Assembly: GCF_016863135.1 (NCBI RefSeq)
Contig: NZ_BOOH01000003.1
Location: forward strand, 62,001 to 126,000
From: Planobispora longispora
Lineage (GTDB): Bacteria; Actinomycetota; Actinomycetes; Streptosporangiales; Streptosporangiaceae
DNA length: 64,000 nt
Reading direction: 5' to 3'
Position numbers and translations under genes: made by a program. The number at the start of each line of letters is the position of its first letter. Position 1 is the stretch's first letter. Below the pieces are notes generated by a model that was not told the origin of the DNA, made no database searches, and was given only the letters and a program-made list of their open reading frames with translations. This document shows, one piece after another, positions 1 to 64,000 of this stretch.

Positions 1-971
1 TTGATCGCGGTCTGGGCCAGCGCGTCGACCCGGAGCACCGCCAGCGCGCTGGAGATGCTCGCCAGCAGCACCGCGCCGAGCACCGCGCCGTACACGGTGC
101 CGCTCCCGCCGAAGATCGCCACCCCGCCGACCACCACGGCGGCGATCACGTCGAGTTCCTTGCCGGTCGCCACGGTGGCGTCGACGGTGCCGAACCGCGC
201 CGCCCACATGGCCCCCGCGAGCCCGGCCAGCGCGCCGCTGGCCACGAACGCCGCGACGACCCGGCGCCGCACCCGGATGCCCGCCAGCACGGCCGCCTCC
301 GGGTTGGAGCCGATCGCGTACAGCTCGCGGCCCGGCGGCAGGTTGCGCAGCGCCCAGCCGACGGCCAGCAGCACCGCCAGGGCCACGAGGGCGAGCAGCG
401 GCAGCCCGAGCACCGAGGCCGAGCCCAGCGCGAGGAAGCCCTCGGGCATGTCGGCGGCGTTCACCTGCCGCCCGCCCGCCCAGGCGTAGTCGACGCCGCG
501 GAAGGCGTAGAGCGTGCCGAGCGTGGCGACCAGGGCGGGCACCGCGGCCACGCCCACGAGCAGGCCGTTGACCGCCCCGCACAGCGCGCCGAGCAGGACG
601 CAGCCCGCGATCACCAGGGGAGCCGGCACGCCCGGATGGTCGGCGAGGACCAGCGCGCCGCCGAACGCCGACAGGCCCACGACGGAGCTGACCGACAGGT
701 CGACGTTGCGGGTGATGACGACCAGGGTCTGCCCGATCGCGAGCACCGCCACGATCGAGGAGTTCAGCAGGATGTCGCGCAGGCTGTCGGGGGACAGGAA
801 GCCGGGGTTGACGGCGCCGGTGACGGCGAACAGCAGGACGAGCGCCACCACGATGCCGAGCTCCCGCACCCGCGCCACCCGGCTGACGAGCCGGTCGCCG
901 CGCGGCGGCGGTGCGGGCGCCGCGGCTGACTCCGCGGCCGGCGCCGCGAGCCCGGTCTCCCGGCCGCTCAT
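1..971 (-). CDS. Sugar ABC transporter permease (partial, 3' end beyond window)
   Basis: Inner-membrane permease of a carbohydrate uptake ABC transporter of the RbsC/LsrC/RhaP class. Read on the minus strand, the ATG at 971-969 overlaps the TGA of the upstream ATPase gene (ATGA), and the frame stays open to base 1. After a Pro/Ala-rich cytoplasmic N-terminus come repeated hydrophobic segments, then the family signature around [20 protein letters not shown] near the visible end. About 323 residues are visible, so only the C-terminus is missing. The order LacI regulator, ATPase, permease resembles rhamnose/ribose-type operons, but the sugar cannot be read from the sequence. A second permease and the binding protein would be expected to the left of the window. 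Confidence 0.88.
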
Positions 972-2479
972 GCCGCGCCCCTTCCGGTGGCGGCCGCCAT
1001 CACGCTCTCCTCGGTCGCCTCCGCCCGGGGGATGTCGGCGACCAGCCGGCCCTCGTGCATCACCAGCACCCGGTCGGCCATGCCGAGCACCTCGGGCAGC
1101 TCCGAGGAGATCATCAGCACGGCGACGCCGCCGGCCGCCAGCTCCGACAGCAGCCGGTGGACCTCGGCCTTCGTCCCGACGTCGATGCCGCGCGTCGGCT
1201 CGTCCACGATGAGCACCGACGGCTTCCTGGCCAGCCACTTGGCCAGGACGACCTTCTGCTGGTTGCCCCCGGACAGCACGCCGACCGGGTCGGCCAGCCG
1301 GGCGAACTTCAGCCGCAGCCGCACGGCCCAGTCGTGGGCCCGGGCGCGTTCGGCCGCCCGTGAGATCAGCGGGCCGCGCCGTACGGCCGGGAGCCCGGCC
1401 AGCGCGATGTTCCGCTCGATCGACAGGTCCATGATGAGCCCCTGCTGGCGGCGGTCCTCGGGGACCAGCGCCAGTCCGGCGGCCATGGCCGCGGACGGGC
1501 TCGCGGGCCGCAGCCGCCGCCCGCCGACCTCGACCCGCCCCGCGTCCGGGCGGTCGACGCCGAAGACCGCCCGGGCGACCTCGCTCCGCCCCGCCCCCAC
1601 CAGGCCGGCCAGCGCGACGACCTCGCCCGCGCGCACCTCGAAGGAGACGTCGGTGAACACGCCCTCGCGGGTCAGCCTGCGCACCGCGAGCGCCACCTGC
1701 CCGGGTACGGTGTCCAGCTTGGGGAACAGGGCCTCCGGCTCCCGTCCGACCATGCGCCGCACCAGGTCGTCGGGGGTCATGTCGGCGATGAGGTCACCGG
1801 AGACGAAGGCGCCGTCCCGCAGCGTGGTGACCCGCCGGCAGAGCTCGAAGATCTCCTCCAGCCGGTGGGAGACGAACAGCACCGCGCAGCCCCGCGCGCG
1901 CAGCGCCTCGACCACGCCGAAGAGCCGGGCGACCTCGTTGCCGGACAGCGCCGCCGTCGGCTCGTCCATGATGAGTACCCGGGCGTCGCGCGACAGCGCT
2001 TTGGCGATCTCCACCAGCTGCTGGTCGGCGATCGACAGCCCGCGGGCCGGTTGGTCGGGGTCCAGCTGGACGCCGAGCCCGGCGAAGAGCGCCGCGGCCC
2101 GCCGCCGGGCGGCGGGCCGGTCGATGCGGCCGAAGCGGGCGCGCGGCTGGCGGCCCATGAAGATGTTCTCGGTCACCGACAGGTCGGGGAAGAGCGTCGG
2201 CTCCTGGTAGATCACCGCCACGCCCGCCCGCTGGGCGTCGGCGGGACCGTGGAACTCGGCGGGCTCGCCGTCCAGGAGGATCCGGCCGGCGTCCGGGCGA
2301 TGCAGCCCGGACAGGATCTTCACCAGCGTAGACTTTCCGGCGCCGTTCTCGCCCGCCAGGGCGTGGGCCTCACCCGCGAACAGCTCCAGGGAGACCTCGT
2401 GCAGCGCGCGGACGGCGCCGAAGGACTTGCTCACGCGGTGCAGTGCCAGGACGGGGGGAACCGGGGGGCGGTCTGGCAT
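968..2479 (-). CDS. Sugar ABC transporter ATP-binding protein (tandem ABC domains)
   Basis: 503-residue ATPase of the RbsA/MglA/RhaT type that energises sugar import. Two ABC domains are visible. The N-terminal one has Walker [10 protein letters not shown], a diverged signature (GLSIADQQ) and Walker [12 protein letters not shown]. The C-terminal one has a degenerate Walker A (GLVGAGRSE), the full signature LSGGNQQK and Walker [12 protein letters not shown]. This asymmetry is normal for the family. A Shine-Dalgarno (GGAGGGAGCTC) lies directly before the ATG at 2479. The stop overlaps the permease start. The linker phrase EALFPK is reminiscent of rhamnose-type ATPases, so rhamnose is a weak suggestion only. 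Expression is probably controlled by the divergent LacI-type protein through the operator-like sites upstream. Confidence 0.92.
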
Positions 2480-2500
2480 GAGCTCCCTCCAGGGGAGTTC

Positions 2501-2513
2501 TAAAACGTTTCAA
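2501..2513. promoter_or_regulatory. Putative LacI-family operator 1
   Basis: The site TAAAACGTTTCAA lies 22 bp upstream of the transporter ATPase start. It is an imperfect palindrome centred on the CG typical of LacI/GalR operators. A related site occurs at 2631-2643 beside the regulator gene. Assignment to the adjacent LacI-type protein is inference. Confidence 0.6.
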
Positions 2514-2630
2514 CGCAGATTTGGACAGTAGGACAGCGGCAACAGAGCGTCAATAGGAGTTTCTGTGATGTTTCACGGGAGTGACATCCCGAAGAGGACC
2601 CCCGAGTGGCCTTCCTTGCCCAGCTGCTGT

Positions 2631-2645
2631 TATTACGTTTTAATC
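2631..2645. promoter_or_regulatory. Putative LacI-family operator 2
   Basis: TATTACGTTTTAATC lies about 28 bp upstream of the lacI-type gene and shares the core ACGTTT with operator 1. Its position suggests autoregulation, or a looped arrangement with the first site 130 bp away. Confidence 0.5.
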
Positions 2646-2672
2646 AGGTCCGAGCGGAGGCGATGAGACACG

Positions 2673-3662
2673 ATGAGCGCTGTAGGCATCAGGCAGGTCG
2701 CCGAGCACGCCGGCGTGTCCCCCGGCACGGTGTCGAACGTGCTGAACCGTCCGGAGAAGGTCTCGGCCTCGACCCGGGCCCGGGTCGAGGCGGCGATCCG
2801 CGAGCTCGGGTTCGTCCGGCACGCCTCGGCCTCGACGTTGCGCGCCGGTCACAGCAAGACCATCGGGCTGTCGGTCATCGACATCGGCAACCCGTTCTTC
2901 ACCGACGTCACGGCCGGCGTGGAGGACCTGGCCAGCGACCGCGGCTACGCCGTACTGCTCAGCAACTCCGCGGGCTCCCGGAGCAAGGAGGAGCGCAACC
3001 TGCTGGTCCTGGCCGAGCAGCGGGTGCGGGGCGTGCTGATCACCCCCTCCGATGAGAGCCCCGACTCGCTCGACCGGCTGCGCGACCGCGGGATCAACGT
3101 CGTGCTCGTCGACCATCCCGCGCACCGGCCCGACCAGTGCTCCGTCGCCGTCAACGACATCGTCGGCGGCCAGACGGCCGTCTCCCACCTGCTGTCCGGG
3201 GGCGCCTCCCGCATCGCCTACGTGACGGGGCCGCTGACCATACGGCAGTGCATGGACCGCAGGCTCGGCGCCGAGCGGGCCCTGCGCGGCCGGCCGCTGC
3301 GGACCGTCGAGATGCCCACGATGAACCCGCGGGCGGGCCAGCAGGCGGCGGAGAAGCTCCTCTCCGAAGGCGACCTGCCCGACGCCGTCTTCTGCGCCAA
3401 CGACCTCCTCGCGCTCGGCATGCTGCGCGGCCTCATGCACGCGGGGGTCCGGGTCCCGGACGACATCGCGCTGATCGGCTACGACGACATCGACTTCGCC
3501 GCGGCCTCGGCCGTCTCGCTCACCTCGATCCGGCAGCCCACCTACCAGCTCGGCAGGGTGGCCGCCGAGCTCCTCCTCGACGAGTGCGACAACCCCGGCA
3601 CCCACGCGCACCAGCAGATCATGTTCCAGCCCGAGCTGATCGTCAGGGAGTCCACCCGGTGA
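2673..3662 (+). CDS. LacI-family transcriptional regulator
   Basis: 329-residue sugar-responsive repressor. The N-terminal helix-turn-helix is VGIRQVAEHAGVSPGTVSNVL (about residues 4-24), followed by the hinge region (about 45-60, with ASTLRAGHSKTIGL). A periplasmic-binding-protein-like effector domain fills the rest (DIGNPFF, FCANDLLALG, IGYDDIDFA). Length is normal for the family. It is transcribed away from the sugar ABC transporter and probably controls it. The start used has GGAGG about 12 nt upstream, a long but usable spacing. Confidence 0.93.
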   Translation: MSAVGIRQVAEHAGVSPGTVSNVLNRPEKVSASTRARVEAAIRELGFVRHASASTLRAGHSKTIGLSVIDIGNPFFTDVTAGVEDLASDRGYAVLLSNSAGSRSKEERNLLVLAEQRVRGVLITPSDESPDSLDRLRDRGINVVLVDHPAHRPDQCSVAVNDIVGGQTAVSHLLSGGASRIAYVTGPLTIRQCMDRRLGAERALRGRPLRTVEMPTMNPRAGQQAAEKLLSEGDLPDAVFCANDLLALGMLRGLMHAGVRVPDDIALIGYDDIDFAAASAVSLTSIRQPTYQLGRVAAELLLDECDNPGTHAHQQIMFQPELIVRESTR

Positions 3663-3743
3663 GCCGGGGGCCGGGACCGGGCGGATCCGGGGACGGCCCG
3701 GCGCGGGATCACGGGGGCGCGGGAACCGGGCGGACGCGGGAGG

Positions 3744-4844
3744 TCACAGGAGCCGGGCGGCCTTGAGGGCGAGGTGGACCACCAGGCGGTCCTCCCCGTC
3801 GGCCAGGTCGCGGCCGGTGAGCCGCTCGGCCTTGCCCAGCCGGTAGTAGAGCGTCTGGCGGTGCACGCCCAGCGCCGCGGCCGTCTCCTGGACGTGCCCG
3901 GCGCGGTCGAGATAGCCCTCCACGGTCCTGGCCAGCTCGGGGTCGGCGGCCAGTCCCCCGGTCTCCGCCGCCAGCTCGCGCAGGGCCTCCGGGGTCAGCC
4001 TGGCGAGCGTCCGGTAGACGCCGAGGTCGGACCAGGCGGCGACGGGGGCGGGCTGCGGGACCCGGCCGGCGACCCGGAGCGCGTGGACCGCCTCCCGCCA
4101 GCTCCGCCAGGCCTCCTCCGGGTCGGCCCGGGCGTCGCCGACCCCGGCCGCCGTGCCGTACATGGCCTGGATCCGCACGGCCAGCTCCCACGCGTGGGCC
4201 GCCGGGGCGAGCAGCGCGACCAGCGGCTCGCCCCGGTCGGCGGGGCCGGGGTCGGGGAATCCGGGGTCGGCGAGCACGTCGCGCGGGAGGGTCCACAACG
4301 GGGCGACCCGGTCGGCGGAGGCGCGCACCGCGATCGCCGTCACCGGGCCGCGCAGGTCGAGCCGGGACAGCGCCCAGGAGCGCTCCTCGGCGTCGGCGGA
4401 GAACAGCTCCCGCAGGTGACCGCCCAGGTCCCGGCGGCGGCGGGCCTCCTGGGCGAGGACCGTGGCCGCCCTCGCGACCAGCCCGGAGACGGAGTCGAGC
4501 CGCTCCTCGGTGAGGGTGCCGTCGTCCAGCAGCCACAGGTAGCCGTAGGTCACCCCCTGGTGCCGCAGCGGGACGCAGACGCGGGCGAGCACGCCCAGCT
4601 CGGCGTCGGCGGGGATGCGGACCCGGCCGCGCGCCGTGGCGATGCCGTACCCCTCGAAGTAGGCGCGGACCCCGTCGGAGGCGCGCCGGCGCAGGATGGA
4701 CTCCTGGCGCACGACGTCGATGTCGCCGCTCTGCGCGGCGTAGGCCAGCAACTGGAAGGCGCGGTCCTCCAGCGTGGCGGAGGCGCCCAGCACGTCGGCT
4801 ATCTCGTCGATGGTCTCCTGGAGCACCCCGCCATTCTCATACAT
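3744..4844 (-). CDS. PucR-family regulator of proline catabolism (putative)
   Basis: About 366 residues. The C-terminus holds the PucR-type helix-turn-helix: VEGYLDRAGHVQETAAALGVHRQTLYYRLGKAE. The N-terminal half reads as a GAF-like sensor region. The gene is divergent from the proline dehydrogenase and P5C dehydrogenase genes, matching the known arrangement in which a PucR-type activator drives proline use in actinobacteria. The frame is open to a GTG at 4883, but that start would leave only 37 bp for the divergent promoter and shows no Shine-Dalgarno. The ATG at 4844, giving MYENGGVLQETIDEIADVLG, fits family N-termini better and is used here. Confidence 0.85.
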   Translation of the reverse strand: MYENGGVLQETIDEIADVLGASATLEDRAFQLLAYAAQSGDIDVVRQESILRRRASDGVRAYFEGYGIATARGRVRIPADAELGVLARVCVPLRHQGVTYGYLWLLDDGTLTEERLDSVSGLVARAATVLAQEARRRRDLGGHLRELFSADAEERSWALSRLDLRGPVTAIAVRASADRVAPLWTLPRDVLADPGFPDPGPADRGEPLVALLAPAAHAWELAVRIQAMYGTAAGVGDARADPEEAWRSWREAVHALRVAGRVPQPAPVAAWSDLGVYRTLARLTPEALRELAAETGGLAADPELARTVEGYLDRAGHVQETAAALGVHRQTLYYRLGKAERLTGRDLADGEDRLVVHLALKAARLL

Positions 4845-4908
4845 CTGTATGAAGCCCGCTCCCGATGATCGTGGCAGATGCACATGAGACCGTTCTGAGC
4901 TGCCGTTT

Positions 4909-4914
4909 TAGGCT
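4909..4914 (+). promoter_or_regulatory. -10-like hexamer TAGGCT, leaderless promoter of proline dehydrogenase
   Basis: TAGGCT ends exactly 6 nt before the ATG at 4921 and no Shine-Dalgarno precedes that ATG. Transcription would therefore start at or next to the A of the start codon. No convincing -35 is visible (nearest TGAGAC at 4885-4890). Confidence 0.5.
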
Positions 4915-4920
4915 GAAGAC

Positions 4921-5847
4921 ATGTTCGGTCAACTTTTCCTCGCCGGGTCGCGGATCCCGCTCGTGCGGCGCGCGGTCTCCGGCGTCCCGCTGACGCGCAA
5001 GGTCGTCGACCGCTTCGTGGCGGGCGAGACCGTCCAGGAAGCCGTCGAGGCCGTCCGCCGCCTGACCGGCGCTGGCCTCGCGGTCACCATCGACCACCTG
5101 GGCGAGGAGACCCGCGACACCGCGGCCGCCGCCCACACGGCCGAGGCGTACGTCACCCTGCTCGGCGCGTTGCGCGAGCTGGGCCTCGGCGACCGCGCCG
5201 AGGCGTCGGTGAAGCTCTCCGCGGTCGGCCAGGCGCTCGGCGCCGACGGCGACAAGATCGCGCTGGACAACGCCAGGAAGATCTGCGAGGCCGCCCACGC
5301 CGCCGGGGCGAACGTGACCCTCGACATGGAGGACCACACCACGGTCGACTCCACGCTCGGCATCCTGCGCGCGCTGCGCGCCGACTTCCCGGACACGGGC
5401 GTCGCGATCCAGTCCTACCTGTTCCGCAGCGAGGCCGACTGCCGCGACCTGGCGCACGGGGGCTCCCGGGTCCGCCTGGTCAAGGGCGCCTACGCCGAGC
5501 CCGCCTCCGTCGCGCACCGCGACAAGAACGAGGTCGACAAGGCCTACGTCCGGTGCCTGCGCATCCTCATGGCGGGGAAGGGGTACCCCATGGTGGCCAC
5601 GCACGACGACCGGCTGATCTCGATCACCGAGACCCTCGCCGACCGTTTCGGGCGCTCCCGGGGTGAATACGAATACCAGATGCTGTACGGCATCCGCACC
5701 GACAAGCAGCAGGCCCTGGCCGGCGCCGGTCACACGATGCGCGTCTACGTCCCCTACGGCGACGACTGGTACGGCTACTTCATGCGCCGCCTCGCGGAGC
5801 GTCCGGCCAACGTCGCCTTCTTTCTCCGTGCCCTTGGAGGCAAGTAG
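4921..5847 (+). CDS. pruB: Proline dehydrogenase
   Basis: 308-residue monofunctional FAD-dependent proline dehydrogenase. It oxidises L-proline to pyrroline-5-carboxylate and passes electrons to the membrane quinone pool. Family motifs along the TIM barrel are visible: LDMEDHTTVDSTL, IQSYLFRS, VRLVKGAY, VATHDDR and EYQMLYGIR. Length is normal for the monofunctional actinobacterial type, not the fused PutA. P5C dehydrogenase follows after 2 nt, so the two enzymes are co-transcribed. The start looks leaderless, and a divergent PucR-type regulator lies upstream. Confidence 0.95.
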   Translation: MFGQLFLAGSRIPLVRRAVSGVPLTRKVVDRFVAGETVQEAVEAVRRLTGAGLAVTIDHLGEETRDTAAAAHTAEAYVTLLGALRELGLGDRAEASVKLSAVGQALGADGDKIALDNARKICEAAHAAGANVTLDMEDHTTVDSTLGILRALRADFPDTGVAIQSYLFRSEADCRDLAHGGSRVRLVKGAYAEPASVAHRDKNEVDKAYVRCLRILMAGKGYPMVATHDDRLISITETLADRFGRSRGEYEYQMLYGIRTDKQQALAGAGHTMRVYVPYGDDWYGYFMRRLAERPANVAFFLRALGGK

Positions 5848-5849
5848 CC

Positions 5850-7456
<1,607 letters not shown>

Positions 7457-7475
<19 letters not shown>

Positions 7476-7606
7476 CCTCCCGGCGAACTCGGCGTCGTCA
7501 GCGCCGGGGCGTGCAGCCTGCGGGCCGGCCGCTGGCGGAGCAGGTCGTCGCCCTTCACGTCGGCCAGCAGGCGGAAAACGATCGAGGCGCTGACGACCAG
7601 GCTCAC
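7457..7606 (-). CDS. Possible small protein translationally coupled to the HxlR gene
   Basis: A 49-codon frame starts with a GTG at 7606-7604 that overlaps the TGA of the HxlR gene (GTGA) and ends with TAG at 7459-7457. The product begins MSLVVSASIVFRLLADVKG and becomes Arg/Pro-rich. It runs into the end of pruA on the other strand. The coupled start supports translation, but no family is recognised. It could be the remnant of a once longer downstream gene or a chance frame. Confidence 0.25.
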
Positions 7607-8370
7607 CGGCGGCCCTCGCGCAGGGTCTCACGGACGAAATCGGGGCCGTACGGCGCCTGCTCATCGGCTGCGATCTTGAGCATCGTCCCGTCCGCCGCCG
7701 GAGTGCCCGTCCCCCCGGCCGGCAGGGCGCCCATCAGGGCGTCGGCGAGCGGGCCCTGCCCGGTGAGGCGGACGCTGCCGTCGGCGACGGCGTCCGCGAG
7801 CGTCCTGGCGCCTTGGACGATCGCCAGGCAGGTGCCGGCGTCCATGGCGAGCCGCAGGTCCGCGTCCCGGGCGGGGCCGTCCCCGTAGGACGGTCCCGCC
7901 TCACCGGGATCCGCCTCGCCGAGCCGTACGTGGAAGGCGCCCTCCTCCAGCGTGACCTCGACGACCCCGCTCCGTCCCCGCGCGCTCAGGCTGAGCAGGC
8001 GCATCAGGGGGACGGCGAACCAGTGGGCCCGTACGGCGTCGGTCGGGCGCCGCTCGGCGAGGGCGGGCGCGCCCCAGTCCGCCAGGGCCGTCAGGACCGG
8101 CAGCAGGCCGCGGCCGTGCGGGGTGAGCTCGTACACCGTCGCCGCACCGGGCGGCGGCAGTTTGTGGCGGGCGACGATCCCGTCGCGCTCCAGGTCCTTC
8201 AGCCGCGCGGCGAGCACGTCCGTGCTGATTCCCGGGAGGTCGGTGTGCAGGTCGGTGTATCTGCGCGCGCCCGCCAGCAGCTCTCGCACGATCAGCAGGG
8301 CCCATCGGTCGCCGACGGCGTCGAGTGCTCGCGCGATCGCGCAGTACTGGTCGTAACTTCGCCGCGTCAT
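7603..8370 (-). CDS. HxlR-family regulator with C-terminal SCP2-like domain
   Basis: 255 residues. The N-terminal ~100 residues are a winged-helix HxlR domain (YCAIARALDAVGDRWALLIVRELLAG, TDLPGISTDVLAARLKDLERDGIV, YELTPHG). The C-terminal half resembles an SCP2/sterol-carrier-type ligand pocket (LRLAMDAGTCLAIVQGARTL). This fusion is common in actinobacteria. The ATG at 8370 is preceded by GGAG at a 7-nt spacing. It is divergent from an aminotransferase gene, with a perfect palindrome between them that is probably its operator. The inducing ligand is unknown. Confidence 0.87.
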   Translation of the reverse strand: MTRRSYDQYCAIARALDAVGDRWALLIVRELLAGARRYTDLHTDLPGISTDVLAARLKDLERDGIVARHKLPPPGAATVYELTPHGRGLLPVLTALADWGAPALAERRPTDAVRAHWFAVPLMRLLSLSARGRSGVVEVTLEEGAFHVRLGEADPGEAGPSYGDGPARDADLRLAMDAGTCLAIVQGARTLADAVADGSVRLTGQGPLADALMGALPAGGTGTPAADGTMLKIAADEQAPYGPDFVRETLREGRR

Positions 8371-8407
8371 GGGACCACTCCAGCCATTTGGTTGGACTTT
8401 CCAAGTT

Positions 8408-8430
8408 CATACTTGGTAGAACCAAGTATG
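8408..8430. promoter_or_regulatory. Perfect inverted repeat, putative HxlR operator
   Basis: CATACTTGGT and ACCAAGTATG form perfect 10-bp arms around a 3-nt centre (AGA). The site sits between the divergent HxlR (start 8370) and aminotransferase (start 8471) genes. Binding by the adjacent regulator is inferred from position and symmetry. Confidence 0.7.
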
Positions 8431-8470
8431 CCCGTGGGACGGGATGCGGACACGGACTGGAGGCCGTCAC

Positions 8471-9685
8471 ATGGAGTTCCGGCAGTCGAGCAAGCTGAAC
8501 GGGGTCTGCTACGAGATCCGGGGGCCGGTCATCGAGCACGCCGACGCCCTGGAGGCGGCGGGCCACAGCGTGTTGCGGCTGAACACCGGCAATCCGGCCC
8601 TGTTCGGCTTCGAGGCGCCCGAGGAGATCGTGCAGGACATGATCAGGATGCTGCCGAAGGCCCACGGCTACACCGACTCCCGGGGTGTGCTGTCCGCGCG
8701 GCGGGCGGTGGCCCAGCACTACCAGGAGCGCGGCCTGCTCGACGTGGACGTCGACGACGTCTACCTCGGCAACGGCATCTCCGAGCTGATCTCCATGGCG
8801 GTCCAGGCGCTGGTCGACGACGGGGACGAGGTCCTGATCCCGGCCCCGGACTATCCGCTGTGGACGGCCGTGACCACCCTGGCCGGCGGGCGGGCGGTGC
8901 ACTACATGTGCGACGAGTCAGCCGGGTGGCACCCCGATCTCGACGACATGGCCGCCAAGATCACCGATCGGACCAAGGCCGTTGTGATCATCAATCCCAA
9001 CAACCCCACGGGTGCCGTGTACCCGAAGCGGGTCCTGGAGGGGATCCTCGACCTGGCGCGGCGGCACGGCCTGATGGTCCTGTCCGACGAGATCTACGAC
9101 AAGATCGTCTATGACGACGCCGTCCACCATCACACCGCGGCGCTCGCGCCCGACCTGGTGTGCCTGACCTTCTCCGGGCTGTCGAAGTCCTACCGCGTGG
9201 CCGGATACCGCTCCGGCTGGCTGGTGGTGTCCGGGCCCCGTGAGCACGCCCGCGACTACCTGGAGGGCCTGACGACGCTGGCCTCCATGCGGCTGTGCGC
9301 CAACACCCCCGCGCAGTACGCCGTCCAGGCGGCGCTCGGCGGCCGGCAGAGCATCACCGACCTGGTCCGTCCCGGAGGGCGCCTGCACGAACAGCGCGAC
9401 CTGGCCTGGGAGAGGCTCAACCGGATCCCCGGCGTCTCCTGCGTGAAACCGGAGGGGGCGGTGTACGCCTTCCCCCGCCTGGACCCCGAGGTGCACGAGA
9501 TCGTCGACGATCAGCGGTTCGTCCTGGACCTGCTGCTCCGGGAGAAGATCCAGGTCGTCCAGGGCACCGGGTTCAACTGGCCCCGCCCCGACCACTTCCG
9601 CATCCTCACCCTGCCGCACGCCGACGACCTGGACGCGGCGATCAGCCGCATCGGCCGCTTCCTCGACGGCTACCGCCAGGTCTGA
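8471..9685 (+). CDS. PLP-dependent aminotransferase (AlaA-like, class I/II)
   Basis: 404-residue cytosolic fold-type I aminotransferase. The PLP-binding lysine lies in TFSGLSKSYRVAGYRSGW. Other motifs are VIINPNNPTGAVYP (NPxNPTG), LSDEIYDKIVYDD and the N-terminal FRQSSKLNGVCYEIRGP typical of AlaA-type alanine/glutamate-pyruvate transaminases. The ATG at 8471 has GGAGG at 8459-8463. An upstream in-frame start at 8444 lacks such a signal. Likely substrates are alanine/2-oxoglutarate or a related pair, inferred from family. The divergent HxlR regulator may control it. Confidence 0.92.
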   Translation: MEFRQSSKLNGVCYEIRGPVIEHADALEAAGHSVLRLNTGNPALFGFEAPEEIVQDMIRMLPKAHGYTDSRGVLSARRAVAQHYQERGLLDVDVDDVYLGNGISELISMAVQALVDDGDEVLIPAPDYPLWTAVTTLAGGRAVHYMCDESAGWHPDLDDMAAKITDRTKAVVIINPNNPTGAVYPKRVLEGILDLARRHGLMVLSDEIYDKIVYDDAVHHHTAALAPDLVCLTFSGLSKSYRVAGYRSGWLVVSGPREHARDYLEGLTTLASMRLCANTPAQYAVQAALGGRQSITDLVRPGGRLHEQRDLAWERLNRIPGVSCVKPEGAVYAFPRLDPEVHEIVDDQRFVLDLLLREKIQVVQGTGFNWPRPDHFRILTLPHADDLDAAISRIGRFLDGYRQV

Positions 9686-9871
9686 CCCCCGCGCCGCCGG
9701 GCGGCCCGCGCCGCGGTTCCGCCGGGTCGGCCCGCTGCACGCGGTCCCGTCCCGGCCGTCCCGGCGCACGACCGCGCCGGGGACCCGGCGGTGACGGCCG
9801 GGGCCGTCTATGCTGCGTACGGGATCGCCTGTCGTCCGGCGCACCCGCCCCTCACCCCGCGGGAGGCCGTG

Positions 9872-10657
9872 GTGGATGGAATGGCAGATGGAACCGTCGC
9901 CGTCGTGACCGGGGCCGCCCGGGGGATCGGGCGCGGGATCGCCCTCGTGCTCGGCGAGGCCGGGGCGACCGTCTACGTCACCGACCGCGAGAGCCGCGAC
10001 CGCCGGCACTCCGCCCTGCCGGGAACGGTCGAGGACACCGCCGAGCAGCTGGAGGAGCGCGGCGGGCGCGGGATCCCGGTCCGTGTCGACCACACCGACG
10101 ACCGGGCCGTCGAAGCGCTCTTCGCCCGGGTCCGCGACGAGCACGGCGGCCTCGACCTGCTGGTCGCGAACGCCTTCGACGGCAACGCCCTGCCCTTCGC
10201 CGGCGGCCCGTTCTGGACCCTCCCGCTCGATCACTGGCGGAACATGATCGACGCCGGGGTCCGCAGCCACCTAGTCTCGGCGTGGCACGCGGCCCCGCTG
10301 CTGATCGAGCGCAAGGGCATGGTCGTCCTCACCGGATACGCCGACCCGTCCGCCGAGGTGATCGCCGGCCACCTCTTCTACGACCTGGCCATGACCTGCG
10401 TCAGCCGCCTGGCCCGCTCCCTCGCCCACGACCTGCGCCCGCACGGGGTCACCGCGCTCGCCGTCTCCCCCGGCTTCACCCGCACCGAGGCGATCGTCGC
10501 GGAGCTCGGCGACGACCTGCCGGGAACCGACTCCGTGGAGTTCCCCGGCCGCGCCGTCCGCGCCCTGCTGGAGGACCCGGAGGCGGGACGGCACGCGGGC
10601 CGTACGGTCCCCGTCGCCGACCTGGCCGGGGAGTACGGGTTCACCGACATCCGGTGA
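9872..10657 (+). CDS. SDR-family protein with altered active site
   Basis: About 261-residue Rossmann-fold short-chain dehydrogenase-like protein. The cofactor loop VVTGAARGIGRGIALVLG is intact and an LLVANAFDGN segment stands in for the NNAG motif. The catalytic tyrosine region reads HLFYDLAMTCVSRLARSLA: the tyrosine is present, but the lysine of YxxxK is methionine, and no catalytic serine is obvious before it. The protein may be catalytically impaired or have another role. The GTG at 9872 was chosen because GGGAGG lies 5 nt upstream; GTG 9869 and ATG 9881 are alternatives. Confidence 0.82.
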   Translation: MDGMADGTVAVVTGAARGIGRGIALVLGEAGATVYVTDRESRDRRHSALPGTVEDTAEQLEERGGRGIPVRVDHTDDRAVEALFARVRDEHGGLDLLVANAFDGNALPFAGGPFWTLPLDHWRNMIDAGVRSHLVSAWHAAPLLIERKGMVVLTGYADPSAEVIAGHLFYDLAMTCVSRLARSLAHDLRPHGVTALAVSPGFTRTEAIVAELGDDLPGTDSVEFPGRAVRALLEDPEAGRHAGRTVPVADLAGEYGFTDIR

Positions 10658-10773
10658 GCCCCCCGCTCCCCCGGCTCGCGGAAGGCTCCGGAAAACCTCG
10701 CAATCCGCTGTAACCATCGGCCGGAATCGCCACTCTTATCTGACGAACCACCGCGAAAGGAAGGGAAACCCCG

Positions 10774-11028
10774 ATGAGCGAGTACGACGTCACCGCCACC
10801 GACTACTACGACACCGACGGCGACGGCGGAACCGACGCCCAGCTGATCGACACCGACGGCGACAACGTGGCCGACGAGGAGCGCTACGACGCCGACGGCG
10901 ACGGCGTGACCGACGTGGTCTACCTCGACCACAACGGCGACGGCTACACCGACGAGGTGCGCGTCGACCTCAACGGCGACGGCGTCTCCGACTACACCGA
11001 GTACCAGGGTCCCTTCCCCACCGCCTGA
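10774..11028 (+). CDS. Small Asp/Gly-rich repeat protein, putative calcium binder
   Basis: 84 residues with no signal peptide or membrane segment. Almost the whole protein is five tandem copies of a short motif: DTDGDGGTD, DTDGDNVAD, DADGDGVTD, DHNGDGYTD and DLNGDGVSD. The spacing is like the calcium-binding DxDxDG loops of thrombospondin type 3 and dockerin repeats. The Shine-Dalgarno AAGGAAGGG precedes the ATG. The gene stands alone between the SDR and penicillin-binding protein genes. A calcium or metal role is inferred from the motif only. Confidence 0.85.
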   Translation: MSEYDVTATDYYDTDGDGGTDAQLIDTDGDNVADEERYDADGDGVTDVVYLDHNGDGYTDEVRVDLNGDGVSDYTEYQGPFPTA

Positions 11029-11113
11029 CCGGGACCGGCGCGCCGAACGGGGTCCCCGCCCCCTCCCGAGGACCCCCGGTCGCCCTGCTCCGTCCCCCGC
11101 CGGGACCCTCCGG

Positions 11114-13417
11114 TCACCCCGCTCCGCCGGGCCCGCCGTCCCCGCCGCCCGGCGTACTGCCTTCGCCGCCGCCCGGCGTGTTGCCTTCGCCGCCCGGCGT
11201 CCTCTCCTCGCCGTCCGGCGTGCCCTCCCGCTCCGCCGGCCGCTCGTCCCCACCTCCGTCACCACCACCGTCGCCGTCGCCGTCGACCGGCCGTGAGGTG
11301 CCGCAGCCGGCGCCGCACCCGCCGAAGCGGGAGGAGTTCACCGGGTGGAAGGGGGTGGCCCCGACGCCCCTCAGCGCGGCGATCATGGTGTCCCTCCAGA
11401 TCGGGCCGGGGATGTCGCCCCCGAACACCGCGCCGTAGTACCGCCCGCCGATGGTGACGCCGCGGAGCTTGTGCGCCGTCGAGCCCCGGGGGTCCCCGAT
11501 GCTGACCGCGCCGGCCAGGTCCGGGGTGAACCCGGCGAACCAGGCGGTGGCGTGGTCGTCGGTGGTCCCGGTCTTGCCCGCGGCGTCGCGGCCGATGCCG
11601 CCCACGTGCCGCATCGTGCCCTTGGTGAACACCCCCGACAGGATGTCCGCCGTGGCGTCGGCGACCTCCGGATCCAGCGCCTGGCGGCATTCGGGCCGGT
11701 GGTCGGTCGCCTTTCCGTCCCGGTCGATGATCCGGGTGATGGCCATCGGGGCGCAGTACTTGCCGCGCGCGCCGATGGCGGCGTACGCGGTGGCGACGGT
11801 CACCGGGTCCATCTCGTTGATGCCGAGCGTGAAGGTCTGGAACTCCTTCAGCGGCTCGCCGTCGGCCCGCTTGATGCCCAGCGACCGGGCGGTCCGCACG
11901 GTGTCGCACAGGCCGACGCGCTCCTCCAGGGCGAGGAAGAAGGTGTTGACCGAGTCCCAGGTGCCGGTCCGCAGGGTCTTGAAGCCGCCCGACCCCTCGT
12001 CGTTGGTGACGGTGTGGGTCGGGTCCCCGATGTTCTCGCCCTTGCAGTTCTTGAAGGTCGCGTAGCCCGGGGCGCGGTAGCCGGCGCCGACGCTGATCCC
12101 GTCGTCGAGCCGCATGCCCTCCTTGAGCGCCGCGATCAGGGTGAAGGTCTTGAACGTGGAACCCGCCTGGAAGCCGATGCCGCCGCCGTGCGCGGCGTCG
12201 GCGACGACGTTGTACGAGATCTCGTTCCTGCGCGCGGAGTTCCCGTACCTGCGGCTGGCCGCCATCGCCTTGATCATTCCGGTGCCCGGCTGGACCAGCG
12301 CCTGGGCGGCGACCGGGTCGTCGCCCGCGTGGACCCGCTTCCTGATCGCCCGCTCGGCCGCGGCCTGCATGCGGGGGTCCAGCGTGGTCTCGATCGTCAG
12401 GCCGCCGCGGTTGAGGAACCGGGCGCGGCTCTCCTCCGTCTTGCCGAAGCTCGGGTTGTTGAGGATCTCATTCCGTACATACATGCAGAAGTACGGATAC
12501 GGGCTGACCTCGCACCCGCCGGGCAGCGGCGTGCCCTTGTAGCCCAGCTTCCCGGCCTTGGCCTGCTCCGCCTCCCGCGGCGTGATCTTCCCGAGTTGCG
12601 CCATCCGGTCGAGCACGACGTCGCGCCGCTCCAGCAGCCGCTTCCGGTTCTCCCTGCCGCCCTCGGGGTCGGTGCTGTTGGGCGACTGCACGGCCCCCGC
12701 CAGCGTGGCCGCCTGCGCCAGGTCGAGATCGGCCGCCGACACCCCGAAGAACCGCTTGGCCGCCGCCTCGATCCCGTTGGCCCCCGCCCCGAAGTAGGCG
12801 ATGTTCAGGTACTTCTCGAGGATCTCGTCCTTGGTGTACTTCTGCTCCACGGCCATCGCGTGGCGCAGCTCCCTGAGCTTGCGCGCGTAGCTGGCCTCCA
12901 GCGCCTTGTTCTTCTCCGCCTCGGTCACGGCCGTGTTGAGCAGCACCTGCTTGACGTACTGCTGGGTGATGGTGGAGCCGCCCTGGCTCACCCCGCCCGA
13001 GGCGAGGTTCTTGGCCAGGGCCCGCATGGTCCCCTCGATGTCGATCGGGCCGTGCTCGTAGAAGCGGTAGTCCTCGATCGCGATGATCGCCGTCTTCATC
13101 GCCCCGGACACCGAGCCGAGCGGGACGATCTCGCGGTACTCCTCGTAGAACTGCGCGATCCGGTTGCCCTCGGCGTCCAGGACCGTCGTCTTCTCCGCCA
13201 GCGGCGGCTCCGGCAGGTCCACCGGGGCGAGGTTCAGCTCTTCCGACGCCGTGAGGACCAGCGCCCCCGCGCCGCCCACCGCCGGCAGCGCGAGGACGGC
13301 CGCCAGCACCCCCGCGAGCGCCCCCGCCCCGGCGAGCCGCATGATCGTCGTCCCCCGCCGCCGAGGTTCCGGCGTGACGCCGCCCCCGGTCGTCCAAACC
13401 TCTTCGTTCGTAAACAT
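11114..13417 (-). CDS. Bifunctional class A penicillin-binding protein
   Basis: 767 residues using the ATG at 13417; a TTG nine bases upstream is the alternative. A single N-terminal membrane anchor lies at about residues 27-55. The glycosyltransferase-51 domain shows catalytic EDYRFYEH near residue 115 and GGSTITQQYVKQ. The transpeptidase domain has all three motifs: STFK near residue 420, SVN near 489 and KTGTT near 615. It polymerises and crosslinks peptidoglycan outside the membrane. The C-terminal ~65 residues are low-complexity Gly/Asp/Pro-rich (TPGGGEGS-type repeats), probably a wall-embedded tail. A divergent AT-rich region with several palindromes precedes the gene. Confidence 0.94.
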   Translation of the reverse strand: MFTNEEVWTTGGGVTPEPRRRGTTIMRLAGAGALAGVLAAVLALPAVGGAGALVLTASEELNLAPVDLPEPPLAEKTTVLDAEGNRIAQFYEEYREIVPLGSVSGAMKTAIIAIEDYRFYEHGPIDIEGTMRALAKNLASGGVSQGGSTITQQYVKQVLLNTAVTEAEKNKALEASYARKLRELRHAMAVEQKYTKDEILEKYLNIAYFGAGANGIEAAAKRFFGVSAADLDLAQAATLAGAVQSPNSTDPEGGRENRKRLLERRDVVLDRMAQLGKITPREAEQAKAGKLGYKGTPLPGGCEVSPYPYFCMYVRNEILNNPSFGKTEESRARFLNRGGLTIETTLDPRMQAAAERAIRKRVHAGDDPVAAQALVQPGTGMIKAMAASRRYGNSARRNEISYNVVADAAHGGGIGFQAGSTFKTFTLIAALKEGMRLDDGISVGAGYRAPGYATFKNCKGENIGDPTHTVTNDEGSGGFKTLRTGTWDSVNTFFLALEERVGLCDTVRTARSLGIKRADGEPLKEFQTFTLGINEMDPVTVATAYAAIGARGKYCAPMAITRIIDRDGKATDHRPECRQALDPEVADATADILSGVFTKGTMRHVGGIGRDAAGKTGTTDDHATAWFAGFTPDLAGAVSIGDPRGSTAHKLRGVTIGGRYYGAVFGGDIPGPIWRDTMIAALRGVGATPFHPVNSSRFGGCGAGCGTSRPVDGDGDGGGDGGGDERPAEREGTPDGEERTPGGEGNTPGGGEGSTPGGGDGGPGGAG

Positions 13418-13451
13418 CGCCGGCAAGCAGACCAGATCAGCCGGAAGGTGT

Positions 13452-13499
13452 CCAATATTGGTATGGATATCCGATCAATACATGAATGGATATATATCC
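13452..13499. promoter_or_regulatory. AT-rich island with three palindromes upstream of the PBP gene
   Basis: In a >70% GC background this 48-bp stretch is AT-rich and contains CCAATATTGG (13452-13461), GGATATCC (13465-13472) and GGATATATATCC (13488-13499), each a perfect palindrome. It lies 35-82 bp upstream of the penicillin-binding protein start and contains -10-like sequences for both directions. A promoter/operator role is inferred. Confidence 0.45.
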
Positions 13500-13644
13500 T
13501 GGTAAGGGAGGGACGGCCGGGCACGGCCGCCTGACGCGGCGGCCCGCGCCGCCCTCCGCCGGGAGGGCGGGACATGAAGCGGAGAGCTCCGCCGATAGCG
13601 GACCCCACCTGTCCGCGATGGTGCCTACGGTCAGGAACATGAGC

Positions 13645-14235
13645 ATGAACTGGAACCATCTCCTCACCGAGCAGCTGGACTGGCACTGGGAGAACCATCT
13701 GCGGCCGGGCCTCGACGGCCTGACCGACGACGAGTACTTCTGGGAGCCGGTGGACGGCTGCTGGAGCGTACGGCCGCGCGGCGCCGCCGGCGCCCCGATC
13801 GCCGCCGGGAGCGGTGACCTCGTCATCGAGTTCGCGATCCCGGAACCCGATCCGGCGCCGGTGACCACGATCGCCTGGCGGCTCGGGCACCTCATCGTCG
13901 GCGTCCTGGGCGGGCGCGCCGGCTCGCACTTCGGCGCGCCCGCCGTGGACTACCGGAGCTTCGCCTACGCGGGCACGGCCGAGGAGGCCCTGCGCCAGCT
14001 GGACGGGGCGTACGCGGCGTGGCGGGACGGCGCGCGCGGCCTCGGCGCCGAGGGCCTCGCCCGGCCGTGCGGTCCCGCCGAGGGGCCGTACGCCGAGGAG
14101 CCCATGGCCGCCCTCGTGCTGCACATCAACCGCGAGGTGCTCCACCACGGCGCCGAGATCCTGCTCCTGCGCGACCTCTACCGCGACCGCCGCACCCTGC
14201 GGCCGTCACAGGCGGCCGACGAGGCCGCCCGCTGA
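13645..14235 (+). CDS. DinB-like (DinB/MDMPI fold) protein
   Basis: About 196 residues of the DinB-like four-helix bundle type common in actinobacteria. Typical features are the N-terminal NWNHLLTEQLDWHWENHLRP, LTDDEYFWEPVDGCWSVRP, the His-containing AWRLGHLIVGVLGGRAGSHF and the C-terminal LHINREVLHHGAEI. Family members bind a divalent metal through histidines; some are thiol-dependent enzymes, and the substrate here is unknown. The frame opens earlier, but AGGA at 13633-13636 sits 8 nt before the ATG at 13645. Confidence 0.82.
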   Translation: MNWNHLLTEQLDWHWENHLRPGLDGLTDDEYFWEPVDGCWSVRPRGAAGAPIAAGSGDLVIEFAIPEPDPAPVTTIAWRLGHLIVGVLGGRAGSHFGAPAVDYRSFAYAGTAEEALRQLDGAYAAWRDGARGLGAEGLARPCGPAEGPYAEEPMAALVLHINREVLHHGAEILLLRDLYRDRRTLRPSQAADEAAR

Positions 14236-14257
14236 GGGTCCCCCGCGAGATCGGCGG

Positions 14258-15253
14258 TCAGGGCGCGAGCGCGGGCAGGACGACCTCCTCCAGGACCGCC
14301 CGGGGCGCGGCGTCCTGGTCGGGCCCGTCGTAGTCGCCCGCGGTGACGGCCACGACGAGGTCGAGGCCGGGCAGGAGGAAGAGCCGCTGTCCGCCGTTGC
14401 CCGTCGCGGCGGCCCGCCCGTCGGGGTCGACGTACCACAGGTAGCCGTAGGAGGTCTTCCCCCGGACCGGCACGCGCGGCCGGAGCATGGCGTCGGCCCA
14501 GTCCGCGGGGATCACCTCGCGCTCCAGCACGGCCCGGCCGATCCTGGCCATGTCCCGCGGGGTCAGCCGGAGCCCGGCGGCGGGCGAGGCGACCCCGTCG
14601 TCCCCCGCCATCCATTCGAAGGAGTCGATGCCGAGCGGCTCGAACAGCGCGGCGCGCGCGAACTCCTCCAGCGGCCGCCCGGCGCCCCGGGCGATGAGGG
14701 CGCCGATCAGCGCCGTGGCGCCCCCGTTGTAGTGCCAGCGGACGCCCGGCTCCTCCACGATCGGGCGTTCCAGCACGAACCGGTAGCGGTCCTCCGCCAT
14801 CTCCATGGCGATCTCGCTGTTCTCCGGCCCTGTGTACGGCGCGCTCTCGTCCCATTCCAGCCCGAGCGTCATGGTCAGCGCGTGCTCGACGGTCAGCCGC
14901 GCCCGCCGGGGGTCGGCGGCCAGGTCGGGATACTCGGGGAAGTGGCGCAGGATCGGCTCGCCGGGTCCGGGCACCAGGCCGCCGGCGAGCGCGATGCCGT
15001 ACAGCAGGCCGGTGACGCTCTTGGTGACCGAGCGGAGGTCGTGCAGGGTGTCCGGCCCGAAGTCGACCGTGCCGTGCGGGACGCCCCAGGAGAAGTCCGG
15101 GCCGCTGCCGTAGTGCTCCAGGACCAGCTCACCGCGGCGGGCCACCACGACGCCGTGCAGGTTCGGGGCGCGCCCCTCGCGGACGAGGCCGTCGAGCCGG
15201 TCCGCCAGGTCGGCGGCGAACCCCGCCTTCTCAGGACTGGTTTTCTGCCACAT
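14258..15253 (-). CDS. Serine hydrolase, beta-lactamase/class C family
   Basis: 331-residue penicillin-recognising serine hydrolase related to esterases and class C beta-lactamases. The nucleophile motif SVTK (SxxK) is near residue 75, the YxN-type motif HYNGG near 174, and the third motif appears as GNGGQ near 280. There is no signal peptide, so it is probably cytoplasmic; an esterase or amidase role is more likely than antibiotic resistance. GGAGG lies 4 nt before the ATG. It converges on the DinB-like gene. Confidence 0.88.
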   Translation of the reverse strand: MWQKTSPEKAGFAADLADRLDGLVREGRAPNLHGVVVARRGELVLEHYGSGPDFSWGVPHGTVDFGPDTLHDLRSVTKSVTGLLYGIALAGGLVPGPGEPILRHFPEYPDLAADPRRARLTVEHALTMTLGLEWDESAPYTGPENSEIAMEMAEDRYRFVLERPIVEEPGVRWHYNGGATALIGALIARGAGRPLEEFARAALFEPLGIDSFEWMAGDDGVASPAAGLRLTPRDMARIGRAVLEREVIPADWADAMLRPRVPVRGKTSYGYLWYVDPDGRAAATGNGGQRLFLLPGLDLVVAVTAGDYDGPDQDAAPRAVLEEVVLPALAP

Positions 15254-15515
15254 GGTTCCTCCGAATTTGACGGAACTTATCTAGCGGCGAGCCTTCCGCA
15301 ATGAAGAAACTGGCGCATCACCAAATTTCATGAAGAACACCCTCACCCCCCGCTCTCCGGCGCCGAGACGACCCGGGCGATCCGGAAACTTTCCCTTCCC
15401 ACCCTTCGTCAAAGGGTTAAAGAGCAGATAAAAGCCATGCTTCCACGGGGGTCGGAACACGCGCGGGGAGGTACGGGAAGCGTTGACGGGGAGTAGGGGG
15501 GCGGCAGGTCCGCCG

Positions 15516-16784
15516 ATGAGCGCCGAGGGTGTCGATCACGCCCTGCGCGGCCGCCGCGAGGAGCGGGACCGCATCTCCGACGGTGTCCTCGACCTCGACG
15601 CGCACACCATCGTCCGGCTGCTGCAGACCGCCCCGCTGCGCGGCGCGACCGCGCGGCGGTGGGATCAGGTGCGGGGGCGCGTGGCCCTGCTCTGGGCGCT
15701 GCTGGACGCCTACCGCGCCGTCGTGGAGGAGGCCGAGCGGATCCGGGGCACCCACCGGCGGCTCGGGGCCGACGAGCTCGCCGAGCTCACCTGGCTGCTG
15801 GCCGGGCCCGCCGTACGGCTCACGCCGGACACCGGGCCGGTGGAGCGGCGCCGGTTGCTGGGGCCCGGGGAACAGCGGTTCACCCTGGACGAGGCCGTGG
15901 CCGCGATGGAACTGGCCTTCCACGACGTCACCGGCCTGGTCGCCGAGGTCGACGCGGCCTGGAACGCGGCTCTCCCGCGCCTCGACGCCGCCGCGGCCCA
16001 GGCCGGGGCGGCCCGGCGGTTCCTGCACGAGCTGGGCGAGGGCGACCCCGACCTGGACGTGTGCGAGCGGGAGATCGAACGGGTCCGCGAGGAGCTGCGC
16101 CACGACCCGCTCGGCGACGGCGGGCGGGACCTGGAACGGGTCGCCGCCGACACCTCCCGCCTGCACGAGCGGGCGCGGCGGGCGGCCGAGGTCCGGCGCG
16201 CGTACGGCCGCCGGCGCGAGGCGCTGCGGTCCCTGCTCGGCCGGGTGGCCGCCGCCGAACAGGAGTCCCTGCGCGCCCGCGACCTCGTGGTGGCGAAGAT
16301 CGCCTCTCCGGCGCTGCCCGCCCTCCCCGGCCGGGCGTCCGCCCTGAACGAGCGCCTGGCCGCGCTGGACGCCCCGAGCTCCGCGAGCTCCGCGAGCTCC
16401 GCGGGCCCCGCGGAGGCGGCGGTCCCGGAGGGCGGCGCCCGCGGCCCGGACGCGATCGGGGACCCGGGCGGACACGGCGGCGGGGGGTGGCTGGAACGCG
16501 CCGACCTCCTCGCCGCGCTGGAGCGCGCCGCGGAGGAGGCCCTGCTCCAGTCGGAGCGGGCCACCGCCTCCCTGCGCGAGCTGATCGAGCGCCGCGACGA
16601 GCTCCGCGGCCGGCTGGAGGCCTTCCGGGCCAGGGCCGTACGGCTCGGCCTGGCCGAGGACCCCGCGCTCGCCCGCGCGCACCTGCGCGCCCGAGACCTG
16701 CTCTGGACGGCCCCGTGCGACCTGCGCAAGGCGACGGAGGCCGTCAACGGATACCAACGCGCGATCCAGGGAGCCGCCGGATGA
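15516..16784 (+). CDS. Coiled-coil protein, first gene of the PknG-type operon (unknown function)
   Basis: 422 residues, very rich in Ala, Arg, Glu and Leu, with long helical stretches (about 55-75, 130-270 and 340-420) consistent with coiled coils. No catalytic motif, signal peptide or membrane segment is seen. A linker near residue 290 contains a 9-bp DNA repeat (SSASSASSAG). The ATG at 16781 of the kinase gene overlaps its stop (ATGA), so the two are translationally coupled. Its job is probably structural or adaptor-like within the kinase/FHA module. A TTG at 15483 is an alternative start. Confidence 0.75.
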   Translation: MSAEGVDHALRGRREERDRISDGVLDLDAHTIVRLLQTAPLRGATARRWDQVRGRVALLWALLDAYRAVVEEAERIRGTHRRLGADELAELTWLLAGPAVRLTPDTGPVERRRLLGPGEQRFTLDEAVAAMELAFHDVTGLVAEVDAAWNAALPRLDAAAAQAGAARRFLHELGEGDPDLDVCEREIERVREELRHDPLGDGGRDLERVAADTSRLHERARRAAEVRRAYGRRREALRSLLGRVAAAEQESLRARDLVVAKIASPALPALPGRASALNERLAALDAPSSASSASSAGPAEAAVPEGGARGPDAIGDPGGHGGGGWLERADLLAALERAAEEALLQSERATASLRELIERRDELRGRLEAFRARAVRLGLAEDPALARAHLRARDLLWTAPCDLRKATEAVNGYQRAIQGAAG

Positions 16785-19156
16785 CCGCTTGCGCCCAGCC
16801 GAACTGCACGGGAACCATCGAGGACGGTTACTGCGACCTGTGCGGCCACCCCGCCTCGCCGCCCGCCGCCTCCCTCCCGGCCACCCCGCCTTCGCACGGC
16901 TCCGCGCCGCCCTCATACGGCTCCGCGCCGTCCTACGGCTCCGCGCCGCCGCCGTACGGCTCCGTCCCGTCCGCGCCCGGATCCGCCCCGTTCCCGCACC
17001 CTTCCGCGCCCATCACGATCCCGTCCGGGAGTCGCGGCAGCGCCCCCACCTCCGGCCGCGGGACCCGGGGCACCGGGGGCACCCGGCCCGGGCAGCTGGG
17101 CGCGGGGCTGGCCGAGGTGCCCCCGGTGGTCTACCGGGACCCGATGGCGGTGGTGCTGCAGGACCCCCAGGTCCCCGAGGAGAAGCGGTTCTGCGCCAAA
17201 CCCGACTGCGCCAGGCCGGTCGGCCGGAGCAGGAACGGCCGCCCGGGCCGCACCGAGGGGTTCTGTCCGCACGACGGCACCCGGTTCTCCTTCACCCCCA
17301 AACTGCGCGAGGGCGACCTGGTCTCCGGGCAGTACGAGGTGAAGGGCTGCCTGGCCCACGGCGGGCTCGGCTGGATCTACCTGGCCGCCGACCGGAACCT
17401 CGACGGCCGCTGGGTGGTGCTCAAGGGGCTGCTGAACACCGCCGACGCCGAGGCGCTGGCCGTGGCGGAGGCCGAGCGCCGGTTCCTGACCGGGGTGGAC
17501 CACTCCAACATCGTCAAGATCTTCAACTTCGTCCGGCACCGGGAGCCCGGCGCCGAGGCCGGGCGGATGGCCGGATACCTCGTCATGGAGTACGTCGGCG
17601 GCGAGTCCCTGCACGACCAGCTCCGCCGCAGGCTCCGGGAGAGCGGCAACACCGAGGCGCTGCCGCTGCGCCAGGCGATCCCGTACGCGCTGGAGATCCT
17701 GCGCGCGTTCGCCTACCTGCACGACCGCGGCATGCTCTACTGCGATCTCAAGCCCGCCAACGTGATCCAGGTCGGACGGGAGCTCAAGCTCATCGACCTG
17801 GGCGCGGTGCGGATGGCCTCCGACCAGGACAGTCCCATCTACGGGACGGTCGGCTACCAGGCCCCGGAGATCGCCTCCGCGGGGCCGTCGGTCGCCTCCG
17901 ACCTCTACACGGTCGGGCGGACGCTGGCGGTGCTGAGCTTCCCGTTCAGCCCGGTCCGCGGCGGCGCCGAGGCGCCCCTGCCCGCCCTCGGCGAGCTGCC
18001 GCCCGCGGTCGGGTACGAGTCCTTCCACCGCTTCCTGCGCCGGGCGACCGATCCCTCCCCCGCCGCCCGCTTCGCGAGCGCGGAGGAGATGGCCGACCAG
18101 CTCATGGGGGTCCTGCGGGAAGTGCGCGCCGCCGAGGACGGCATGCCCTACCCCGCGCCGTCGGCCCTGTTCGGGCCCGAGCGGATCCCCGCCGGGACCG
18201 CCGTCGCGGGGCGCGGCGACGGCCGTGTCCTGGCGCCGCTGGAGCGGGCCGCCGCCGGGACCGCCCTGCCGGTCCCGCTGGCCGACCCCGCCGACCCGGG
18301 CACCGCGTTCCTGTCCGGCCTGACCGCCCGCACCCCCGGCGAGCTGATCACCATGCTCGGCTCGACCCCGCACACGCCGGAGACCCTGCTCGCGCTCACC
18401 CGGCTCAGCGCCGAGCAGGGGGCCGGGGAGACCGGCGGCCTGCTCGGCCAGGTGGCCCGGGAGCTGCCCGGCGACTGGCGGGTCCTGTGGACCCGGGGGG
18501 TGCACGCGCTCGTCGCCGGCGATCCGGCGGACGCCGTACGGATCTTCGACCGCTGCTACGACCTGATGCCCGGCGAGTGCGCGGCCCGGCTGGCGCTGGG
18601 GTTCGCACTGGAGTGCGCCGGGGACGCGCGGGCCGCCGCGTGGCGGTACGGGAGCGTGTGGCGCACCGACCGCTCCTACGTGAGCGCCGCCTTCGGCCTG
18701 GCCAGGACCCTGCTGGCGGCCGGCGACCCGGACGGGGCCATGGCGGTGCTCGACGAGGTGCCGCACAGTTCCAGCCATTTCGTGGCGGCGCAGCTGGCCG
18801 TCGTGGCGGGGAGCATCCGGAGCCGGGACCTGGCCGCGCTGGACGCCGCCGCGCTGGCCTCGGCGGGAGAGCGCCTCGCCGACCTGGACGACCTCGATCC
18901 CCGGCGGCGGGGGGAGATGGCGGCCGAGGTGCTGGAGAGAGCGCTCGACTGGCTCGGCTCGGGGGGCGGCGCCGCAGCGCGGACCGCCTCGGGCCCGGGC
19001 GCCGGCGCCCTGCTCGGGACGCCGTTCACCGAGCGCTCGCTCCGCCGGGAGCTGGAACGCCGCTACCGCGAGCTGGCCCGGGTGGCGGCCACGCCCGCGG
19101 AGCGGTACGCGCTCGTCGACCGGGCCAACGCCTCCCGTCCCCGGACGATGCTGTGA
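16781..19156 (+). CDS. pknG: PknG-like serine/threonine protein kinase with zinc ribbon and TPR region
   Basis: 791 residues. Order: an N-terminal zinc ribbon (CAQPNC...CDLCG, residues 4-22), a Ser/Pro/Tyr-rich repeat linker (about 36-90), a rubredoxin-like segment (CAKPDC at 138-143, CPHDG at 162-166), the kinase domain (about 180-440) and a helical TPR-like C-terminus. Kinase residues seen are the Gly loop LAHGGLGWIY, VVLK (Lys215), CDLKPAN (Asp322) and DLG (Asp339). HRD is YCD, as in PknG kinases, which lack the usual arginine. Mycobacterial PknG signals amino-acid availability to central metabolism through FHA proteins, and an FHA gene lies three genes downstream. Starts and stops overlap with both neighbours. 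Confidence 0.92.
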   Translation: MTACAQPNCTGTIEDGYCDLCGHPASPPAASLPATPPSHGSAPPSYGSAPSYGSAPPPYGSVPSAPGSAPFPHPSAPITIPSGSRGSAPTSGRGTRGTGGTRPGQLGAGLAEVPPVVYRDPMAVVLQDPQVPEEKRFCAKPDCARPVGRSRNGRPGRTEGFCPHDGTRFSFTPKLREGDLVSGQYEVKGCLAHGGLGWIYLAADRNLDGRWVVLKGLLNTADAEALAVAEAERRFLTGVDHSNIVKIFNFVRHREPGAEAGRMAGYLVMEYVGGESLHDQLRRRLRESGNTEALPLRQAIPYALEILRAFAYLHDRGMLYCDLKPANVIQVGRELKLIDLGAVRMASDQDSPIYGTVGYQAPEIASAGPSVASDLYTVGRTLAVLSFPFSPVRGGAEAPLPALGELPPAVGYESFHRFLRRATDPSPAARFASAEEMADQLMGVLREVRAAEDGMPYPAPSALFGPERIPAGTAVAGRGDGRVLAPLERAAAGTALPVPLADPADPGTAFLSGLTARTPGELITMLGSTPHTPETLLALTRLSAEQGAGETGGLLGQVARELPGDWRVLWTRGVHALVAGDPADAVRIFDRCYDLMPGECAARLALGFALECAGDARAAAWRYGSVWRTDRSYVSAAFGLARTLLAAGDPDGAMAVLDEVPHSSSHFVAAQLAVVAGSIRSRDLAALDAAALASAGERLADLDDLDPRRRGEMAAEVLERALDWLGSGGGAAARTASGPGAGALLGTPFTERSLRRELERRYRELARVAATPAERYALVDRANASRPRTML

Positions 19157-20196
19157 TCGGCGTGGAGACGGGCGTGTGCCCGCGGTGCGGGGAGGGCGTG
19201 CGTCCCGGGGAGTCCTTCTGCGAGTGCTGCGGGCAGCCGCTGGAGGCGGCCCGGTGCGTCCGGTGCGGGCCCGCGCCGGTGGATCCGGAAGGGTACTGCG
19301 AGCGGTGCGGCCTGCGTCAGCCCGCGGAGAGCGACCACGTCGAGGTGGAGGCCGGCGGCGCGGCGGGGGTGAGCGACCGCGGCCTGCGGCACGCCCGCAA
19401 CGAGGACGCCATGGCGCTGGTCGCCGCGGACGGCCTGACGATCGGCGTGGTCTGCGACGGCGTGTCCTCCTCGCCCCGGCCCGAGACCGCCTCGTCCACG
19501 GCCGCCGGGACCGGCGCCGCCACGCTCCTGGCGGAGCTCCGCTCGGGCGCGGACCCGGCCTCCGCCACCCGCGCCGCCGTCGCCCGGGCCGCCGCGGCCG
19601 TGGCCGCCCTGGCCTCGTCCCCGGAGGACGCGCCCGCCTGCACCTATGTCTCGGCCGTCGTGGAACCCGGTGCGATCACCGTCGGCTGGGTCGGCGACAG
19701 CCGGGCCTACTGGCTGCGTGCCGAGTCCCCCGCGGACCGGCCCGCCGATGCCTCCGCCGTGCCCGCCGGCGGCCCCGCCGCCTCCACCGCGCCGGTGCCC
19801 GAATCCGCCCCCACCGTGCCCATGCCCGTGGTGCCCGTGCCCGTGGCGTCCGCGCCGGCCGATGACTCCGCGCTGCTCACCGAGGACGACACGGCCGCCC
19901 CCGGTGTGCTGTCCGCCTGGCTCGGGGCGGACGCCGGCGAGGTGGAGGCGCATGTCCGCACGCTCGCGCCCGAGGGACCGGGCGTGCTCCTGGTGTGCAG
20001 CGACGGGCTCTGGGGCTATCTGGAGGAGGCCCGGGCCCTGGCCCCTCTCGCCACCGGGGACGCGCCGCCGGAGGCGGCCCGCGCCCTGGTGCGGCACGCG
20101 CTCGCGGCCGGGGGCCGCGACAACATCACCGTCCTGGTGGTCCCGTACGGTCCGCCGCCCGGACCCGCACCCGCCGACCTGGGGAGGAACGCATGA
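19153..20196 (+). CDS. PP2C-type protein phosphatase with N-terminal zinc ribbons
   Basis: 347 residues. Two short cysteine clusters open the protein: CPRCGEGV...CECCGQPL and CVRCG...CERCGLRQ (residues 9-55). The PP2C metal-dependent phosphatase domain follows: VSDRGLRHARNEDAM, VVCDGVSSSP, VGWVGDSRAYWL, VCSDGLWGYL and GGRDNITVLVV supply the metal-binding aspartates. A Pro/Ala/Val-rich insertion lies at about 195-240. The GTG start at 19153 overlaps the kinase stop (GTGA). It is the natural partner that reverses the upstream kinase, inferred from adjacency. Confidence 0.92.
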   Translation: MIGVETGVCPRCGEGVRPGESFCECCGQPLEAARCVRCGPAPVDPEGYCERCGLRQPAESDHVEVEAGGAAGVSDRGLRHARNEDAMALVAADGLTIGVVCDGVSSSPRPETASSTAAGTGAATLLAELRSGADPASATRAAVARAAAAVAALASSPEDAPACTYVSAVVEPGAITVGWVGDSRAYWLRAESPADRPADASAVPAGGPAASTAPVPESAPTVPMPVVPVPVASAPADDSALLTEDDTAAPGVLSAWLGADAGEVEAHVRTLAPEGPGVLLVCSDGLWGYLEEARALAPLATGDAPPEAARALVRHALAAGGRDNITVLVVPYGPPPGPAPADLGRNA

Positions 20197-21509
20197 GCGA
20201 CCAGCCCGTGTTCACGCTCGACATCGACCAGAACAAGTACCTGGCCGCGGGCGGCCAGGAGATCCACGCCATCCTCACCGTCCAGGCCACGGGCGCGCCC
20301 ATGGCCGGCGGGACCGTGGAGGCCGCCGAGGTGATCATCGTCGACGCCTCCGGCTCGATGAGCGGCGACAAGATCGCCGAGGCGTGCCGGGCCGCTCAGG
20401 CCGCCGTGGACACGCTGCGGGACGGCGTGCACTTCGCCATCGTCGCCGGCACCCACGAGGCGATCAAGATCTTCCCCGAGACGCGCGGCACGGTCAGGGC
20501 CGACCCGCACACCAGGAGGCAGGCGGGGAGCGCGCTGAGCAGGCTGGCCGCCGGCGGCGGCACCGCGATCGGCAAGTGGCTCCGGCTCGCCGCGGAGCTG
20601 CTGGCCGACCACCCCGGCGCGGTCCGGCACGCGATCCTGCTGACCGACGGCCAGAACAACGAGGACGAGCGCACGTTCGGCGCCGCCCTCGCCCACTGCG
20701 CGGGCAGGTTCGTGTGCGACAGCCGGGGGGTCGGCACCGACTGGGCCCCGGCCGAGCTGCGCAAGGTCGCCGACGCGCTGCTGGGCACCTCCGGGTTCAT
20801 CCGCAGGCCGGAGGAGCTCGCCGACGACTTCCGGGCGATGGTCGAGACCACCATGGGCAAGGCCGTGGCCGAGGTCGCGCTGCGGATCTGGACCCCGCAG
20901 AACGGCAGGGTGCGCTACCTCAAGCAGGTGTCGCCGACCCTGGCGGACCTGACGGGCATGCGCGCCCCCGTCGACCAGCTGACCGGCGACTACCCGACCG
21001 GGGCCTGGGGCGCGGAGACGCGGGTCTACCACCTCTGCGTCGAGGTGGCCCCCGGGACGGTCGGCCAGGAGATCCGGGGGGCCTGGGTGCGGCTGGTGGT
21101 CCCGGGCGGCGGTGAGATCCTCGCCCGGGGCAACGTGCTGGCCCAGTGGACCGACGACCTGGCCCTGTCCACCCGGGTCAGCCCGGGCGTGGCCCACTAC
21201 ACCGGGCAGGCGGAGCTGTTCGACCTGATCCAGGAGGGCCTGAGCGCCCGGGCCGCGGGCGACCTCGACACCGCGACCGCGCGCCTGGGCCGGGCCAGGG
21301 CGCTGGCCGAGCAGTCGGGCAACGACGAGACCGCCCGGCTGCTCGCCAAGGTCGTCGAGATCGATCCGGGGACCGGGACCGCCCGGCTCCGGCGCTCCGT
21401 CGACAAGGCCGACGAGATCGCGCTCGACACCGGATCCGTGCGCACGGCGCGCATGCGCCGGGATCCCGGCGACCCGGGAACCTCCGGGCTCCGCAGCGCC
21501 ACGGGCTGA
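20193..21509 (+). CDS. von Willebrand factor A domain protein
   Basis: 438 residues with a VWA domain at about 40-225. The MIDAS metal site is VIIVDASGSMSGDKI (DxSxS), with a threonine in GGGTAIGKW and an aspartate in LLTDGQNNE. The C-terminal half has beta-rich then helical sequence (GLSARAAGDLDTATARLGRARAL resembles a TPR helix pair). No signal peptide or transmembrane helix, so cytoplasmic. It starts at an ATGA overlap with the phosphatase gene, with GGGGAGG upstream. It probably acts as a protein-binding scaffold in this operon. Confidence 0.92.
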   Translation: MSDQPVFTLDIDQNKYLAAGGQEIHAILTVQATGAPMAGGTVEAAEVIIVDASGSMSGDKIAEACRAAQAAVDTLRDGVHFAIVAGTHEAIKIFPETRGTVRADPHTRRQAGSALSRLAAGGGTAIGKWLRLAAELLADHPGAVRHAILLTDGQNNEDERTFGAALAHCAGRFVCDSRGVGTDWAPAELRKVADALLGTSGFIRRPEELADDFRAMVETTMGKAVAEVALRIWTPQNGRVRYLKQVSPTLADLTGMRAPVDQLTGDYPTGAWGAETRVYHLCVEVAPGTVGQEIRGAWVRLVVPGGGEILARGNVLAQWTDDLALSTRVSPGVAHYTGQAELFDLIQEGLSARAAGDLDTATARLGRARALAEQSGNDETARLLAKVVEIDPGTGTARLRRSVDKADEIALDTGSVRTARMRRDPGDPGTSGLRSATG

Positions 21510-21525
21510 GAGGGAGAGGGACGCC

Positions 21526-22482
21526 ATGGTCATCTGCCCCCAGGGGCACACCCCGGGCGAGGCGGGCCTCGCCGACGGGTACTGCGACGTCTGCGGCGCC
21601 CGCCTGACCGGTGCGAACGGGGCGGGAGCAGCCGGGCAGGGGCCGTCCGGGGCGGCCGGAGGGGGGACGGCCCACCCCTGGGGTCCCGGTTCCGCCGGCG
21701 GGCGGGCGGGCGCCGTCCCGGGCCCGCAGGCGCCGCCCGCCGGGGCCGGGCAGCCGCAGGAGTGCGCCGCCTGCGGGGCGCCGGTCATCGGGCGTTTCTG
21801 CGAGGACTGCGGCCACGACCAGACGGCGCCCGTCCCCGGCGCGGCGAGCGGTCCCGGGGCCTCCGGCGGATTCCCGGCGTCCGGCGCCACCGGAGCCCCG
21901 GGCCCGGCGGGCGTGTTCCCCGGCTCCGCCGACGGAGGCTCGGGTCCGGCGGGGACGTTCCCCCGCTCCACCGCCGGCGGAGGCTCGGGTCCGGCGGGCG
22001 TGTTCCCCGGCTCCGCCGGCGGAGCCCCGGGCCCGGCCGGGACGTTCCCGGGCGTCCCCGCGGCCGGGCCGGCGACGCGGTGGGAGGCGGTCGTCCAGGC
22101 GGACCGCGACCACTACGACCGGATGATCGCCCAGGGCGGGCCGGACGCCGAACGGATAGCGTTCCCGCCCTACTGTCCCCGGCGGGACGTCCCCCTGGCG
22201 GACGGGGAGATCCGCATCGGGCGGACCAGCCGGTCCAGGAACCTGGTCCCGGAGATCGACCTCAGCGGCCCGCCCGAGGATCCCGGGGTCTCCCACCTGC
22301 ACGCCGTCCTGCTCCCCTCCCCCGGCGGCGCGTGGACCCTGGTCGATCCCGGCTCGGCCAACGGCACCGTGGTCAACGGCAGGCAGGTCGGGGTGAACGA
22401 GCCGGTGCCGGTGGGTGACGGCGACCGGATCCACCTCGGCGCGTGGACCCTCATCACGCTGCGGCGCAGGAGAGAAGCATGA
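21526..22482 (+). CDS. FHA-domain protein with zinc ribbons and repeat linker
   Basis: 318 residues. An N-terminal CPQGH...CDVCGARL zinc-ribbon-like motif and a second one (CAACGAP...CEDCGHD, about 82-103) are followed by a Gly/Pro-rich linker of four GPAG(V/T)FP repeats (126-180). A C-terminal FHA domain (about 225-315) shows GRTSRS, SHLHA and GSANGTVVNG, which bind phosphothreonine. It is the probable reader of the kinase's phosphorylation, analogous in concept to GarA under mycobacterial PknG, though not orthologous in architecture. The GlnX-like gene overlaps its stop by ATGA. Confidence 0.92.
   Translation: MVICPQGHTPGEAGLADGYCDVCGARLTGANGAGAAGQGPSGAAGGGTAHPWGPGSAGGRAGAVPGPQAPPAGAGQPQECAACGAPVIGRFCEDCGHDQTAPVPGAASGPGASGGFPASGATGAPGPAGVFPGSADGGSGPAGTFPRSTAGGGSGPAGVFPGSAGGAPGPAGTFPGVPAAGPATRWEAVVQADRDHYDRMIAQGGPDAERIAFPPYCPRRDVPLADGEIRIGRTSRSRNLVPEIDLSGPPEDPGVSHLHAVLLPSPGGAWTLVDPGSANGTVVNGRQVGVNEPVPVGDGDRIHLGAWTLITLRRRREA
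21901..22065 (+). repeat. In-frame tandem repeat, four units, in the FHA gene linker
   Basis: Four degenerate units of about 42-45 bp, each encoding GPAG(V/T)FP plus a Ser/Ala/Gly tail. The DNA units alternate in type (V,T,V,T), suggesting duplication of a two-unit block. It lies between the zinc ribbons and the FHA domain. Confidence 0.75.
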
Positions 22483-23987
22483 CATCCGTCCCGGTGAACC
22501 AGATTCCCGCGCCCCCGTCCCCGGACCGGGCCGCCTCCCCCGCCCCGGGGGCGGCCCCCGCCCGGAGCCCGGCGCCGTCCCCGGGGGCCCCGGCCCCTCC
22601 GGCGCCCCCGCGCAGGACCGGTCCGCCGTCCCGGCTGCGGAGCGTGCCCGGCCGGGTCCTCGCCATCACGGGCGCCTGCGTTCTCGCCCTCGTCCTGCTG
22701 TTCGGCGCGCTGTCGACGTCCTTCCAGGACGTCAACGACGGCCTGGACGTCATCGGCCACGACGCCGGACCCCAGGTCGTGGCCACGGCCGACCTGTACT
22801 TCGCGCTCAGCGACATGGACACCCAGGTCGCCAACGTCCTGCTGATCGGAGACGAGCACGGGCTCGGCAAGGGACGGCAGCGCGCGCTGGAGCTGTACGA
22901 GCGGCGCAGGAGCGACGCCGGGCGGGCGGTGCTCCAGGCGTCGGCCCTGGCCGGCGCGGACCCGGCCGAGCGGCGGACCGTCCAGGCGGTCCTGGACCGC
23001 CTGGGCCGGTACGAGCGGCTGGCCGCCCGCGCCCTGCTCCTGGACGAACAGGCCGGGCACCCCGCGGGCCCCCCGCCGGAGCGGGTCCTCGAGGTCTACC
23101 GCCAGGCGACCGACCTGATGCGGCTGGAACTGCTGCCCATGGCCTACAACCTCACGCTGGAGAGCGGGACCATCGTGCGCCGCGCCCACGACGAGCACAC
23201 CTCCGCCCTGGGGACGGGACAGGTGCTCGTGGCCGCCGCCGGGCTCCTCGCGCTCGGCGGGCTGGTCTGGCTCCAGGCGTTCCTCGCCCGGCGGTTCCGC
23301 CGGGTGTTCAACCCGGCCCTGCTGGTGGCGACGGCGATCGCCGGGATGTACGCGCTGACCGGGTTCACGGTCCTGGGCGGGGAGGCCGGCCTCCTGCAGG
23401 AGGCCAAGCGGGAGGGGTTCGACTCCGTGCTCGCCCTGGCCCGGGCGCGGGCCGTGGGCAACAGCATGCACGGCGACCAGAGCCGCTACCTCCTCGACCC
23501 GGAGCGGGCCGACACCTACGAGCAGACCTACCTCGACAAGTCCCAGTCGGTGCTCTACGCGCCCAGCGGGAACCTCGGCGCCTACTACACGGCGGTGGCC
23601 GAGGGGGTGGCCGCCTATCCCGCCAAGGCCGAGTTCCTGGGCCTCATCGGGCAGGAGGCGGCCCGCTCCGGCCCGTCCGCCCGCCAGGCGGCCATCGCCG
23701 ACGTGCTCCGGCGGTACCGGGAGTTCCAGCAGAGCGACGCCCAGCTGCGCAGGGCGACCTCACGCGAGGCCGTGCAGGTTCTGGTGGGACAGCTGGCGAC
23801 GAGGTTCGAGGCGTACGACGCCGCCCTGGTGAAGCTCGCCGGGATCCACCGCACCACGTTCGACCGGGCGGTGCGCGACGGCGAGGAACGGGTCGAGGAA
23901 CTGTGGTTCCTGCTCCCGATGGCCATGATCTCCACGGCCGTGCTGATCGTCGCCGGGGTCTGGCCCCGGCTCTCGGAATACCGTTGA
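22479..23987 (+). CDS. glnX: GlnX-like transmembrane signalling protein
   Basis: 502-residue integral membrane protein. Hydrophobic segments are at about 54-75, 236-258, 274-294 and 472-492; the N-terminal ~50 residues are Pro-rich and cytoplasmic. Two extracellular helical regions (about 75-235 and 295-470) would face the lipoprotein GlnH. In mycobacteria GlnX passes the GlnH amino-acid signal across the membrane to PknG. Here the order is kinase, phosphatase, VWA, FHA, glnX, glnH. The ATG at 22479 overlaps the FHA gene stop. Confidence 0.85.
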   Translation: MTSVPVNQIPAPPSPDRAASPAPGAAPARSPAPSPGAPAPPAPPRRTGPPSRLRSVPGRVLAITGACVLALVLLFGALSTSFQDVNDGLDVIGHDAGPQVVATADLYFALSDMDTQVANVLLIGDEHGLGKGRQRALELYERRRSDAGRAVLQASALAGADPAERRTVQAVLDRLGRYERLAARALLLDEQAGHPAGPPPERVLEVYRQATDLMRLELLPMAYNLTLESGTIVRRAHDEHTSALGTGQVLVAAAGLLALGGLVWLQAFLARRFRRVFNPALLVATAIAGMYALTGFTVLGGEAGLLQEAKREGFDSVLALARARAVGNSMHGDQSRYLLDPERADTYEQTYLDKSQSVLYAPSGNLGAYYTAVAEGVAAYPAKAEFLGLIGQEAARSGPSARQAAIADVLRRYREFQQSDAQLRRATSREAVQVLVGQLATRFEAYDAALVKLAGIHRTTFDRAVRDGEERVEELWFLLPMAMISTAVLIVAGVWPRLSEYR

Positions 23988-23998
23988 CGGGAGGGACC

Positions 23999-24886
23999 AT
24001 GCGACCTGTGAGCGTGTCCGCCGGGGCGTTCCCCCCGGACCCCGGCCGCCGCGGGCGGCGATCCGGGCGGAGGCCCCGCCCGCTCGCGCTCGCCGCGGCG
24101 GCGGGGCTGGCGGTCCTGCTGGCCGGGGCGTGCGGGACCGGCCGCCCCGACTCGATCCTGGACCGCGAGACCCTGGTGGTCGGCGTCAAGCCCGACCAGC
24201 CCGGCCTGGGGATGAAGGTGGGCGAGGGCCGCTACGAGGGCTTCGACGTCGACGTCGCCACGGAGGTGGCCCGGCGGATCGGAGCCCCCCGCGTCGAGTT
24301 CGTCACCGTGCTGTCCTCCAACCGCCAGCGGTTCATCGAGGAGGGGAAGGTCGACATGGTCGTCGCGACCTACTCGATCACCCCGGTGAACCGGTCGAAG
24401 GTGACCTTCGCCGGGCCGTACTACGTCGCCCACCAGGACACCCTCGTTCGCGCGGAGGACAAGGACGTCGACAACGTGCGGGACCTGAAGGACAGGCGCC
24501 TGTGCCAGGCCGCCGGGTCGAACTCCTGGCGCCGGGTGAAGGAGGAGCGGCAGATCGCCGTCCGGCTCGTCCCGGCCGCCACCTACAGCGAGTGCCTGGA
24601 CAAGCTGCGCGACAAGGCGGTGGACGCGGTCTCCACCGACGACCTGATCCTGGCGGGGTTCTCCGCCGAGACCGGGTCGGCGTTCCGGATCGTCAACGCC
24701 CCGTTCACCGACGAGCGGCTGGGCATCGGCATGCGCAAGGGCGACCTCGACGGCTGCGAGGCCGTCAACCGGGCGCTCACCGCCATGTACCAGGACGGCA
24801 CCGCAGGGAAGCTGCTGAGGAAGTGGTTCGGCGCGTCGGGCCTGGAGCTGAACTTCAGCGTCCCCCAGTTCGAGGGGTGCGCCTGA
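23999..24886 (+). CDS. glnH: GlnH-like amino-acid-binding lipoprotein
   Basis: 295-residue extracytoplasmic solute-binding protein (family 3). The Arg-rich N-terminus and hydrophobic stretch end in the lipobox LAGAC (Cys near residue 43), so it is anchored outside the membrane. Binding-fold motifs include YEGFDVDVATEVARRIG, VDMVVATYSITPVNRSKVTFAGPYY and LIL-type hinge segments. There is no ABC permease or ATPase beside it, so it is a sensor, not a transporter subunit, as known for mycobacterial GlnH (aspartate/glutamate). GGGAGGGACC precedes the ATG. Confidence 0.92.
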   Translation: MRPVSVSAGAFPPDPGRRGRRSGRRPRPLALAAAAGLAVLLAGACGTGRPDSILDRETLVVGVKPDQPGLGMKVGEGRYEGFDVDVATEVARRIGAPRVEFVTVLSSNRQRFIEEGKVDMVVATYSITPVNRSKVTFAGPYYVAHQDTLVRAEDKDVDNVRDLKDRRLCQAAGSNSWRRVKEERQIAVRLVPAATYSECLDKLRDKAVDAVSTDDLILAGFSAETGSAFRIVNAPFTDERLGIGMRKGDLDGCEAVNRALTAMYQDGTAGKLLRKWFGASGLELNFSVPQFEGCA

Positions 24887-24916
24887 CCCGACGGGCGGCG
24901 GTTGGGAGGCGGGGCG

Positions 24917-25465
24917 TCAGGAGTAGGCGGCGACCATGCCGACGATCATCCCGGTGACGCCGAGCACGGTGACCAGGGCTCCGGCCGCCACCGCGGCGCG
25001 GCGGCCCCGCCGCGCGCCGAGGAAGTACATGATCACGTAGGGCAGGAAGGCCAGTCCGGCGACCCCGACGAAGGGGAGGGTGAGCGCGGCGACCACGCCG
25101 GTCGCGCCCGCCTTGACCGCGCGGTCGCCCTCGGGGGCGAGCTGGGCGCGGGTCACGTCGCCCGCCTCGGAGTCCGGGGAGGCGGCCACCGGGATCGCCG
25201 CGCCGCCGCCGTCGGGGGCGAAGCTGCCCCGGCAGTCGTAACGGCCCTTGCCCAGGTCCTCGCAGGAGACCACCGTGAGGGTGCCGGGTGTGCCGACCGT
25301 GCCCGCCGCCAGCTTGACGTCGCCCACCGCGAGCAGGATCGGCAGCAGGCCGACCGCCAGCCAGCACAGGACGAGGATCACCCGGGCGGCGGGCCCCGGC
25401 AGGTTGCCCGGCTGCGGGCGCACGGGCTGGAAGGCATCCACGATGCTCTCAAACGAGTCACTCAT
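24917..25465 (-). CDS. Membrane protein of unknown function
   Basis: About 182 residues with three or four hydrophobic segments: VILVLCWLAVGLLPILLAV near residue 32, GVVAALTLPFVGVAGLAFLPYVIMYF near 125 and AAVAAGALVTVLGVTGMIVGMVA at the C-terminus. Between the first and second lies a ~70-residue extracytoplasmic loop with two cysteines (VVSCEDLGKGRYDCRG) that could form a disulfide. No family is recognised. It converges on glnH with 30 bp between stops. Starts at 25471 or GTG 25480 are also possible. Confidence 0.7.
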   Translation of the reverse strand: MSDSFESIVDAFQPVRPQPGNLPGPAARVILVLCWLAVGLLPILLAVGDVKLAAGTVGTPGTLTVVSCEDLGKGRYDCRGSFAPDGGGAAIPVAASPDSEAGDVTRAQLAPEGDRAVKAGATGVVAALTLPFVGVAGLAFLPYVIMYFLGARRGRRAAVAAGALVTVLGVTGMIVGMVAAYS

Positions 25466-25520
25466 GGACATATGGTGCACCAGCCCACTTGCGACTCACC
25501 TGACGACAACTTGCGCCGGG

Positions 25521-25544
25521 CGGCGCGCCTCGATCGGCGCGCCG
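25521..25544 (-). terminator. Hairpin downstream of the acyltransferase gene
   Basis: CGGCGCGCC and GGCGCGCCG form perfect 9-bp arms with a 6-nt loop, 17 nt past the plsC-type stop codon. No U-tract follows, as is common in high-GC actinobacteria. Confidence 0.5.
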
Positions 25545-25560
25545 GGACCGCGCCGGCCGC

Positions 25561-26310
25561 CTACGACGCCGGCTTGCGCCGGGCCTCGGCCTCCGCGGCG
25601 TCCATCGCGGCCGCCTCCTCCGGGGTCGGCGCGGTGCCGCCCAGGTGCCGCGGCTGCCACCAGACGCCCTGCGGGATCTCCGGGTAGGTCCGCTGGGCCC
25701 GGTCGAGCAGCTCCGCCATCCGCTCGCGCAGGCTCACGGTGGCGGCGTCGTAGTCGTCGCCCCGCTTGGGGTTCATCGGCTCGCCCACCAGGATGGTGAC
25801 CGGCACGTGGCGCTGCAGGAGCTTCCTGGGGCGGCCCTTGGTCCACAGGCGCTGGGTGCCCCAGAGCGAGATCGGGACCATCGGCACGCCCGCCGCGACG
25901 GCCATCCGCACCGCGCCGTTCTTGATGTCCTTGATGGTGAAGGACCTGCTGATCGTGGCCTCGGCGAAGACGCCCACGACCTCGCCGCCCCGCAGCGCCT
26001 TCAGCGCCGCGCCGAACGCCGAGGCCCCGGCCGACCTGTCGACCGGGATGTGGTGCATGCCGCGCATCAGCGGACCGGAGATCTTGTGGTCGAAGACCTC
26101 CTTCTTGGCCATGAAGCGCACCAGCCGCCCGGCCGGGCGGGCGGCGAACCCGGCGAAGATGAAGTCGAGGTAGCTGATGTGGTTGCTGACCAGCACCGCT
26201 CCACCGGTCCTGGGGATGTTCTCGGCGCCCTCGATGCGGATCCTCATGTCCAGCGTCCGGAACATGGTCAACGCCGCCCCGATGACCGGGGGGTACACGA
26301 TCTCAGCCAT
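25561..26310 (-). CDS. 1-acyl-sn-glycerol-3-phosphate acyltransferase family (PlsC)
   Basis: 249 residues with the PlsC acyltransferase fold. Catalytic motif I NHISYLDF (Hx4D type) is near residue 42, motif III VGVFAEATISRS is near 133, and VPMVPISLWGTQRL follows near 160. It transfers an acyl group to lysophosphatidic acid or another lipid alcohol at the membrane. Actinobacteria carry several paralogues, so the acceptor is uncertain. Good length for the family. It is transcribed alone, with a hairpin after the stop. Confidence 0.9.
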   Translation of the reverse strand: MAEIVYPPVIGAALTMFRTLDMRIRIEGAENIPRTGGAVLVSNHISYLDFIFAGFAARPAGRLVRFMAKKEVFDHKISGPLMRGMHHIPVDRSAGASAFGAALKALRGGEVVGVFAEATISRSFTIKDIKNGAVRMAVAAGVPMVPISLWGTQRLWTKGRPRKLLQRHVPVTILVGEPMNPKRGDDYDAATVSLRERMAELLDRAQRTYPEIPQGVWWQPRHLGGTAPTPEEAAAMDAAEAEARRKPAS

Positions 26311-26364
26311 GGCTGAACCGTACCCCAGCCGGATCGCCCGCCCCGACCGGCATCGGGGGCGGGG

Positions 26365-27156
26365 TCAGAGGGCGTAGCCCTCGAACAGGGAGACGCGGTC
26401 GCGCAACTTGTCGGCCGCCGCCAGATGGGAGTGTCCGTCGCAGGTCAGCGGGTCCCGTACGGGCACGACCGGCGACTCCGGGACGGGCGCGCCCGCCGGC
26501 CGCGCCAAGGACAGCGCGCCCCTGCAGGTCTCGATGATGACGTGCAGGCTCGCGAGCTGCTCGTGCACCGCGGCCAGCGTGACGCAGATCGTCTCCGCCT
26601 GGGCGAGCATCCTCTCCCGCTCCGCCGCCATCTCCTTCCGCAGTTTCTCGGACTTCTCCAGAACGGAACGTCTGTCCACGGGAGAATTCGGCTCCCGGGC
26701 CGGTCGCGGCGCGGAGGAGGCGCCGGCCGCGTTACGCTCGCCGCGCGACCGCGACCGCCGCCCCACGCCCCGCAGGACGGACGTGTGCCGCATCCTCTTC
26801 GGAACCGCCGGCCGCTGATCACGGGCCAGGAAGAGAGCGGGACGGCTGGGCGACGGCCCCGGCCACATCAGCTGGCCCAGCTTGTGCACCGCCTCATGGG
26901 CGATGACCACCAGTTCCCCGCCCCTGTCGCGCAGATCCCGGTGCGCCCGCGCCAGCATCCGCATCCCGCTGATGTCGCAGAAGGTCATCATGGCGGCGTC
27001 CACCAGAACGTGCAGAACACCCTCGGCGATCAGCAGCTCCAGCGCGGACTCCACCTGCCCCTGATTGCAGGCGTCCAGCTCACCCGAGACCGCCACGACG
27101 GCCGAGGCGGTCTCGGCATCGCGGTGGACCACGCGCACTGTGAGATCCATGCTCAT
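26365..27156 (-). CDS. STAS-domain protein with C-terminal coiled coil
   Basis: About 263 residues. The N-terminal ~110 residues form a STAS (anti-sigma-factor antagonist) domain: VVAVSGELDACNQGQVESALELL, and MMTFCDISGMRMLARAH, where the usual phosphorylated serine position reads D-I-S-G-M. A basic linker (about 130-165) leads to a helical region (EKSEKLRKEMAAERERMLAQAE). The frame opens far upstream, but GAGG lies 6 nt before the ATG at 27156. It is divergent from the CheB-like gene and probably belongs to a partner-switching network with the ATPase and second STAS protein further right. Confidence 0.82.
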   Translation of the reverse strand: MSMDLTVRVVHRDAETASAVVAVSGELDACNQGQVESALELLIAEGVLHVLVDAAMMTFCDISGMRMLARAHRDLRDRGGELVVIAHEAVHKLGQLMWPGPSPSRPALFLARDQRPAVPKRMRHTSVLRGVGRRSRSRGERNAAGASSAPRPAREPNSPVDRRSVLEKSEKLRKEMAAERERMLAQAETICVTLAAVHEQLASLHVIIETCRGALSLARPAGAPVPESPVVPVRDPLTCDGHSHLAAADKLRDRVSLFEGYAL

Positions 27157-27235
27157 GGATACCTCATCGTGGCCGTCCATGCCAACGTTTACCCAACACC
27201 GCGAGAATACACCGAATGAATCCGCCGTAACCGGA

Positions 27236-27241
27236 TAGGTA
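27236..27241 (+). promoter_or_regulatory. -10-like hexamer TAGGTA, leaderless promoter of the cheB-like gene
   Basis: TAGGTA ends exactly 6 nt before the ATG at 27248 and there is no Shine-Dalgarno. The arrangement matches that seen at several other genes in the window. Confidence 0.45.
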
Positions 27242-27247
27242 GGGCAC

Positions 27248-28258
27248 ATGGGTGCCTTCAGCGGGCGAGATTTGGTAGTCATCGCCGCCTCCGCGGGGGG
27301 CGTCGAGGCCCTCCGCGGCCTGATGGCCGCGCTGCCGGGCGACCTGGCCGCCTCGCTCCTGCTGGTGCTGCACATCCCCTCCAGCGGAGGCAGCGCCCTG
27401 GCCGGGATCCTCGACCGCTCCGGACCGCTGAAGGCGGCCCCCGCCGTCGACGGCGAGCCCCTGCGGCACGGGCGGGTCTACGTCGCGCCCCCCGACCGCC
27501 ATCTGCTCGTGCAGGACGCGACGGTCCGGCTGTCGCGCGGGCCCCGGCACAACGGGCACCGCCCGGCGGCCGACCCGCTGTTCCTGAGCGCCGCGGTCGA
27601 GGGCGGCCCGCGCACCCTCGCCGTGGTGCTGAGCGGGATGCTCGACGACGGGTCCCGGGGATGCGCGGTCGTGGAGCGCTACGGCGGGGCGGTCGCCGTA
27701 CAGGACCCGGTGGAGAGCCTCTTCGACGGGATGCCGCGCGCGGCGATGAACAGCGCGCGCGACCCGCAGGTGCTGCCCGTCACGGAGATCGCCCGGTGGA
27801 TCGTGGGGCAGAGCGAAACGCCGACCGGAGCGGAGGAGAAGGTGTCCGATCCGCAGGTCGAACGCGAGGTGTCCCTTTTCCTGAAGACCAACCAGCCCAC
27901 CACGCCCGCCGGAGATCTCTCCGGCTTCACCTGCCCGGAGTGCAACGGCCCGCTGTACGAGACGGAGATCAGGCCCTCCCCCCGCTACGAGTGCCGGGTG
28001 GGCCACGCGTGGTCCGCCCAGACCATGGCCAGCAGCCAGGCCGAGGCGGTGGAGCGGGCGTTGTGGGTGGCGATCCTGCGGCTGGAGGAGCGGCTGCGGG
28101 TGCTGGAGCGCATGATCCAGGACGCGGAGCGGCGCGGCCAGACCCACTCGAAGCGGCGCTTCGGGGAGCAGGCGGAGGAGGTCGGCGAGGCGCTGGAGAC
28201 GATGCGCATGCTGCAATCACGCATCGGTGGGGTCGAGGACGACCTGCTTTCTTCATGA
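27248..28258 (+). CDS. CheB-like protein-glutamate methylesterase, no receiver domain
   Basis: 336 residues. The methylesterase domain covers about 1-195 with the catalytic triad in order: ASAGG (Ser15), HIPSSGG (His42) and SGMLDDGSRG (Asp134). No response-regulator receiver domain precedes it. After a linker, a C-terminal module carries a metal-ribbon-like FTCPECNGPLYE...YECRVGHAWS (about 224-258) and a long helix. It is paired with a CheR-like gene 24 bp downstream, but no chemoreceptor, CheA or CheW gene is nearby. This is the regulatory, not chemotactic, class of CheB/CheR pairs. Confidence 0.9.
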   Translation: MGAFSGRDLVVIAASAGGVEALRGLMAALPGDLAASLLLVLHIPSSGGSALAGILDRSGPLKAAPAVDGEPLRHGRVYVAPPDRHLLVQDATVRLSRGPRHNGHRPAADPLFLSAAVEGGPRTLAVVLSGMLDDGSRGCAVVERYGGAVAVQDPVESLFDGMPRAAMNSARDPQVLPVTEIARWIVGQSETPTGAEEKVSDPQVEREVSLFLKTNQPTTPAGDLSGFTCPECNGPLYETEIRPSPRYECRVGHAWSAQTMASSQAEAVERALWVAILRLEERLRVLERMIQDAERRGQTHSKRRFGEQAEEVGEALETMRMLQSRIGGVEDDLLSS

Positions 28259-28282
28259 CGGGCCGCGACGGGCATACGCTAT

Positions 28283-30148
28283 ATGGTCGTGAAGCCTGGA
28301 GAAGAACGTGAATTCACCGACCTCCTCCTCATGCTGAAGGAGACTCGGGGTTTTGATTTCACGGGGTACAAGCGCACCACCCTCATGCGCCGCATCGGCC
28401 GCCGTCTGGAGGCGCTGAAGCTCCGCGACTACGAGGAGTACCGCGACTATCTGGAGCTGGAACCCGAGGAGTTCGGCCTGCTCTTCGACAGTCTGCTGAT
28501 CAACGTCACCAGCTTCTTCCGCGACGCCGCGGCCTGGCAGACCCTCCGCGAGGCGGTGGTTCCCGCACTGCTGTCGACCAAGGGGCCGGGCAAGGCGATC
28601 CGCGTGTGGAGCGCGGGCTGCGCCACCGGCGAGGAGGCCTACAGCCTCGCGATGGTGCTGGCCGGGGATCTCGGCATGGACGAGTTCCGGGAGCGGGTGA
28701 AGATCTACGCCACCGACCTGGACGAGAAGGCCCTCCAGGTCGCGCGCACCGCCGTCTACACCGACCGCCACCTGGGCGAGGTCCCGGAGGCGATGCGGCA
28801 GACCTACTTCGAGCCGGTGGAGGGCGGCTTCGCCTTCCGCCGCGACCTGCGCAGGCAGCTCATCTTCGGCCGGAACGACCTGACCCGCGACGCGCCGATC
28901 TCCAGGGTGGACCTGCTGCTGGCCCGCAACACTCTGATGTACTTCAACACCGAGACGCAGCTCAACATCGTCCGCAAGTTCCACTTCGCCCTCGGCAACC
29001 CGGGCTACCTGTTCCTGGGCAAGGCCGAGATGCTGCTCAACCACGGCGACAAGTTCGAACCGGTGGACCTGCGCATGCGGCTGTTCCGGAAGGTCGGACC
29101 ACCGATCACCGGCTCCCGCGTCCCCTGGCCCGAGGGGGAGACCTCAGGCGACTCGTACACCGGTGATCCGGCCCTGCAGAGCGCCGCGCTGGCCTCGGGA
29201 CCGGTCGCCCAGCTCGTCCTCGATCGCGTGGGCAACCTCGCCCTGGTCAACTCGCGCGCCGAGGTGCTGTTCAACCTCACCCCGCGCGACATCGGGCGTC
29301 CCTTCCAGGACCTGGAGGTCTCCTACCGCCCGGCTGAACTCCGCTCGGTGATCGAGCAGGTGGTGGCCGACCTGCGCGCGACCGAGCTGCAGGACATCAC
29401 CTGGCGCCGCCCCAACGCTGCGGAGACCAGCTCCTTCGACATCTCGGTGATCCCCCTCATCTCCGCGGGGGGAGATCTGATCGGGATCGGCATCAACTTC
29501 CACGACGTCACCCGCTACAGCAGGCTCCGCGACGAGCTGGAGCAGGCCAACCGGGAGCTGGAGCACGCCTACGAGGAGCTGCAGTCGCTCAACGAGGAAC
29601 TGGAGACCACCAACGAGGAGCTGCAGTCCACCAACGAGGAACTCGAGACCACCAACGAGGAGCTGCAGTCCACCAACGAGGAACTCGAGACGATGAACGA
29701 GGAGCTGCAGTCGACCAACGACGAGCTCCAGCAGATCAACGAGGTGCTGAACACGCGCAGCGCCGAGCTCGACCGGGCCAACGACTTCATCTCCTCGGTG
29801 GTGCGCAGCCTCGGCGACGCCGTGATCGTGGTCGACAGCGGCCTCCGGGTGCTCGTCTGGAGCCCCGGCGCCGAGGACCTGTGGGGACTGCGTCCCGACG
29901 AGACCGTCGGACGCCAGCTCACCGCCCTCGACATCGGCCTGCCCGTCGAGGAGCTCCTGCCCCGGCTGCGCCCGCTCGTCGAGACCGGACCCGATGCCGG
30001 AGCCGGCCGGATGGACGGCGCCGTGGTGAACGCCGTGAACCGGCGGGGGCGGACGACCCGGCTCGACGTCGCGTTCTCCCGCCTGCGCGCCGAGAACTCC
30101 CCGCTGCACGGCGTGATCATGGTGATGAACCAGCTTCCCCAGGAGTGA
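28283..30148 (+). CDS. CheR-type methyltransferase with coiled coil and PAS domains
   Basis: 621 residues. An N-terminal helical domain (about 8-80) and the SAM-binding CheR domain (to ~275) show INVTSFFRD, VWSAGCATGEEAYSLAM and RNTLMYFN. Next come a PAS-like domain (about 300-415), a heptad-repeat coiled coil (NEELQSTNEELETT repeats, about 420-490) and a C-terminal PAS domain (500-620: LGDAVIVVDSGLRVLVWSPGAEDLWG). It methylates glutamates of an unidentified partner. The ATG at 28283 lies only 2 nt after a TACGCT hexamer; the in-frame GTG at 28289 is 8 nt after it and may be a leaderless start. The stop lies 3 nt from that of the convergent GAF-ANTAR gene. Confidence 0.9.
   Translation: MVVKPGEEREFTDLLLMLKETRGFDFTGYKRTTLMRRIGRRLEALKLRDYEEYRDYLELEPEEFGLLFDSLLINVTSFFRDAAAWQTLREAVVPALLSTKGPGKAIRVWSAGCATGEEAYSLAMVLAGDLGMDEFRERVKIYATDLDEKALQVARTAVYTDRHLGEVPEAMRQTYFEPVEGGFAFRRDLRRQLIFGRNDLTRDAPISRVDLLLARNTLMYFNTETQLNIVRKFHFALGNPGYLFLGKAEMLLNHGDKFEPVDLRMRLFRKVGPPITGSRVPWPEGETSGDSYTGDPALQSAALASGPVAQLVLDRVGNLALVNSRAEVLFNLTPRDIGRPFQDLEVSYRPAELRSVIEQVVADLRATELQDITWRRPNAAETSSFDISVIPLISAGGDLIGIGINFHDVTRYSRLRDELEQANRELEHAYEELQSLNEELETTNEELQSTNEELETTNEELQSTNEELETMNEELQSTNDELQQINEVLNTRSAELDRANDFISSVVRSLGDAVIVVDSGLRVLVWSPGAEDLWGLRPDETVGRQLTALDIGLPVEELLPRLRPLVETGPDAGAGRMDGAVVNAVNRRGRTTRLDVAFSRLRAENSPLHGVIMVMNQLPQE
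29581..29730 (+). repeat. 42-bp in-frame tandem repeat (coiled coil) in the cheR-like gene
   Basis: Alternating NEELQST and NEELETT heptads. At DNA level the unit is 42 bp (two heptads), nearly identical in successive copies around GAGGAGCTGCAGTCCACCAA. The repeat encodes the coiled coil between the two PAS regions; similar heptads are known in CheR-PAS hybrid proteins. Confidence 0.8.
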
Positions 30149-30151
30149 CCG

Positions 30152-30916
30152 CTACTCGGCCCGCCCCCGGCCGGGCGGGCGGGATCGGAGCGGGAGGTCC
30201 CTCGGCCGGGGGATGGAGATCTCCCCTTGGATGAGGGCGCGGCTGACGGTGGTCAGCTTGAGGTTGCGCGTGCGGGCGTAGTCGCGCAGCACGGCGAACG
30301 CCTGCTCGGGGGCCAGCCTCAGCCGCCCGGCCAGCAGGCCCTTGGCCTGCTCGATCAGGATGCGGCTGTTCAGCGCGAGCTGGAGCTGCTCGGTGACGGT
30401 CTCGTGGTGGCGGACGGCGCGGCGATGCAGGATGCCGATGGTGGCCATGTCGGCCAGGGAGCGGCCGAGCCCGGTGACCTCCTCGTCGAGGATCCCCGGG
30501 GCGGTGCCGAACAGGTTCATCGCGCCGATGCACTGGTCACGCCGGATCATCGGCAGGGCGTACACCGCGGAATAGCCCACCGCAAGGGCGGTGGGGGCGA
30601 AGAACGGCCAGCGAGCGCCGGCGGCGTCCAGATCGGGACAGCTCACCGGCGTCCGGTGGCGGTATGCCTCCAGGCAGGGCCCCTCCTGGTGGTTGAGCTG
30701 GGACAGCCCGAGGACCCTCGCCTGCTCGCTGGAGGCGGCCACCATGCTGAGCGGACCGGTGGGGTCGGCCAGCAGGACCCCGCATGCGGCGATGCCGAGC
30801 AGGTCCACGGTGTGATAGGCGAGGTTGTCCAGGAAATCGATGATGTCGAAATCGTCCACCAGGGTGTCGGCCAGCTCCACGAGGACCTGACCTACACGCC
30901 ACTCAGAGGAACCCAT
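30152..30916 (-). CDS. GAF-ANTAR domain regulator
   Basis: 254 residues. The N-terminal GAF sensor domain covers about 15-165 (VDDFDIIDFLDNLAYHTVDLLG, ACGVLLADPTGPLSMVAAS, YALPMIRRDQCIGAMNLFG). The C-terminal ANTAR domain covers about 178-235 (QLQLALNSRILIEQAKGLLAGRLRLAPEQAFAVLRDYAR), an RNA-binding antitermination module. GGAGGAGAAAGG directly precedes the ATG at 30916; an upstream GTG at 30946 is less likely. ANTAR proteins bind paired stem-loops in nascent RNA. The duplicated leader motifs at 31099 and 32101 are candidate targets by proximity only. Confidence 0.92.
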   Translation of the reverse strand: MGSSEWRVGQVLVELADTLVDDFDIIDFLDNLAYHTVDLLGIAACGVLLADPTGPLSMVAASSEQARVLGLSQLNHQEGPCLEAYRHRTPVSCPDLDAAGARWPFFAPTALAVGYSAVYALPMIRRDQCIGAMNLFGTAPGILDEEVTGLGRSLADMATIGILHRRAVRHHETVTEQLQLALNSRILIEQAKGLLAGRLRLAPEQAFAVLRDYARTRNLKLTTVSRALIQGEISIPRPRDLPLRSRPPGRGRAE

Positions 30917-31531
30917 CCTTTCTCCTCCGGGGGGTAGAGGCGTCACGGGGTCAGAGCTACGCCCTCCTTACCCTCTCAAGAGCGGATATAGCCGATCACC
31001 GAAAGAAATCATCGCCGGTGCAACCCGTTATCCCTAGTAAATATCACTGTCAGCACTTACAATCAGTCGTAAGGCTTTTTTATGACATAAAGTGCGATTT
31101 GCACTGTTTGGGATCGCGAACATCGCAATCTTCGAGCCGTCCGGACCCTGCGGCCTCGATGCGGTCATGGCACGGCCCAGGAGCGCCGCCAGATCTCCGC
31201 TCGCCTCCATGACCGGTACGAGCCCATCTGCTGCCGGCGAGGAGTAGCGCTTCATGACCAGCGAGCCGACCGTCCGATCCCCAGGCCGCGTCCACAGGAG
31301 GAGATCCGGCCCACCGGCCCTCGAAGGATCTCCGCCCCCCGCATCCGACCTCCCGGTGACGACACCCCCGGCGCCCCTCCGGATGGTCCCCTCCGTGTTC
31401 CGTCACAACGATCGTGACGACCATGCCGCCGAGCGGTTCATGGCCGGTGACATCCGGATGTGACCGCGGGGCCGGGTGCCCCGCGGGGGTGGGCATCCGG
31501 CCTTCCCCCCTTCCGAGACGGGCATGACGGG
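30917..31531. other. 615-bp region without a convincing gene
   Basis: The segment between the divergent GAF-ANTAR and anti-sigma-type ATPase genes is unusually AT-rich from 30985 to 31110. It holds a weak hairpin with a T-run (CTTAC/GTAAG near 31056-31073, then GCTTTTTT) and copy A of a leader motif (31099-31159). Short open frames exist on both strands (31034-31255 minus, 31254-31463 plus), but none has a Shine-Dalgarno or recognisable product. Probably a long 5' leader. Confidence 0.6.
31099..31159 (+). repeat. Leader motif copy A
   Basis: A 61-bp element starting TTGCAC-TG-TTTGG and ending with a 33-bp core (31127-31159) built around GAGCCGTCC and CTGCGGCCTCGA. The core matches copy B (32130-32162) at about 27 of 33 positions. 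It lies 373 bp upstream of the ATPase start. Confidence 0.65.
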
Positions 31532-31942
31532 ATGATCACTCAACCGGTGACGACCTGGGAGTTCACCCGAGCCCGGGCCAGCGCCGTACGAGGCGCCATC
31601 GCCGAACAGGCCGCACGCCACGGACTGAAGGGCGTGCGGCGCTCGGACTTCCTTCTCGCCGTCTACGAGAGCATGACCAACGCGGTCAAACACGCCGGCG
31701 GCCGGGGACTGGTCCGGCTCTGGGCCGACGACGGTTTGCTGCACTGCGAGATAGCCGACCGGGGACCCGGCATACCGGTCACCGCCATCGACGGAGACCT
31801 CATGCCGCCCGGCCACGCGATCGGCGGCCGCGGCCTCTGGCTGATCCGCCGCCTCAGCGAGTCCGCCGACTTCACCACCGGTCCCGGAGGGACGACGGTC
31901 CGGATCGCCTTCCGCCTCGACGGCGGCCCCTCCCTCACCTGA
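31532..31942 (+). CDS. Anti-sigma-type ATP-binding regulator (RsbW/HATPase_c family)
   Basis: 136 residues with the Bergerat ATP-binding fold of serine kinases that hold sigma factors. The N box is LLAVYESMTNAVKHAGG, G1 is IADRGPGIP and G2 is GGRGLWLIRRLSE. It would bind or phosphorylate STAS-domain antagonists; two STAS genes lie in this window (26365-27156 and 32261-32689). The frame opens at 31460, but the conserved part begins near the ATG at 31532. No strong Shine-Dalgarno is visible. Confidence 0.88.
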   Translation: MITQPVTTWEFTRARASAVRGAIAEQAARHGLKGVRRSDFLLAVYESMTNAVKHAGGRGLVRLWADDGLLHCEIADRGPGIPVTAIDGDLMPPGHAIGGRGLWLIRRLSESADFTTGPGGTTVRIAFRLDGGPSLT

Positions 31943-32260
31943 GGCCTTCGCCTGAGGGCGGGCCGTCCGCCACCGGGCGGCCATACCGAACCGGTCTGAC
32001 GGACGTGCCATCCGGCCACGGCTTCCACGAATCGGTGGCCGATTTAGAAGGGATTTCCTATACTTCAATATGGAGCTAGGTGATTACAGAATGCAATAAC
32101 TTGCACCATTTGGTGCATTCAACACTCCTCGATCCTTGAGCCGTCCAGACCCCGCGGCCCCGAGTGACGCAGGCGGAGGCGAGGCCGCTACCCCGGGACG
32201 GAGCGCCCGGCCCACGCCGTCGCCGCGTATCCCGATCCGACGACCCGCGGGAACACGGCC
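31943..32260. other. 318-bp intergenic leader region
   Basis: Between the ATPase and the second STAS gene. It contains an AT-rich, promoter-like stretch (32041-32100), an inverted repeat TGCACC-ATTT-GGTGCA (32102-32117) and copy B of the leader motif (32101-32162). No reading frame with coding features is seen. Confidence 0.6.
32101..32162 (+). repeat. Leader motif copy B
   Basis: Second copy of the element seen at 31099-31159. It begins TTGCAC-CA-TTTGG, has a 2-nt length difference in the middle, and has a core around GAGCCGTCC and CCGCGGCCCCGA. It lies 98 bp upstream of the STAS gene start. Confidence 0.65.
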
Positions 32261-32689
32261 ATGAACATCCTTCGAACGACGACCCGTCATGTGGACGGCC
32301 GCGCGCTGGTCACGGTGGCGGGCGAGCTGGACATCACCACCAGGCCGGAGCTCTGCGCCCGCGTGGAGCACCTCCTCGGCACCCGCCCCGGCACGCTCGT
32401 GCTCGACCTCGGCGCGGTCACCTTCATCGACGCCCGCGGCCTGAGCGCCCTCGTCGTCCTGCGCCGCCACGCGATCGAGATGGGCACGAGACTCCTGCTG
32501 TCCCGCGTCTCCCCCCCGGTGCGCTCGATCCTCGGGATGACCGGCCTGAGCAGGTCCTTCCCCGTCTCGGCGGAGGCCGCGACCCTGCAGTCCGCCCTCG
32601 CCGGCCACCCGCGGCCACAGCCCGCGGACGCGGGTTTCGCCCGATCGGGCTTGCCACCGGCGGCCGGCGGGCACAGTTTGGATCCGTGA
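32261..32689 (+). CDS. STAS-domain anti-anti-sigma factor
   Basis: 142 residues, of which the first ~105 are a STAS domain: [23 protein letters not shown] and [22 protein letters not shown]. At the usual phosphoserine position the sequence is D-A-R-G-L, so the canonical serine (DSSGL) is replaced by Ala-Arg. Regulation by phosphorylation at that site would therefore be lost. The C-terminal tail is Pro/Ala-rich. The stop overlaps the GTG of dhaK (GTGA), although dhaK also has its own promoter-like sequence. Confidence 0.88.
32651..32679 (+). promoter_or_regulatory. Candidate dhaK promoter (TTGCCA-17-CAGTTT), leaderless
   Basis: TTGCCA at 32651-32656 and CAGTTT at 32674-32679 are separated by 17 bp, and the -10 hexamer ends 6 nt before the dhaK GTG at 32686. 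The promoter lies inside the 3' end of the STAS gene. Confidence 0.45.
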
Positions 32690-33678
32690 AGAAGCTCATC
32701 AACGGCGCTGACGCGGTCGTCACGGACGCGCTGCGCGGGCTCGCCGCCGCGCACCCCGGGCTCCGGGTGGACGCCGGGAACCGAATCGTGGTCCGCGCCG
32801 GGGGCCCGCGCCCCGGCAAGGTCGGGCTGGTCTCCGGCGGGGGCTCCGGGCACGAGCCGCTGCACGCCGGTTTCGTCGGGTACGGCATGCTCGACGCGGC
32901 CTGTCCCGGGGAGATCTTCACCTCCCCGGTCCCCGACCAGGTCGTCGAGGCCAGCACCGCCGTGCACGGCGGGGCCGGGGTGCTGCACGTCGTGAAGAAC
33001 TACACCGGGGACGTCCTCAACTTCCGGATGGCCGCCGAACTCTGCGCCGAGGAGGGCGTGGAGGTGGCGAGCGTGCTCGTGGACGACGACGTGGCGGTGC
33101 GCGACTCGCTCTACACGGCCGGCCGCCGGGGCACCGGCGCCACGGTCTTCGTGGAGAAGATCGCCGGAGCCCTGGCCGAGGCCGGCGCGCCGCTGGCCGA
33201 GGTGGCGCGGGTCGCCCGGGAGGTCAACGACCGCAGCCGCTCCTTCGGCGTCGCGCTGAGCGCCTGCACCACGCCGGCCGCCGGCAAGCCCACCTTCGAG
33301 CTGAGTGAGGCCGAGGTCGAGCTCGGCATCGGCATCCACGGCGAGCCCGGCCGCACCCGCGACACCATGCGCGACGCCCGCGAGCTGACCGGCGTCGCGA
33401 TCGACGCGATCCACGAGGACATGCCGCTCTCCGGTGACGTCCTGGTCATGGTGAACGGCATGGGCGGCACGCCGCTCATCGAGCTCTACGTCGCCTACGC
33501 CGAGGTCGCCGGGCATCTGGCGGACCGGGGCGCGCGGGCCGCGCGCAGCCTCGTCGGCAACTACGTCACCAGCCTCGACATGCAGGGGTTCTCGGTCACG
33601 GTCTGCCGGCTGACCGACGAGCTCACCCGGCTCTGGGACGCCCCCGTCGAGACCCCGGCCCTGCGCTGGGGCCGCTGA
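32686..33678 (+). CDS. dhaK: Dihydroxyacetone kinase subunit DhaK
   Basis: 330 residues. It binds dihydroxyacetone covalently through a hemiaminal to a histidine. The substrate loop GGGSGHEP (His56) and the covalent histidine in GIGIHGEPG (residue 218 from the GTG start, the same number as in E. coli DhaK) are present. This agreement supports GTG 32686 as the true start. It is followed by dhaL 1 nt later and dhaM, giving a PTS-dependent three-subunit kinase that feeds dihydroxyacetone phosphate to glycolysis. Confidence 0.96.
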
Positions 33679-33679
33679 G

Positions 33680-34336
33680 ATGGGCGCGGAGGTGGGCGCG
33701 GAGGTCCTCACCCCGGCGTTCTTCGGCGCGTGGATCGAGGAGGCCGCCCGGTCCGTCCGCGCCGAGCGGGACGAGCTCACCCGGCTCGACGCCGCGATCG
33801 GCGACGCCGACCACGGGACCAACCTCGACCGGGGTTTCACCGAGGCGGTGCGCGCCCTGGGCGAAAGGTGTCCCGCGACCCCGGGAGCGGTGCTGGTCCT
33901 GGTGGGGAGCACGCTCATCCGCAAGGTCGGCGGGGCCTCCGGGCCGCTGTACGGCACGGCGTTCCGCGAGGCGGGCAAGGCGCTGGGCGACGCCCCGGCG
34001 GTGTCTGCGGCCGATCTCGCGGCGGCGCTGACGGCCGGGGTGGCCGGGGTGCGGAGGCTGGGATCCGCCGCCGAGGGCGACAAGACCATGGTGGACGCGC
34101 TGGCTCCGGCGGCCGGGGCGCTGGCGGAGGCCGTACGGGAAGGGCGGGGACTCGACGACGCGCTGGGGGCGGCGTCCGCGGCGGCCGCGGCCGGAGCGGC
34201 GGCGACGATCCCGATGCCGGCGCGCAAGGGCCGGGCCAGCTATCTCGGCCCGCGCAGCGTCGGCCACCAGGACCCCGGCGCGACCTCGGCCGCGCTCATC
34301 CTCAGGGCGCTCCACACCGTGGCGGCCCGGTGGTAG
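33680..34336 (+). CDS. dhaL: Dihydroxyacetone kinase subunit DhaL
   Basis: 218 residues. This is the ADP-binding subunit: it carries tightly bound ADP/Mg and passes phosphate from DhaM to dihydroxyacetone on DhaK. The Mg-binding aspartates lie in DAAIGDADHGTNLDRG. Other family motifs are GGASGPLYGTAF, EGDKTMVDAL and KGRASYLGPRSVGHQDPGA. Its 3' end overlaps dhaM by 7 bp. Confidence 0.96.
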   Translation: MGAEVGAEVLTPAFFGAWIEEAARSVRAERDELTRLDAAIGDADHGTNLDRGFTEAVRALGERCPATPGAVLVLVGSTLIRKVGGASGPLYGTAFREAGKALGDAPAVSAADLAAALTAGVAGVRRLGSAAEGDKTMVDALAPAAGALAEAVREGRGLDDALGAASAAAAAGAAATIPMPARKGRASYLGPRSVGHQDPGATSAALILRALHTVAARW

Positions 34337-34701
34337 GCATCGTCCTGATCTCCCACAGCGGCCCGCTGGCCGCCGAGACGGCGGCGCTGGCGGCGGGGGT
34401 CTGCGGGGTGGAGGTCGTGCTGGAGGCGGCCGGGGGCACCGAGGACGGCGGCCTGGGCACCAGCCCCGACCTGGTCGCGGCGGCGGTCGAGCGGGCCGAC
34501 CGGGGCGACGGCGTGCTCCTCATCCCCGACCTGGGCGGCGCGGCGCTGACCGCCCGCCTCTTCGAGGGACCGGGAGTGGTGGTCGCCGACGTCCCGTTCG
34601 TGGAGGGCGCGATCTCCGCCGCCGTCACGGCGAGCGCGGGCGGCTCGCTGGAGGCCGTCCTCGCGGCGGCCGAAGAGGCCCGGCACTTCCGCAAGCTCTG
34701 A
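34330..34701 (+). CDS. dhaM: DhaM, PTS-type phosphotransfer subunit
   Basis: 123-residue EIIA-mannose-like domain. The phosphorylated histidine is in VLISHSGPLA (His9 counting from the GTG at 34330, as in known DhaM). It ends after this single domain, without the fused HPr and EI domains found in some DhaM proteins, so it must receive phosphate from general PTS EI/HPr encoded elsewhere. The 3' end including the stop codon is part of a 14-bp tandem repeat. Confidence 0.93.
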   Translation: MVGIVLISHSGPLAAETAALAAGVCGVEVVLEAAGGTEDGGLGTSPDLVAAAVERADRGDGVLLIPDLGGAALTARLFEGPGVVVADVPFVEGAISAAVTASAGGSLEAVLAAAEEARHFRKL

Positions 34702-34760
34702 CCGGCGAGCTCCGACCCATCAGCTCTGACCCGCAAACTCTGACCCGCAAGTTCTGGCCC
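34691..34760. repeat. Five tandem 14-bp units spanning the dhaM stop codon
   Basis: Units start at 34691, 34705, 34719, 34733 and 34747, each exactly 14 bp, with consensus GCAAGCTCTGACCC. Unit 1 contains the dhaM codons for Lys-Leu and the TGA. Units 2-5 are degenerate copies in the intergenic region. A second gene (CBS protein, 38945) shows the same pattern with a different 17-bp unit. Confidence 0.85.
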
Positions 34761-34859
34761 GCCGCCCGGGAACCCGCCCGGACCGCGACGGGAACCGCGG
34801 CACTCCCCGATACGGTGACCGTCCCGCACCGGGGTCTGCGGCTGTTCCCGCATGCCGGG

Positions 34860-35114
34860 TCACTTGTAGCGGAAGTAGACGAACAGGCGGCCGTGGTTCT
34901 TGGCGTCCTTGTCGATGCGGTGGTACAGAGCCTTGATCTCTTTCTGCTCCAGGAAGCGCAGGACCTTCTTCTTCAGCTGGCCCGACCCCTTCCCCGGGAT
35001 GATCTCGACCTCGGTGGCGCGCTTCCTGATGGCCTCGTCGATGATCCCCCGCAGCGCCTTGTCGATCTCCCCGCCCCGGTTGTAGATCGGGTGCAGATCC
35101 AGCTTGAGCTTCAC
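34860..35114 (-). CDS. Smr-domain protein
   Basis: 84 residues forming a stand-alone Smr (small MutS-related) domain: LKLDLHPIYNRGGEIDKAL at the N-terminus, and VEIIPGKGSGQLKKKVLRFL, the nucleic-acid-binding loop equivalent to the usual HGxGxG. Stand-alone Smr proteins are nucleases or DNA/RNA-binding factors; the exact role is unknown. The GTG at 35114 is preceded by GAAGGAG at 5-nt spacing and is preferred over ATGs at 35132 and 35144. Confidence 0.86.
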   Translation of the reverse strand: MKLKLDLHPIYNRGGEIDKALRGIIDEAIRKRATEVEIIPGKGSGQLKKKVLRFLEQKEIKALYHRIDKDAKNHGRLFVYFRYK

Positions 35115-35474
35115 ACCATCTCCTTCACCCATCGTTCCGGACACTCGATCGCGCCGGGACCGCCACGGCCTACGCTACGGCCTCGCCCGCCGCGCGGCCG
35201 CTCCCGGGATCGGCCATGACGACGTTCCGCTGAAGCACCAGGCCCAGCGTGTCGTGCGATTTGACTAATTCCCTTGATATTTGTGTCAACTTCTTGATCT
35301 AGGCGCGAAAATCACCCCCGGTTAGAGTCCCTGTCGTGATCGGCCTTCCCACCGGGAGGCCGGCCGCTTCGTCACCCCGCGGGGAGGGCCGAGGACCTCC
35401 TTCAGCGTGCCCTCACCGGGGCGGCGGGGCAGCACCCTCGCGCCTTCCTGAACGGATCCCCACAGGGAGGTCTC
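35115..35474. other. 360-bp intergenic region with divergent promoters
   Basis: Lies between the Smr and subtilase genes. An AT-rich stretch at 35250-35310 contains TTGATA (35274), TTGATC (35295) and a TTAGAG hexamer near 35321, any of which may belong to the subtilase promoter, implying a 5' leader of about 150 nt. No gene-like frame is seen. Confidence 0.5.
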
Positions 35475-38400
35475 GTGTCAAGGAAGTCCCGTTTATCCAG
35501 CGCGAAGCGCGTGGCGATGCTCGCCGCGGGCGTCGGGCTCGTCGTGGCGATGGCGCCGCCGGCCGGCGCCGCCCCGGCTCCGCCGACCCCCACGCCGCCC
35601 AAGAAGTGGACGGCCACCCCGCTCACCGGGGGCGAACTCGTCCAGGGCGCGAAGTCGCCCACGGGCAAGCTGGCCCGCAGCGACGAGAAGCTGCTGAAGG
35701 CCACCTCCGGTGAGACCGTCAACGTGATGGTCAAGCTCGACTACGACTCCCTCGCCGCCTACCGGGGCGGGATCGAAGGGCTTCCGGGGACGAGCCCGGC
35801 GAAGACCGGCAAACCCCTCGACGTCAAGGGCGCCGACGCCAAGAAGTACGGCGTGCACATCGAGAAGATCGAGAACACCTTCCTCGCCGAACTGAAGCGG
35901 CGCCTGCCCGGGGCACGCGCCGGACAGCGGCTCCGTACCGTCTACGGCGGCATGGCGCTGAGCATCCCCGCCAACAAGGCCGCCGAGCTGCTGAAGCTGC
36001 CCGGCGTGGCGGCCGTCCAGGACGACCGGCGCGAGGAGCTGCTCACCGACTCCAGCCCCGCCTTCATCGGGGCTCCCACGATCTACGGCAAGCTCGGCGG
36101 CAGCGCCTCCTCCGGCAAGGGCGTCATCGTGGGCGTGCTCGACTCCGGCGCCTGGCCCGAGCACCCCCAGTTCGCCGACCCCGGCACCCTGCCCGCCGCG
36201 CCGCCCACCCGGGACGGGACCCCGCGTGTCTGCGACTTCGGCGACAACCCGCTGACCCCGGCCACCGACCCGTTCCCCTGCAACAACAAGCTGATCGGCG
36301 GAGCGCCGTTCCTGGACACCTACAACGCCGTCATCGGCGGCGAGGTGTACCCCGACAGCGCCCGCGACTCCAACGGCCACGGCACGCACACCGCGACCAC
36401 CGCGGCCGGCGGCCCCTCGCCCGACGCCAACCCGCTGGGCATCAGCCGCGGCCCGATCCACGGCGTCGCCCCGGCCGCGCACGTGTCGGTCTACAAGGTC
36501 TGCGGCCTGGAGGGCTGCTTCAACTCCGACTCGGTGCAGGCGGTCGGCCGGGCCATCCTCGACGGCGTGCAGGTGATCAACTTCTCGATCTCCGGCGGCT
36601 CCTCGCCCTACACCGACCCGGTCGAGCTGGCCTTCCTCGACGCCTACGCGGCGGGCGTGCTGGTGTCGGCCTCGGCCGGCAACGCCGGTCCCGGCGCGGA
36701 CACCGTCGACCACGTCAGCCCGTGGGTGACCACCGTGGCGGCCTCCACGCAGACCAGGACGTTCCAGTCCACGATCACGCTGGCCGGGTCCGGCGGCGCC
36801 GCGGCCACGCTGAAGGGCGCCTCCATCACGGGGGGAGTCGCCTCCCCGCTGCCGGTGGTGCTCGCGTCGGCTCCGCCGTACTCGAACGCGCTGTGCACCA
36901 CCCCGGCGCCCCCCGGCCTGTTCACCGGGAAGATCGTCGCCTGTGAGCGCGGGCCCGGACGAGTGATCAAGAGCTTCAACGTACGGCAGGGCGGCGCGGC
37001 CGGGATGATCCTCTACAACACCTCGCCGCTGGACGTGATGACCGACAACCACTGGCTCCCCACCGTCCACATCGACAAGCCCGAGACCGACGCCCTGCTC
37101 GCCTTCCTGTCGGCCAACCCCGGGGCGACGGCCTCGTTCACCCAGGGGACCAAGACCACCTGGCAGGGCGACGCGATCACCACCTTCTCCTCGCGCGGCC
37201 CCGGCGGGGACTTCCTCAAGCCGGACGTCACCGCCCCCGGCCTGCACATCCTGGCCGGGCACACGCCGACGCCGGAGGACGCGGCCGGCGGTCCCCCCGG
37301 CAACCTGTACCAGGCCATCGCGGGCACCTCGATGTCGGCGCCGCACGTCGCGGGCTCCGCGGCGCTGCTGTTCGCGCTGCACCCCGGCTGGACGCCGGGC
37401 CAGGTGAAGTCCGCGCTGGAGACGACGGCCAAGACGTCGGTCACCAAGCAGGACCGCGTCACCCCCGCCGACCCGTTCGACACCGGCGGCGGCCGGATCG
37501 ACCTGACCAAGGCGGGCGACCCCGGCCTGACCTTCGACGAGACCGCGGCGAACTTCACCGCCTCGGCGGCCGACCCGCTGAACCGCATCGACCTGAACCT
37601 GCCGTCGGTGAACGCCCCCACCATGCCGGGAATGATCACCGCCAAGCGGACGGTCACCAACGTCACGAACCGGACGCTCGTCTTCACCGCCTCCGGCACG
37701 ACCGTGGCCGGCGCGAACATCACGGTGCTCCCCCCGCTGCTCACCGTCGCGCCGGGCAAGAGCGCCAAGCTCACCGTGGTGATCACCGCTCCCGAGCTGC
37801 CCGACGGGCAGTACTTCGGCCAGGTGAACCTGCGTCAGGTCGGCGGCGACCGGCGCCTGCACCTGCCGGTGGCCTTCTTCCGCCAGGAGGGCGCGATCCC
37901 GGTCGAGCAGACCTGCGCGCCGTCCACCATCGCCCGCAACACCGGTGAGTCGACCTGTACGGTCACGGTGAACAACAGCACCCTGCAGGACGCCGAGGTG
38001 ACGGCGGTCAGCACGCTCAACTCCCGGCTCCGGCTGAACGGCGTGACCGGCGCCACGCAGGTCGGCTCCCAGATCGCCACCGCGCGGACCGCCCTGGCGG
38101 CCAGGCAGCCGGACCGGCCGGGCATCGCCCCGGGCACCGGGCCGTCGCCGTACCTGCCGCTCGACGCCTTCGGCGTGACCCCGACGCCGATAGGCGACGA
38201 GCAGGCGCTGAACTTCACCGTCCCGGCGTTCACGTTCGCCGGGAAGACGTACACGAGGATCGGCGTCGTCTCCAACGGCTACGCGGTCGCCGGCGGAACC
38301 ACGGGCTCGGCCGACATCGAGGTCACGCCGCAGACCCTGCCCGACCCGGCACGGCCGAACGGGGTGCTCGCCCCGTACTGGACCGACCTGGACGGGACCG

Positions 38401-38822
38401 GCGCGCCCGGCGTGCTCGCCACGATATTGACCGACGGCACCAGCGACTGGCTGGTGGTCGAGTGGCGGCTCAACGTCTTCGGCACCACCGACCTGAAGGT
38501 CTTCCAGCAGTGGATCGGGCTGAACGGGACCGAGGACATCACCTACACCTACGACCCCGCCAACCTGCCCGGTGAGCCGCCGGCCGGGTACGGCCTGACC
38601 GTCGGCGCCGAGAACGACGAGGGCACCGCCGGCGAGCAGATCAGCGGCCCGCCCACCCAGGACCTGCGGGTGACCAGCACGCCCGGCGCGCCCGGCGGCA
38701 CCCTGACCTACACGATGAGGGTCAGAGGAGTCACGCCGGGGGCCGGGACGGTGACGACGAGCACGTCGACGCCGCAGGTCAAGGGCATCACCATCGAAGT
38801 CGACCGGATCACCGTGCAGTAG
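35475..38822 (+). CDS. Secreted subtilisin-like serine protease (S8 family)
   Basis: 1115 residues. A signal peptide (about 1-32, cleavage after AGA) is followed by an inhibitor-like propeptide (to ~190) and the S8 catalytic domain with Asp223 (VLDSGAW), His302 (GHGTHT), oxyanion Asn403 (SAGNAG) and Ser619 (GTSMSAPH). A PA-type insertion lies at about 430-560. The C-terminal 450 residues contain beta-sandwich regions (about 685-800, fibronectin-III-like, and 900-1100). Probably secreted for nutrient acquisition, or a wall-associated protease. The GTG start has GGGAGG 6 nt upstream. Confidence 0.95.
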   Translation: MSRKSRLSSAKRVAMLAAGVGLVVAMAPPAGAAPAPPTPTPPKKWTATPLTGGELVQGAKSPTGKLARSDEKLLKATSGETVNVMVKLDYDSLAAYRGGIEGLPGTSPAKTGKPLDVKGADAKKYGVHIEKIENTFLAELKRRLPGARAGQRLRTVYGGMALSIPANKAAELLKLPGVAAVQDDRREELLTDSSPAFIGAPTIYGKLGGSASSGKGVIVGVLDSGAWPEHPQFADPGTLPAAPPTRDGTPRVCDFGDNPLTPATDPFPCNNKLIGGAPFLDTYNAVIGGEVYPDSARDSNGHGTHTATTAAGGPSPDANPLGISRGPIHGVAPAAHVSVYKVCGLEGCFNSDSVQAVGRAILDGVQVINFSISGGSSPYTDPVELAFLDAYAAGVLVSASAGNAGPGADTVDHVSPWVTTVAASTQTRTFQSTITLAGSGGAAATLKGASITGGVASPLPVVLASAPPYSNALCTTPAPPGLFTGKIVACERGPGRVIKSFNVRQGGAAGMILYNTSPLDVMTDNHWLPTVHIDKPETDALLAFLSANPGATASFTQGTKTTWQGDAITTFSSRGPGGDFLKPDVTAPGLHILAGHTPTPEDAAGGPPGNLYQAIAGTSMSAPHVAGSAALLFALHPGWTPGQVKSALETTAKTSVTKQDRVTPADPFDTGGGRIDLTKAGDPGLTFDETAANFTASAADPLNRIDLNLPSVNAPTMPGMITAKRTVTNVTNRTLVFTASGTTVAGANITVLPPLLTVAPGKSAKLTVVITAPELPDGQYFGQVNLRQVGGDRRLHLPVAFFRQEGAIPVEQTCAPSTIARNTGESTCTVTVNNSTLQDAEVTAVSTLNSRLRLNGVTGATQVGSQIATARTALAARQPDRPGIAPGTGPSPYLPLDAFGVTPTPIGDEQALNFTVPAFTFAGKTYTRIGVVSNGYAVAGGTTGSADIEVTPQTLPDPARPNGVLAPYWTDLDGTGAPGVLATILTDGTSDWLVVEWRLNVFGTTDLKVFQQWIGLNGTEDITYTYDPANLPGEPPAGYGLTVGAENDEGTAGEQISGPPTQDLRVTSTPGAPGGTLTYTMRVRGVTPGAGTVTTSTSTPQVKGITIEVDRITVQ

Positions 38823-38843
38823 CGCGGCGACCCGGTGACGCCC

Positions 38844-38870
38844 CGGGGGCCGGGCCCGTCCCGGCCCCCG
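38844..38870 (+). terminator. Hairpin terminator after the subtilase gene
   Basis: CGGGGGCCGGG and CCCGGCCCCCG form perfect 11-bp arms around a 5-nt loop (CCCGT), 21 nt after the subtilase stop. There is no U-tract. It separates the protease from the convergent CBS gene. Confidence 0.7.
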
Positions 38871-38874
38871 TCGG

Positions 38875-38959
38875 GCTCAGCCGTGCAGGTAGCTCAGCCA
38901 TGCAAGTGGCTCAGCCATGCAAGTGGCTCAGCGGTGCAGGCGGCTCAACGGTGCAGGTA
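38875..38959. repeat. Five tandem 17-bp units spanning the CBS gene stop codon
   Basis: Units begin at 38875, 38892, 38909, 38926 and 38943, each exactly 17 bp (plus-strand consensus GCTCAGCCGTGCAGGTA). The last unit encodes, on the minus strand, the final Tyr-Leu-His-Arg and TGA of the CBS protein. Units 2 and 3 are identical. The other four copies lie downstream of the stop and repeat a TGA in the same register. Confidence 0.9.
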
Positions 38960-39373
38960 GTCGACCAGGGAGGCCTTCTCGGTCTCCAGGATCTCGATGG
39001 AGCTCTTGACCACGTCGCCGATGCTGACGATCCCCACCATGCGGCCGTCGGCCACGACGGGGACGTGCCGGATGCGGTGGGTCGTCATCGCCTGGCGCAG
39101 GTCGTCGACGTTGGCGGTCGGCGGGCAGGTGCGGACCTCCGTCGTCATGATGGAGGAGACGGGGGCGTTCAGCACCTCGGCGCCGCGGTCGTGGAGCCTG
39201 CGCACCACGTCGCGCTCGGAGACGATGCCCGTGATCGAGGAGCCGTCCTCGGAGACCACGACCGCGCCGATGTTGTTGTCCGCCAGCATGGCCAGGAGCT
39301 CAGTGACCGTGGCGTCGGGACGGACGGTCGCCACGCGCGATCCCTTGCCCTGCAGGATCGTCCCGATAAGCAT
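38945..39373 (-). CDS. CBS-domain pair protein
   Basis: 142 residues made of two CBS motifs (about 5-60 and 72-130: IGAVVVSEDGSSITGIVSERDVVRRL and IRHVPVVADGRMVGIVSIGDVV). Stand-alone CBS pairs bind adenine nucleotides and regulate partner proteins; they resemble actinobacterial hypoxia/energy-stress CBS proteins. The ATG follows GAGGTGA at good spacing. The 3' end carries the 17-bp tandem repeat. Confidence 0.92.
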   Translation of the reverse strand: MLIGTILQGKGSRVATVRPDATVTELLAMLADNNIGAVVVSEDGSSITGIVSERDVVRRLHDRGAEVLNAPVSSIMTTEVRTCPPTANVDDLRQAMTTHRIRHVPVVADGRMVGIVSIGDVVKSSIEILETEKASLVDYLHR

Positions 39374-39459
39374 TCACATCACCTCGGTTCAGCCCAGCTC
39401 AGGTGTATCCGGTAGCTTGCCCCGCCGGGGCTCCGCCTAAGCGCCCGTAGCGGCAAACC

Positions 39460-40659
39460 TCAGTTGACCGGCAGGAGGCGGACCGCGTCAAGGGCGAGCG
39501 TGAGCTCGACGATGTCCCGCGGGCGGGTCAGGGAGCGCCCGGTGAGCTGCTCGATCCTGCGGATGCGGTTGAAGACGGTGTTGCGGTGGCAGTAGAGCTG
39601 ACCGGCGGCGCGCATCGCCGAGCCCTCGCAGCGCAGCCACGCCTCCAGGGTGCCCAGCAGCACCTCGCGGTCGGCCGGGTCCAGGGCCAGGACGGGCCGG
39701 AGCACGGCGGCGCTGAGGTGCCCGGCCAGCTCGGGCTGGCTGACCACCAGGGCGGCCGGGAGCCGGTCCTCCAGCCGGGCGATCTCGGGCCCCTCCCCCG
39801 CGCAGGTCCGCAGCGCCAGCTCGGCGAGCCTGCGGGCGCGGCCCAGCTCGGCCAGGCCCTCGACCACCGGGCTGATCCCGGCCGAGCCGGTGATGTGCGG
39901 GCGGAGGGCCTCGGTCAGCCCCTCCATCTCCTCCTCCTGGAGCAGGACCACCGCCACCTCGTAGTCGGGGCGCATCCGCCACAGCAGCCGCATCCCGCCC
40001 AGGCTCGCCGGGCGGGCCTGCTCCCCGGTGTGACCGCCGCGCCCCGGCAGCCGGGTGGTGACGACCGCGTAGCGGCCGAGGTCGGGCAGGTCCAGCGCGG
40101 CGGCGGCGCTGCGGACCAGGGCGGCGTCGGCCCGGTCCTCCAGGAGGGCGTCGAGCAGGGACTGGACCCGCTCGGCGGTGCGGCCGAACAGTTCCGCCTC
40201 CCGCTTGCGATAGGCGTCGGCGGCGGCGACGGCCTGCCGGTCGACGGCGTGCCAGACCTTGGTGGCGCTGCGGATGAGCAGCGGGAGGCTGTCGGGCTCC
40301 TCCTCGGCGATGACGCCGACCAGCCCGTCCCACATCACGTGGGCGGAGATGCGGTAGCTGCGCAGCAGCGAGTCCATCGGCAGCCCCTGCTCGGCGCGGA
40401 GCCGCGCGGTCTTCTCCGCCTGCTGCACGTCCCGCCGCTCCGGCGGGGCGACCAGGATCGCGCCGATGCCCTCCCGCATGGCCTCGTAGACGCTCTGCCA
40501 GTGGTCGTCGGTGGCCACCATCCGGCGATACGCCTCGTCGGTGTCCCGGGTCCTGGCCACGAGCTCGTCGGTGAGCTCGGGGAGCCGGCGCAGCAGCCGC
40601 CCGGCGGCCAGGCGCATGATTCTGCGGACCTCTTCGTCGTCGGCTGTGCGGATCCCCAT
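39460..40659 (-). CDS. PucR-family transcriptional regulator
   Basis: 399 residues. The C-terminal helix-turn-helix reads [33 protein letters not shown] (about 345-380), as in PucR/CdaR proteins. The middle carries a GGDEF-like degenerate domain and the N-terminus is helical (RsbRD-like: [22 protein letters not shown]). It is divergent from a five-gene Liv-type ABC transporter and probably controls it through the 24-bp palindrome between them. The effector, perhaps the transported amino acid or amide, is unknown. Confidence 0.87.
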
Positions 40660-40718
40660 CTGGCAATGGTGTCAGGCGCCCACCGAGCGGAACAAGGTTC
40701 TGTTTCGTTTCGTGACCC

Positions 40719-40742
40719 CGGGTTGTGCTGGCGCACAACCCG
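40719..40742. promoter_or_regulatory. Perfect 10-bp inverted repeat, putative PucR-type operator
   Basis: CGGGTTGTGC and GCACAACCCG flank a 4-nt centre (TGGC). It sits midway between the divergent regulator (start 40659) and livF-type gene (start 40843). The core TTGTGC-N4-GCACAA is a typical dimer-binding layout. Regulator assignment is by position. Confidence 0.65.
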
Positions 40743-40842
40743 CACCGTCTCCCCGTGGGCACGAGTCCCGACTTCACCCGGCCCTCTGGACTGGCGCGGA
40801 GCACCTGGGTTGGGTGCGTTCATCAGTTGTCAGGAGGCATAC

Positions 40843-41670
40843 ATGAACGTCCACGACCCCGGACCGCCCGGAGACTCCGGGCTGACGGTCAGGGATCTGG
40901 CGGTGAGCTATGGCCCCGTGACGGCCCTGCGGGGGATCTCCCTGGACGTCCCTCGCGGCTCCGTCGTCACGGTGCTCGGCGGCAACGGCGCGGGCAAGTC
41001 CACGCTGCTGCGCGCCATATCCGGCACGCTCCGCTTCCACCGGGGCGGGATCACGGCCGGGGAGATCGGCTTCGACCGGGCCCGGCTGTCCGGCGCGGCC
41101 ACCTCGGCGGTCGTCTCGCACGGCGTCGTCCAGGTCCCCGAGGGCCGCAAGGTCTTCGCGCGGATGACCGTGGAGGAGAACCTGCGGGCCGGCGCCCTCG
41201 GGGCGCGGGACCGCAGGGCCGCCGCCGAGGCCAGGGAGCGCGTGCTCACACTCTTCCCGGTGCTCGCCGAACGCGCCAGGCAGCGGGCCGGCCTGCTCTC
41301 CGGCGGGGAGCAGCAGATGCTCGCCATCGGCCGCGCGCTCATGGCCCGGCCGAAGATGCTCCTGCTCGACGAGCCCACCCTCGGCCTGGCCCCGATGATG
41401 GCGGCCCGCATCGCCGACACCGTACGGGAGATCAACTCCCAGGGCACGACGGTGCTCCTGGTGGAGCAGAACGCCGCGATGGCCCTGTCCCTGGCCTCCC
41501 ACGCGTACGTCCTGGAGGTCGGCGAGATCGTGCTGTCCGGTCCCGCGGCCGAGCTGGCCGAGAGCGACGAGGTACGGCGCCGCTACCTGGGGATCGGGGA
41601 CGACCGCGACGAGGCCCTGCTGAGCGGCGCGGCCCCGGCCCGTCCGGCGCTGACGAGGTGGTCGGCGTGA
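40843..41670 (+). CDS. livF: Liv-type ABC transporter ATP-binding protein (LivF-like)
   Basis: 275-residue ATPase for branched-chain amino acid/amide-type uptake. Walker A GGNGAGKST, signature LLSGGEQQML and Walker B MLLLDEPTLGLAPMM are intact; VPEGRKVFARMTVEENL is the LivF hallmark. AGGAGG lies 5 nt before the ATG. First gene of a five-gene operon (F-G-H-M-binding protein), an order with the binding protein last. The substrate is not identifiable from sequence. Confidence 0.93.
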   Translation: MNVHDPGPPGDSGLTVRDLAVSYGPVTALRGISLDVPRGSVVTVLGGNGAGKSTLLRAISGTLRFHRGGITAGEIGFDRARLSGAATSAVVSHGVVQVPEGRKVFARMTVEENLRAGALGARDRRAAAEARERVLTLFPVLAERARQRAGLLSGGEQQMLAIGRALMARPKMLLLDEPTLGLAPMMAARIADTVREINSQGTTVLLVEQNAAMALSLASHAYVLEVGEIVLSGPAAELAESDEVRRRYLGIGDDRDEALLSGAAPARPALTRWSA

Positions 41671-41689
41671 TCCCCCTCGGAGGTTCGGC

Positions 41690-42529
41690 ATGAGCGACAC
41701 ATACCAACCGGACGGTACGGAGGCGGCCTCCCCGGCCGAGGCGATCCCCCCGCTGGAGGTCCGTGACGTCACCGTGCGCTTCGCCGGTCTGACCGCGCTC
41801 GACTCGGTCAGCTTCACCGTCGCGCCCGGCAGCGTGCACGCGGTCATCGGCCCGAACGGCGCGGGCAAGTCCACCTGCTTCAACGTCCTGTCCGGCGTCT
41901 ACCGGGCCACCTCGGGCAGCGTGCGGTTCGGCGCGGCCGAGCTGACGGCGCTGCCGCCGCACCGCATCGCCGCCCTGGGCATGGCGCGCACCTTCCAGAA
42001 CATCGCGCTCTCGCCGCACCTGTCGGTGCGCGACAACATGATGCTCGGGCGCCACCGGCTGACCCGCGCCGGATTCCTCTCCGCCGGGCTGCGGCTGCCG
42101 TCGGCCCGGCGCGAGGCCGCCCGGCACGGCGAGCGGGTGGCGGAGATCGCCGCCTTCGTCGGTCTCACCGGCCAGCTGGCGACGCCGGTCGGGCTGCTGC
42201 CGTACGGCGTGCAGAAGCGGGTCGAGCTGGCCCGCGCCCTGTGCATGGAGCCCAAGCTGCTGATGCTCGACGAGCCGGTGGCCGGGATGAACGGCGGCGA
42301 GCGGCGCGAGATGGCCGAGCTGATCATCGCCGTCCGGGAGAGCCTCGGCATCTCGATCCTGCTGGTCGAGCACGACATGGGGATGGTCATGCGGCTGGCC
42401 GACGCGGTGACCGTCCTGGACTTCGGCAAGCGCATCGCCGACGGCCCTCCCGAGCGGGTGCAGAACGATCCCGAGGTCATCCGGGCGTACCTGGGTGCGA
42501 CGAGCGAGACCGAGGAGGCCTCCACGTGA
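41690..42529 (+). CDS. livG: Liv-type ABC transporter ATP-binding protein (LivG-like)
   Basis: 279-residue second ATPase of the transporter. Walker A GPNGAGKST and Walker B LLMLDEPVAGMNGGE are present, with LivG hallmarks GMARTFQNIALSPHLSVRDNMMLGRH and the C-terminal VLDFGKRIADGPPERVQNDPEVIRAYLG. The signature loop reads LLPYGVQKRVELARAL, the usual LivG variant of LSGGQ. Its stop overlaps the livH GTG (GTGA). Confidence 0.94.
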   Translation: MSDTYQPDGTEAASPAEAIPPLEVRDVTVRFAGLTALDSVSFTVAPGSVHAVIGPNGAGKSTCFNVLSGVYRATSGSVRFGAAELTALPPHRIAALGMARTFQNIALSPHLSVRDNMMLGRHRLTRAGFLSAGLRLPSARREAARHGERVAEIAAFVGLTGQLATPVGLLPYGVQKRVELARALCMEPKLLMLDEPVAGMNGGERREMAELIIAVRESLGISILLVEHDMGMVMRLADAVTVLDFGKRIADGPPERVQNDPEVIRAYLGATSETEEAST

Positions 42530-43416
42530 TCACTTTCATCGAACTCCTGGTGAACGGGATCTCCATCGGAGCGGTGTACGCGCTGATCGCCCTGGGGTTC
42601 GTCGTCATCTTCAAGGCGACCGAGGTGGTCAACTTCGCCCACGCCTCGCTGCTGCTGGTCGGCGGCTTCATCATCGCCAAGACGCACGAGGCCCTCGGCT
42701 TCTGGGCCGCCCTGCTGCTCGGCCTGGCCGGGGCGGCGGTCCTGGGGGCCCTGATCGAGTTCCTGGTCATCCGCCGGGCGAACGTCGTCAACCACAGCGT
42801 CCTGGCGATCGTGACGATCGGCGTGGACATCGTGCTGACCACGGAGCTGACCCGGCAGATCGGCACCGAGGTCCTCGCCCTCGGCGACCCGTGGGGCAGC
42901 GAGGTGCTGCACCTCGGAGCGATCAACATCCCGCTGGCCCGGATCGCCGCCCTGCTCGCCGCGAGCGCCGTGATCGCCGCGTTCCTGCTCGCGTTCAAGT
43001 ACACCAACTGGGGCGTCGCGATGCGCGCCACCGCGGAGGACGCCGAGACCGCCGCCCTGATGGGCGTGCGGCGCGGCCGGGTCTCGATGGGGGCCTGGGC
43101 GGTCGCCGGGGCGCTGGCCGCCCTCGCCGCGCTGTTCATGTGCATCTTCCCCACGCCCGGACTGGACCGCACCGTGACGGCCACCGCCATGAAGGCATTC
43201 CCCGCCGCGATCCTCGGCGGCCTGGACTCCACCACGGGAGCCCTGGCCGGCGGGCTCATCATCGGGGTCACCGAGTCGCTGGTCGGCGGCTACCAGGGTG
43301 AGCTGGTCTTCCTGGGCCGGGGGCTCGGCGACGTCGCGCCGTTCCTCGTAATGATCATCGTCCTGCTCATCCGCCCCGCGGGGCTGTTCGGGACAAGGGA
43401 GCTGGCCCGTGTCTAG
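42526..43416 (+). CDS. livH: Liv-type ABC transporter permease (LivH-like)
   Basis: 296-residue polytopic permease beginning ITFIELLVNGISIGAVYALIALGFVVIFK, the LivH N-terminal signature, with VNFAHASLLLVGGF after it. About eight hydrophobic segments are seen. The EAA-like cytoplasmic loop is AMRATAEDAETAALMGV. GTG start overlapping the livG stop; it overlaps livM by 8 bp at its 3' end. Confidence 0.93.
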   Translation: MITFIELLVNGISIGAVYALIALGFVVIFKATEVVNFAHASLLLVGGFIIAKTHEALGFWAALLLGLAGAAVLGALIEFLVIRRANVVNHSVLAIVTIGVDIVLTTELTRQIGTEVLALGDPWGSEVLHLGAINIPLARIAALLAASAVIAAFLLAFKYTNWGVAMRATAEDAETAALMGVRRGRVSMGAWAVAGALAALAALFMCIFPTPGLDRTVTATAMKAFPAAILGGLDSTTGALAGGLIIGVTESLVGGYQGELVFLGRGLGDVAPFLVMIIVLLIRPAGLFGTRELARV

Positions 43417-44527
43417 GAGCACCCTCCTGTGGTCGATCGCGCTCGCCGCGGCGGCCGTCGTCATCCCGTTCTACCTGGATGCCTCCTGGCTGCAGGACGG
43501 CCTGTTCGCGATGGCCGCGGCGATCGGCGCGATCGGCCTCAACCTGCTGACCGGAGCCACCGGGCAGCTGTCCATGGGCCACGCGTTCTTCCTGGCGGTC
43601 GGCGCCTTCGGCTACGTCTACTTCGCCTCCCTCCCGGAGGAGGGCGCCCACTCCCTCGGCGGCCTGGGCCTGCCCACCCCGGTGGCGGCCGTCCTGGCGG
43701 TGCTCCTGGCGGGCGTCGCGGGCGGGCTGTTCAGCCCCATCGCCGCCCGGCTGAAGGGCGCCTACCTCGGCATCGCCACCCTGGCGCTGATCTTCATCGG
43801 CCAGTTCGCGATGTCCAACGCCACGCCGGTGACCGGCGGCCACAACGGCCGGCCGGTGCCGCCCCTGGAGGTGTTCGGGTTCGTCTTCGCCGACACCCCG
43901 GACGCCCCCCTGGTGATCGCCGGAGTGCCGTTCGGCGCGCTGGAGCGGCTCTGGTTCCTCGGGATCGTCCTGCTGCTCGGCGCGGGGCTGTTCGCCCGCG
44001 GGGTGCTGCGGGGCCGTCCGGGACGCGCCATGAACACCATCCGCGACCACGAGATCGCGGCCGGGGTGATGGGCGTGCCCGTGGCCCGCTACCGGGCCGG
44101 CGTGTTCGTGCTCTCCTCCATGTACGGCGGGCTGGCCGGCGTGCTGATCGCCCTGGTCTTCCAGCAGACCGTGCCGGACTACTTCGGCCTCCTGCTCGCC
44201 CTCTCCTACCTGGCCATGATCATCATCGGCGGGCTCGGCTCGGTGGCGGGGGCGGTGATCGGCGCGGTCTTCGTCTCGATGCTGCCCCGGCTGCTCACCC
44301 GCTACAGCGACGCCCTGCCGCTGATCGTCCAGCCCGGCCAGGAGGGGGTCGGGGCCGCCGAGGCCGCCCAGATCCTGTACGGCCTCGCCGTCGTCGTGGT
44401 CGTGCTCTTCCTGCCCGGCGGGCTCCTCGGCCTCGTCAACCAGCTGCGTCTCCGTATCAACCGCCGGGTCGCGTCCGCGCCCGCGGCGAAGCACTCCCTC
44501 ACTCCCACCCCCGAGACAAGGAACTGA
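43409..44527 (+). CDS. livM: Liv-type ABC transporter permease (LivM-like)
   Basis: 372-residue second permease. Hallmarks are GAIGLNLLTGATGQLSMGHAFFLAVGAF, the cytoplasmic loop GRAMNTIRDHEIAAGVMGV, and IIIGGLGSVAGAVIGAVFV near the C-terminus. About nine or ten membrane segments and a short basic C-terminal tail. The GTG start lies inside the end of livH. Confidence 0.93.
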   Translation: MSRSTLLWSIALAAAAVVIPFYLDASWLQDGLFAMAAAIGAIGLNLLTGATGQLSMGHAFFLAVGAFGYVYFASLPEEGAHSLGGLGLPTPVAAVLAVLLAGVAGGLFSPIAARLKGAYLGIATLALIFIGQFAMSNATPVTGGHNGRPVPPLEVFGFVFADTPDAPLVIAGVPFGALERLWFLGIVLLLGAGLFARGVLRGRPGRAMNTIRDHEIAAGVMGVPVARYRAGVFVLSSMYGGLAGVLIALVFQQTVPDYFGLLLALSYLAMIIIGGLGSVAGAVIGAVFVSMLPRLLTRYSDALPLIVQPGQEGVGAAEAAQILYGLAVVVVVLFLPGGLLGLVNQLRLRINRRVASAPAAKHSLTPTPETRN

Positions 44528-44535
44528 ATCTGACC

Positions 44536-45804
44536 ATGGCAATCTCACGAACCTCCCGGCGGATAGCGGCACTGGCCCTGCTCGCCCTGGCCGCCACCGC
44601 GTGCGCCAGCGAGAAGGCCACCGGAGGCGGCGCCGAGGCCCCCGCCTCCGGCGACGGGGTGAAGACCGGCCCCGGCGTCACCGCCGGCACGATCTCGATC
44701 GGCATGATGACCGACCTGACCGGCCCCTACGCCTCCTTCGGCAAGAGCCTGACCAACGCCCAGCAGCTCTACTTCGAGCAGGTCAACGCGGCCGGCGGCG
44801 TGTGCGGCCGGAAGCTCGAGGCCGTCGTGCGCGACCACGGCTACGACGTGCAGAAGGCCGTCGCCGCCTACACCGAGATCGGGCCGAAGGTGGTGGCGAT
44901 GGCCCACGTCGTGGGCTCGCCCATGGTCAACGCGGTCAAGCAGCGCATCGAGGCCGACAAGATGCTCACCATCCCGCAGGCCTGGGCCACCAGCCTGCTG
45001 GGCAGCGAGCCCATCCAGGTCACCGCCACCACCTACGACATCGACATGATCAACGCGGTGGACTTCCTGGCGAAGGAGAAGGGCGTCAAGTCCGGCGACA
45101 AGATCGGGCACCTGTACTTCGAGGGCGACTATGGCGAGAGCGCCCTCAACGGCTCGAAGTTCGCCGCCGAGAAGCTCGGCCTGGAGCTGGTGGAGCAGAA
45201 GATCAAGGCGACCGACCAGGACATGACCGCGCAGGTCGCCGCGTTCAAGAAGGCGGGCGTCAAGGCCGTGCTGGTCTCGGTCGGCCCCCGTCAGACCGCC
45301 TCCCTCGTCGGCGTCTCGCTGGCCGGCGGCATGGACATCCCGTTCGTCGGCAGCAACTCGGCCTACTCCCCGCAGCTGCTGCCCACGCCGGCCGGTCCCG
45401 CCCTGCTGAAGGACTTCTACTACATGACCGGCGGCGCCCCGATCGGCTCGGACCTGCCCGCGCTGAAGAAGCTGGCCGACGACTACAAGGCGAAGTACCC
45501 CAAGGACGCCATCGACAGCGGCGTCTCGGCCGGCTACACCGCCGCGGGGATCGTCGTCGACGCGCTCAAGAAGGCCTGCGAGAGCAAGGACCTGACCCGG
45601 GCCGGGGTGGTCACCGCGCACCGCAGCCAGAACGCCTGGGGCCAGGAGTACGGCGGCACCATGGACTTCACCGTGTTCGACAAGCCCGCGTCGCTGCGGT
45701 CCTACGTGGCCAAGCCGGACAAGGACGCCCTGGGCGGCGCGGTCGTCTTCAAGGACGCCTCGGAGTCGGATCTGGTCAAGGAGTACCAGGTCCCGGTGGG
45801 CTGA
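44536..45804 (+). CDS. Liv-type ABC transporter substrate-binding lipoprotein
   Basis: 422-residue periplasmic-binding protein (Leu/Ile/Val-binding family 6). A signal peptide with lipobox AATAC places the lipidated Cys near residue 23. Fold motifs are TISIGMMTDLTGPYASFGKSLTNAQQLYFEQVNAAGGV and the later GYTAAGIVVDAL. It captures the substrate outside the membrane for the LivFGHM complex. The sequence does not name the ligand; an amide, urea or hydrophobic amino acid are all possible. A hairpin terminator follows 42 nt after the stop. Confidence 0.93.
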   Translation: MAISRTSRRIAALALLALAATACASEKATGGGAEAPASGDGVKTGPGVTAGTISIGMMTDLTGPYASFGKSLTNAQQLYFEQVNAAGGVCGRKLEAVVRDHGYDVQKAVAAYTEIGPKVVAMAHVVGSPMVNAVKQRIEADKMLTIPQAWATSLLGSEPIQVTATTYDIDMINAVDFLAKEKGVKSGDKIGHLYFEGDYGESALNGSKFAAEKLGLELVEQKIKATDQDMTAQVAAFKKAGVKAVLVSVGPRQTASLVGVSLAGGMDIPFVGSNSAYSPQLLPTPAGPALLKDFYYMTGGAPIGSDLPALKKLADDYKAKYPKDAIDSGVSAGYTAAGIVVDALKKACESKDLTRAGVVTAHRSQNAWGQEYGGTMDFTVFDKPASLRSYVAKPDKDALGGAVVFKDASESDLVKEYQVPVG

Positions 45805-45846
45805 TCCCCCGCGGACCGGCTCTCCGCGAGCCGGTCTCCCCCTTCC

Positions 45847-45893
45847 CGTACGGCCCGTGCCCGCGTCTCTCACCTGCGGGTGCGGGCCGTACG
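45847..45893 (+). terminator. Hairpin after the Liv-type operon
   Basis: CGTACGGCCCG and CGGGCCGTACG form 11 perfect pairs, followed by a 2-nt mismatch and 5 further pairs around an 11-nt loop. No U-tract. It separates the Liv operon from the mce operon. Confidence 0.65.
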
Positions 45894-45993
45894 TCTGCCC
45901 CGGCTCCACCGCCGCCCGACAAAGGTGTGAACGCCCTGACAAGTTGTGACCTGGGCCTCATACCTTTTCCTCAAATTCCCAGGAAAGCATCGA

Positions 45994-46017
45994 CTTACTG
46001 GACTACCCGTCAGTAAG
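45994..46017. promoter_or_regulatory. Inverted repeat upstream of mce operon, TetR-like operator
   Basis: CTTACTG-N10-CAGTAAG, perfect 7-bp arms, lies 65 bp upstream of the first YrbE gene. Size and layout suit a TetR-type dimer. No TetR gene is in the window, so the regulator would be encoded elsewhere. Confidence 0.5.
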
Positions 46018-46081
46018 GTGACTCATCCACGGTCGGCGGAGCGGATCCCGAGGTGGTCATGGCACAGCGGACGGCGGGCTG

Positions 46082-46891
46082 ATGACGGACGGCGGGCGGG
46101 ACATGGTCACCGGTTACGTCGTCCGCAGAACCACCGACGCGCTCGGCCGGATCGGCGACATGTCGGTCATCACCATCGAAGGATTCCGCCGCACCTGGGA
46201 TGTCAGGACCTGGTTCTGGGAGTTCGTCCACCAGTGCTGGTTCCTGGCCCGCGTCACCAGCCTGCCCGTGCTCCTCGTCTCGCTGCCCCTCGGCGCCACC
46301 GTCGCCCTCCAGGTGGGCGAGCTGGCCTGGCAGCTCGGCGCGTCCTCGGCCACCGGCGGCGCCGTCGTCGTCGGCCTGGTCCGCGAGGTCGCCCCGATGG
46401 CCTCGGCCCTGCTCATCGCCGGGGCCGGCGGGTCGGCGATGACCTCCGACATCGGCGCCCGCAACATCCGCGACGAGCTGGCGGCCATGGAGGTCATGGC
46501 GGTCAACCCGATCCACCGCCTGGTCACCCCCCGCCTCTGGGCGGCGAGCACGGTGGCGGTGCTGCTGGTCCCGCTGGTCATCGTCGCGGGGGCGGCCGGC
46601 GGATACTTCTTCAACGTCATCATCCAGGGCGTCACCCCCGGCGCCTACTTCGACGGCGCGCTCTCCCTGCTGGTCACCAGCGACCTGCTGGTCACGCTCC
46701 TGAAAGCCTGGATCTTCGGCTTCATCGCCGCGATCATGGCCTGCTACTTCGGCATGACCTGCCAGACCAGCCCGGTCGGCGTCGGGCGCGCGGTGAACCA
46801 GTCCACGGTCGTCACCTTCGTTCTGGTCTTCGCCGTCAACTACGTCATCACGATGATCTACTTCCTCGCCTACCCGCCGAGGGCGCTGTGA
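46082..46891 (+). CDS. yrbEA: YrbE/MlaE-family permease A of the mce lipid transporter
   Basis: 269-residue membrane permease, first gene of the mce operon. The MlaE-type core contains VREVAPMASALLIAGAGGSAMTSDIGARNIRDELAAMEVMAVNP, with the conserved ExP-type loop between hydrophobic segments. With the second YrbE it forms the membrane channel of an importer for lipids or sterols, powered by an ATPase (MceG/Mkl) encoded elsewhere. An in-frame ATG at 46103 is an alternative start. Its stop overlaps the next start (TGATG). Confidence 0.93.
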   Translation: MTDGGRDMVTGYVVRRTTDALGRIGDMSVITIEGFRRTWDVRTWFWEFVHQCWFLARVTSLPVLLVSLPLGATVALQVGELAWQLGASSATGGAVVVGLVREVAPMASALLIAGAGGSAMTSDIGARNIRDELAAMEVMAVNPIHRLVTPRLWAASTVAVLLVPLVIVAGAAGGYFFNVIIQGVTPGAYFDGALSLLVTSDLLVTLLKAWIFGFIAAIMACYFGMTCQTSPVGVGRAVNQSTVVTFVLVFAVNYVITMIYFLAYPPRAL

Positions 46892-47757
46892 TGGCCGCGG
46901 TCCCCGGGGCCCGCACCACGGGCCAGCGCGCGTACGGCGCGTTCCGCGACGTGACGGAGCGGGTGGCCTCGCTCTCGGACTGGCCGCTCTTCCTCTGGAA
47001 GGTGATCTTCTACTCGGTCCGGGACATCATCCTGCGGGCCAAGTTCACCAAGGTCGTGCTCCGCCAGGTCAGCGACGTCGTGGTGGGCGTCGGCGCGACC
47101 GTCATCGGCGGCGGCATGGTCTTCGTGGCGTTCACGATGGCCTTCGCCGTCGGCGCCACCGTCGGGCTCCAGGGCTACCAGGGCCTGCAGGCGATCGGCG
47201 CCGAGTCGTTCATCGGCCTGGTGGGCAGCTTCGCCAACGTCCGGGAGATCACCCCGATCATCGCGGCCGTGGCGCTGGCCGCCCAGGTCGGGTCGTCCTT
47301 CACCGCCGAGCTGGGCGCGATGCGGATCTCCGAGGAGATCGACGCGCTGGAGGTGATGGGCATCAACGCCTTCACCTACCTGATCTGCACCCGGGTGGTG
47401 GCCGCGCTGATCGCGCTGATCCCGGTCTACATGATCGCGCTGTTCGCCAGCTTCTTCGCCACCCGGCTGATGTGCACGGTCCTGTTCGGCATGGCGCCGG
47501 GCGTCTACGACTACTACTTCTATCTCGGCCTTCCGGTGATGGACATCGTCTACAGCGTGATCAAGGTCGTCGTCTTCGCGTTCGCCGTGATCAGCATCCA
47601 CTGCCACTACGGGTTCAACGCCACCGGCGGCCCGGTCGGCGTGGGCGTCGCGGCCGGGCGGGCGATCCGCCAGTCGATCGTCACCGTGATCATCCTCAAC
47701 CTGCTGCTGTCCTACCTCTTCTGGGGCCAGGGCAGCGGCGTGAAGCTGACGGGGTGA
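46891..47757 (+). CDS. yrbEB: YrbE/MlaE-family permease B of the mce lipid transporter
   Basis: 288-residue partner permease. Core motif: FANVREITPIIAAVALAAQVGSSFTAELGAMRISEEIDALEVMGIN. Five to six membrane segments. An N-terminal amphipathic region (FRDVTERVASLSDWPLFLWKV) is usual for YrbE. The first Mce gene follows 6 bp later. Confidence 0.94.
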   Translation: MAAVPGARTTGQRAYGAFRDVTERVASLSDWPLFLWKVIFYSVRDIILRAKFTKVVLRQVSDVVVGVGATVIGGGMVFVAFTMAFAVGATVGLQGYQGLQAIGAESFIGLVGSFANVREITPIIAAVALAAQVGSSFTAELGAMRISEEIDALEVMGINAFTYLICTRVVAALIALIPVYMIALFASFFATRLMCTVLFGMAPGVYDYYFYLGLPVMDIVYSVIKVVVFAFAVISIHCHYGFNATGGPVGVGVAAGRAIRQSIVTVIILNLLLSYLFWGQGSGVKLTG

Positions 47758-47763
47758 GCGACG

Positions 47764-48780
47764 ATGGCCCGCGGTGAGACCCCGCTCCCGGTCCGGCTGG
47801 CGATCTCCCTGGCCGTGATCGTCGCCCTCCTGGCGACCCTGGTGGTCATCATCCGGAACGCCTCCACCGAGAGCGGCACCCGCCTGTCGGCCGCGTTCAG
47901 CCACGCCGGGCAGGGACTGGACCCCAACTCCCCCGTCAAGATCCGCGGCATCACGGTGGGCGGGGTCGGCTCGGTGACCCTGGACTCCGCCGGCCGGGCC
48001 GTGGTGACGATGTACATCGACCCCGGAGTCAAGGTGCCCGAGACCGTCACCGCGGCGATCGAGCCGACCTCGGTGTTCGGCCCCAAGTTCGTCGACCTGC
48101 TCCCCGGCGGCGGCGAGACCTCCGGCCCGTACCTGGGCGACGGCGCCGTCATCACCAGGACCCGGGCGCCGGTGGACCTGTCGGACTCCCTCGGCGAGGC
48201 GTACGAGGGCCTCAGCGCCGTGGACCCGCAGGACATCACCACGATCGTGCACACCCTGGGCCGCGGCCTGGACGGCAAGGGCCCGCAGATCCGCGAGATC
48301 GTCGAGGGCGGCGGGAAGGTCATCGACGTCGCGCACCGCCGCCGCGAGGAGTTCCAGCGGTTCATCGGCGACACCGCGGCGCTCAGCGGCAGCCTCGCCG
48401 ACAAGGGCGACGAGATCATCGGCATCTCCGCCGACGTCAACGTGCTCACCCCCGGCCTGCTGGAGCGGGCCGACAAGATACGGGCGCTGCTGCGGGAGTT
48501 CGACGAGCTGTCCAGCCTGAGCGCGTACGGCCTGCGCAAGCACCGCCGCAACCTCAAGGCGGCGGTGAACTCCGGCGAGCGCGCGGCCTCCCTGATCTAC
48601 GCGCAGCTCGGCCTGGCCGGTGACGGGGTGCGGGGGCTGAACCAGATCCTCACCGTGCTGAACGACCTGATCGCGGGCCAGGGCCCCGGCGACGCCAACC
48701 AACTCAAGATGGCGGCCTTCGTCGCGACCGACATCTGCGAGCTCTTCGTCGGCGCCTGCGGCCCCACGAACGGCAGGTGA
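47764..48780 (+). CDS. mceA: Mce-family protein A
   Basis: 338 residues: an N-terminal membrane anchor (about 13-33), then an MCE/MlaD domain (about 40-120: AAFSHAGQGLDPNSPVKIRGITVGGVGSV) and a long helical C-terminus that builds the transport tunnel across the cell envelope. Shorter C-terminal tail than mycobacterial MceA. Sits between yrbEB and five further mce genes. Confidence 0.92.
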   Translation: MARGETPLPVRLAISLAVIVALLATLVVIIRNASTESGTRLSAAFSHAGQGLDPNSPVKIRGITVGGVGSVTLDSAGRAVVTMYIDPGVKVPETVTAAIEPTSVFGPKFVDLLPGGGETSGPYLGDGAVITRTRAPVDLSDSLGEAYEGLSAVDPQDITTIVHTLGRGLDGKGPQIREIVEGGGKVIDVAHRRREEFQRFIGDTAALSGSLADKGDEIIGISADVNVLTPGLLERADKIRALLREFDELSSLSAYGLRKHRRNLKAAVNSGERAASLIYAQLGLAGDGVRGLNQILTVLNDLIAGQGPGDANQLKMAAFVATDICELFVGACGPTNGR

Positions 48781-48784
48781 GGGG

Positions 48785-49843
48785 ATGGCCCGGTCGAGAG
48801 AGCAGATCCAGCGGCGCTGGACGCTGGGCAAGTTCGGCCTGTTCTTCGCGGTGACGGTCACGCTGATCGTCGTGATCGGCGCGCAGATCGCCCGGGTGGG
48901 CGTGGGCGACACCTACACCCTCGTCGCGACCTTCGACGACGTCGCCGGGCTCCACACGGGCGACCAGGTGAAGATCGCCGGAGCGCCGGTCGGGCAGGTC
49001 GACACGATCGAGGTGGTCAACGGCAGGGCCGAGGTCACCCTGAGCGTGCAGGCCTCGGTGCGGGTCCCCTCCGACACCTCCGCCGCGGTCCGCTGGCGCA
49101 ACACCATCGGCCAGCGGGTGATCTACCTGGAGCCCGGGACCGCGCGGGACACGCTGCCCGACGGCGCCCGGGTGAAGCGGACCAGCTCGGTGGTCGACAT
49201 CGGCGAGCTGGTCAGCGATCTGGGCCCGCTCACCCGGAGCCTGGACCCCGAGCAGATCAACCAGTTGCTCACCGCCGCGGGCGAGGCGCTGGACGGCAAC
49301 CAGAAGAACATCCCGGAACTGGTGAACAACCTCGACGCCCTGACCACCACCATCGCCGAACGCAAGAAGATCATCCAAGGGCTGCTGGAGGACTACGCCA
49401 CGGTGACCGGCGTGGTCGCCCGCAGGGACAAGCAGATCTCCAGGCTCGTGGACAACCTGGTCGAGCTGACCGGCGCGTTCGCCCGCAACCGCAAGCTGAT
49501 CGACGAGGCCCTGGTGGAGCTGTCCACCACGGTCCGGGTCAACGACCGGGTGCTGGGCGAGAACTCCGAGGAGTTCGGCCGCCTGGTCGACCACATGACC
49601 CGGCTCACCGGCGGCGTCCGGCGCAACATCTCCTCCATCGAGAAGGTGCTCAACACGCTCGGCCCGCCGCTGCGGCGCTCGTACCAGGTGACCGGCCGGG
49701 GCCACTTCGTCACCACGGCGGTGCCCTGCGTGGCGCTGGGCCCGCTGCCCTGCCCGTATCCGATGAGCACTCCCCCGCCGCTGCGCAACGGCACGAAGCT
49801 CACCAGCACGGGGAGCCTGCGGCGAGTCCTGGTGGGGCCCTGA
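48785..49843 (+). CDS. mceB: Mce-family protein B
   Basis: 352 residues: anchor at about 14-38, MCE domain with ATFDDVAGLHTGDQVKIAGAPVGQVDTI, and a helical middle (coiled-coil-like, 130-290). The C-terminus has two cysteines (VPCVALGPLPCPYP) that could form a disulfide outside the membrane. It overlaps mceC by 1 bp (TGATG). Confidence 0.92.
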   Translation: MARSREQIQRRWTLGKFGLFFAVTVTLIVVIGAQIARVGVGDTYTLVATFDDVAGLHTGDQVKIAGAPVGQVDTIEVVNGRAEVTLSVQASVRVPSDTSAAVRWRNTIGQRVIYLEPGTARDTLPDGARVKRTSSVVDIGELVSDLGPLTRSLDPEQINQLLTAAGEALDGNQKNIPELVNNLDALTTTIAERKKIIQGLLEDYATVTGVVARRDKQISRLVDNLVELTGAFARNRKLIDEALVELSTTVRVNDRVLGENSEEFGRLVDHMTRLTGGVRRNISSIEKVLNTLGPPLRRSYQVTGRGHFVTTAVPCVALGPLPCPYPMSTPPPLRNGTKLTSTGSLRRVLVGP

Positions 49844-50868
49844 TGGCGATCAAGTCGTTCCGTGACCGCAACAAGATCGTCGTCGGCCTGGTGTCGCTGG
49901 CGACCCTCGGCACCGTGCTGCTCGTCACCTTCCTGGTCGGCAACCTGGGGCTGCTGGAAGGCGGCTACACGATGTCGGCGATCCTGCCGGACTCGGCCGG
50001 GCTGCGCTCGGGCAACGACGTGCGGGTGGCGGGGGTGCCCGTCGGCAAGGTCACCGAGGTCCGGGCCGACTACGCCAAGGGCCACGTCGTGGTCACCTGG
50101 AAGATGGACGACGGGATCAGGCTCGGCCCGCAGACCCGCGCCGAGATCACCCTCTCCAACCTGCTGGGCGGCCGCTACATCAAGCTCACCGGGCCGGTCA
50201 CCCGGCCCTACATGGACGAACTGCCCGAGGAGCGGCGGCGGATCCCGATGGAGCGGACCAGCACCCCGACGCTGATCACCGACGCCCTCAAGGACACCAC
50301 CCGGCTGCTGGACCGGCTCGACACCGACGCCGTCGACAAGCTGCTGTCGGAGCTGTCGGAGCTGGAGCCCGCCCCGCAGGGCCGGGTCACCCGGCTGCTG
50401 GACAACATCGGCGAGCTGTCGGAGGTCATCAGCGAGAGCGAGCCCGAGCTGCGGAAGCTGCTGGACAACGGCAACAAGATCATCTCTGTGCTGGAGTCCA
50501 AGGACGAGCAGATCGACCAGCTGATCGACTCGATCGAGATCATGCTCAACGAGCTGCGGCTCCGGCGGGACGAGCTGAAGACCTTCCTCGGCGAGGGCAG
50601 CGACCTGGTCAACAGCATCTCCGACCTGGTCACCGAGCACGAGAAGAACCTGATCGCGGTGGTCGACGACGTGACCGCGATCAGCAACCGCCTCGACTCC
50701 ACCAGCGCCAAGGGCCTCAACACGGTGCTGACCTGGGTCGGTCCCACCTTCTCCGGGCTGGCCACCACCGGCGGCCAGGGGCCGTGGGTGGACGCCATCG
50801 CCGTCGGGCTCGGCCCGATCAACCCCGAGGTGCTCGGCGCCATCCGCAACGACAGGAGGGACCGGTGA
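49843..50868 (+). CDS. mceC: Mce-family protein C
   Basis: 341 residues: anchor at about 12-34, MCE domain (SAILPDSAGLRSGNDVRVAGVPVGKVTEV...TLSNLLGGRYIKL) and a strongly acidic helical region (150-270: repeated LSELSELEP, LESKDEQIDQLIDSIEIM) followed by the conserved C-terminus. The stop overlaps the next GTG (GTGA). Confidence 0.92.
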   Translation: MAIKSFRDRNKIVVGLVSLATLGTVLLVTFLVGNLGLLEGGYTMSAILPDSAGLRSGNDVRVAGVPVGKVTEVRADYAKGHVVVTWKMDDGIRLGPQTRAEITLSNLLGGRYIKLTGPVTRPYMDELPEERRRIPMERTSTPTLITDALKDTTRLLDRLDTDAVDKLLSELSELEPAPQGRVTRLLDNIGELSEVISESEPELRKLLDNGNKIISVLESKDEQIDQLIDSIEIMLNELRLRRDELKTFLGEGSDLVNSISDLVTEHEKNLIAVVDDVTAISNRLDSTSAKGLNTVLTWVGPTFSGLATTGGQGPWVDAIAVGLGPINPEVLGAIRNDRRDR

Positions 50869-52013
50869 CCCCCGCGACCCGTCCGGCGGCCCCGCCGGCG
50901 ACCTCCATCCTCCGTCCGGCGACCTCCATCCTCCGTCCGGCGGCCTCCGTGCCCCGTCCGGCGGCCCCGGCGCGCCCGCTCCGGCGCGCGCTCACCTCGA
51001 TCCTGCTCGCGGGGGTGCTGCTGGCCGGGACCGGGGGGTGCTCGCTGTTGCCGGGCGGGGCGGGGCCGTACCGGCTGACCGCCTACTTCGCCGCCGCGCC
51101 CTCCCTGTACGAGCAGGCCAAGGTGAAGGTGATGGGCCTGGACGCGGGGACGGTGGAGAAGCTCACCGTCGAGGGCGACAGGGTCCGCGCGGACCTCGTG
51201 GTGGACGGCGGGGTCCCGCTGCCCGCGGACGTCCAGGCGATCGTCGCCCCGCAGAACACCCTGGGCGAGCGGAACGTGGTGCTGCACCCGCCGTGGAAAC
51301 CCGGCATGCCGCGTATCCGGCCGGGCGCGGTGATCCCGCTGGAGCGGACCGACCTGCCCGTGGAGATCGACGACGCTCTGGAGGCGTTCACCAAGCTCAC
51401 CGACGCCCTGGACACCGACAAGATGGGCGACGTCGCCGGGAACCTGGCCGACAGCGTCCGCGGCCGGGGCCGGCAGATCAACGAGGCGCTGGAGGACGCG
51501 GCCTCGCTGACCCGGACGCTCGCGGGGCAGGACGAGCAGCTGATCGAGCTGGCCGGGAACCTGAACAAGATCGCCACCAGGCTCAACGAGCGCGAGAGCC
51601 AGGTCAAGACGACCATCGACGCCTTCGCCGAGGCCAGCGCCACCCTGGCCGACGAGCGGGAGCGCATGCGGCGCTTCGTCACCGGCCTGGCCGAGTTCGT
51701 CCAGCGGGGTGACGCGCTGGTCGAGGCCTACCAGGTGAGGCTGCCCCGGGGCGTGACCAACCTCGCCGAGCTGGTGATCACCTTGAAGGTCAACAGCGAG
51801 TCGGCCGCCGAGGCCATCTCCGGGACCCGCAAGTTCGTCGACAACATGGTCATGTCCTGGGACAGGGAGCATCACGTGCTCAAGTTCCGGCTCGTGCTCA
51901 ACGCCATGACCCGCGCCTGGCTGACCCCCCTCTTCGACGCGCTCGGCCTGGGCAAGGTGCCCTGTCTCCCGGGTGAGCTGAGCAACTGCCCCTGGCAGCA
52001 GGGAAGGAGGTGA
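50865..52013 (+). CDS. mceD: Mce-family lipoprotein D
   Basis: 382 residues. A Pro/Ala-rich N-terminal extension made from a 21-bp DNA repeat (PATSILR units) precedes a signal sequence with lipobox LAGTGGC (Cys near 53). The MCE domain follows (AYFAAAPSLYEQAKVKVMGLDAGTVEKL...VAPQNTLGERNVVL), then a long helical region. If the repeat-coded residues are translated, the signal peptide is unusually long (about 52 residues). The C-terminal CLPGELSNCPW could form a disulfide. Confidence 0.9.
   Translation: MTPATRPAAPPATSILRPATSILRPAASVPRPAAPARPLRRALTSILLAGVLLAGTGGCSLLPGGAGPYRLTAYFAAAPSLYEQAKVKVMGLDAGTVEKLTVEGDRVRADLVVDGGVPLPADVQAIVAPQNTLGERNVVLHPPWKPGMPRIRPGAVIPLERTDLPVEIDDALEAFTKLTDALDTDKMGDVAGNLADSVRGRGRQINEALEDAASLTRTLAGQDEQLIELAGNLNKIATRLNERESQVKTTIDAFAEASATLADERERMRRFVTGLAEFVQRGDALVEAYQVRLPRGVTNLAELVITLKVNSESAAEAISGTRKFVDNMVMSWDREHHVLKFRLVLNAMTRAWLTPLFDALGLGKVPCLPGELSNCPWQQGRR
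50895..50957 (+). repeat. 21-bp tandem repeat in the 5' end of mceD
   Basis: Two perfect 21-bp copies (50895-50915, 50916-50936; core GCGACCTCCATCCTCCGT) and one degenerate third copy (50937-50957), coding PATSILR, PATSILR, PAASVPR. The repeat lengthens the n-region of the lipoprotein signal peptide. Confidence 0.85.
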
Positions 52014-52130
52014 GCGGAGTGCGCGCAGTGGTCGGCGCAGCGCAGCGAGCCGCCCGCGGAGCGAACGGAGCTCACCGACCGACCCGTGAGCAGGCGGAGG
52101 TGAGCGGAGTGCGCGCAGTGGTCGGCGCGG
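52006..52130 (+). repeat. 90-bp-offset duplication of mceE ribosome-binding site and start
   Basis: 52006-52040 and 52096-52130 match at 34 of 35 positions, exactly 90 bp apart. Each copy carries GGAGG followed 8 nt later by an in-frame GTG (52019 and 52109). The 55 bp between holds GAGCGAACGGAGCTCACC, partly inverted relative to the GGTGAGC of the repeat. Confidence 0.85.
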
Positions 52131-53143
52131 CGCGGTGGGCGAGGCCGGCGGCGGGGCTGGCGGCGCTCTCGATGGCGGCGGCGTGCAGCCTGCAGTCCTT
52201 CGGCGCGCCGTCCGGGGATCTCACCCTCGTGGCGACCTTCGACGACGTGCAGAGCCTGGTGGTCGGGCACAGCGTGCAGATCTCCGACGTGCGGGTGGGC
52301 AGCGTCACCGACATCCGGCTGGAGGGCTACCGGGCCAAGGTCACCATGTCCGTCGAGGACGGCCACCGGGTGCCCGAGGGCACCTCCGCGACGGTCGCCA
52401 AGACGTCGATCCTGGGTGAGAACTACGTCGAGCTGAATCTGCCCGCCGGCAAGGACATGACGACCGGGCCGTTCATGGCGGACGGCGCGACGATCTCGGA
52501 GACGTCGGTCGAGCCGGACATCGAGCAGGTCACCCAGCGGGCGGGGCCGCTGATCGACGCGCTCGGCGCCCAGGACGTCAACGCCATCCTGGACGCGGCG
52601 GCGACCGGCATCGGCGGCAAGGGCGAGGATCTCAACCGGCTGCTGCGGCAGACCACCGAGGTCACGGCCGCCTACGCCGAGTCCCGCCGGGATCTGGCGC
52701 GCACCATCGACGGCCTGGCGAAGCTGGGCGACGAGCTGGCCAAGGGCAGCGACGAGCTGGACAAGCTGCCCGGCAGCGTCGAGGCCGCCACCGCGCGCCT
52801 CAACCACGGCCGCAAGCACGTGAAGAAGACGCTGAGGGAGCTGACCGCCCTGGCGCGCGAGGTGAACGCCACCGTCTATCCCCGGCACGCGGCCCGCCTG
52901 CGCGAGCTCCTGCGGGAGCTCGACGGGGTGTCCACGTCGATGGTTCGCGGCAAGGAGGATCTGAAGGTCCTGATCAGCCGGGTGCAGCGGTTCATCGACA
53001 TGCCGCCGATCGTGGTCAACGGCCAGCTGCTGACCTACGTCTGGCTGAAGGGCATCCTGCTGTCCAAGCCGAAGACGGACGACAAGCCCAAGACGCCCAA
53101 CTCAGTGGATGACTTCCGCCTGCTGCTGGAGCCGCCGCGATGA
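52109..53143 (+). CDS. mceE: Mce-family lipoprotein E
   Basis: About 344 residues from the GTG at 52109. The signal peptide is compact (RAVVGAARWARPAAGLAALS) with lipobox SMAAAC. The MCE domain follows (ATFDDVQSLVVGHSVQISDVRVGSVTDI...VAKTSILGENYVELNLP), then a helical region to the C-terminus. The frame is open upstream, and a second GGAGG-N8-GTG at 52019 would add 30 residues that duplicate the signal-peptide start. 52109 gives the standard lipoprotein signal, so the upstream copy is taken as a duplication; either or both may be used. Confidence 0.87.
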   Translation: MRAVVGAARWARPAAGLAALSMAAACSLQSFGAPSGDLTLVATFDDVQSLVVGHSVQISDVRVGSVTDIRLEGYRAKVTMSVEDGHRVPEGTSATVAKTSILGENYVELNLPAGKDMTTGPFMADGATISETSVEPDIEQVTQRAGPLIDALGAQDVNAILDAAATGIGGKGEDLNRLLRQTTEVTAAYAESRRDLARTIDGLAKLGDELAKGSDELDKLPGSVEAATARLNHGRKHVKKTLRELTALAREVNATVYPRHAARLRELLRELDGVSTSMVRGKEDLKVLISRVQRFIDMPPIVVNGQLLTYVWLKGILLSKPKTDDKPKTPNSVDDFRLLLEPPR

Positions 53144-54501
53144 GGAACCGCATCTGGATCAACCTCGGCTTCTTCGCGGTGCTCGGCGTCGTGATGACCG
53201 TGTGGGCGTTCACCAGCATCATCAAGCTGGACATCATCGAGCGGCCGTACCGGATCAACGCGGAGTTCGTCTCCTCCCCCGGCCTGGTGCGCGGCTTCGA
53301 CGTGGCCTATCTCGGCGTGCGGATCGGCCGGATCGACGACGTGGCGCTGGCCCCCGGGAAGATCGTGGTGGCGCTGAGCATCGACCGCGAGGTGCGGATC
53401 CCCCGGGGCGTCACCGCCGAGGTGCGCCGCAAGTCCGCGATCGGCGAGCCGTACGTGGAGATCTCCCCGCCGAAGGCCGGCGTCGGGGGCGAGGTCATGC
53501 CTCCGGGCGCGACGATCCCGCTGTCCAGCACGTCGGTCCCGCTCGACTACCGCAGGCTGTTCGAGGGGGTCGGCAAGCTGCTGAACGCGGTGCCGCCGCA
53601 GGACGCCCAGACCATCGTGAACGAGCTGGCGGCGGGCCTGGACGGCCGTACGACGTCGATCCGGGAGATCGTGGACAACACCCACGACCTGACCACCACG
53701 CTCGCCGAGAACACCCGGCTGCTGGACGACCTGTCGGTGAACCTGACCCGGCTGACCGGCACGTTGGCCGGCAAGCGGGAGGAGCTCGCGTCGGGCGTGA
53801 CGGATCTGGCGGGCGTGACCCGGTCGATCCGGGACTCGCGCCGGCAGCTGCACGCCTTCCTCGACCACGGGCCGGGTTTCTTCCGCCAGGTGGACCGCCT
53901 GCTCAACGTCGCGCGCCCCGGCCTGTCCTGCACGCTGATGGCGGCGGGGATGCGGCAGGGCGTGGTGTTCACCGCCCGCAACCAGGCGCACATCAGCCAC
54001 CTGTTGCGGACGGTCCCGACCACCCAGGCCCTGCTGGCCGACACGACCGAGAGGCACGCCGGCGGCCTGTACGGAAGGGTCACGTTCATCTTCAGCGTCC
54101 CGGGCGGGCCCAAGGTGGCCGAGGAGTACCGGGGGCCGCTGGCCCCGCCGGCCACGCCGAAGCTCCGGTCCTGTCCCAAGGGCGCGCCGGTCCCGGACGA
54201 CAGGCGGACCGACGAGGACGAGGACACCGGTCCCCATCCCGACGGGTCCGACATCACCGACGACGTGTCGGACGAGTCGTCCGCGTCGCCGGAGGAGAGC
54301 GAGGGCCCGCTGGAGGCCGAGGGCCCGGAGACCGGGGAACCGCAGGGACGCGCCGAGGCCGGCGACGCCGATGTGAGCGCCGGCTCCGCCCAGGACTACA
54401 CCCCCTTCGTCGTCGCGATCTTCCTTGCCGTCGTCGTCTCCGGCGGCGTGCTCGGCTGGATCATCGTCGGCCGAGCCGCCCGCCGCCGTGAACAGGAGTA
54501 G
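53140..54501 (+). CDS. mceF: Mce-family protein F with C-terminal membrane segment
   Basis: 453 residues: N-terminal anchor (about 7-27), MCE domain (AEFVSSPGLVRGFDVAYLGVRIGRIDDV) and helical region to ~320. A very acidic low-complexity segment follows (DDRRTDEDEDTGPHPDGSDITDD..., about 350-425), then a second hydrophobic helix at 428-449 (TPFVVAIFLAVVVSGGVLGWIIVG) with a basic tail RAARRREQE. Standard Mce proteins have a single N-terminal anchor, so both ends of this one would be in the membrane. Confidence 0.9.
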   Translation: MRNRIWINLGFFAVLGVVMTVWAFTSIIKLDIIERPYRINAEFVSSPGLVRGFDVAYLGVRIGRIDDVALAPGKIVVALSIDREVRIPRGVTAEVRRKSAIGEPYVEISPPKAGVGGEVMPPGATIPLSSTSVPLDYRRLFEGVGKLLNAVPPQDAQTIVNELAAGLDGRTTSIREIVDNTHDLTTTLAENTRLLDDLSVNLTRLTGTLAGKREELASGVTDLAGVTRSIRDSRRQLHAFLDHGPGFFRQVDRLLNVARPGLSCTLMAAGMRQGVVFTARNQAHISHLLRTVPTTQALLADTTERHAGGLYGRVTFIFSVPGGPKVAEEYRGPLAPPATPKLRSCPKGAPVPDDRRTDEDEDTGPHPDGSDITDDVSDESSASPEESEGPLEAEGPETGEPQGRAEAGDADVSAGSAQDYTPFVVAIFLAVVVSGGVLGWIIVGRAARRREQE

Positions 54502-54504
54502 CAG

Positions 54505-55311
54505 ATGAGCCCGACCCCCCAGCGGACCGAGGACCTCGCCGAGGAGATCTTGCCGGACCGCGCCGAGCCCGCCGCCGTCCCGGACGCGGACGACGCCGCC
54601 GGGAGTGAGGCGGCGAAGGAGGACGCGGCGGCGGAGGCCATGACCGCCGAGAAGGACGCGGCGGCTGAGGGGGACGCGGCGGCTGAGGGGGACGGGACCG
54701 GGTCTGCGGGCGGGAGGCTCGCGGGGTTCGCGGCGTGGCGGGGGCGGTTGATCGGCGCGGTCGTGGCGATGGCGGCCGCGGGGGCGGTGGCCTTCGGGGT
54801 GATCCAGTGGATGTCGGCCGACCGGCTGGCCGACCGGCTCTCCACCGAGAAGGCCGAGCGGCTCGCGGTGTCCACCCGGGCCGGGGAGTTCGCCGTGGCG
54901 CTGCAGACCTACGACTACAACGATCTCCAGACCTACCGGGACCACGTGTTCAACCTGTCGGGCGAGGACTTCGAGAAGACCTACGACCAGGCGTTCAGCC
55001 CCCTCGAAAGCGTGATCACCGCGATGAGGGCGTCCTCGACGGCCTCGATCCGGGGCGTCTACGTCGGCGAGGTGGCCGAGGGGCGGGCCAAGGCCATCAC
55101 GATCGTCGACTCCCAGGTGAAGAGCACCGCGGGCACCCGCCGCCTGCTCGGCACCTACATGGAGCTGGGCCTGATCAAGATCGGCGGCCAGTGGAAGGTG
55201 AACGACGCGACGGTGATGGGCGCCGCCGACGAGCTCCTGACGGACCCGGACGGCAAGGAGATCACCCAGCCCGAGCCCTCTCCCAGCCCCGGCAAGAAGA
55301 AGGACAAGTGA
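54505..55311 (+). CDS. Mce-associated membrane protein
   Basis: 268 residues: an acidic Ala/Glu-rich cytoplasmic N-terminus with short repeats (EGDAAAEGD), one membrane segment (about 87-108) and an extracytoplasmic domain of the Mas/NTF2-like type (VALQTYDYNDLQTYRDHVFNLSGEDFEKTYDQAF). Such proteins usually end mce operons and stabilise the Mce complex. Starts 3 nt after mceF. The C-terminus is Lys/Pro-rich. Confidence 0.87.
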   Translation: MSPTPQRTEDLAEEILPDRAEPAAVPDADDAAGSEAAKEDAAAEAMTAEKDAAAEGDAAAEGDGTGSAGGRLAGFAAWRGRLIGAVVAMAAAGAVAFGVIQWMSADRLADRLSTEKAERLAVSTRAGEFAVALQTYDYNDLQTYRDHVFNLSGEDFEKTYDQAFSPLESVITAMRASSTASIRGVYVGEVAEGRAKAITIVDSQVKSTAGTRRLLGTYMELGLIKIGGQWKVNDATVMGAADELLTDPDGKEITQPEPSPSPGKKKDK

Positions 55312-55343
55312 CAGGACATAAATCCATATATCGCTAGAACCTC

Positions 55344-55349
55344 TAGTCT
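55344..55349 (+). promoter_or_regulatory. -10-like hexamer TAGTCT, leaderless promoter
   Basis: TAGTCT ends 6 nt before the GTG at 55356 of the phosphopantetheinyl transferase gene, in a locally AT-rich stretch with no Shine-Dalgarno. Confidence 0.5.
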
Positions 55350-55355
55350 GACCTC

Positions 55356-56114
55356 GTGCACGCTTCCCTGGCGCTTGCCGCCCCCACCGACGAGATCTAC
55401 TCCCCCGCCGGGATGGCCCTGCTCACCGAGACCGAACGCGAGCGGGCGGCGCGTTTCGTGCGGGAGTCCGACCGCCGTGACTTCGTCGCGGCCCACGTCC
55501 TCGTACGGCGGTGCGCGGCCCGGCTCACCGGCGTGCCCGAGGACCGGCTGACCCTGCTGCAGATCTGCGAGTACCACGGCCCCGGGCACGGCAGGCCGTA
55601 CCTGGCGGAGATCCCCCGGCTCGGCGTCAGCCTCAGCCACTGCCACGGGTACGTGTGCGCGGCGGCGGGGCCCGGCCGGGTCGGCGTGGACGCCGAGCGC
55701 GTCCCTCCCGGCCCCCTCAACGAGGACCTGGCCGCCCAGATCCTGAGCGGCGTGGAACAGCCCCTGGTCCGCGACAACGACACGCTGATCCGCCTGTGGG
55801 TCCGCAAGGAGGCGCTCGTCAAGCGCGGGGAGCTGACCCTGGACGCCCTGCGCGCGACGGATCTGTCCGCGCTGCCCCTGGACTCCGCCGGGGAGCCCCG
55901 CGCCCTGGAGTGGGAGGGCAGGCACCTGCTGGAGTGGCGGGCCGCTCCCGCGGTCTCCTCCGGGCGCCCGGAGGCCGCGGCGGGGGCGCAGGACGCGAGA
56001 AGCCCGGAGGAGACGGCGGAGGCGCAGGACGCGAGAGGACTGGCGGACCAGGATGTAATGGTCTGCGTGATCTCCGACCATCCTGTCACCTTCGGCGAGG
56101 GCGCCGGAGGGTGA
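55356..56114 (+). CDS. 4'-phosphopantetheinyl transferase, Sfp type
   Basis: 252 residues. Transfers phosphopantetheine from CoA to carrier proteins of polyketide, peptide or fatty-acid synthases. Motifs: GVSLSHCHGYVCAA, the Mg-binding GVDAE (near residue 111) and WVRKEALVK (near 148). The C-terminus (205-245) contains a short repeat AQDAR. No biosynthetic cluster is adjacent, so it is probably a general activating enzyme. Starts with a leaderless-type GTG. Confidence 0.9.
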   Translation: MHASLALAAPTDEIYSPAGMALLTETERERAARFVRESDRRDFVAAHVLVRRCAARLTGVPEDRLTLLQICEYHGPGHGRPYLAEIPRLGVSLSHCHGYVCAAAGPGRVGVDAERVPPGPLNEDLAAQILSGVEQPLVRDNDTLIRLWVRKEALVKRGELTLDALRATDLSALPLDSAGEPRALEWEGRHLLEWRAAPAVSSGRPEAAAGAQDARSPEETAEAQDARGLADQDVMVCVISDHPVTFGEGAGG

Positions 56115-56157
56115 CGGTCTCCCCTCGCCGGGGAAATACCGGTGTCATCGTCTGAGG

Positions 56158-56163
56158 TAGGTT
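56158..56163 (+). promoter_or_regulatory. -10-like hexamer TAGGTT, leaderless promoter of marR-type gene
   Basis: TAGGTT ends 6 nt before the ATG at 56170; no Shine-Dalgarno is present. Confidence 0.5.
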
Positions 56164-56169
56164 CGTTTC

Positions 56170-56634
56170 ATGAACACCGAGGAGCCCCGGTGGCTCAGTC
56201 CGCTCGAACAGCGGGCCTGGCGCACTCACCTCGCCGCGCACAAGCTCCTTGAGCACCGGCTCGACCGCGAGCTGCAGGCGTTCGGGCTCTCCCTGAACGA
56301 CTACGAGATCCTCGTCAACCTCTCGGAGAGCCCCGGCCACCGCATGCGCATGAGCGACCTGGCCGACGCCACCATCCAGTCGCGCAGCCGCCTGTCCCAC
56401 CAGATCTCCCGGATGGAGGCGGCCGACCTGGTCTCCAGGGAGACCTGCCCCGACGACCGGCGCGGCACCTTCGCCGTGCTCACCGAGCACGGCTGGCAGA
56501 CCATCCAGAAGGTCGCGCCGCACCACGTGACGAACGTGCGCGAGCACTTCATCGACCTGCTCACCGACGACCAGCTCCACGAGCTGGAGGCGTCCTACGC
56601 CCCGGTGGTCAAGCACCTCAAGAGCCTGCGGTGA
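56170..56634 (+). CDS. MarR-family transcriptional regulator
   Basis: 154-residue winged-helix regulator. LNDYEILVNLSESPGHRMRMSDLADATIQSRSRLSHQISRMEAADLVSRETCPDDRRGTF covers recognition helix and wing. Lies just upstream of the LprG-P55 pair on the same strand, with its own promoter-like hexamer. Ligand and targets are unknown; control of the neighbouring export genes is possible. Confidence 0.9.
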   Translation: MNTEEPRWLSPLEQRAWRTHLAAHKLLEHRLDRELQAFGLSLNDYEILVNLSESPGHRMRMSDLADATIQSRSRLSHQISRMEAADLVSRETCPDDRRGTFAVLTEHGWQTIQKVAPHHVTNVREHFIDLLTDDQLHELEASYAPVVKHLKSLR

Positions 56635-56682
56635 AGCGAAACCGATACCGCAGTGTCCTCCCCTAGGTGACCGGGCGCTCGC

Positions 56683-56688
56683 TACGAT
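56683..56688 (+). promoter_or_regulatory. -10-like hexamer TACGAT, leaderless promoter of lprG
   Basis: TACGAT ends 6 nt before the ATG at 56695; no Shine-Dalgarno is present. Confidence 0.45.
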
Positions 56689-56694
56689 CCGGCC

Positions 56695-57381
56695 ATGTCT
56701 GCTCGACGGATCTTCATCGCCGCGGTGATCTCCGCGCTCTCCCTGCTCACCGCCTGCACCGGCGGGGGCTCCGACGGGACGGCCGCGCTCCCCGGCGGTC
56801 CCGACCTGGTCAAGAAGTCCGCGGAGGCGATGCGGACGGTCAAGTCCACCGCGTTCACCATGGAGACCGAGGGCAGTCCCGCGGTCCAGGTGAAGAAGGC
56901 GGCGGGCCGGCTCAGCGCGGGCGGTGACGCCGACGGAACGATCCAGGTCGACATGGCGGGCAGCCTGCTGGAGATCGAGTTCTTCCTGGTGGGAGACACC
57001 GTGCACTTCAAGGGGGTGACCGGCGGCTTCCAGAAGATGTCGCGGTCCCAGCTCTCGGCGATCTACGACCCCTCGGCCATCCTCAACCCGGCCAAGGGGG
57101 TCGTCCAGCTCCTGTCCAACGCGCTGGACCCGAAGGCGCAGGGTGAGGAGAAGGTCGGCGGCGCCGACGCCTACCGGGTCTCGGCCACGCTCTCCCAGCA
57201 GATCCTCGCCACCATGGTGCCGGGGCTCACGCAGAGCGTGAACGGCACCCTCTGGATCGACAAGGCCACCAGCCGCCTGCTCAAGGCGGACCTTCCGCTG
57301 AACGGCGGCAAGGTGATCGTCACCTTCACCGACTACGACGTGCCGGTCCAGGTGACGCCCCCGGCGGAAGCGACGCCGTGA
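56695..57381 (+). CDS. lprG: LppX/LprAFG-family lipoprotein (LprG-like)
   Basis: 228 residues. Lipobox LLTAC (Cys21) anchors it outside the membrane. The rest is the LppX/LprG lipid-carrier fold ([44 protein letters not shown]). In mycobacteria LprG (Rv1411c) carries triacylglycerides and lipoarabinomannan and works with the MFS exporter P55 (Rv1410c) encoded next to it. The same pair is present here: the next gene overlaps by GTGA. Confidence 0.9.
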
Positions 57382-58934
57382 CCTCCCCCGCACTCCTCGA
57401 CCGCGACGGGGCCGTCCGGCGGCGCGTCGCCCTCGGCGTCGGCGGCACCGCCGTGCTGCTGGCCGCGCTGGACGCCTACGTCGTCGTCACCGTCCTGATC
57501 GACATCGCCGAGGACCTCGACGTCCCGCAGAACCACCTGGAGCGGGCCACCCCGATCGTCACCGGCTTCCTGCTCGGCTACATCGCGGCCATGCCGCTGC
57601 TCGGCCAGCTCTCCGACCGGTACGGCAGACGCCCGCTCATCCACCTGTGCCTGGCGGGCTTCGCGATCGGCTCGGTCGTCACCGCGCTCGCCGAGACGGT
57701 CCCCTGGCTGGTCGCCGGCCGCACCGTGCAGGGCATCGCGGGCGGCGCCCTGCTGCCGATCACCATGGCGCTGATCGGCGACCTGTGGGACGAACGCGGC
57801 CGCCCGGTCGCCCTCGGCGCGGTCGGCGCCGCCCAGGAGCTCGGCAGCGTCCTGGGCCCGCTGTACGGCGCGGGCCTGGCCGCTCTGGTCCCGGTCACCC
57901 TGGAGCTGGGCGGCGTCCAGCTGGGCGGCTGGCGGTCGATCTTCTGGCTGAACATCCCGCTGGTGGCCGTGGCGGCGGTGTTCGTCCACCGCTCGGTGCC
58001 GCCGCCCGTGCGGAACGGCGCCCCGCCCGCCCGGGTGGACGTGGCCGGCGGCCTGCTGCTGGCCCTGTCGCTGGGCCTGCTGGTGGCCGGGCTCTACAAC
58101 CCCGACCCGAGTGAGTCCGTGCTGCCCCCGTGGGGCCTGCCGCTGATCGCCGCCGGGGCGGCGGCGGGGGTCGCGTTCGTGCTGTGGGAGATGCGCGCCC
58201 GGACCCGGCTGGTGGAGATGGCCGGGGTGCTGCGCGGCCCGTTCTTCGCCACGCTCGGGGTGAGCTTCCTGACCGGGGCGGCGCTGCTGGTCACCCTCGT
58301 GGACGTGCAGCTGTCGGCGCAGACGCTGCTGAAGCTGGAGACGCTGGACGGCGCGCTGGTGCTGTCCCGCTTCCTCATCGCGCTCTCGGTGGCGGCCCTG
58401 CTCGGCGGGTGGCTGGCCCACCGGTACGGCGAGCGCCCGGTGGCGGTCGCCGGGCTGGCCGTGGCCGCGGTCGGATACGTCCGCATCGGCCAGTGGCCGC
58501 TGGATCTGGCCTCCGCGGGATACCGCATGGACGTCGACCTGGTGGTGGCCGGGCTCGGCCTCGGCGTGGTTATCGCGCCGGTCTCCTCCGCGGTGCTGCG
58601 CGCCGTACCGGCCGCCCAGCACGGCGTGGCGTCGGCGGCGGTGGTCGTGGCCCGGATGATGGGCATGCTGCTGGGCGTGGCGGGCCTGTCCGCCTGGGGC
58701 TTCCACCGCTTCCAGTCGCTCACCGCCCACCTGGACACGCCGCTGCCGTTCGGCGTGGAACCCGATGTCTACGCCAAGCAGCTGGCGGAGTACGAGGCGC
58801 TGGTGCGGGCCGCCCTGCACACCGAGTACAGCGAGATCTTCCTGATCACCGCGGGCCTGTGCGCCGCGGGCGTGCTGGTCGCGCTGCTGCTGCCCGGCAG
58901 GAAGGCCGACGGGCCGGTCCCGGCGTCCGCCTGA
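57378..58934 (+). CDS. MFS transporter, P55-like
   Basis: 518-residue major facilitator with about 14 hydrophobic segments. The MFS signature is [15 protein letters not shown] after the second helix; an early acidic residue in [14 protein letters not shown] matches the drug-transporter group. Its GTG overlaps the lprG stop, reproducing the LprG-P55 operon that exports lipids and confers drug tolerance in mycobacteria. The stop lies 4 bp from that of a convergent OhrR-like gene. Confidence 0.92.
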
Positions 58935-58938
58935 GCCG

Positions 58939-59397
58939 TCAGCCCGGACGCGCGCCGCCGGCCGCGGCGATCACCCGCGTCAGCGCCTGGTGCAGGCCCT
59001 GGAGCTCGGCCACGTCCATTCCCAGGCGCTCGACGATGGCCGCGGGGATCTTCTCGGCCTGTTCGCGCAGCGCGCGTCCCTCGCCGGTCAGGGTCACCGC
59101 CAGCGAGCGCTCGTCGGCGCGGGAACGTCGGCGCTCGATCAGTCCGGCGGCCTCCAGGCGCTTGAGCAGCGGTGACAGCGTGGCGGGCTCGAGCTGCAGC
59201 AGGCGGCTGAGGTCCTTGACCGACAGCGGCGCGCGCTGCCACAGCGCCAGCATCACCAGGTACTGCGGGTGGGTCAGCCCCATCGGCTCCAGCACCGGCC
59301 GGTACAGGCCGATCACCGATCGCGAGGCGACGGCCAGGGCGAAGCAGACCTGATTCTCCAGCGACAGCGGATCGGCAATGTCACCAATGTCACTCAT
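58939..59397 (-). CDS. ohrR: OhrR-like MarR-family redox regulator
   Basis: About 152 residues. Close to OhrR: NQVCFALAVASRSVIGLYRPVLEPMGLTHPQYLVMLALW contains the reactive cysteine (Cys18) that senses organic peroxides, followed by VKDLSRLLQLEPATLSPLLKRLEAAGLIERRRSRADERS. GGAGG lies 5 nt before the ATG at 59397. No ohr peroxidase gene is in the window. A near-perfect palindrome 38 bp upstream is the likely operator and could also control the divergent small membrane protein. Confidence 0.88.
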   Translation of the reverse strand: MSDIGDIADPLSLENQVCFALAVASRSVIGLYRPVLEPMGLTHPQYLVMLALWQRAPLSVKDLSRLLQLEPATLSPLLKRLEAAGLIERRRSRADERSLAVTLTGEGRALREQAEKIPAAIVERLGMDVAELQGLHQALTRVIAAAGGARPG

Positions 59398-59434
59398 TCG
59401 CACCTCCGTCAGCAGTCCTCCCATACTATCCCTT

Positions 59435-59461
59435 TTAGTACACTAACAGTTAGTGGACTAA
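59435..59461. promoter_or_regulatory. 27-bp near-perfect palindrome, putative OhrR operator
   Basis: Two 13-bp arms, TTAGTACACTAAC and GTTAGTGGACTAA, around a single A, with one mismatch. It lies between the OhrR-like gene and the divergent small membrane protein gene. Confidence 0.75.
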
Positions 59462-59584
59462 TGATTAATGGTCAACCCGACCGCCCCTCCCCCTCCGGTT
59501 CCCCTGGCCCGAAAAGGGCAGGAGGAACCGGACTCTTAATAACAAACCCGACACCGTCCGTCGCCCGCCGCCGAGGAGCCCGCC

Positions 59585-59770
59585 ATGGCACGCCAGAAGC
59601 GAAAGAGCCTGGAGGAGCGGATCGCCGACCGCCAGGCGCAGCGCCCGCCCCTGAAGGGGGACAAGCACTTCGAGCACGGTCCCGCCAAATGGCTGTTCAT
59701 CGCCATCATGGTGTTCATCGTGCTGATCCACCTCGTCGGCCTCGTCATCGTCATGATCACGGAGACCTGA
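59585..59770 (+). CDS. Small single-pass membrane protein
   Basis: 61 residues: a basic/acidic N-terminal half (ARQKRKSLEERIADRQAQRP) and one hydrophobic helix at about 37-57 (WLFIAIMVFIVLIHLVGLVIVMI). No family is recognised. It is divergent from the OhrR-like gene and may share its operator. Confidence 0.65.
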   Translation: MARQKRKSLEERIADRQAQRPPLKGDKHFEHGPAKWLFIAIMVFIVLIHLVGLVIVMITET

Positions 59771-59889
59771 CCCGCCCGGGGTCCGGAGGCGGCGGATCCT
59801 GCGGGCCGGTCGCCGAGTCCGTGACGGCGTCGAGATCGCTTCACGCCGGACCGCGGAGATCGGCCGGGCCGTGGGAGGCCGCGGCGCGG

Positions 59890-60756
59890 TCAGGAGACGG
59901 GGAGGCGCCGGTTCAGGAGGTCGAGGGCCGTCTCGGTGGCGCCGTCGGCCGGGAGGTAGACGATCAGGCGCTGCTCGCCGGCGCCGGACACCTCCAGGCT
60001 CTCGTACGCCAGCAGCAGCTCGCCCGCCAGGGGGTGCGCCCACCGCTCGACGCCCGTACGCCCGGGGAGCGCGCCCTGGACCGCGAAGCGGCCGCTGAAC
60101 GGGGAGCCGGCGGCGGCGGTCAGCTCCTCGGCGAGAACCGCCGCGTGGAAGTCGCCGAGGGACGCCGCGGCCCTGAGATCGGCGGCCCGCTCGTCGGCGA
60201 CGCGGTCCCAGTCGGGGAAGGCCTCGCGCGCCCGGGCGTCGGTGAAGACGAACCGGGTGAGGTTGGGGAGGCCGGGAGGGGCTGCCTCCAGCAGGCCGAG
60301 CGGGCCCGCGAGCCGGCCGTACCCCGCCGTGAAGGCGAGCAGCTCGCCCAGCTGGTTCACCACCAGCGCCGGAGCCGGTTCGAGCCGGTCCAGCAGCGCC
60401 CGAACCGTGGGCCGCACCGTGCGGGCCGGCGGCGCGACGTTCTGGCAGGCGCCGCCCGTCGTCGCCTTGACGAGGCGGTGGAGGTGGATCCGCTCGTCGG
60501 GGGAGAGGCCCAGCGCGTCGGCGAGCGCGGCGAGGATCTCGCCGGAGGGACGGCGGTCGCGCCCCTGCTCCAGCCGCGTGAGGTACTCAACGCTGACCCC
60601 GGCGAGCGTGGCCAGCTCGGCCCGGCGCAGTCCGGGGGTGCGGCGGCGCGAGCCGCCGGGGAGCCCCACGGCGGCCGGCACGACGGCCTCCCGCCGGGAG
60701 CGCAGGAACGCGCCCAGCTCGTTGCCTCCCGTGGCGGCCGATCCGTTGCCTCCCAT
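59890..60756 (-). CDS. XRE-family regulator with MmyB-like ligand domain
   Basis: 288 residues. The N-terminal Cro/C1 helix-turn-helix is RRAELATLAGVSVEYLTRLEQGRDRRPSGEILAALADALGLS (about 42-85), preceded by the SRRRTPGLRR motif of this actinobacterial subfamily. The C-terminal MmyB-like domain (about 105-275) contains LVVNQLGELLAFTAGYGRL and FVFTDARAREAFPDW. A TAGACT hexamer 7 nt before the ATG suggests a leaderless start. It is divergent from a PPOX-type oxidoreductase, which such regulators often control. Confidence 0.88.
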   Translation of the reverse strand: MGGNGSAATGGNELGAFLRSRREAVVPAAVGLPGGSRRRTPGLRRAELATLAGVSVEYLTRLEQGRDRRPSGEILAALADALGLSPDERIHLHRLVKATTGGACQNVAPPARTVRPTVRALLDRLEPAPALVVNQLGELLAFTAGYGRLAGPLGLLEAAPPGLPNLTRFVFTDARAREAFPDWDRVADERAADLRAAASLGDFHAAVLAEELTAAAGSPFSGRFAVQGALPGRTGVERWAHPLAGELLLAYESLEVSGAGEQRLIVYLPADGATETALDLLNRRLPVS

Positions 60757-60763
60757 GGCGGGG

Positions 60764-60769
60764 AGTCTA
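60764..60769 (-). promoter_or_regulatory. -10-like hexamer TAGACT (minus strand), XRE gene
   Basis: Read on the minus strand, TAGACT ends 7 nt before the ATG at 60756, with no Shine-Dalgarno. Confidence 0.45.
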
Positions 60770-60864
60770 TTCGGCGCGCGACGGCCCGAAGCGATCGTGG
60801 CCCCGCCGGGGCCAGTCTCACCGCGGCCTCCCTGTCCGGAGACCGGCCCGGCAGGCTCGTTCCC

Positions 60865-61299
60865 ATGAGCGCATTCACCGACGGCGAAGTCGCCTACCTG
60901 ACCAAGCAGCCGCTGGGACGCCTCGCCACGGTCGGCCGGGACGGCCGGCCGGCGGTCCGGCCGGTGGGGGTCGTCTACGATCCCGAGGCCGAGGCGATCG
61001 TGATCGGCGGCGCCGCCGGCACCGGCATGGCGGGGAGCAAGAAGTTCCGCGACGCCCGGGACCACCCCGACGTGGCCTTCGTCATCGACGACATCGCGGC
61101 CGTGGACCCGTGGACGCCGCGCGGGATCGAGATCCGGGGGCACGCGGAGACGTACGACGAGGGCGGGGAGCGGGTGGGCGAGCGCCTCGGCGCGCCGTTC
61201 CCGTTCGATCCCGCGTGGATCCTGATCCGCCCGCGGCGGATCCTGTCGTGGGGCATCGACAACGGCTCCTACGAGATGTCGGCACGCGACGTGTCCTGA
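60865..61299 (+). CDS. PPOX-class pyridoxamine-oxidase-like / F420-dependent family protein
   Basis: 144-residue split-barrel flavin/F420-binding protein: MSAFTDGEVAYLTKQPLGRLATVGRDGRPAVRPVGVVYD and IEIRGHAETYDEGG. Members reduce small molecules using F420H2 or FMN; the substrate is unknown. It lies between the divergent XRE regulator and an aldo/keto reductase, a common redox pairing. The long frame upstream of this ATG is not coding. Confidence 0.87.
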   Translation: MSAFTDGEVAYLTKQPLGRLATVGRDGRPAVRPVGVVYDPEAEAIVIGGAAGTGMAGSKKFRDARDHPDVAFVIDDIAAVDPWTPRGIEIRGHAETYDEGGERVGERLGAPFPFDPAWILIRPRRILSWGIDNGSYEMSARDVS

Positions 61300-61382
61300 G
61301 ACGGCGCGGTCCGCGCGACGCCCGCGCGGTTCCGGTGAACCCGGAAGACCCGAGACCCGAGACCCGAGAAAGAGGATCTTCT

Positions 61383-62426
61383 TTGCGTTACCGACTGCTG
61401 GGCCGGACCGGCCTGCGGGTGTCCGAGCTGTTCTTCGGCGCGATGACCTTCTATGAGCGCGGCGGCCCCGACGCCCTGCCGGAGTATCGCGCCATGCTCG
61501 ACGCCTACGCCGACGCCGGGGGCAACGTCATCGACACGGCCTCGGCGTACGGCGAGAGCGAGGACGTCCTCGGCGAGCTCCTCACCGGCCGCCGCGACCG
61601 GTTCGTCGTCTCCACCAAGTACACGCTCTCCCGCGACCGCCACGACCCGAACGCCGCCGGCAACCACCGCAAGAACCTCGTGCTGTCGCTGGAGAACAGC
61701 CTCCGGCGGCTGCGCACCGACTACATCGACCTGTACTGGGTTCACCTGTGGGACCGCCGCACCCCGATCGAGGAGACGATGCGGGCGCTGGACGACGCGG
61801 TGCGCGCCGGGAAGGTGCTGTACGTCGGCATTTCCGATGCTCCCGCGTGGATCGTCTCCCAGGCCAACACTCTGGCCGAGTGGCGGGGCTGGACCCCGTT
61901 CGCGGGCCTGCAGGTGCCGTACAACCTGCTCAAACGCGACATCGAGCGGGAGCTGCTGCCGATGGCCGAGGCGTTCGGGATGAGCGTCGCCGCGTGGGGG
62001 CCGCTCGCCGGCGGTGTGCTGTCCGGGAAGTTCACCGACGCGGAGGCGCCGGGCGCGGGCACCCGGGTCGACCCCTCGGCCCTCACCCCGCGCGACCACG
62101 CGGTCGCGCGGGCCGTACGGCGGGTGGCGGACGACCTGGGCGCCACGGCGGCCCAGGTGGCGATCGCCTGGACCCGCGCCCGCTCCGCCGCCGTGCACCC
62201 GATCGTCGGGGCCCGTGACGTCAAGCAGCTCACCGAGAACCTGGGCGCGGCCGGCGTCGTCCTCCCCGAGGAGGCGATCCGGCTGCTGGAGTCGGCGGCG
62301 GGGTTCGAGCCGGGCTTCCCCGGCGACTTCATCGCCGAGTGCGAGGCCGATCCGTGGGTGTTCGGCGAGGCGGTCGCAGGGCTCGGCGGACCGGGAGGCG
62401 GTCCCGGCCGGTCGCCCGCCCGATAG
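61383..62426 (+). CDS. Aldo/keto reductase
   Basis: 347-residue NADPH-dependent oxidoreductase with a TIM barrel. Catalytic residues in order: Asp and Tyr in VIDTASAYGESED, Lys in VVSTKYTLS and His in DLYWVHLWD. The C-terminal cofactor loop is HPIVGARDVKQLTENLGA. The start is a TTG at 61383, preceded by AGAGGA at suitable spacing and giving the usual N-terminus MRYRLLGRTGLRVSEL. Substrate unknown. Confidence 0.92.
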   Translation: MRYRLLGRTGLRVSELFFGAMTFYERGGPDALPEYRAMLDAYADAGGNVIDTASAYGESEDVLGELLTGRRDRFVVSTKYTLSRDRHDPNAAGNHRKNLVLSLENSLRRLRTDYIDLYWVHLWDRRTPIEETMRALDDAVRAGKVLYVGISDAPAWIVSQANTLAEWRGWTPFAGLQVPYNLLKRDIERELLPMAEAFGMSVAAWGPLAGGVLSGKFTDAEAPGAGTRVDPSALTPRDHAVARAVRRVADDLGATAAQVAIAWTRARSAAVHPIVGARDVKQLTENLGAAGVVLPEEAIRLLESAAGFEPGFPGDFIAECEADPWVFGEAVAGLGGPGGGPGRSPAR

Positions 62427-62439
62427 GGCTCCGGCGGCC

Positions 62440-62481
62440 ACTTGGCGGCTCCGGCGAGATCGCGTCAAGAACCCGCCAAGT
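62440..62481 (+). terminator. Inverted repeat after the aldo/keto reductase gene
   Basis: ACTTGGCGG and CCGCCAAGT are perfect 9-bp arms with a 24-nt loop, 13 nt after the stop codon. The long loop makes this a weak terminator candidate. Confidence 0.35.
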
Positions 62482-62496
62482 AGCTGCCAAGAAGCC

Positions 62497-62534
62497 GGGA
62501 TCACTGTTGGGACCACACATCCGACAGTGATCCC
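62497..62534 (+). promoter_or_regulatory. Long hairpin abutting a Shine-Dalgarno
   Basis: GGGATCACTGTTGG and CCGACAGTGATCCC form 14-bp arms with one G-U position and a 10-nt loop. The 3' arm ends directly before GAGGAG (62535-62540), the ribosome-binding site of the next gene (ATG 62551). It could be a terminator, an operator or a translational control element. Confidence 0.6.
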
Positions 62535-62550
62535 GAGGAGAGACACCTCC

Positions 62551-63009
62551 ATGCGCAAGGTCTTTCTCAGCTTCGCCGCCATCCTGCTGCTGGCCGTGCT
62601 CGTCCAGTTCTACCTGGCCACCTTCGGCGCCTTCCAGCGTCCGCTGCCGACCCCGGGCGATTTCGGCGCCATGGGGCCGCACGTGCTCAACGGCCTCTTC
62701 GTCATCCCCGTCGTGTCCCTGATCACCACGATCGCGGCCGCCGTCACCCGGTCGGGCGCCAAGCTGATCTGGCTGAGCATCGCCCCGCTGGGCATCGCCG
62801 CCGCGCAGATCTTCGTGATCTTCCCGCTGGCCGAGCTGGCCGGCGCCGACGCCACCCGGACCACCACCGCCTCCCACGTGGTCCTCGGCTTCCACGCCGT
62901 TCTCGGCCTGTTCCTGCTGTGGGCCTCGGTGACGGTCCTCCGCGAGGCCAGGAGCCCGGCCACCGCCGCCCTGACCGGCCGGGTCCCCGTCGCCGCCGCC
63001 CGTTCCTGA
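62551..63009 (+). CDS. Four-helix membrane protein (DUF6220-like)
   Basis: 152 residues with four hydrophobic segments: about 4-22, 47-68, 74-92 and 110-130. Conserved-looking features are the QFYLATFGAF region and HVVLGFHAVLGLFLLW. It resembles small actinobacterial membrane proteins of the DUF6220 type, without known function. GAGGAG is the ribosome-binding site, immediately preceded by a stable hairpin. Upstream of, and co-directional with, the multicopper oxidase gene. Confidence 0.75.
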   Translation: MRKVFLSFAAILLLAVLVQFYLATFGAFQRPLPTPGDFGAMGPHVLNGLFVIPVVSLITTIAAAVTRSGAKLIWLSIAPLGIAAAQIFVIFPLAELAGADATRTTTASHVVLGFHAVLGLFLLWASVTVLREARSPATAALTGRVPVAAARS

Positions 63010-63072
63010 GCACTTCCGCCCGCGAACCCCGAAGGTCCCCTCCGGCAGATTCCCGAAGATCCCGAAGAAGCG

Positions 63073-64000
63073 ATGACCACCGCTCAGCTCCTCGCCCTCG
63101 ACCACATCGTGCTCGCTCTGGTCGCCGCGCTCTGGCTCGGCGCGGGGGCGGCCACGGTGATGTCCCGCCGCGACCGCCGTACCCGCCTGATCGCCCTCGC
63201 CGGCGTCCTGGCCGCCCTCACGGCCTCCTACCCCGTCTCCCCGGTCACCGCCGCCTTCCTGGTCGCCCTGGTGGCCACCGCCACCGTCATCACCCACCAC
63301 CGCCTCTCCTCCCCCGCCGGCCCTTCGTCCGCGGAGGCGCGCCCGAACCGGATCCGAGCCCGGAGGCGAGGGCACCGGAGCACGACGGCGGGAGTCGCCG
63401 TGCTCTGCTCCGCCGTCGTCTGGGCCGGGCTGTCGGCCTGGTCGAGCAGGGTCCCGGACCGGCTCAACCTCGGCGCGCACCACTCCGGCTCAGGCGCCCG
63501 CCCGGTCGCGGACGCGAAACCGGTGACCGATCTGCGGGGGCCGGTCACCGGAGCGAAGATCCGCCGCTTCACCCTCACCGCCCGGCCCGCGACCATCACC
63601 TTGGGCTCCGGGAAACAGGTCGAGGCGTGGACCTTCGACGGCAGGGCGCCCGGCCCGACGCTCCGGGTCCGGCAGGGCGAGCTGGTCGAGGTACGGCTGC
63701 GCAACGCGATGCCCGATCTCGGCGTGACCCTGCACTGGCACGGCTACGACGTCCCCGTGGGAGAGGACGGTGTGGCCGGAGTCACCCAGGACGCGGTCCG
63801 GCCCGGGGGCGAGTTCGTCTACCGGTTCCCGGCCGAGGACGCCGGCAGCTACTGGTACCACAGCCACGACCTGTCGGACCCGGCCGTCCGCATGGGCCTG
63901 TACGGCATGCTCGTCGTCGGCCCCGCGCCCGCTCCGGAGGAGGACTCCGCGAAATCGGAGTCCCCGCAGCAATCCCCGGCCTCGGAGTCCTCCGCCGCGG
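63073..64000 (+). CDS. Membrane-anchored multicopper oxidase (partial, 3' end beyond window)
   Basis: At least 309 residues. Three N-terminal hydrophobic segments (about 7-26, 40-72 and 108-126) are followed by an external cupredoxin domain with type 2/3 copper motifs LHWHGYDVP (near residue 224) and YWYHSHD (near 264). The remaining copper sites (HxH and HCH) would be past the window edge. A Ser/Glu/Pro-rich insertion begins near residue 295. Likely role: copper tolerance or phenol/metal oxidation outside the membrane. Multicopper oxidases usually have a simple signal peptide, so the multi-helix N-terminus is unusual. Confidence 0.88.
   Translation, partial: MTTAQLLALDHIVLALVAALWLGAGAATVMSRRDRRTRLIALAGVLAALTASYPVSPVTAAFLVALVATATVITHHRLSSPAGPSSAEARPNRIRARRRGHRSTTAGVAVLCSAVVWAGLSAWSSRVPDRLNLGAHHSGSGARPVADAKPVTDLRGPVTGAKIRRFTLTARPATITLGSGKQVEAWTFDGRAPGPTLRVRQGELVEVRLRNAMPDLGVTLHWHGYDVPVGEDGVAGVTQDAVRPGGEFVYRFPAEDAGSYWYHSHDLSDPAVRMGLYGMLVVGPAPAPEEDSAKSESPQQSPASESSAA

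Follow-up and report, generated by a model that had tools for sequence, protein, structure and literature searches.

The window analysed here, a stretch of 64,000 nucleotides from Planobispora longispora, carries at 15516-24886 an operon of seven co-directional genes on the plus strand in the order CC-PknG-PP2C-VWA-FHA-GlnX-GlnH, and both the coordinates and the profile identities confirm the seven genes of these kinds that an earlier note had described:

15516..16784, plus strand: CC, a mainly helical coiled-coil protein of 422 aa, whose place is kept in most surveyed loci
16781..19156, plus strand: PknG, 791 aa, N-terminal zinc ribbon followed by rubredoxin, Ser/Thr kinase and TPR parts
19153..20196, plus strand: PP2C Ser/Thr phosphatase, 347 aa, GTG start, N-terminal double zinc ribbon
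20193..21509, plus strand: VWA protein, 438 aa, beta-sandwich split by the VWA domain, C-terminal helical domain, basic tail
21526..22482, plus strand: FHA protein, 318 aa, C-terminal FHA domain preceded by two N-terminal zinc ribbons and a low-complexity linker
22479..23987, plus strand: GlnX membrane transducer, 502 aa, about four hydrophobic segments by hydropathy
23999..24886, plus strand: GlnH amino-acid-binding protein, probable lipoprotein, 295 aa

That most of these genes overlap by 4 bp holds true for four of the six junctions (ATGA or GTGA) and fails for VWA/FHA and GlnX/GlnH, which are separated by gaps of 16 and 11 bp, respectively. A sigma-70 consensus scan, which speaks for that promoter type only and not for others, gave no promoter-like site in 15200-25600. 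For PP2C, a GTG at 19162 is a possible alternative start. Our literature searches found no paper on the seven-gene package.

The kinase and sensor genes are readily recognized. PknG combines the Pfam domains PknG_rubred, Pkinase and PknG_TPR (276.4 bits for the last), has 2pzi as its closest PDB match (E 1.5e-147) and shares five catalytic positions that are kept in 189-191 of 191 relatives, while the fourth rubredoxin Cys, in the alignment to the PDB match, is Asp in the window. GlnX scores 279.1 bits with profile NF058618 (cut-off 250), and GlnH scores 101.2 bits with Pfam SBP_bac_3, has the GlnH structures 6h2t and 6h1u as its second and third PDB matches, and displays a single Cys after a hydrophobic stretch (LLAGAC), i.e., a loose lipobox. 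Among the residues to which the accessible part of PMC6069109 assigns Asp/Glu-binding roles in mycobacterial GlnH, equivalents of Arg147, Thr162, Ser164 and Asp250 are retained, and Lys161, Arg169 and Trp232 are replaced by Ala, Asn and Tyr (mycobacterial numbering). The GlnH of the window's clade has Asn where a carboxylate-binding Arg is usual. CC matched nothing in Pfam, NCBIfam or PADLOC under the thresholds applied; its predicted structure is mainly helical (mean pLDDT 91.6), and no fold match to it was found in the PDB at E<=0.001.

The operon resembles the PknG-GlnX-GlnH pathway of Corynebacterium and Mycobacterium (accessible parts of PMC6069109, PMC9769921 and PMC8546545) in its rubredoxin and TPR kinase, its GlnX and its GlnH. 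The genome likewise has, outside the operon, a gene for a GarA/OdhI relative (184.6 bits across positions 1-129 of the 130-position model, under the equivalog cut-off of 200) and one for a 2-oxoglutarate dehydrogenase E1-type enzyme, probably the metabolic output. Since these two lie outside the operon, the description of the latter as self-contained was only half right. Unlike that pathway, the operon adds CC, PP2C, VWA, FHA and the N-terminal PknG ribbon. In it, an amino-acid sensor probably controls the kinase PknG.

The added phosphatase and reader both keep the residues expected of their families. PP2C matches Pfam PP2C_2 at 41.5 bits, with its double zinc ribbon at 26.7 bits lying slightly under the cut-off of 27.3, and in its metal site four Asp positions are kept in 154-155 of 155 relatives and the first Asp in 145. 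The FHA domain scores 52.5 bits in Pfam, and its phosphothreonine-binding Ser, His and Asn are present in all 141 relatives, the Arg being present in 132 and replaced by Lys in nine. The VWA protein (Pfam VWA_3 and VWA_3_C) was modelled with a pLDDT of 92.0, confidence dropping from residue 411 onwards to below 50 at 424-438. In a Foldseek search with this model, the actinobacterial structure 4fx5 came first (TM 0.91, 52% identity), followed by the ArnAB complex 8s05 (TM 0.67/0.76) and 5a8j (0.60/0.70), so that the VWA model has the ArnB fold, a split beta-sandwich with a C-terminal helical domain. Its metal site (DxSxS..T..D) is kept in 149 of 151 relatives, the remaining two being gapped there; among the VWA loci labelled 'noMIDAS', only L133 and L168 have genuine defects of this site, and the others are failures of the text pattern. 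Five further short elements are needed below:

16790..16846, plus strand: zinc-ribbon tag of PknG, CAQPNCTGTIEDGYCDLCG
19255..19311, plus strand: second ribbon of PP2C, with the tag PEGYCERCG
21535..21597, plus strand: first ribbon of FHA, CPQGHTPGEAGLADGYCDVCG
20229..20243, plus strand: beta1-beta2 loop of VWA, QNKYL, proposed as the ribbon-docking surface by analogy with ArnB
21423..21446, plus strand: C-terminal tail of VWA, LDTGSVRT, with the invariant Thr418, proposed as phosphosite and FHA ligand

Both VWA elements are well conserved among the 151 relatives. In the loop, Q13 and N14 are each kept in 145, Y or F at position 16 in 140 and L17 in 149; in the tail, T418 is kept in 150 (the other being a gap), S415 in 148 and T413 in 125. 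FHA domains may prefer a hydrophobic residue at +3, and in the tail a hydrophobic +3 residue (V, M, L or I) is present in 118 of the 151.

PknG, PP2C and FHA indeed each carry N-terminal Cys-pair zinc ribbons, in line with the three zinc-ribbon N-termini noted before. The ribbons share a tag, namely an aromatic residue before the third Cys and usually an acidic one after it. The pattern [DE]G[YF]C[DE]xCG has three matches in the genome of 8.84 Mb, one each in PknG, PP2C and FHA, and none in the reversed control, and in 18 other genomes all 13 matches fall inside the operon, in PknG or PP2C. With the looser [YF]C[DE]xCG, five of eight genome matches are inside the operon, the reversed control giving three. 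The packaged genomes G253 and G189, which have Asn in place of the acidic residue, lack the exact pattern, as does every FHA protein of the 18 other genomes, whose tags deviate from it (DYCD or DWCE, for example). Across 112 packaged loci, all 147 PknG ribbons matched carry Y or F directly ahead of Cys3, under a pattern that also permitted V, E, R or S at this position. Probably, the tag serves to dock PknG, PP2C and FHA on a common partner, and the earlier guess that the ribbons are a common docking device is the best supported of the note's claims, the motif being nearly confined to the operon and the PknG tag being lost with VWA.

The survey of synteny across actinobacteria, which had been suggested as a check, rules out that the package is peculiar to this genome. 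It recurs in Streptosporangiales, Actinoplanes, Nocardia, a Streptomyces-like family and outside the class, and it stays with GlnX-GlnH across distant lineages and in both gene orders. Of the 157 loci examined, which were picked by similarity or for variety and not at random, 119 have PP2C and VWA next to PknG. As had been stated, the extra genes are absent beside mycobacterial-type PknG. In the PknG tree, however, the mycobacterial and corynebacterial three-gene clade nests among packaged lineages, and because packages are common and this clade lies within them, the mycobacterial three-gene operon is more likely the reduced form. The term "expanded", applied earlier to the operon, is therefore not supported.

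The PknG ribbon follows the class of the locus: it is found in 111 of 111 packaged loci with an uncut N-terminus, in four of five partial packages with PP2C and no VWA, in two of four with VWA and no PP2C, in one of 17 three-gene PknG-GlnX-GlnH loci (16 being without it) and in none of five orphans, eight loci being unscorable in this count. The same is seen within single genomes, as in G586, where of four PknGs only that of the packaged L186 has ribbons and L183-L185 have none, and in G507, where the PknG of L195 has a ribbon versus none in L193 and L194.

The aromatic tag of PknG is present in 147 of 148 loci with a VWA gene (146 of 147 after removing one duplicate) versus none of 31 without, a zero that stood when the wide tag search was repeated on these 31. 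In eight independent pairs on the tree, which held 139 of the 179 loci, tag and VWA changed the same way in seven, the opposite way in none and without difference in one (p = 0.016); a narrower search window gave ten pairs, about 8.6 the same way and none opposite (median p 0.004), and eight VWA loci whose tag lies beyond that window were counted in the wide search. With a loose definition of the ribbon, the pairs test was not significant (about 2.5 the same and 0.3 opposite of 11 pairs, median p 0.5). Seven VWA-less loci have kept the PknG ribbon and replaced the aromatic residue, by V in L123, E in L128, R in L130 and L153, L in L225 and L228, and S in L226; the changed residues flank the zinc ligands, and most Cys are retained. 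These numbers should be read with the knowledge that the aromatic trait was defined after the first VWA-less loci had been seen, and that the only new package loci without VWA fetched later, L225, L226 and L228, share the genus code g173 with L123. The count of 179 loci leaves out 14 rows, three with a cut PknG N-terminus (L022, L031, L168) and 11 in which the position of VWA lies beyond the contig or stretch (L040, L046, L056, L137, L149, L173, L194, L233, L238, L241, L242). The duplicates L120, L121, L127 and L139 were excluded from the conservation, aromatic-tag and pairs counts and are included in the synteny survey, the 157-locus count and the ribbon count by locus class; the identical pair L032/L224 remains within the 179.

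The tags of PP2C (readable at 77 of 143 loci) and FHA track VWA less well than that of PknG. The aromatic FHA tag is retained in L225 and L228, where VWA is absent, and the PP2C and FHA tags have decayed in L230, where VWA is present. For PknG itself, L159 has VWA and no aromatic tag, and L133 has an intact tag beside a VWA protein that has lost the metal-site domain. Co-loss is not proof of contact, as a decaying module may shed both parts for other reasons.

A precedent for such an arrangement is offered by the starvation switch of Sulfolobus, ArnA/ArnB/ArnC/PP2A (accessible parts of PMC12852372 and PMC6509490). According to the accessible text of PMC12852372, ArnA, composed of a zinc finger and an FHA domain, holds ArnB loosely via the zinc finger, which the beta1-beta2 loop of ArnB contacts, and phosphorylation of the ArnB C-terminus leads, under nutrient control, to a tight grip via the FHA domain. 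As far as these sources go, both systems feature a zinc finger and FHA partner, the same three-part VWA fold, a TPR-like stretch in the kinase, a phosphatase and nutrient control; the likeness of our FHA protein to ArnA lies in architecture only (N-terminal zinc finger, C-terminal FHA). In contrast to the Arn switch, the operon is bacterial, has PP2C instead of PP2A and no archaellum, carries tags on kinase and phosphatase too and is joined to an external amino-acid sensor. The operon would work like the ArnA/ArnB switch and, with its PP2C phosphatase and actinomycete host, is not a member of it.

We therefore lean, by a modest degree, towards an ArnA/ArnB-like FHA-VWA switch built onto GlnH-GlnX-PknG, with VWA as the hub and likely phospho-target. 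By homology with corynebacteria and mycobacteria, an extracellular amino acid would be bound by GlnH and its binding signalled by GlnX to the TPR part of PknG. The VWA hub would dock the tags of PknG, PP2C and the FHA reader, the most likely site being formed, as in ArnA-ArnB, by its beta1-beta2 loop together with the first part of its C-terminal helical domain. PknG may then phosphorylate Thr residues of the tail LDTxSxxT, the FHA domain would clamp the phosphorylated tail and PP2C would reverse the modification, while the GarA/OdhI relative would pass the signal to 2-oxoglutarate dehydrogenase. Docking on the VWA metal site was favoured at first, because acidic residues of binding partners can coordinate the metal ion of a VWA domain, and was demoted below the loop, because the ArnAB structure, as given in the accessible text of PMC12852372, shows the zinc finger to sit on this loop and on the C-terminal linker; since the zinc finger is not reported there to touch the metal site, the invariance of the latter is left unaccounted for. 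It is conceivable, though we would not count on it, that the usual output of actinomycete PknG is a bacterial counterpart of ArnA-ArnB whose VWA hub recruits kinase, phosphatase and reader via the shared tag, and that the pathway of mycobacteria and corynebacteria is a simplified descendant, from which the hub disappeared along with the tags.

The clear homology of PknG, GlnX and GlnH, together with the GarA relative and the E1-type enzyme in the genome, would suit a plain GlnH-GlnX-PknG switch acting on GarA/OdhI, in which PP2C is the GarA phosphatase, FHA and VWA are accessory and the ribbons raise local concentration or bind metal. This account, which we consider unlikely on the whole, leaves one near-exclusive motif in three proteins without reason and offers none for the loss of the PknG tag with VWA or for the invariant tail Thr. 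The plain GarA switch and the VWA hub are compatible with each other. Zinc ribbons often bind nucleic acids, and the tandem copies, two or three, in some PknGs would fit ribbons that attach to nucleic acid, ribosomes or some other part of the cell and spread among the three genes by within-operon recombination; that PknG tag loss tracks the VWA gene, with alterations flanking the zinc ligands and most Cys staying, makes this quite improbable.

A further candidate is the TerY-P stress/defence triad, which, as described in the accessible part of PMC11090510, likewise unites VWA, PP2C and a zinc-ribbon Ser/Thr kinase in one operon. Membership was rejected, PknG having its ribbon at the N-terminus, not the C-terminus as in TerY-P, and its TPR at the C-terminus. 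A TerY-P-like triad merely sharing the operon with a nutrient sensor is very improbable: the kinase is of PknG type with TPR, FHA and the sensor are added, the package is linked to GlnX-GlnH across distant lineages and in both gene orders, and the PADLOC matches listed (for the kinase, the best 25 of 33) comprise kinase-type matches and one of PP2C type, with none for VWA, FHA, GlnX, GlnH or CC. Finally, the PpkA-PppA-Fha1 pathway of type VI secretion, with kinase, PP2C, FHA, VWA domain and membrane sensors, is alike by component types and controls secretion.

PknG has mainly been studied via the three-gene operon, which is the rarer arrangement in the set of loci examined. If the hub-based switch is correct, the wider PknG pathway would possess a dedicated phosphatase, reader, scaffold and likely phospho-target of its own, as well as a portable docking tag open to mutation residue by residue, and a bacterial nutrient kinase would be linked to an archaeal starvation switch. 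It would also suggest a function for the solved actinobacterial VWA structure 4fx5, which the accessible parts of PMC12852372 and PMC6509490 mention only as a structural relative of ArnB.

The operon runs as the earlier note had it, with seven plus-strand genes whose coordinates (15516-24886) agree; neighbouring genes overlap by 4 bp at four of the six junctions, and gaps of 16 and 11 bp make up the remaining two. Family searches assigned six of these genes (PknG, PP2C, VWA, FHA, GlnX and GlnH) and gave no family for the first, which encodes the mainly helical coiled-coil protein (CC). The window PknG shares 90% identity with the one from Planobispora rosea. In its own genome (8.84 Mb), PknG_TPR is matched once, VWA_3_C once (the operon's VWA), and GlnX once above the cut-off with three weaker matches; Pkinase has 67 matches at E<=0.001, 65 of them marked above the family cut-off. 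The open frames of the flanks, window 11114-15253 and 25561-28258, appear unrelated to the operon:

Open frames flanking the operon
11114-13426, minus strand, penicillin-binding protein
13486-14235, plus strand, DinB family
14258-15253, minus strand, beta-lactamase-family protein
25561-26310, minus strand, acyltransferase
26365-27375, minus strand, STAS protein
27248-28258, plus strand, CheB methylesterase

Of the genomes sampled, 140 of 394 from the class (E<=1e-30) and 15 of 246 from the phylum (E<=1e-20) have PknG_TPR. In a survey of synteny, as proposed in that note, PP2C and VWA genes adjoin PknG in 119 of 157 loci, a non-random selection of the window, the 80 named loci closest to its PknG and 76 picked for variety (four of which duplicate named ones). 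Among the remainder, 10 had PP2C but no VWA (contig ends truncate most of them), five VWA without PP2C, 17 GlnX-GlnH only and six none of the partners. The Streptosporangiales order is CC-PknG-PP2C-VWA-FHA-GlnX-GlnH, and GlnX-GlnH-CC-PknG-PP2C-VWA-FHA is found in Actinoplanes, most Nocardia loci and family f3, which we read as Streptomyces-like. Outside the class, the package occurs at L169, with GlnX-GlnH on the opposite strand, and at L073 and L087, in bins labelled Acidimicrobiaceae. Additionally, of the four PknGs in one genome (G586, L183-L186), one is three-gene, another is packaged, and the remaining two have no partners. L125, L136, L144 and L171 represent another locus type, in which a VWA gene accompanies a PknG-like kinase and neither PP2C nor FHA was found beside it; the first three also have a GlnX-like gene.

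Three proteins of the operon share an N-terminal zinc-ribbon tag, in which an aromatic residue precedes, and usually an acidic one follows, the third cysteine: PknG starts CxxPxCxGTIEDGYCDxCG, and the tags of PP2C and FHA read ..DGYCExCG and CPxGH..DYCDxCG. Searched as a DNA pattern through the whole own genome, [DE]G[YF]C[DE]xCG matched three times, with a single match per tagged gene, and its reversed control gave no match there; the looser [YF]C[DE]xCG gave eight matches, five in the operon, and three for its reversed control. In 18 other genomes of our choosing the stricter pattern had 13 matches. Position and translation place all of them within the operon, in either PknG or PP2C; FHA, with variant tags in these genomes, had none. 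Nine of the 18 had no match: four are three-gene, three have a PknG lacking VWA, and two are packaged with the tag DGYCN. Scored on uncut N-termini only (eight loci could not be scored), the PknG ribbon was present in 111/111 packaged loci, 4/5 with PP2C but no VWA, 2/4 with VWA but no PP2C, 1/17 three-gene loci and 0/5 orphans; where a genome encodes several PknGs (two cases), it is confined to the packaged one. The PknGs of L084, L160-L164, L047, L053 and L055 bear the tag in two or three tandem copies.

The aromatic residue of the PknG tag follows the VWA gene closely, being present in 147 of 148 loci with VWA (146 of 147 after dropping one duplicate) versus 0 of 31 without, in a non-random set of 179 loci on part of which the trait was itself sharpened. 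The single exception, L159, is a distant paralogue. Furthermore, on the well-supported branches of a tree of 139 of these loci, eight independent pairs differed in VWA, and the tag changed in the same direction in seven, in the opposite direction in none and not at all in one (p = 0.016). In G305, G346, G440 and G319 no VWA gene adjoins PknG; VWA_3_C is absent from the whole of the first three genomes, and in G319 it is found at another site. Of the PknG tags in these four genomes, three (EEGVCGVC, RDGECRVC and DGRCGRC) keep the four cysteines and have lost the aromatic residue, and the fourth is truncated. Among forty loci added later were three further package loci that lack VWA, L225, L226 and L228, with PknG tags GLC, GSC and GLC. 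The PP2C and FHA tags track VWA less consistently: without VWA, the FHA tags of L123 and L226 have decayed (VC) and those of L225 and L228 keep FC. Of the tags that could be read at 143 loci scored as having a full VWA gene, an aromatic residue stands in 130 of 131 for FHA (Tyr or Phe in 97, Trp in 33) and in 76 of 77 for PP2C; the one departure, in both sets, is L230. At L133, where the VWA gene lacks the metal-site domain, the PP2C and FHA tags have decayed and the PknG tag is intact.

The closest mechanism, by analogy, is the ArnA/ArnB switch of Sulfolobus, any equivalent contacts and phosphorylation here being putative. As described in PMC12852372, ArnA (zinc finger plus FHA) binds ArnB loosely via its zinc finger, its FHA domain holds ArnB tightly after ArnC phosphorylates the ArnB C-terminus, and PP2A reverses this nutrient-responsive switch. 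On the zinc finger, the C-terminal hairpin at residues 31-41, including the third and fourth cysteines, touches the beta1-beta2 loop of ArnB and the linker to its C-terminal domain. The proposed counterparts in the operon's VWA, loop QNx[YF]L and linker VAHYTGQxE, are among the best-conserved stretches of the family, and the metal site DxSxS..T..D is kept in every relative having those columns. The VWA model (pLDDT 92.0) best matched 4fx5, the structure of a Catenulispora acidiphila VWA protein (TM 0.91, 52% identity, tail included), followed by the ArnAB complex 8s05 and the ArnB paralogue 5a8j. PMC12852372 mentions this Catenulispora protein as an ArnB structural relative, and in the parts consulted we found no mention of PknG or this operon. 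The VWA proteins end in LDTxSx[KR]TxR, with Thr418 in 150, Ser415 in 148 and Thr413 in 125 of 151 relatives. By eye, this tail resembles the GarA/OdhI phosphorylation site, for which PMC8546545 cites a peptide containing VETTSVF; the ArnB phosphopeptides given in PMC6509490 include IETTRR and IDTVEQTR.

As to the direction of change, in a tree of 92 PknGs the 18 package-less loci of family f4 group as a single clade (support 100). Its sister is a clade of seven packaged loci, named Nocardia among them (both 99), and the two together fall among other large clades, which are packaged. In this family, the closest structures to the PknGs of L177 and L192 are 2pzi (1401 bits) and 7mxb, which we take to be mycobacterial and corynebacterial, respectively. 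The three-gene form would have been reduced from the packaged one, which is the simpler reading and not proof, because the tree is unrooted and was made by a quick method. L165 and L166 (f101) and L130, whose PknG is nearest to that of the window in this tree, look like further losses.

In the main texts of open-access papers, as far as covered, we found no description of the package, either in work on PknG with GlnX-GlnH or in work joining several of PknG, FHA, VWA, PP2C, zinc ribbons and Streptomyces or actinobacteria. The pknG-glnX-glnH operon is described as widely conserved in PMC6069109, and since its figure derives from STRING, the package neighbours may be visible there.

The window's GlnH (23999-24886) has Asn in place of the carboxylate-holding Arg (mycobacterial Arg169), with an Arg one residue later; this Asn occurs in 7 of 129 aligned GlnH, from Planobispora/Planomonospora relatives, and the ligand may differ in this clade. 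In the PknG rubredoxin (17192-17278) Asp takes the place of the fourth cysteine in the alignment (FCPHDG), a change that may have altered or abolished the metal site. Finally, the GarA/OdhI relative at L094 (216-764) itself has a zinc ribbon at its start, YCTQCG..RFCSRCG; after it comes DSTSTISL, in the position of ETTSVF in the known site.
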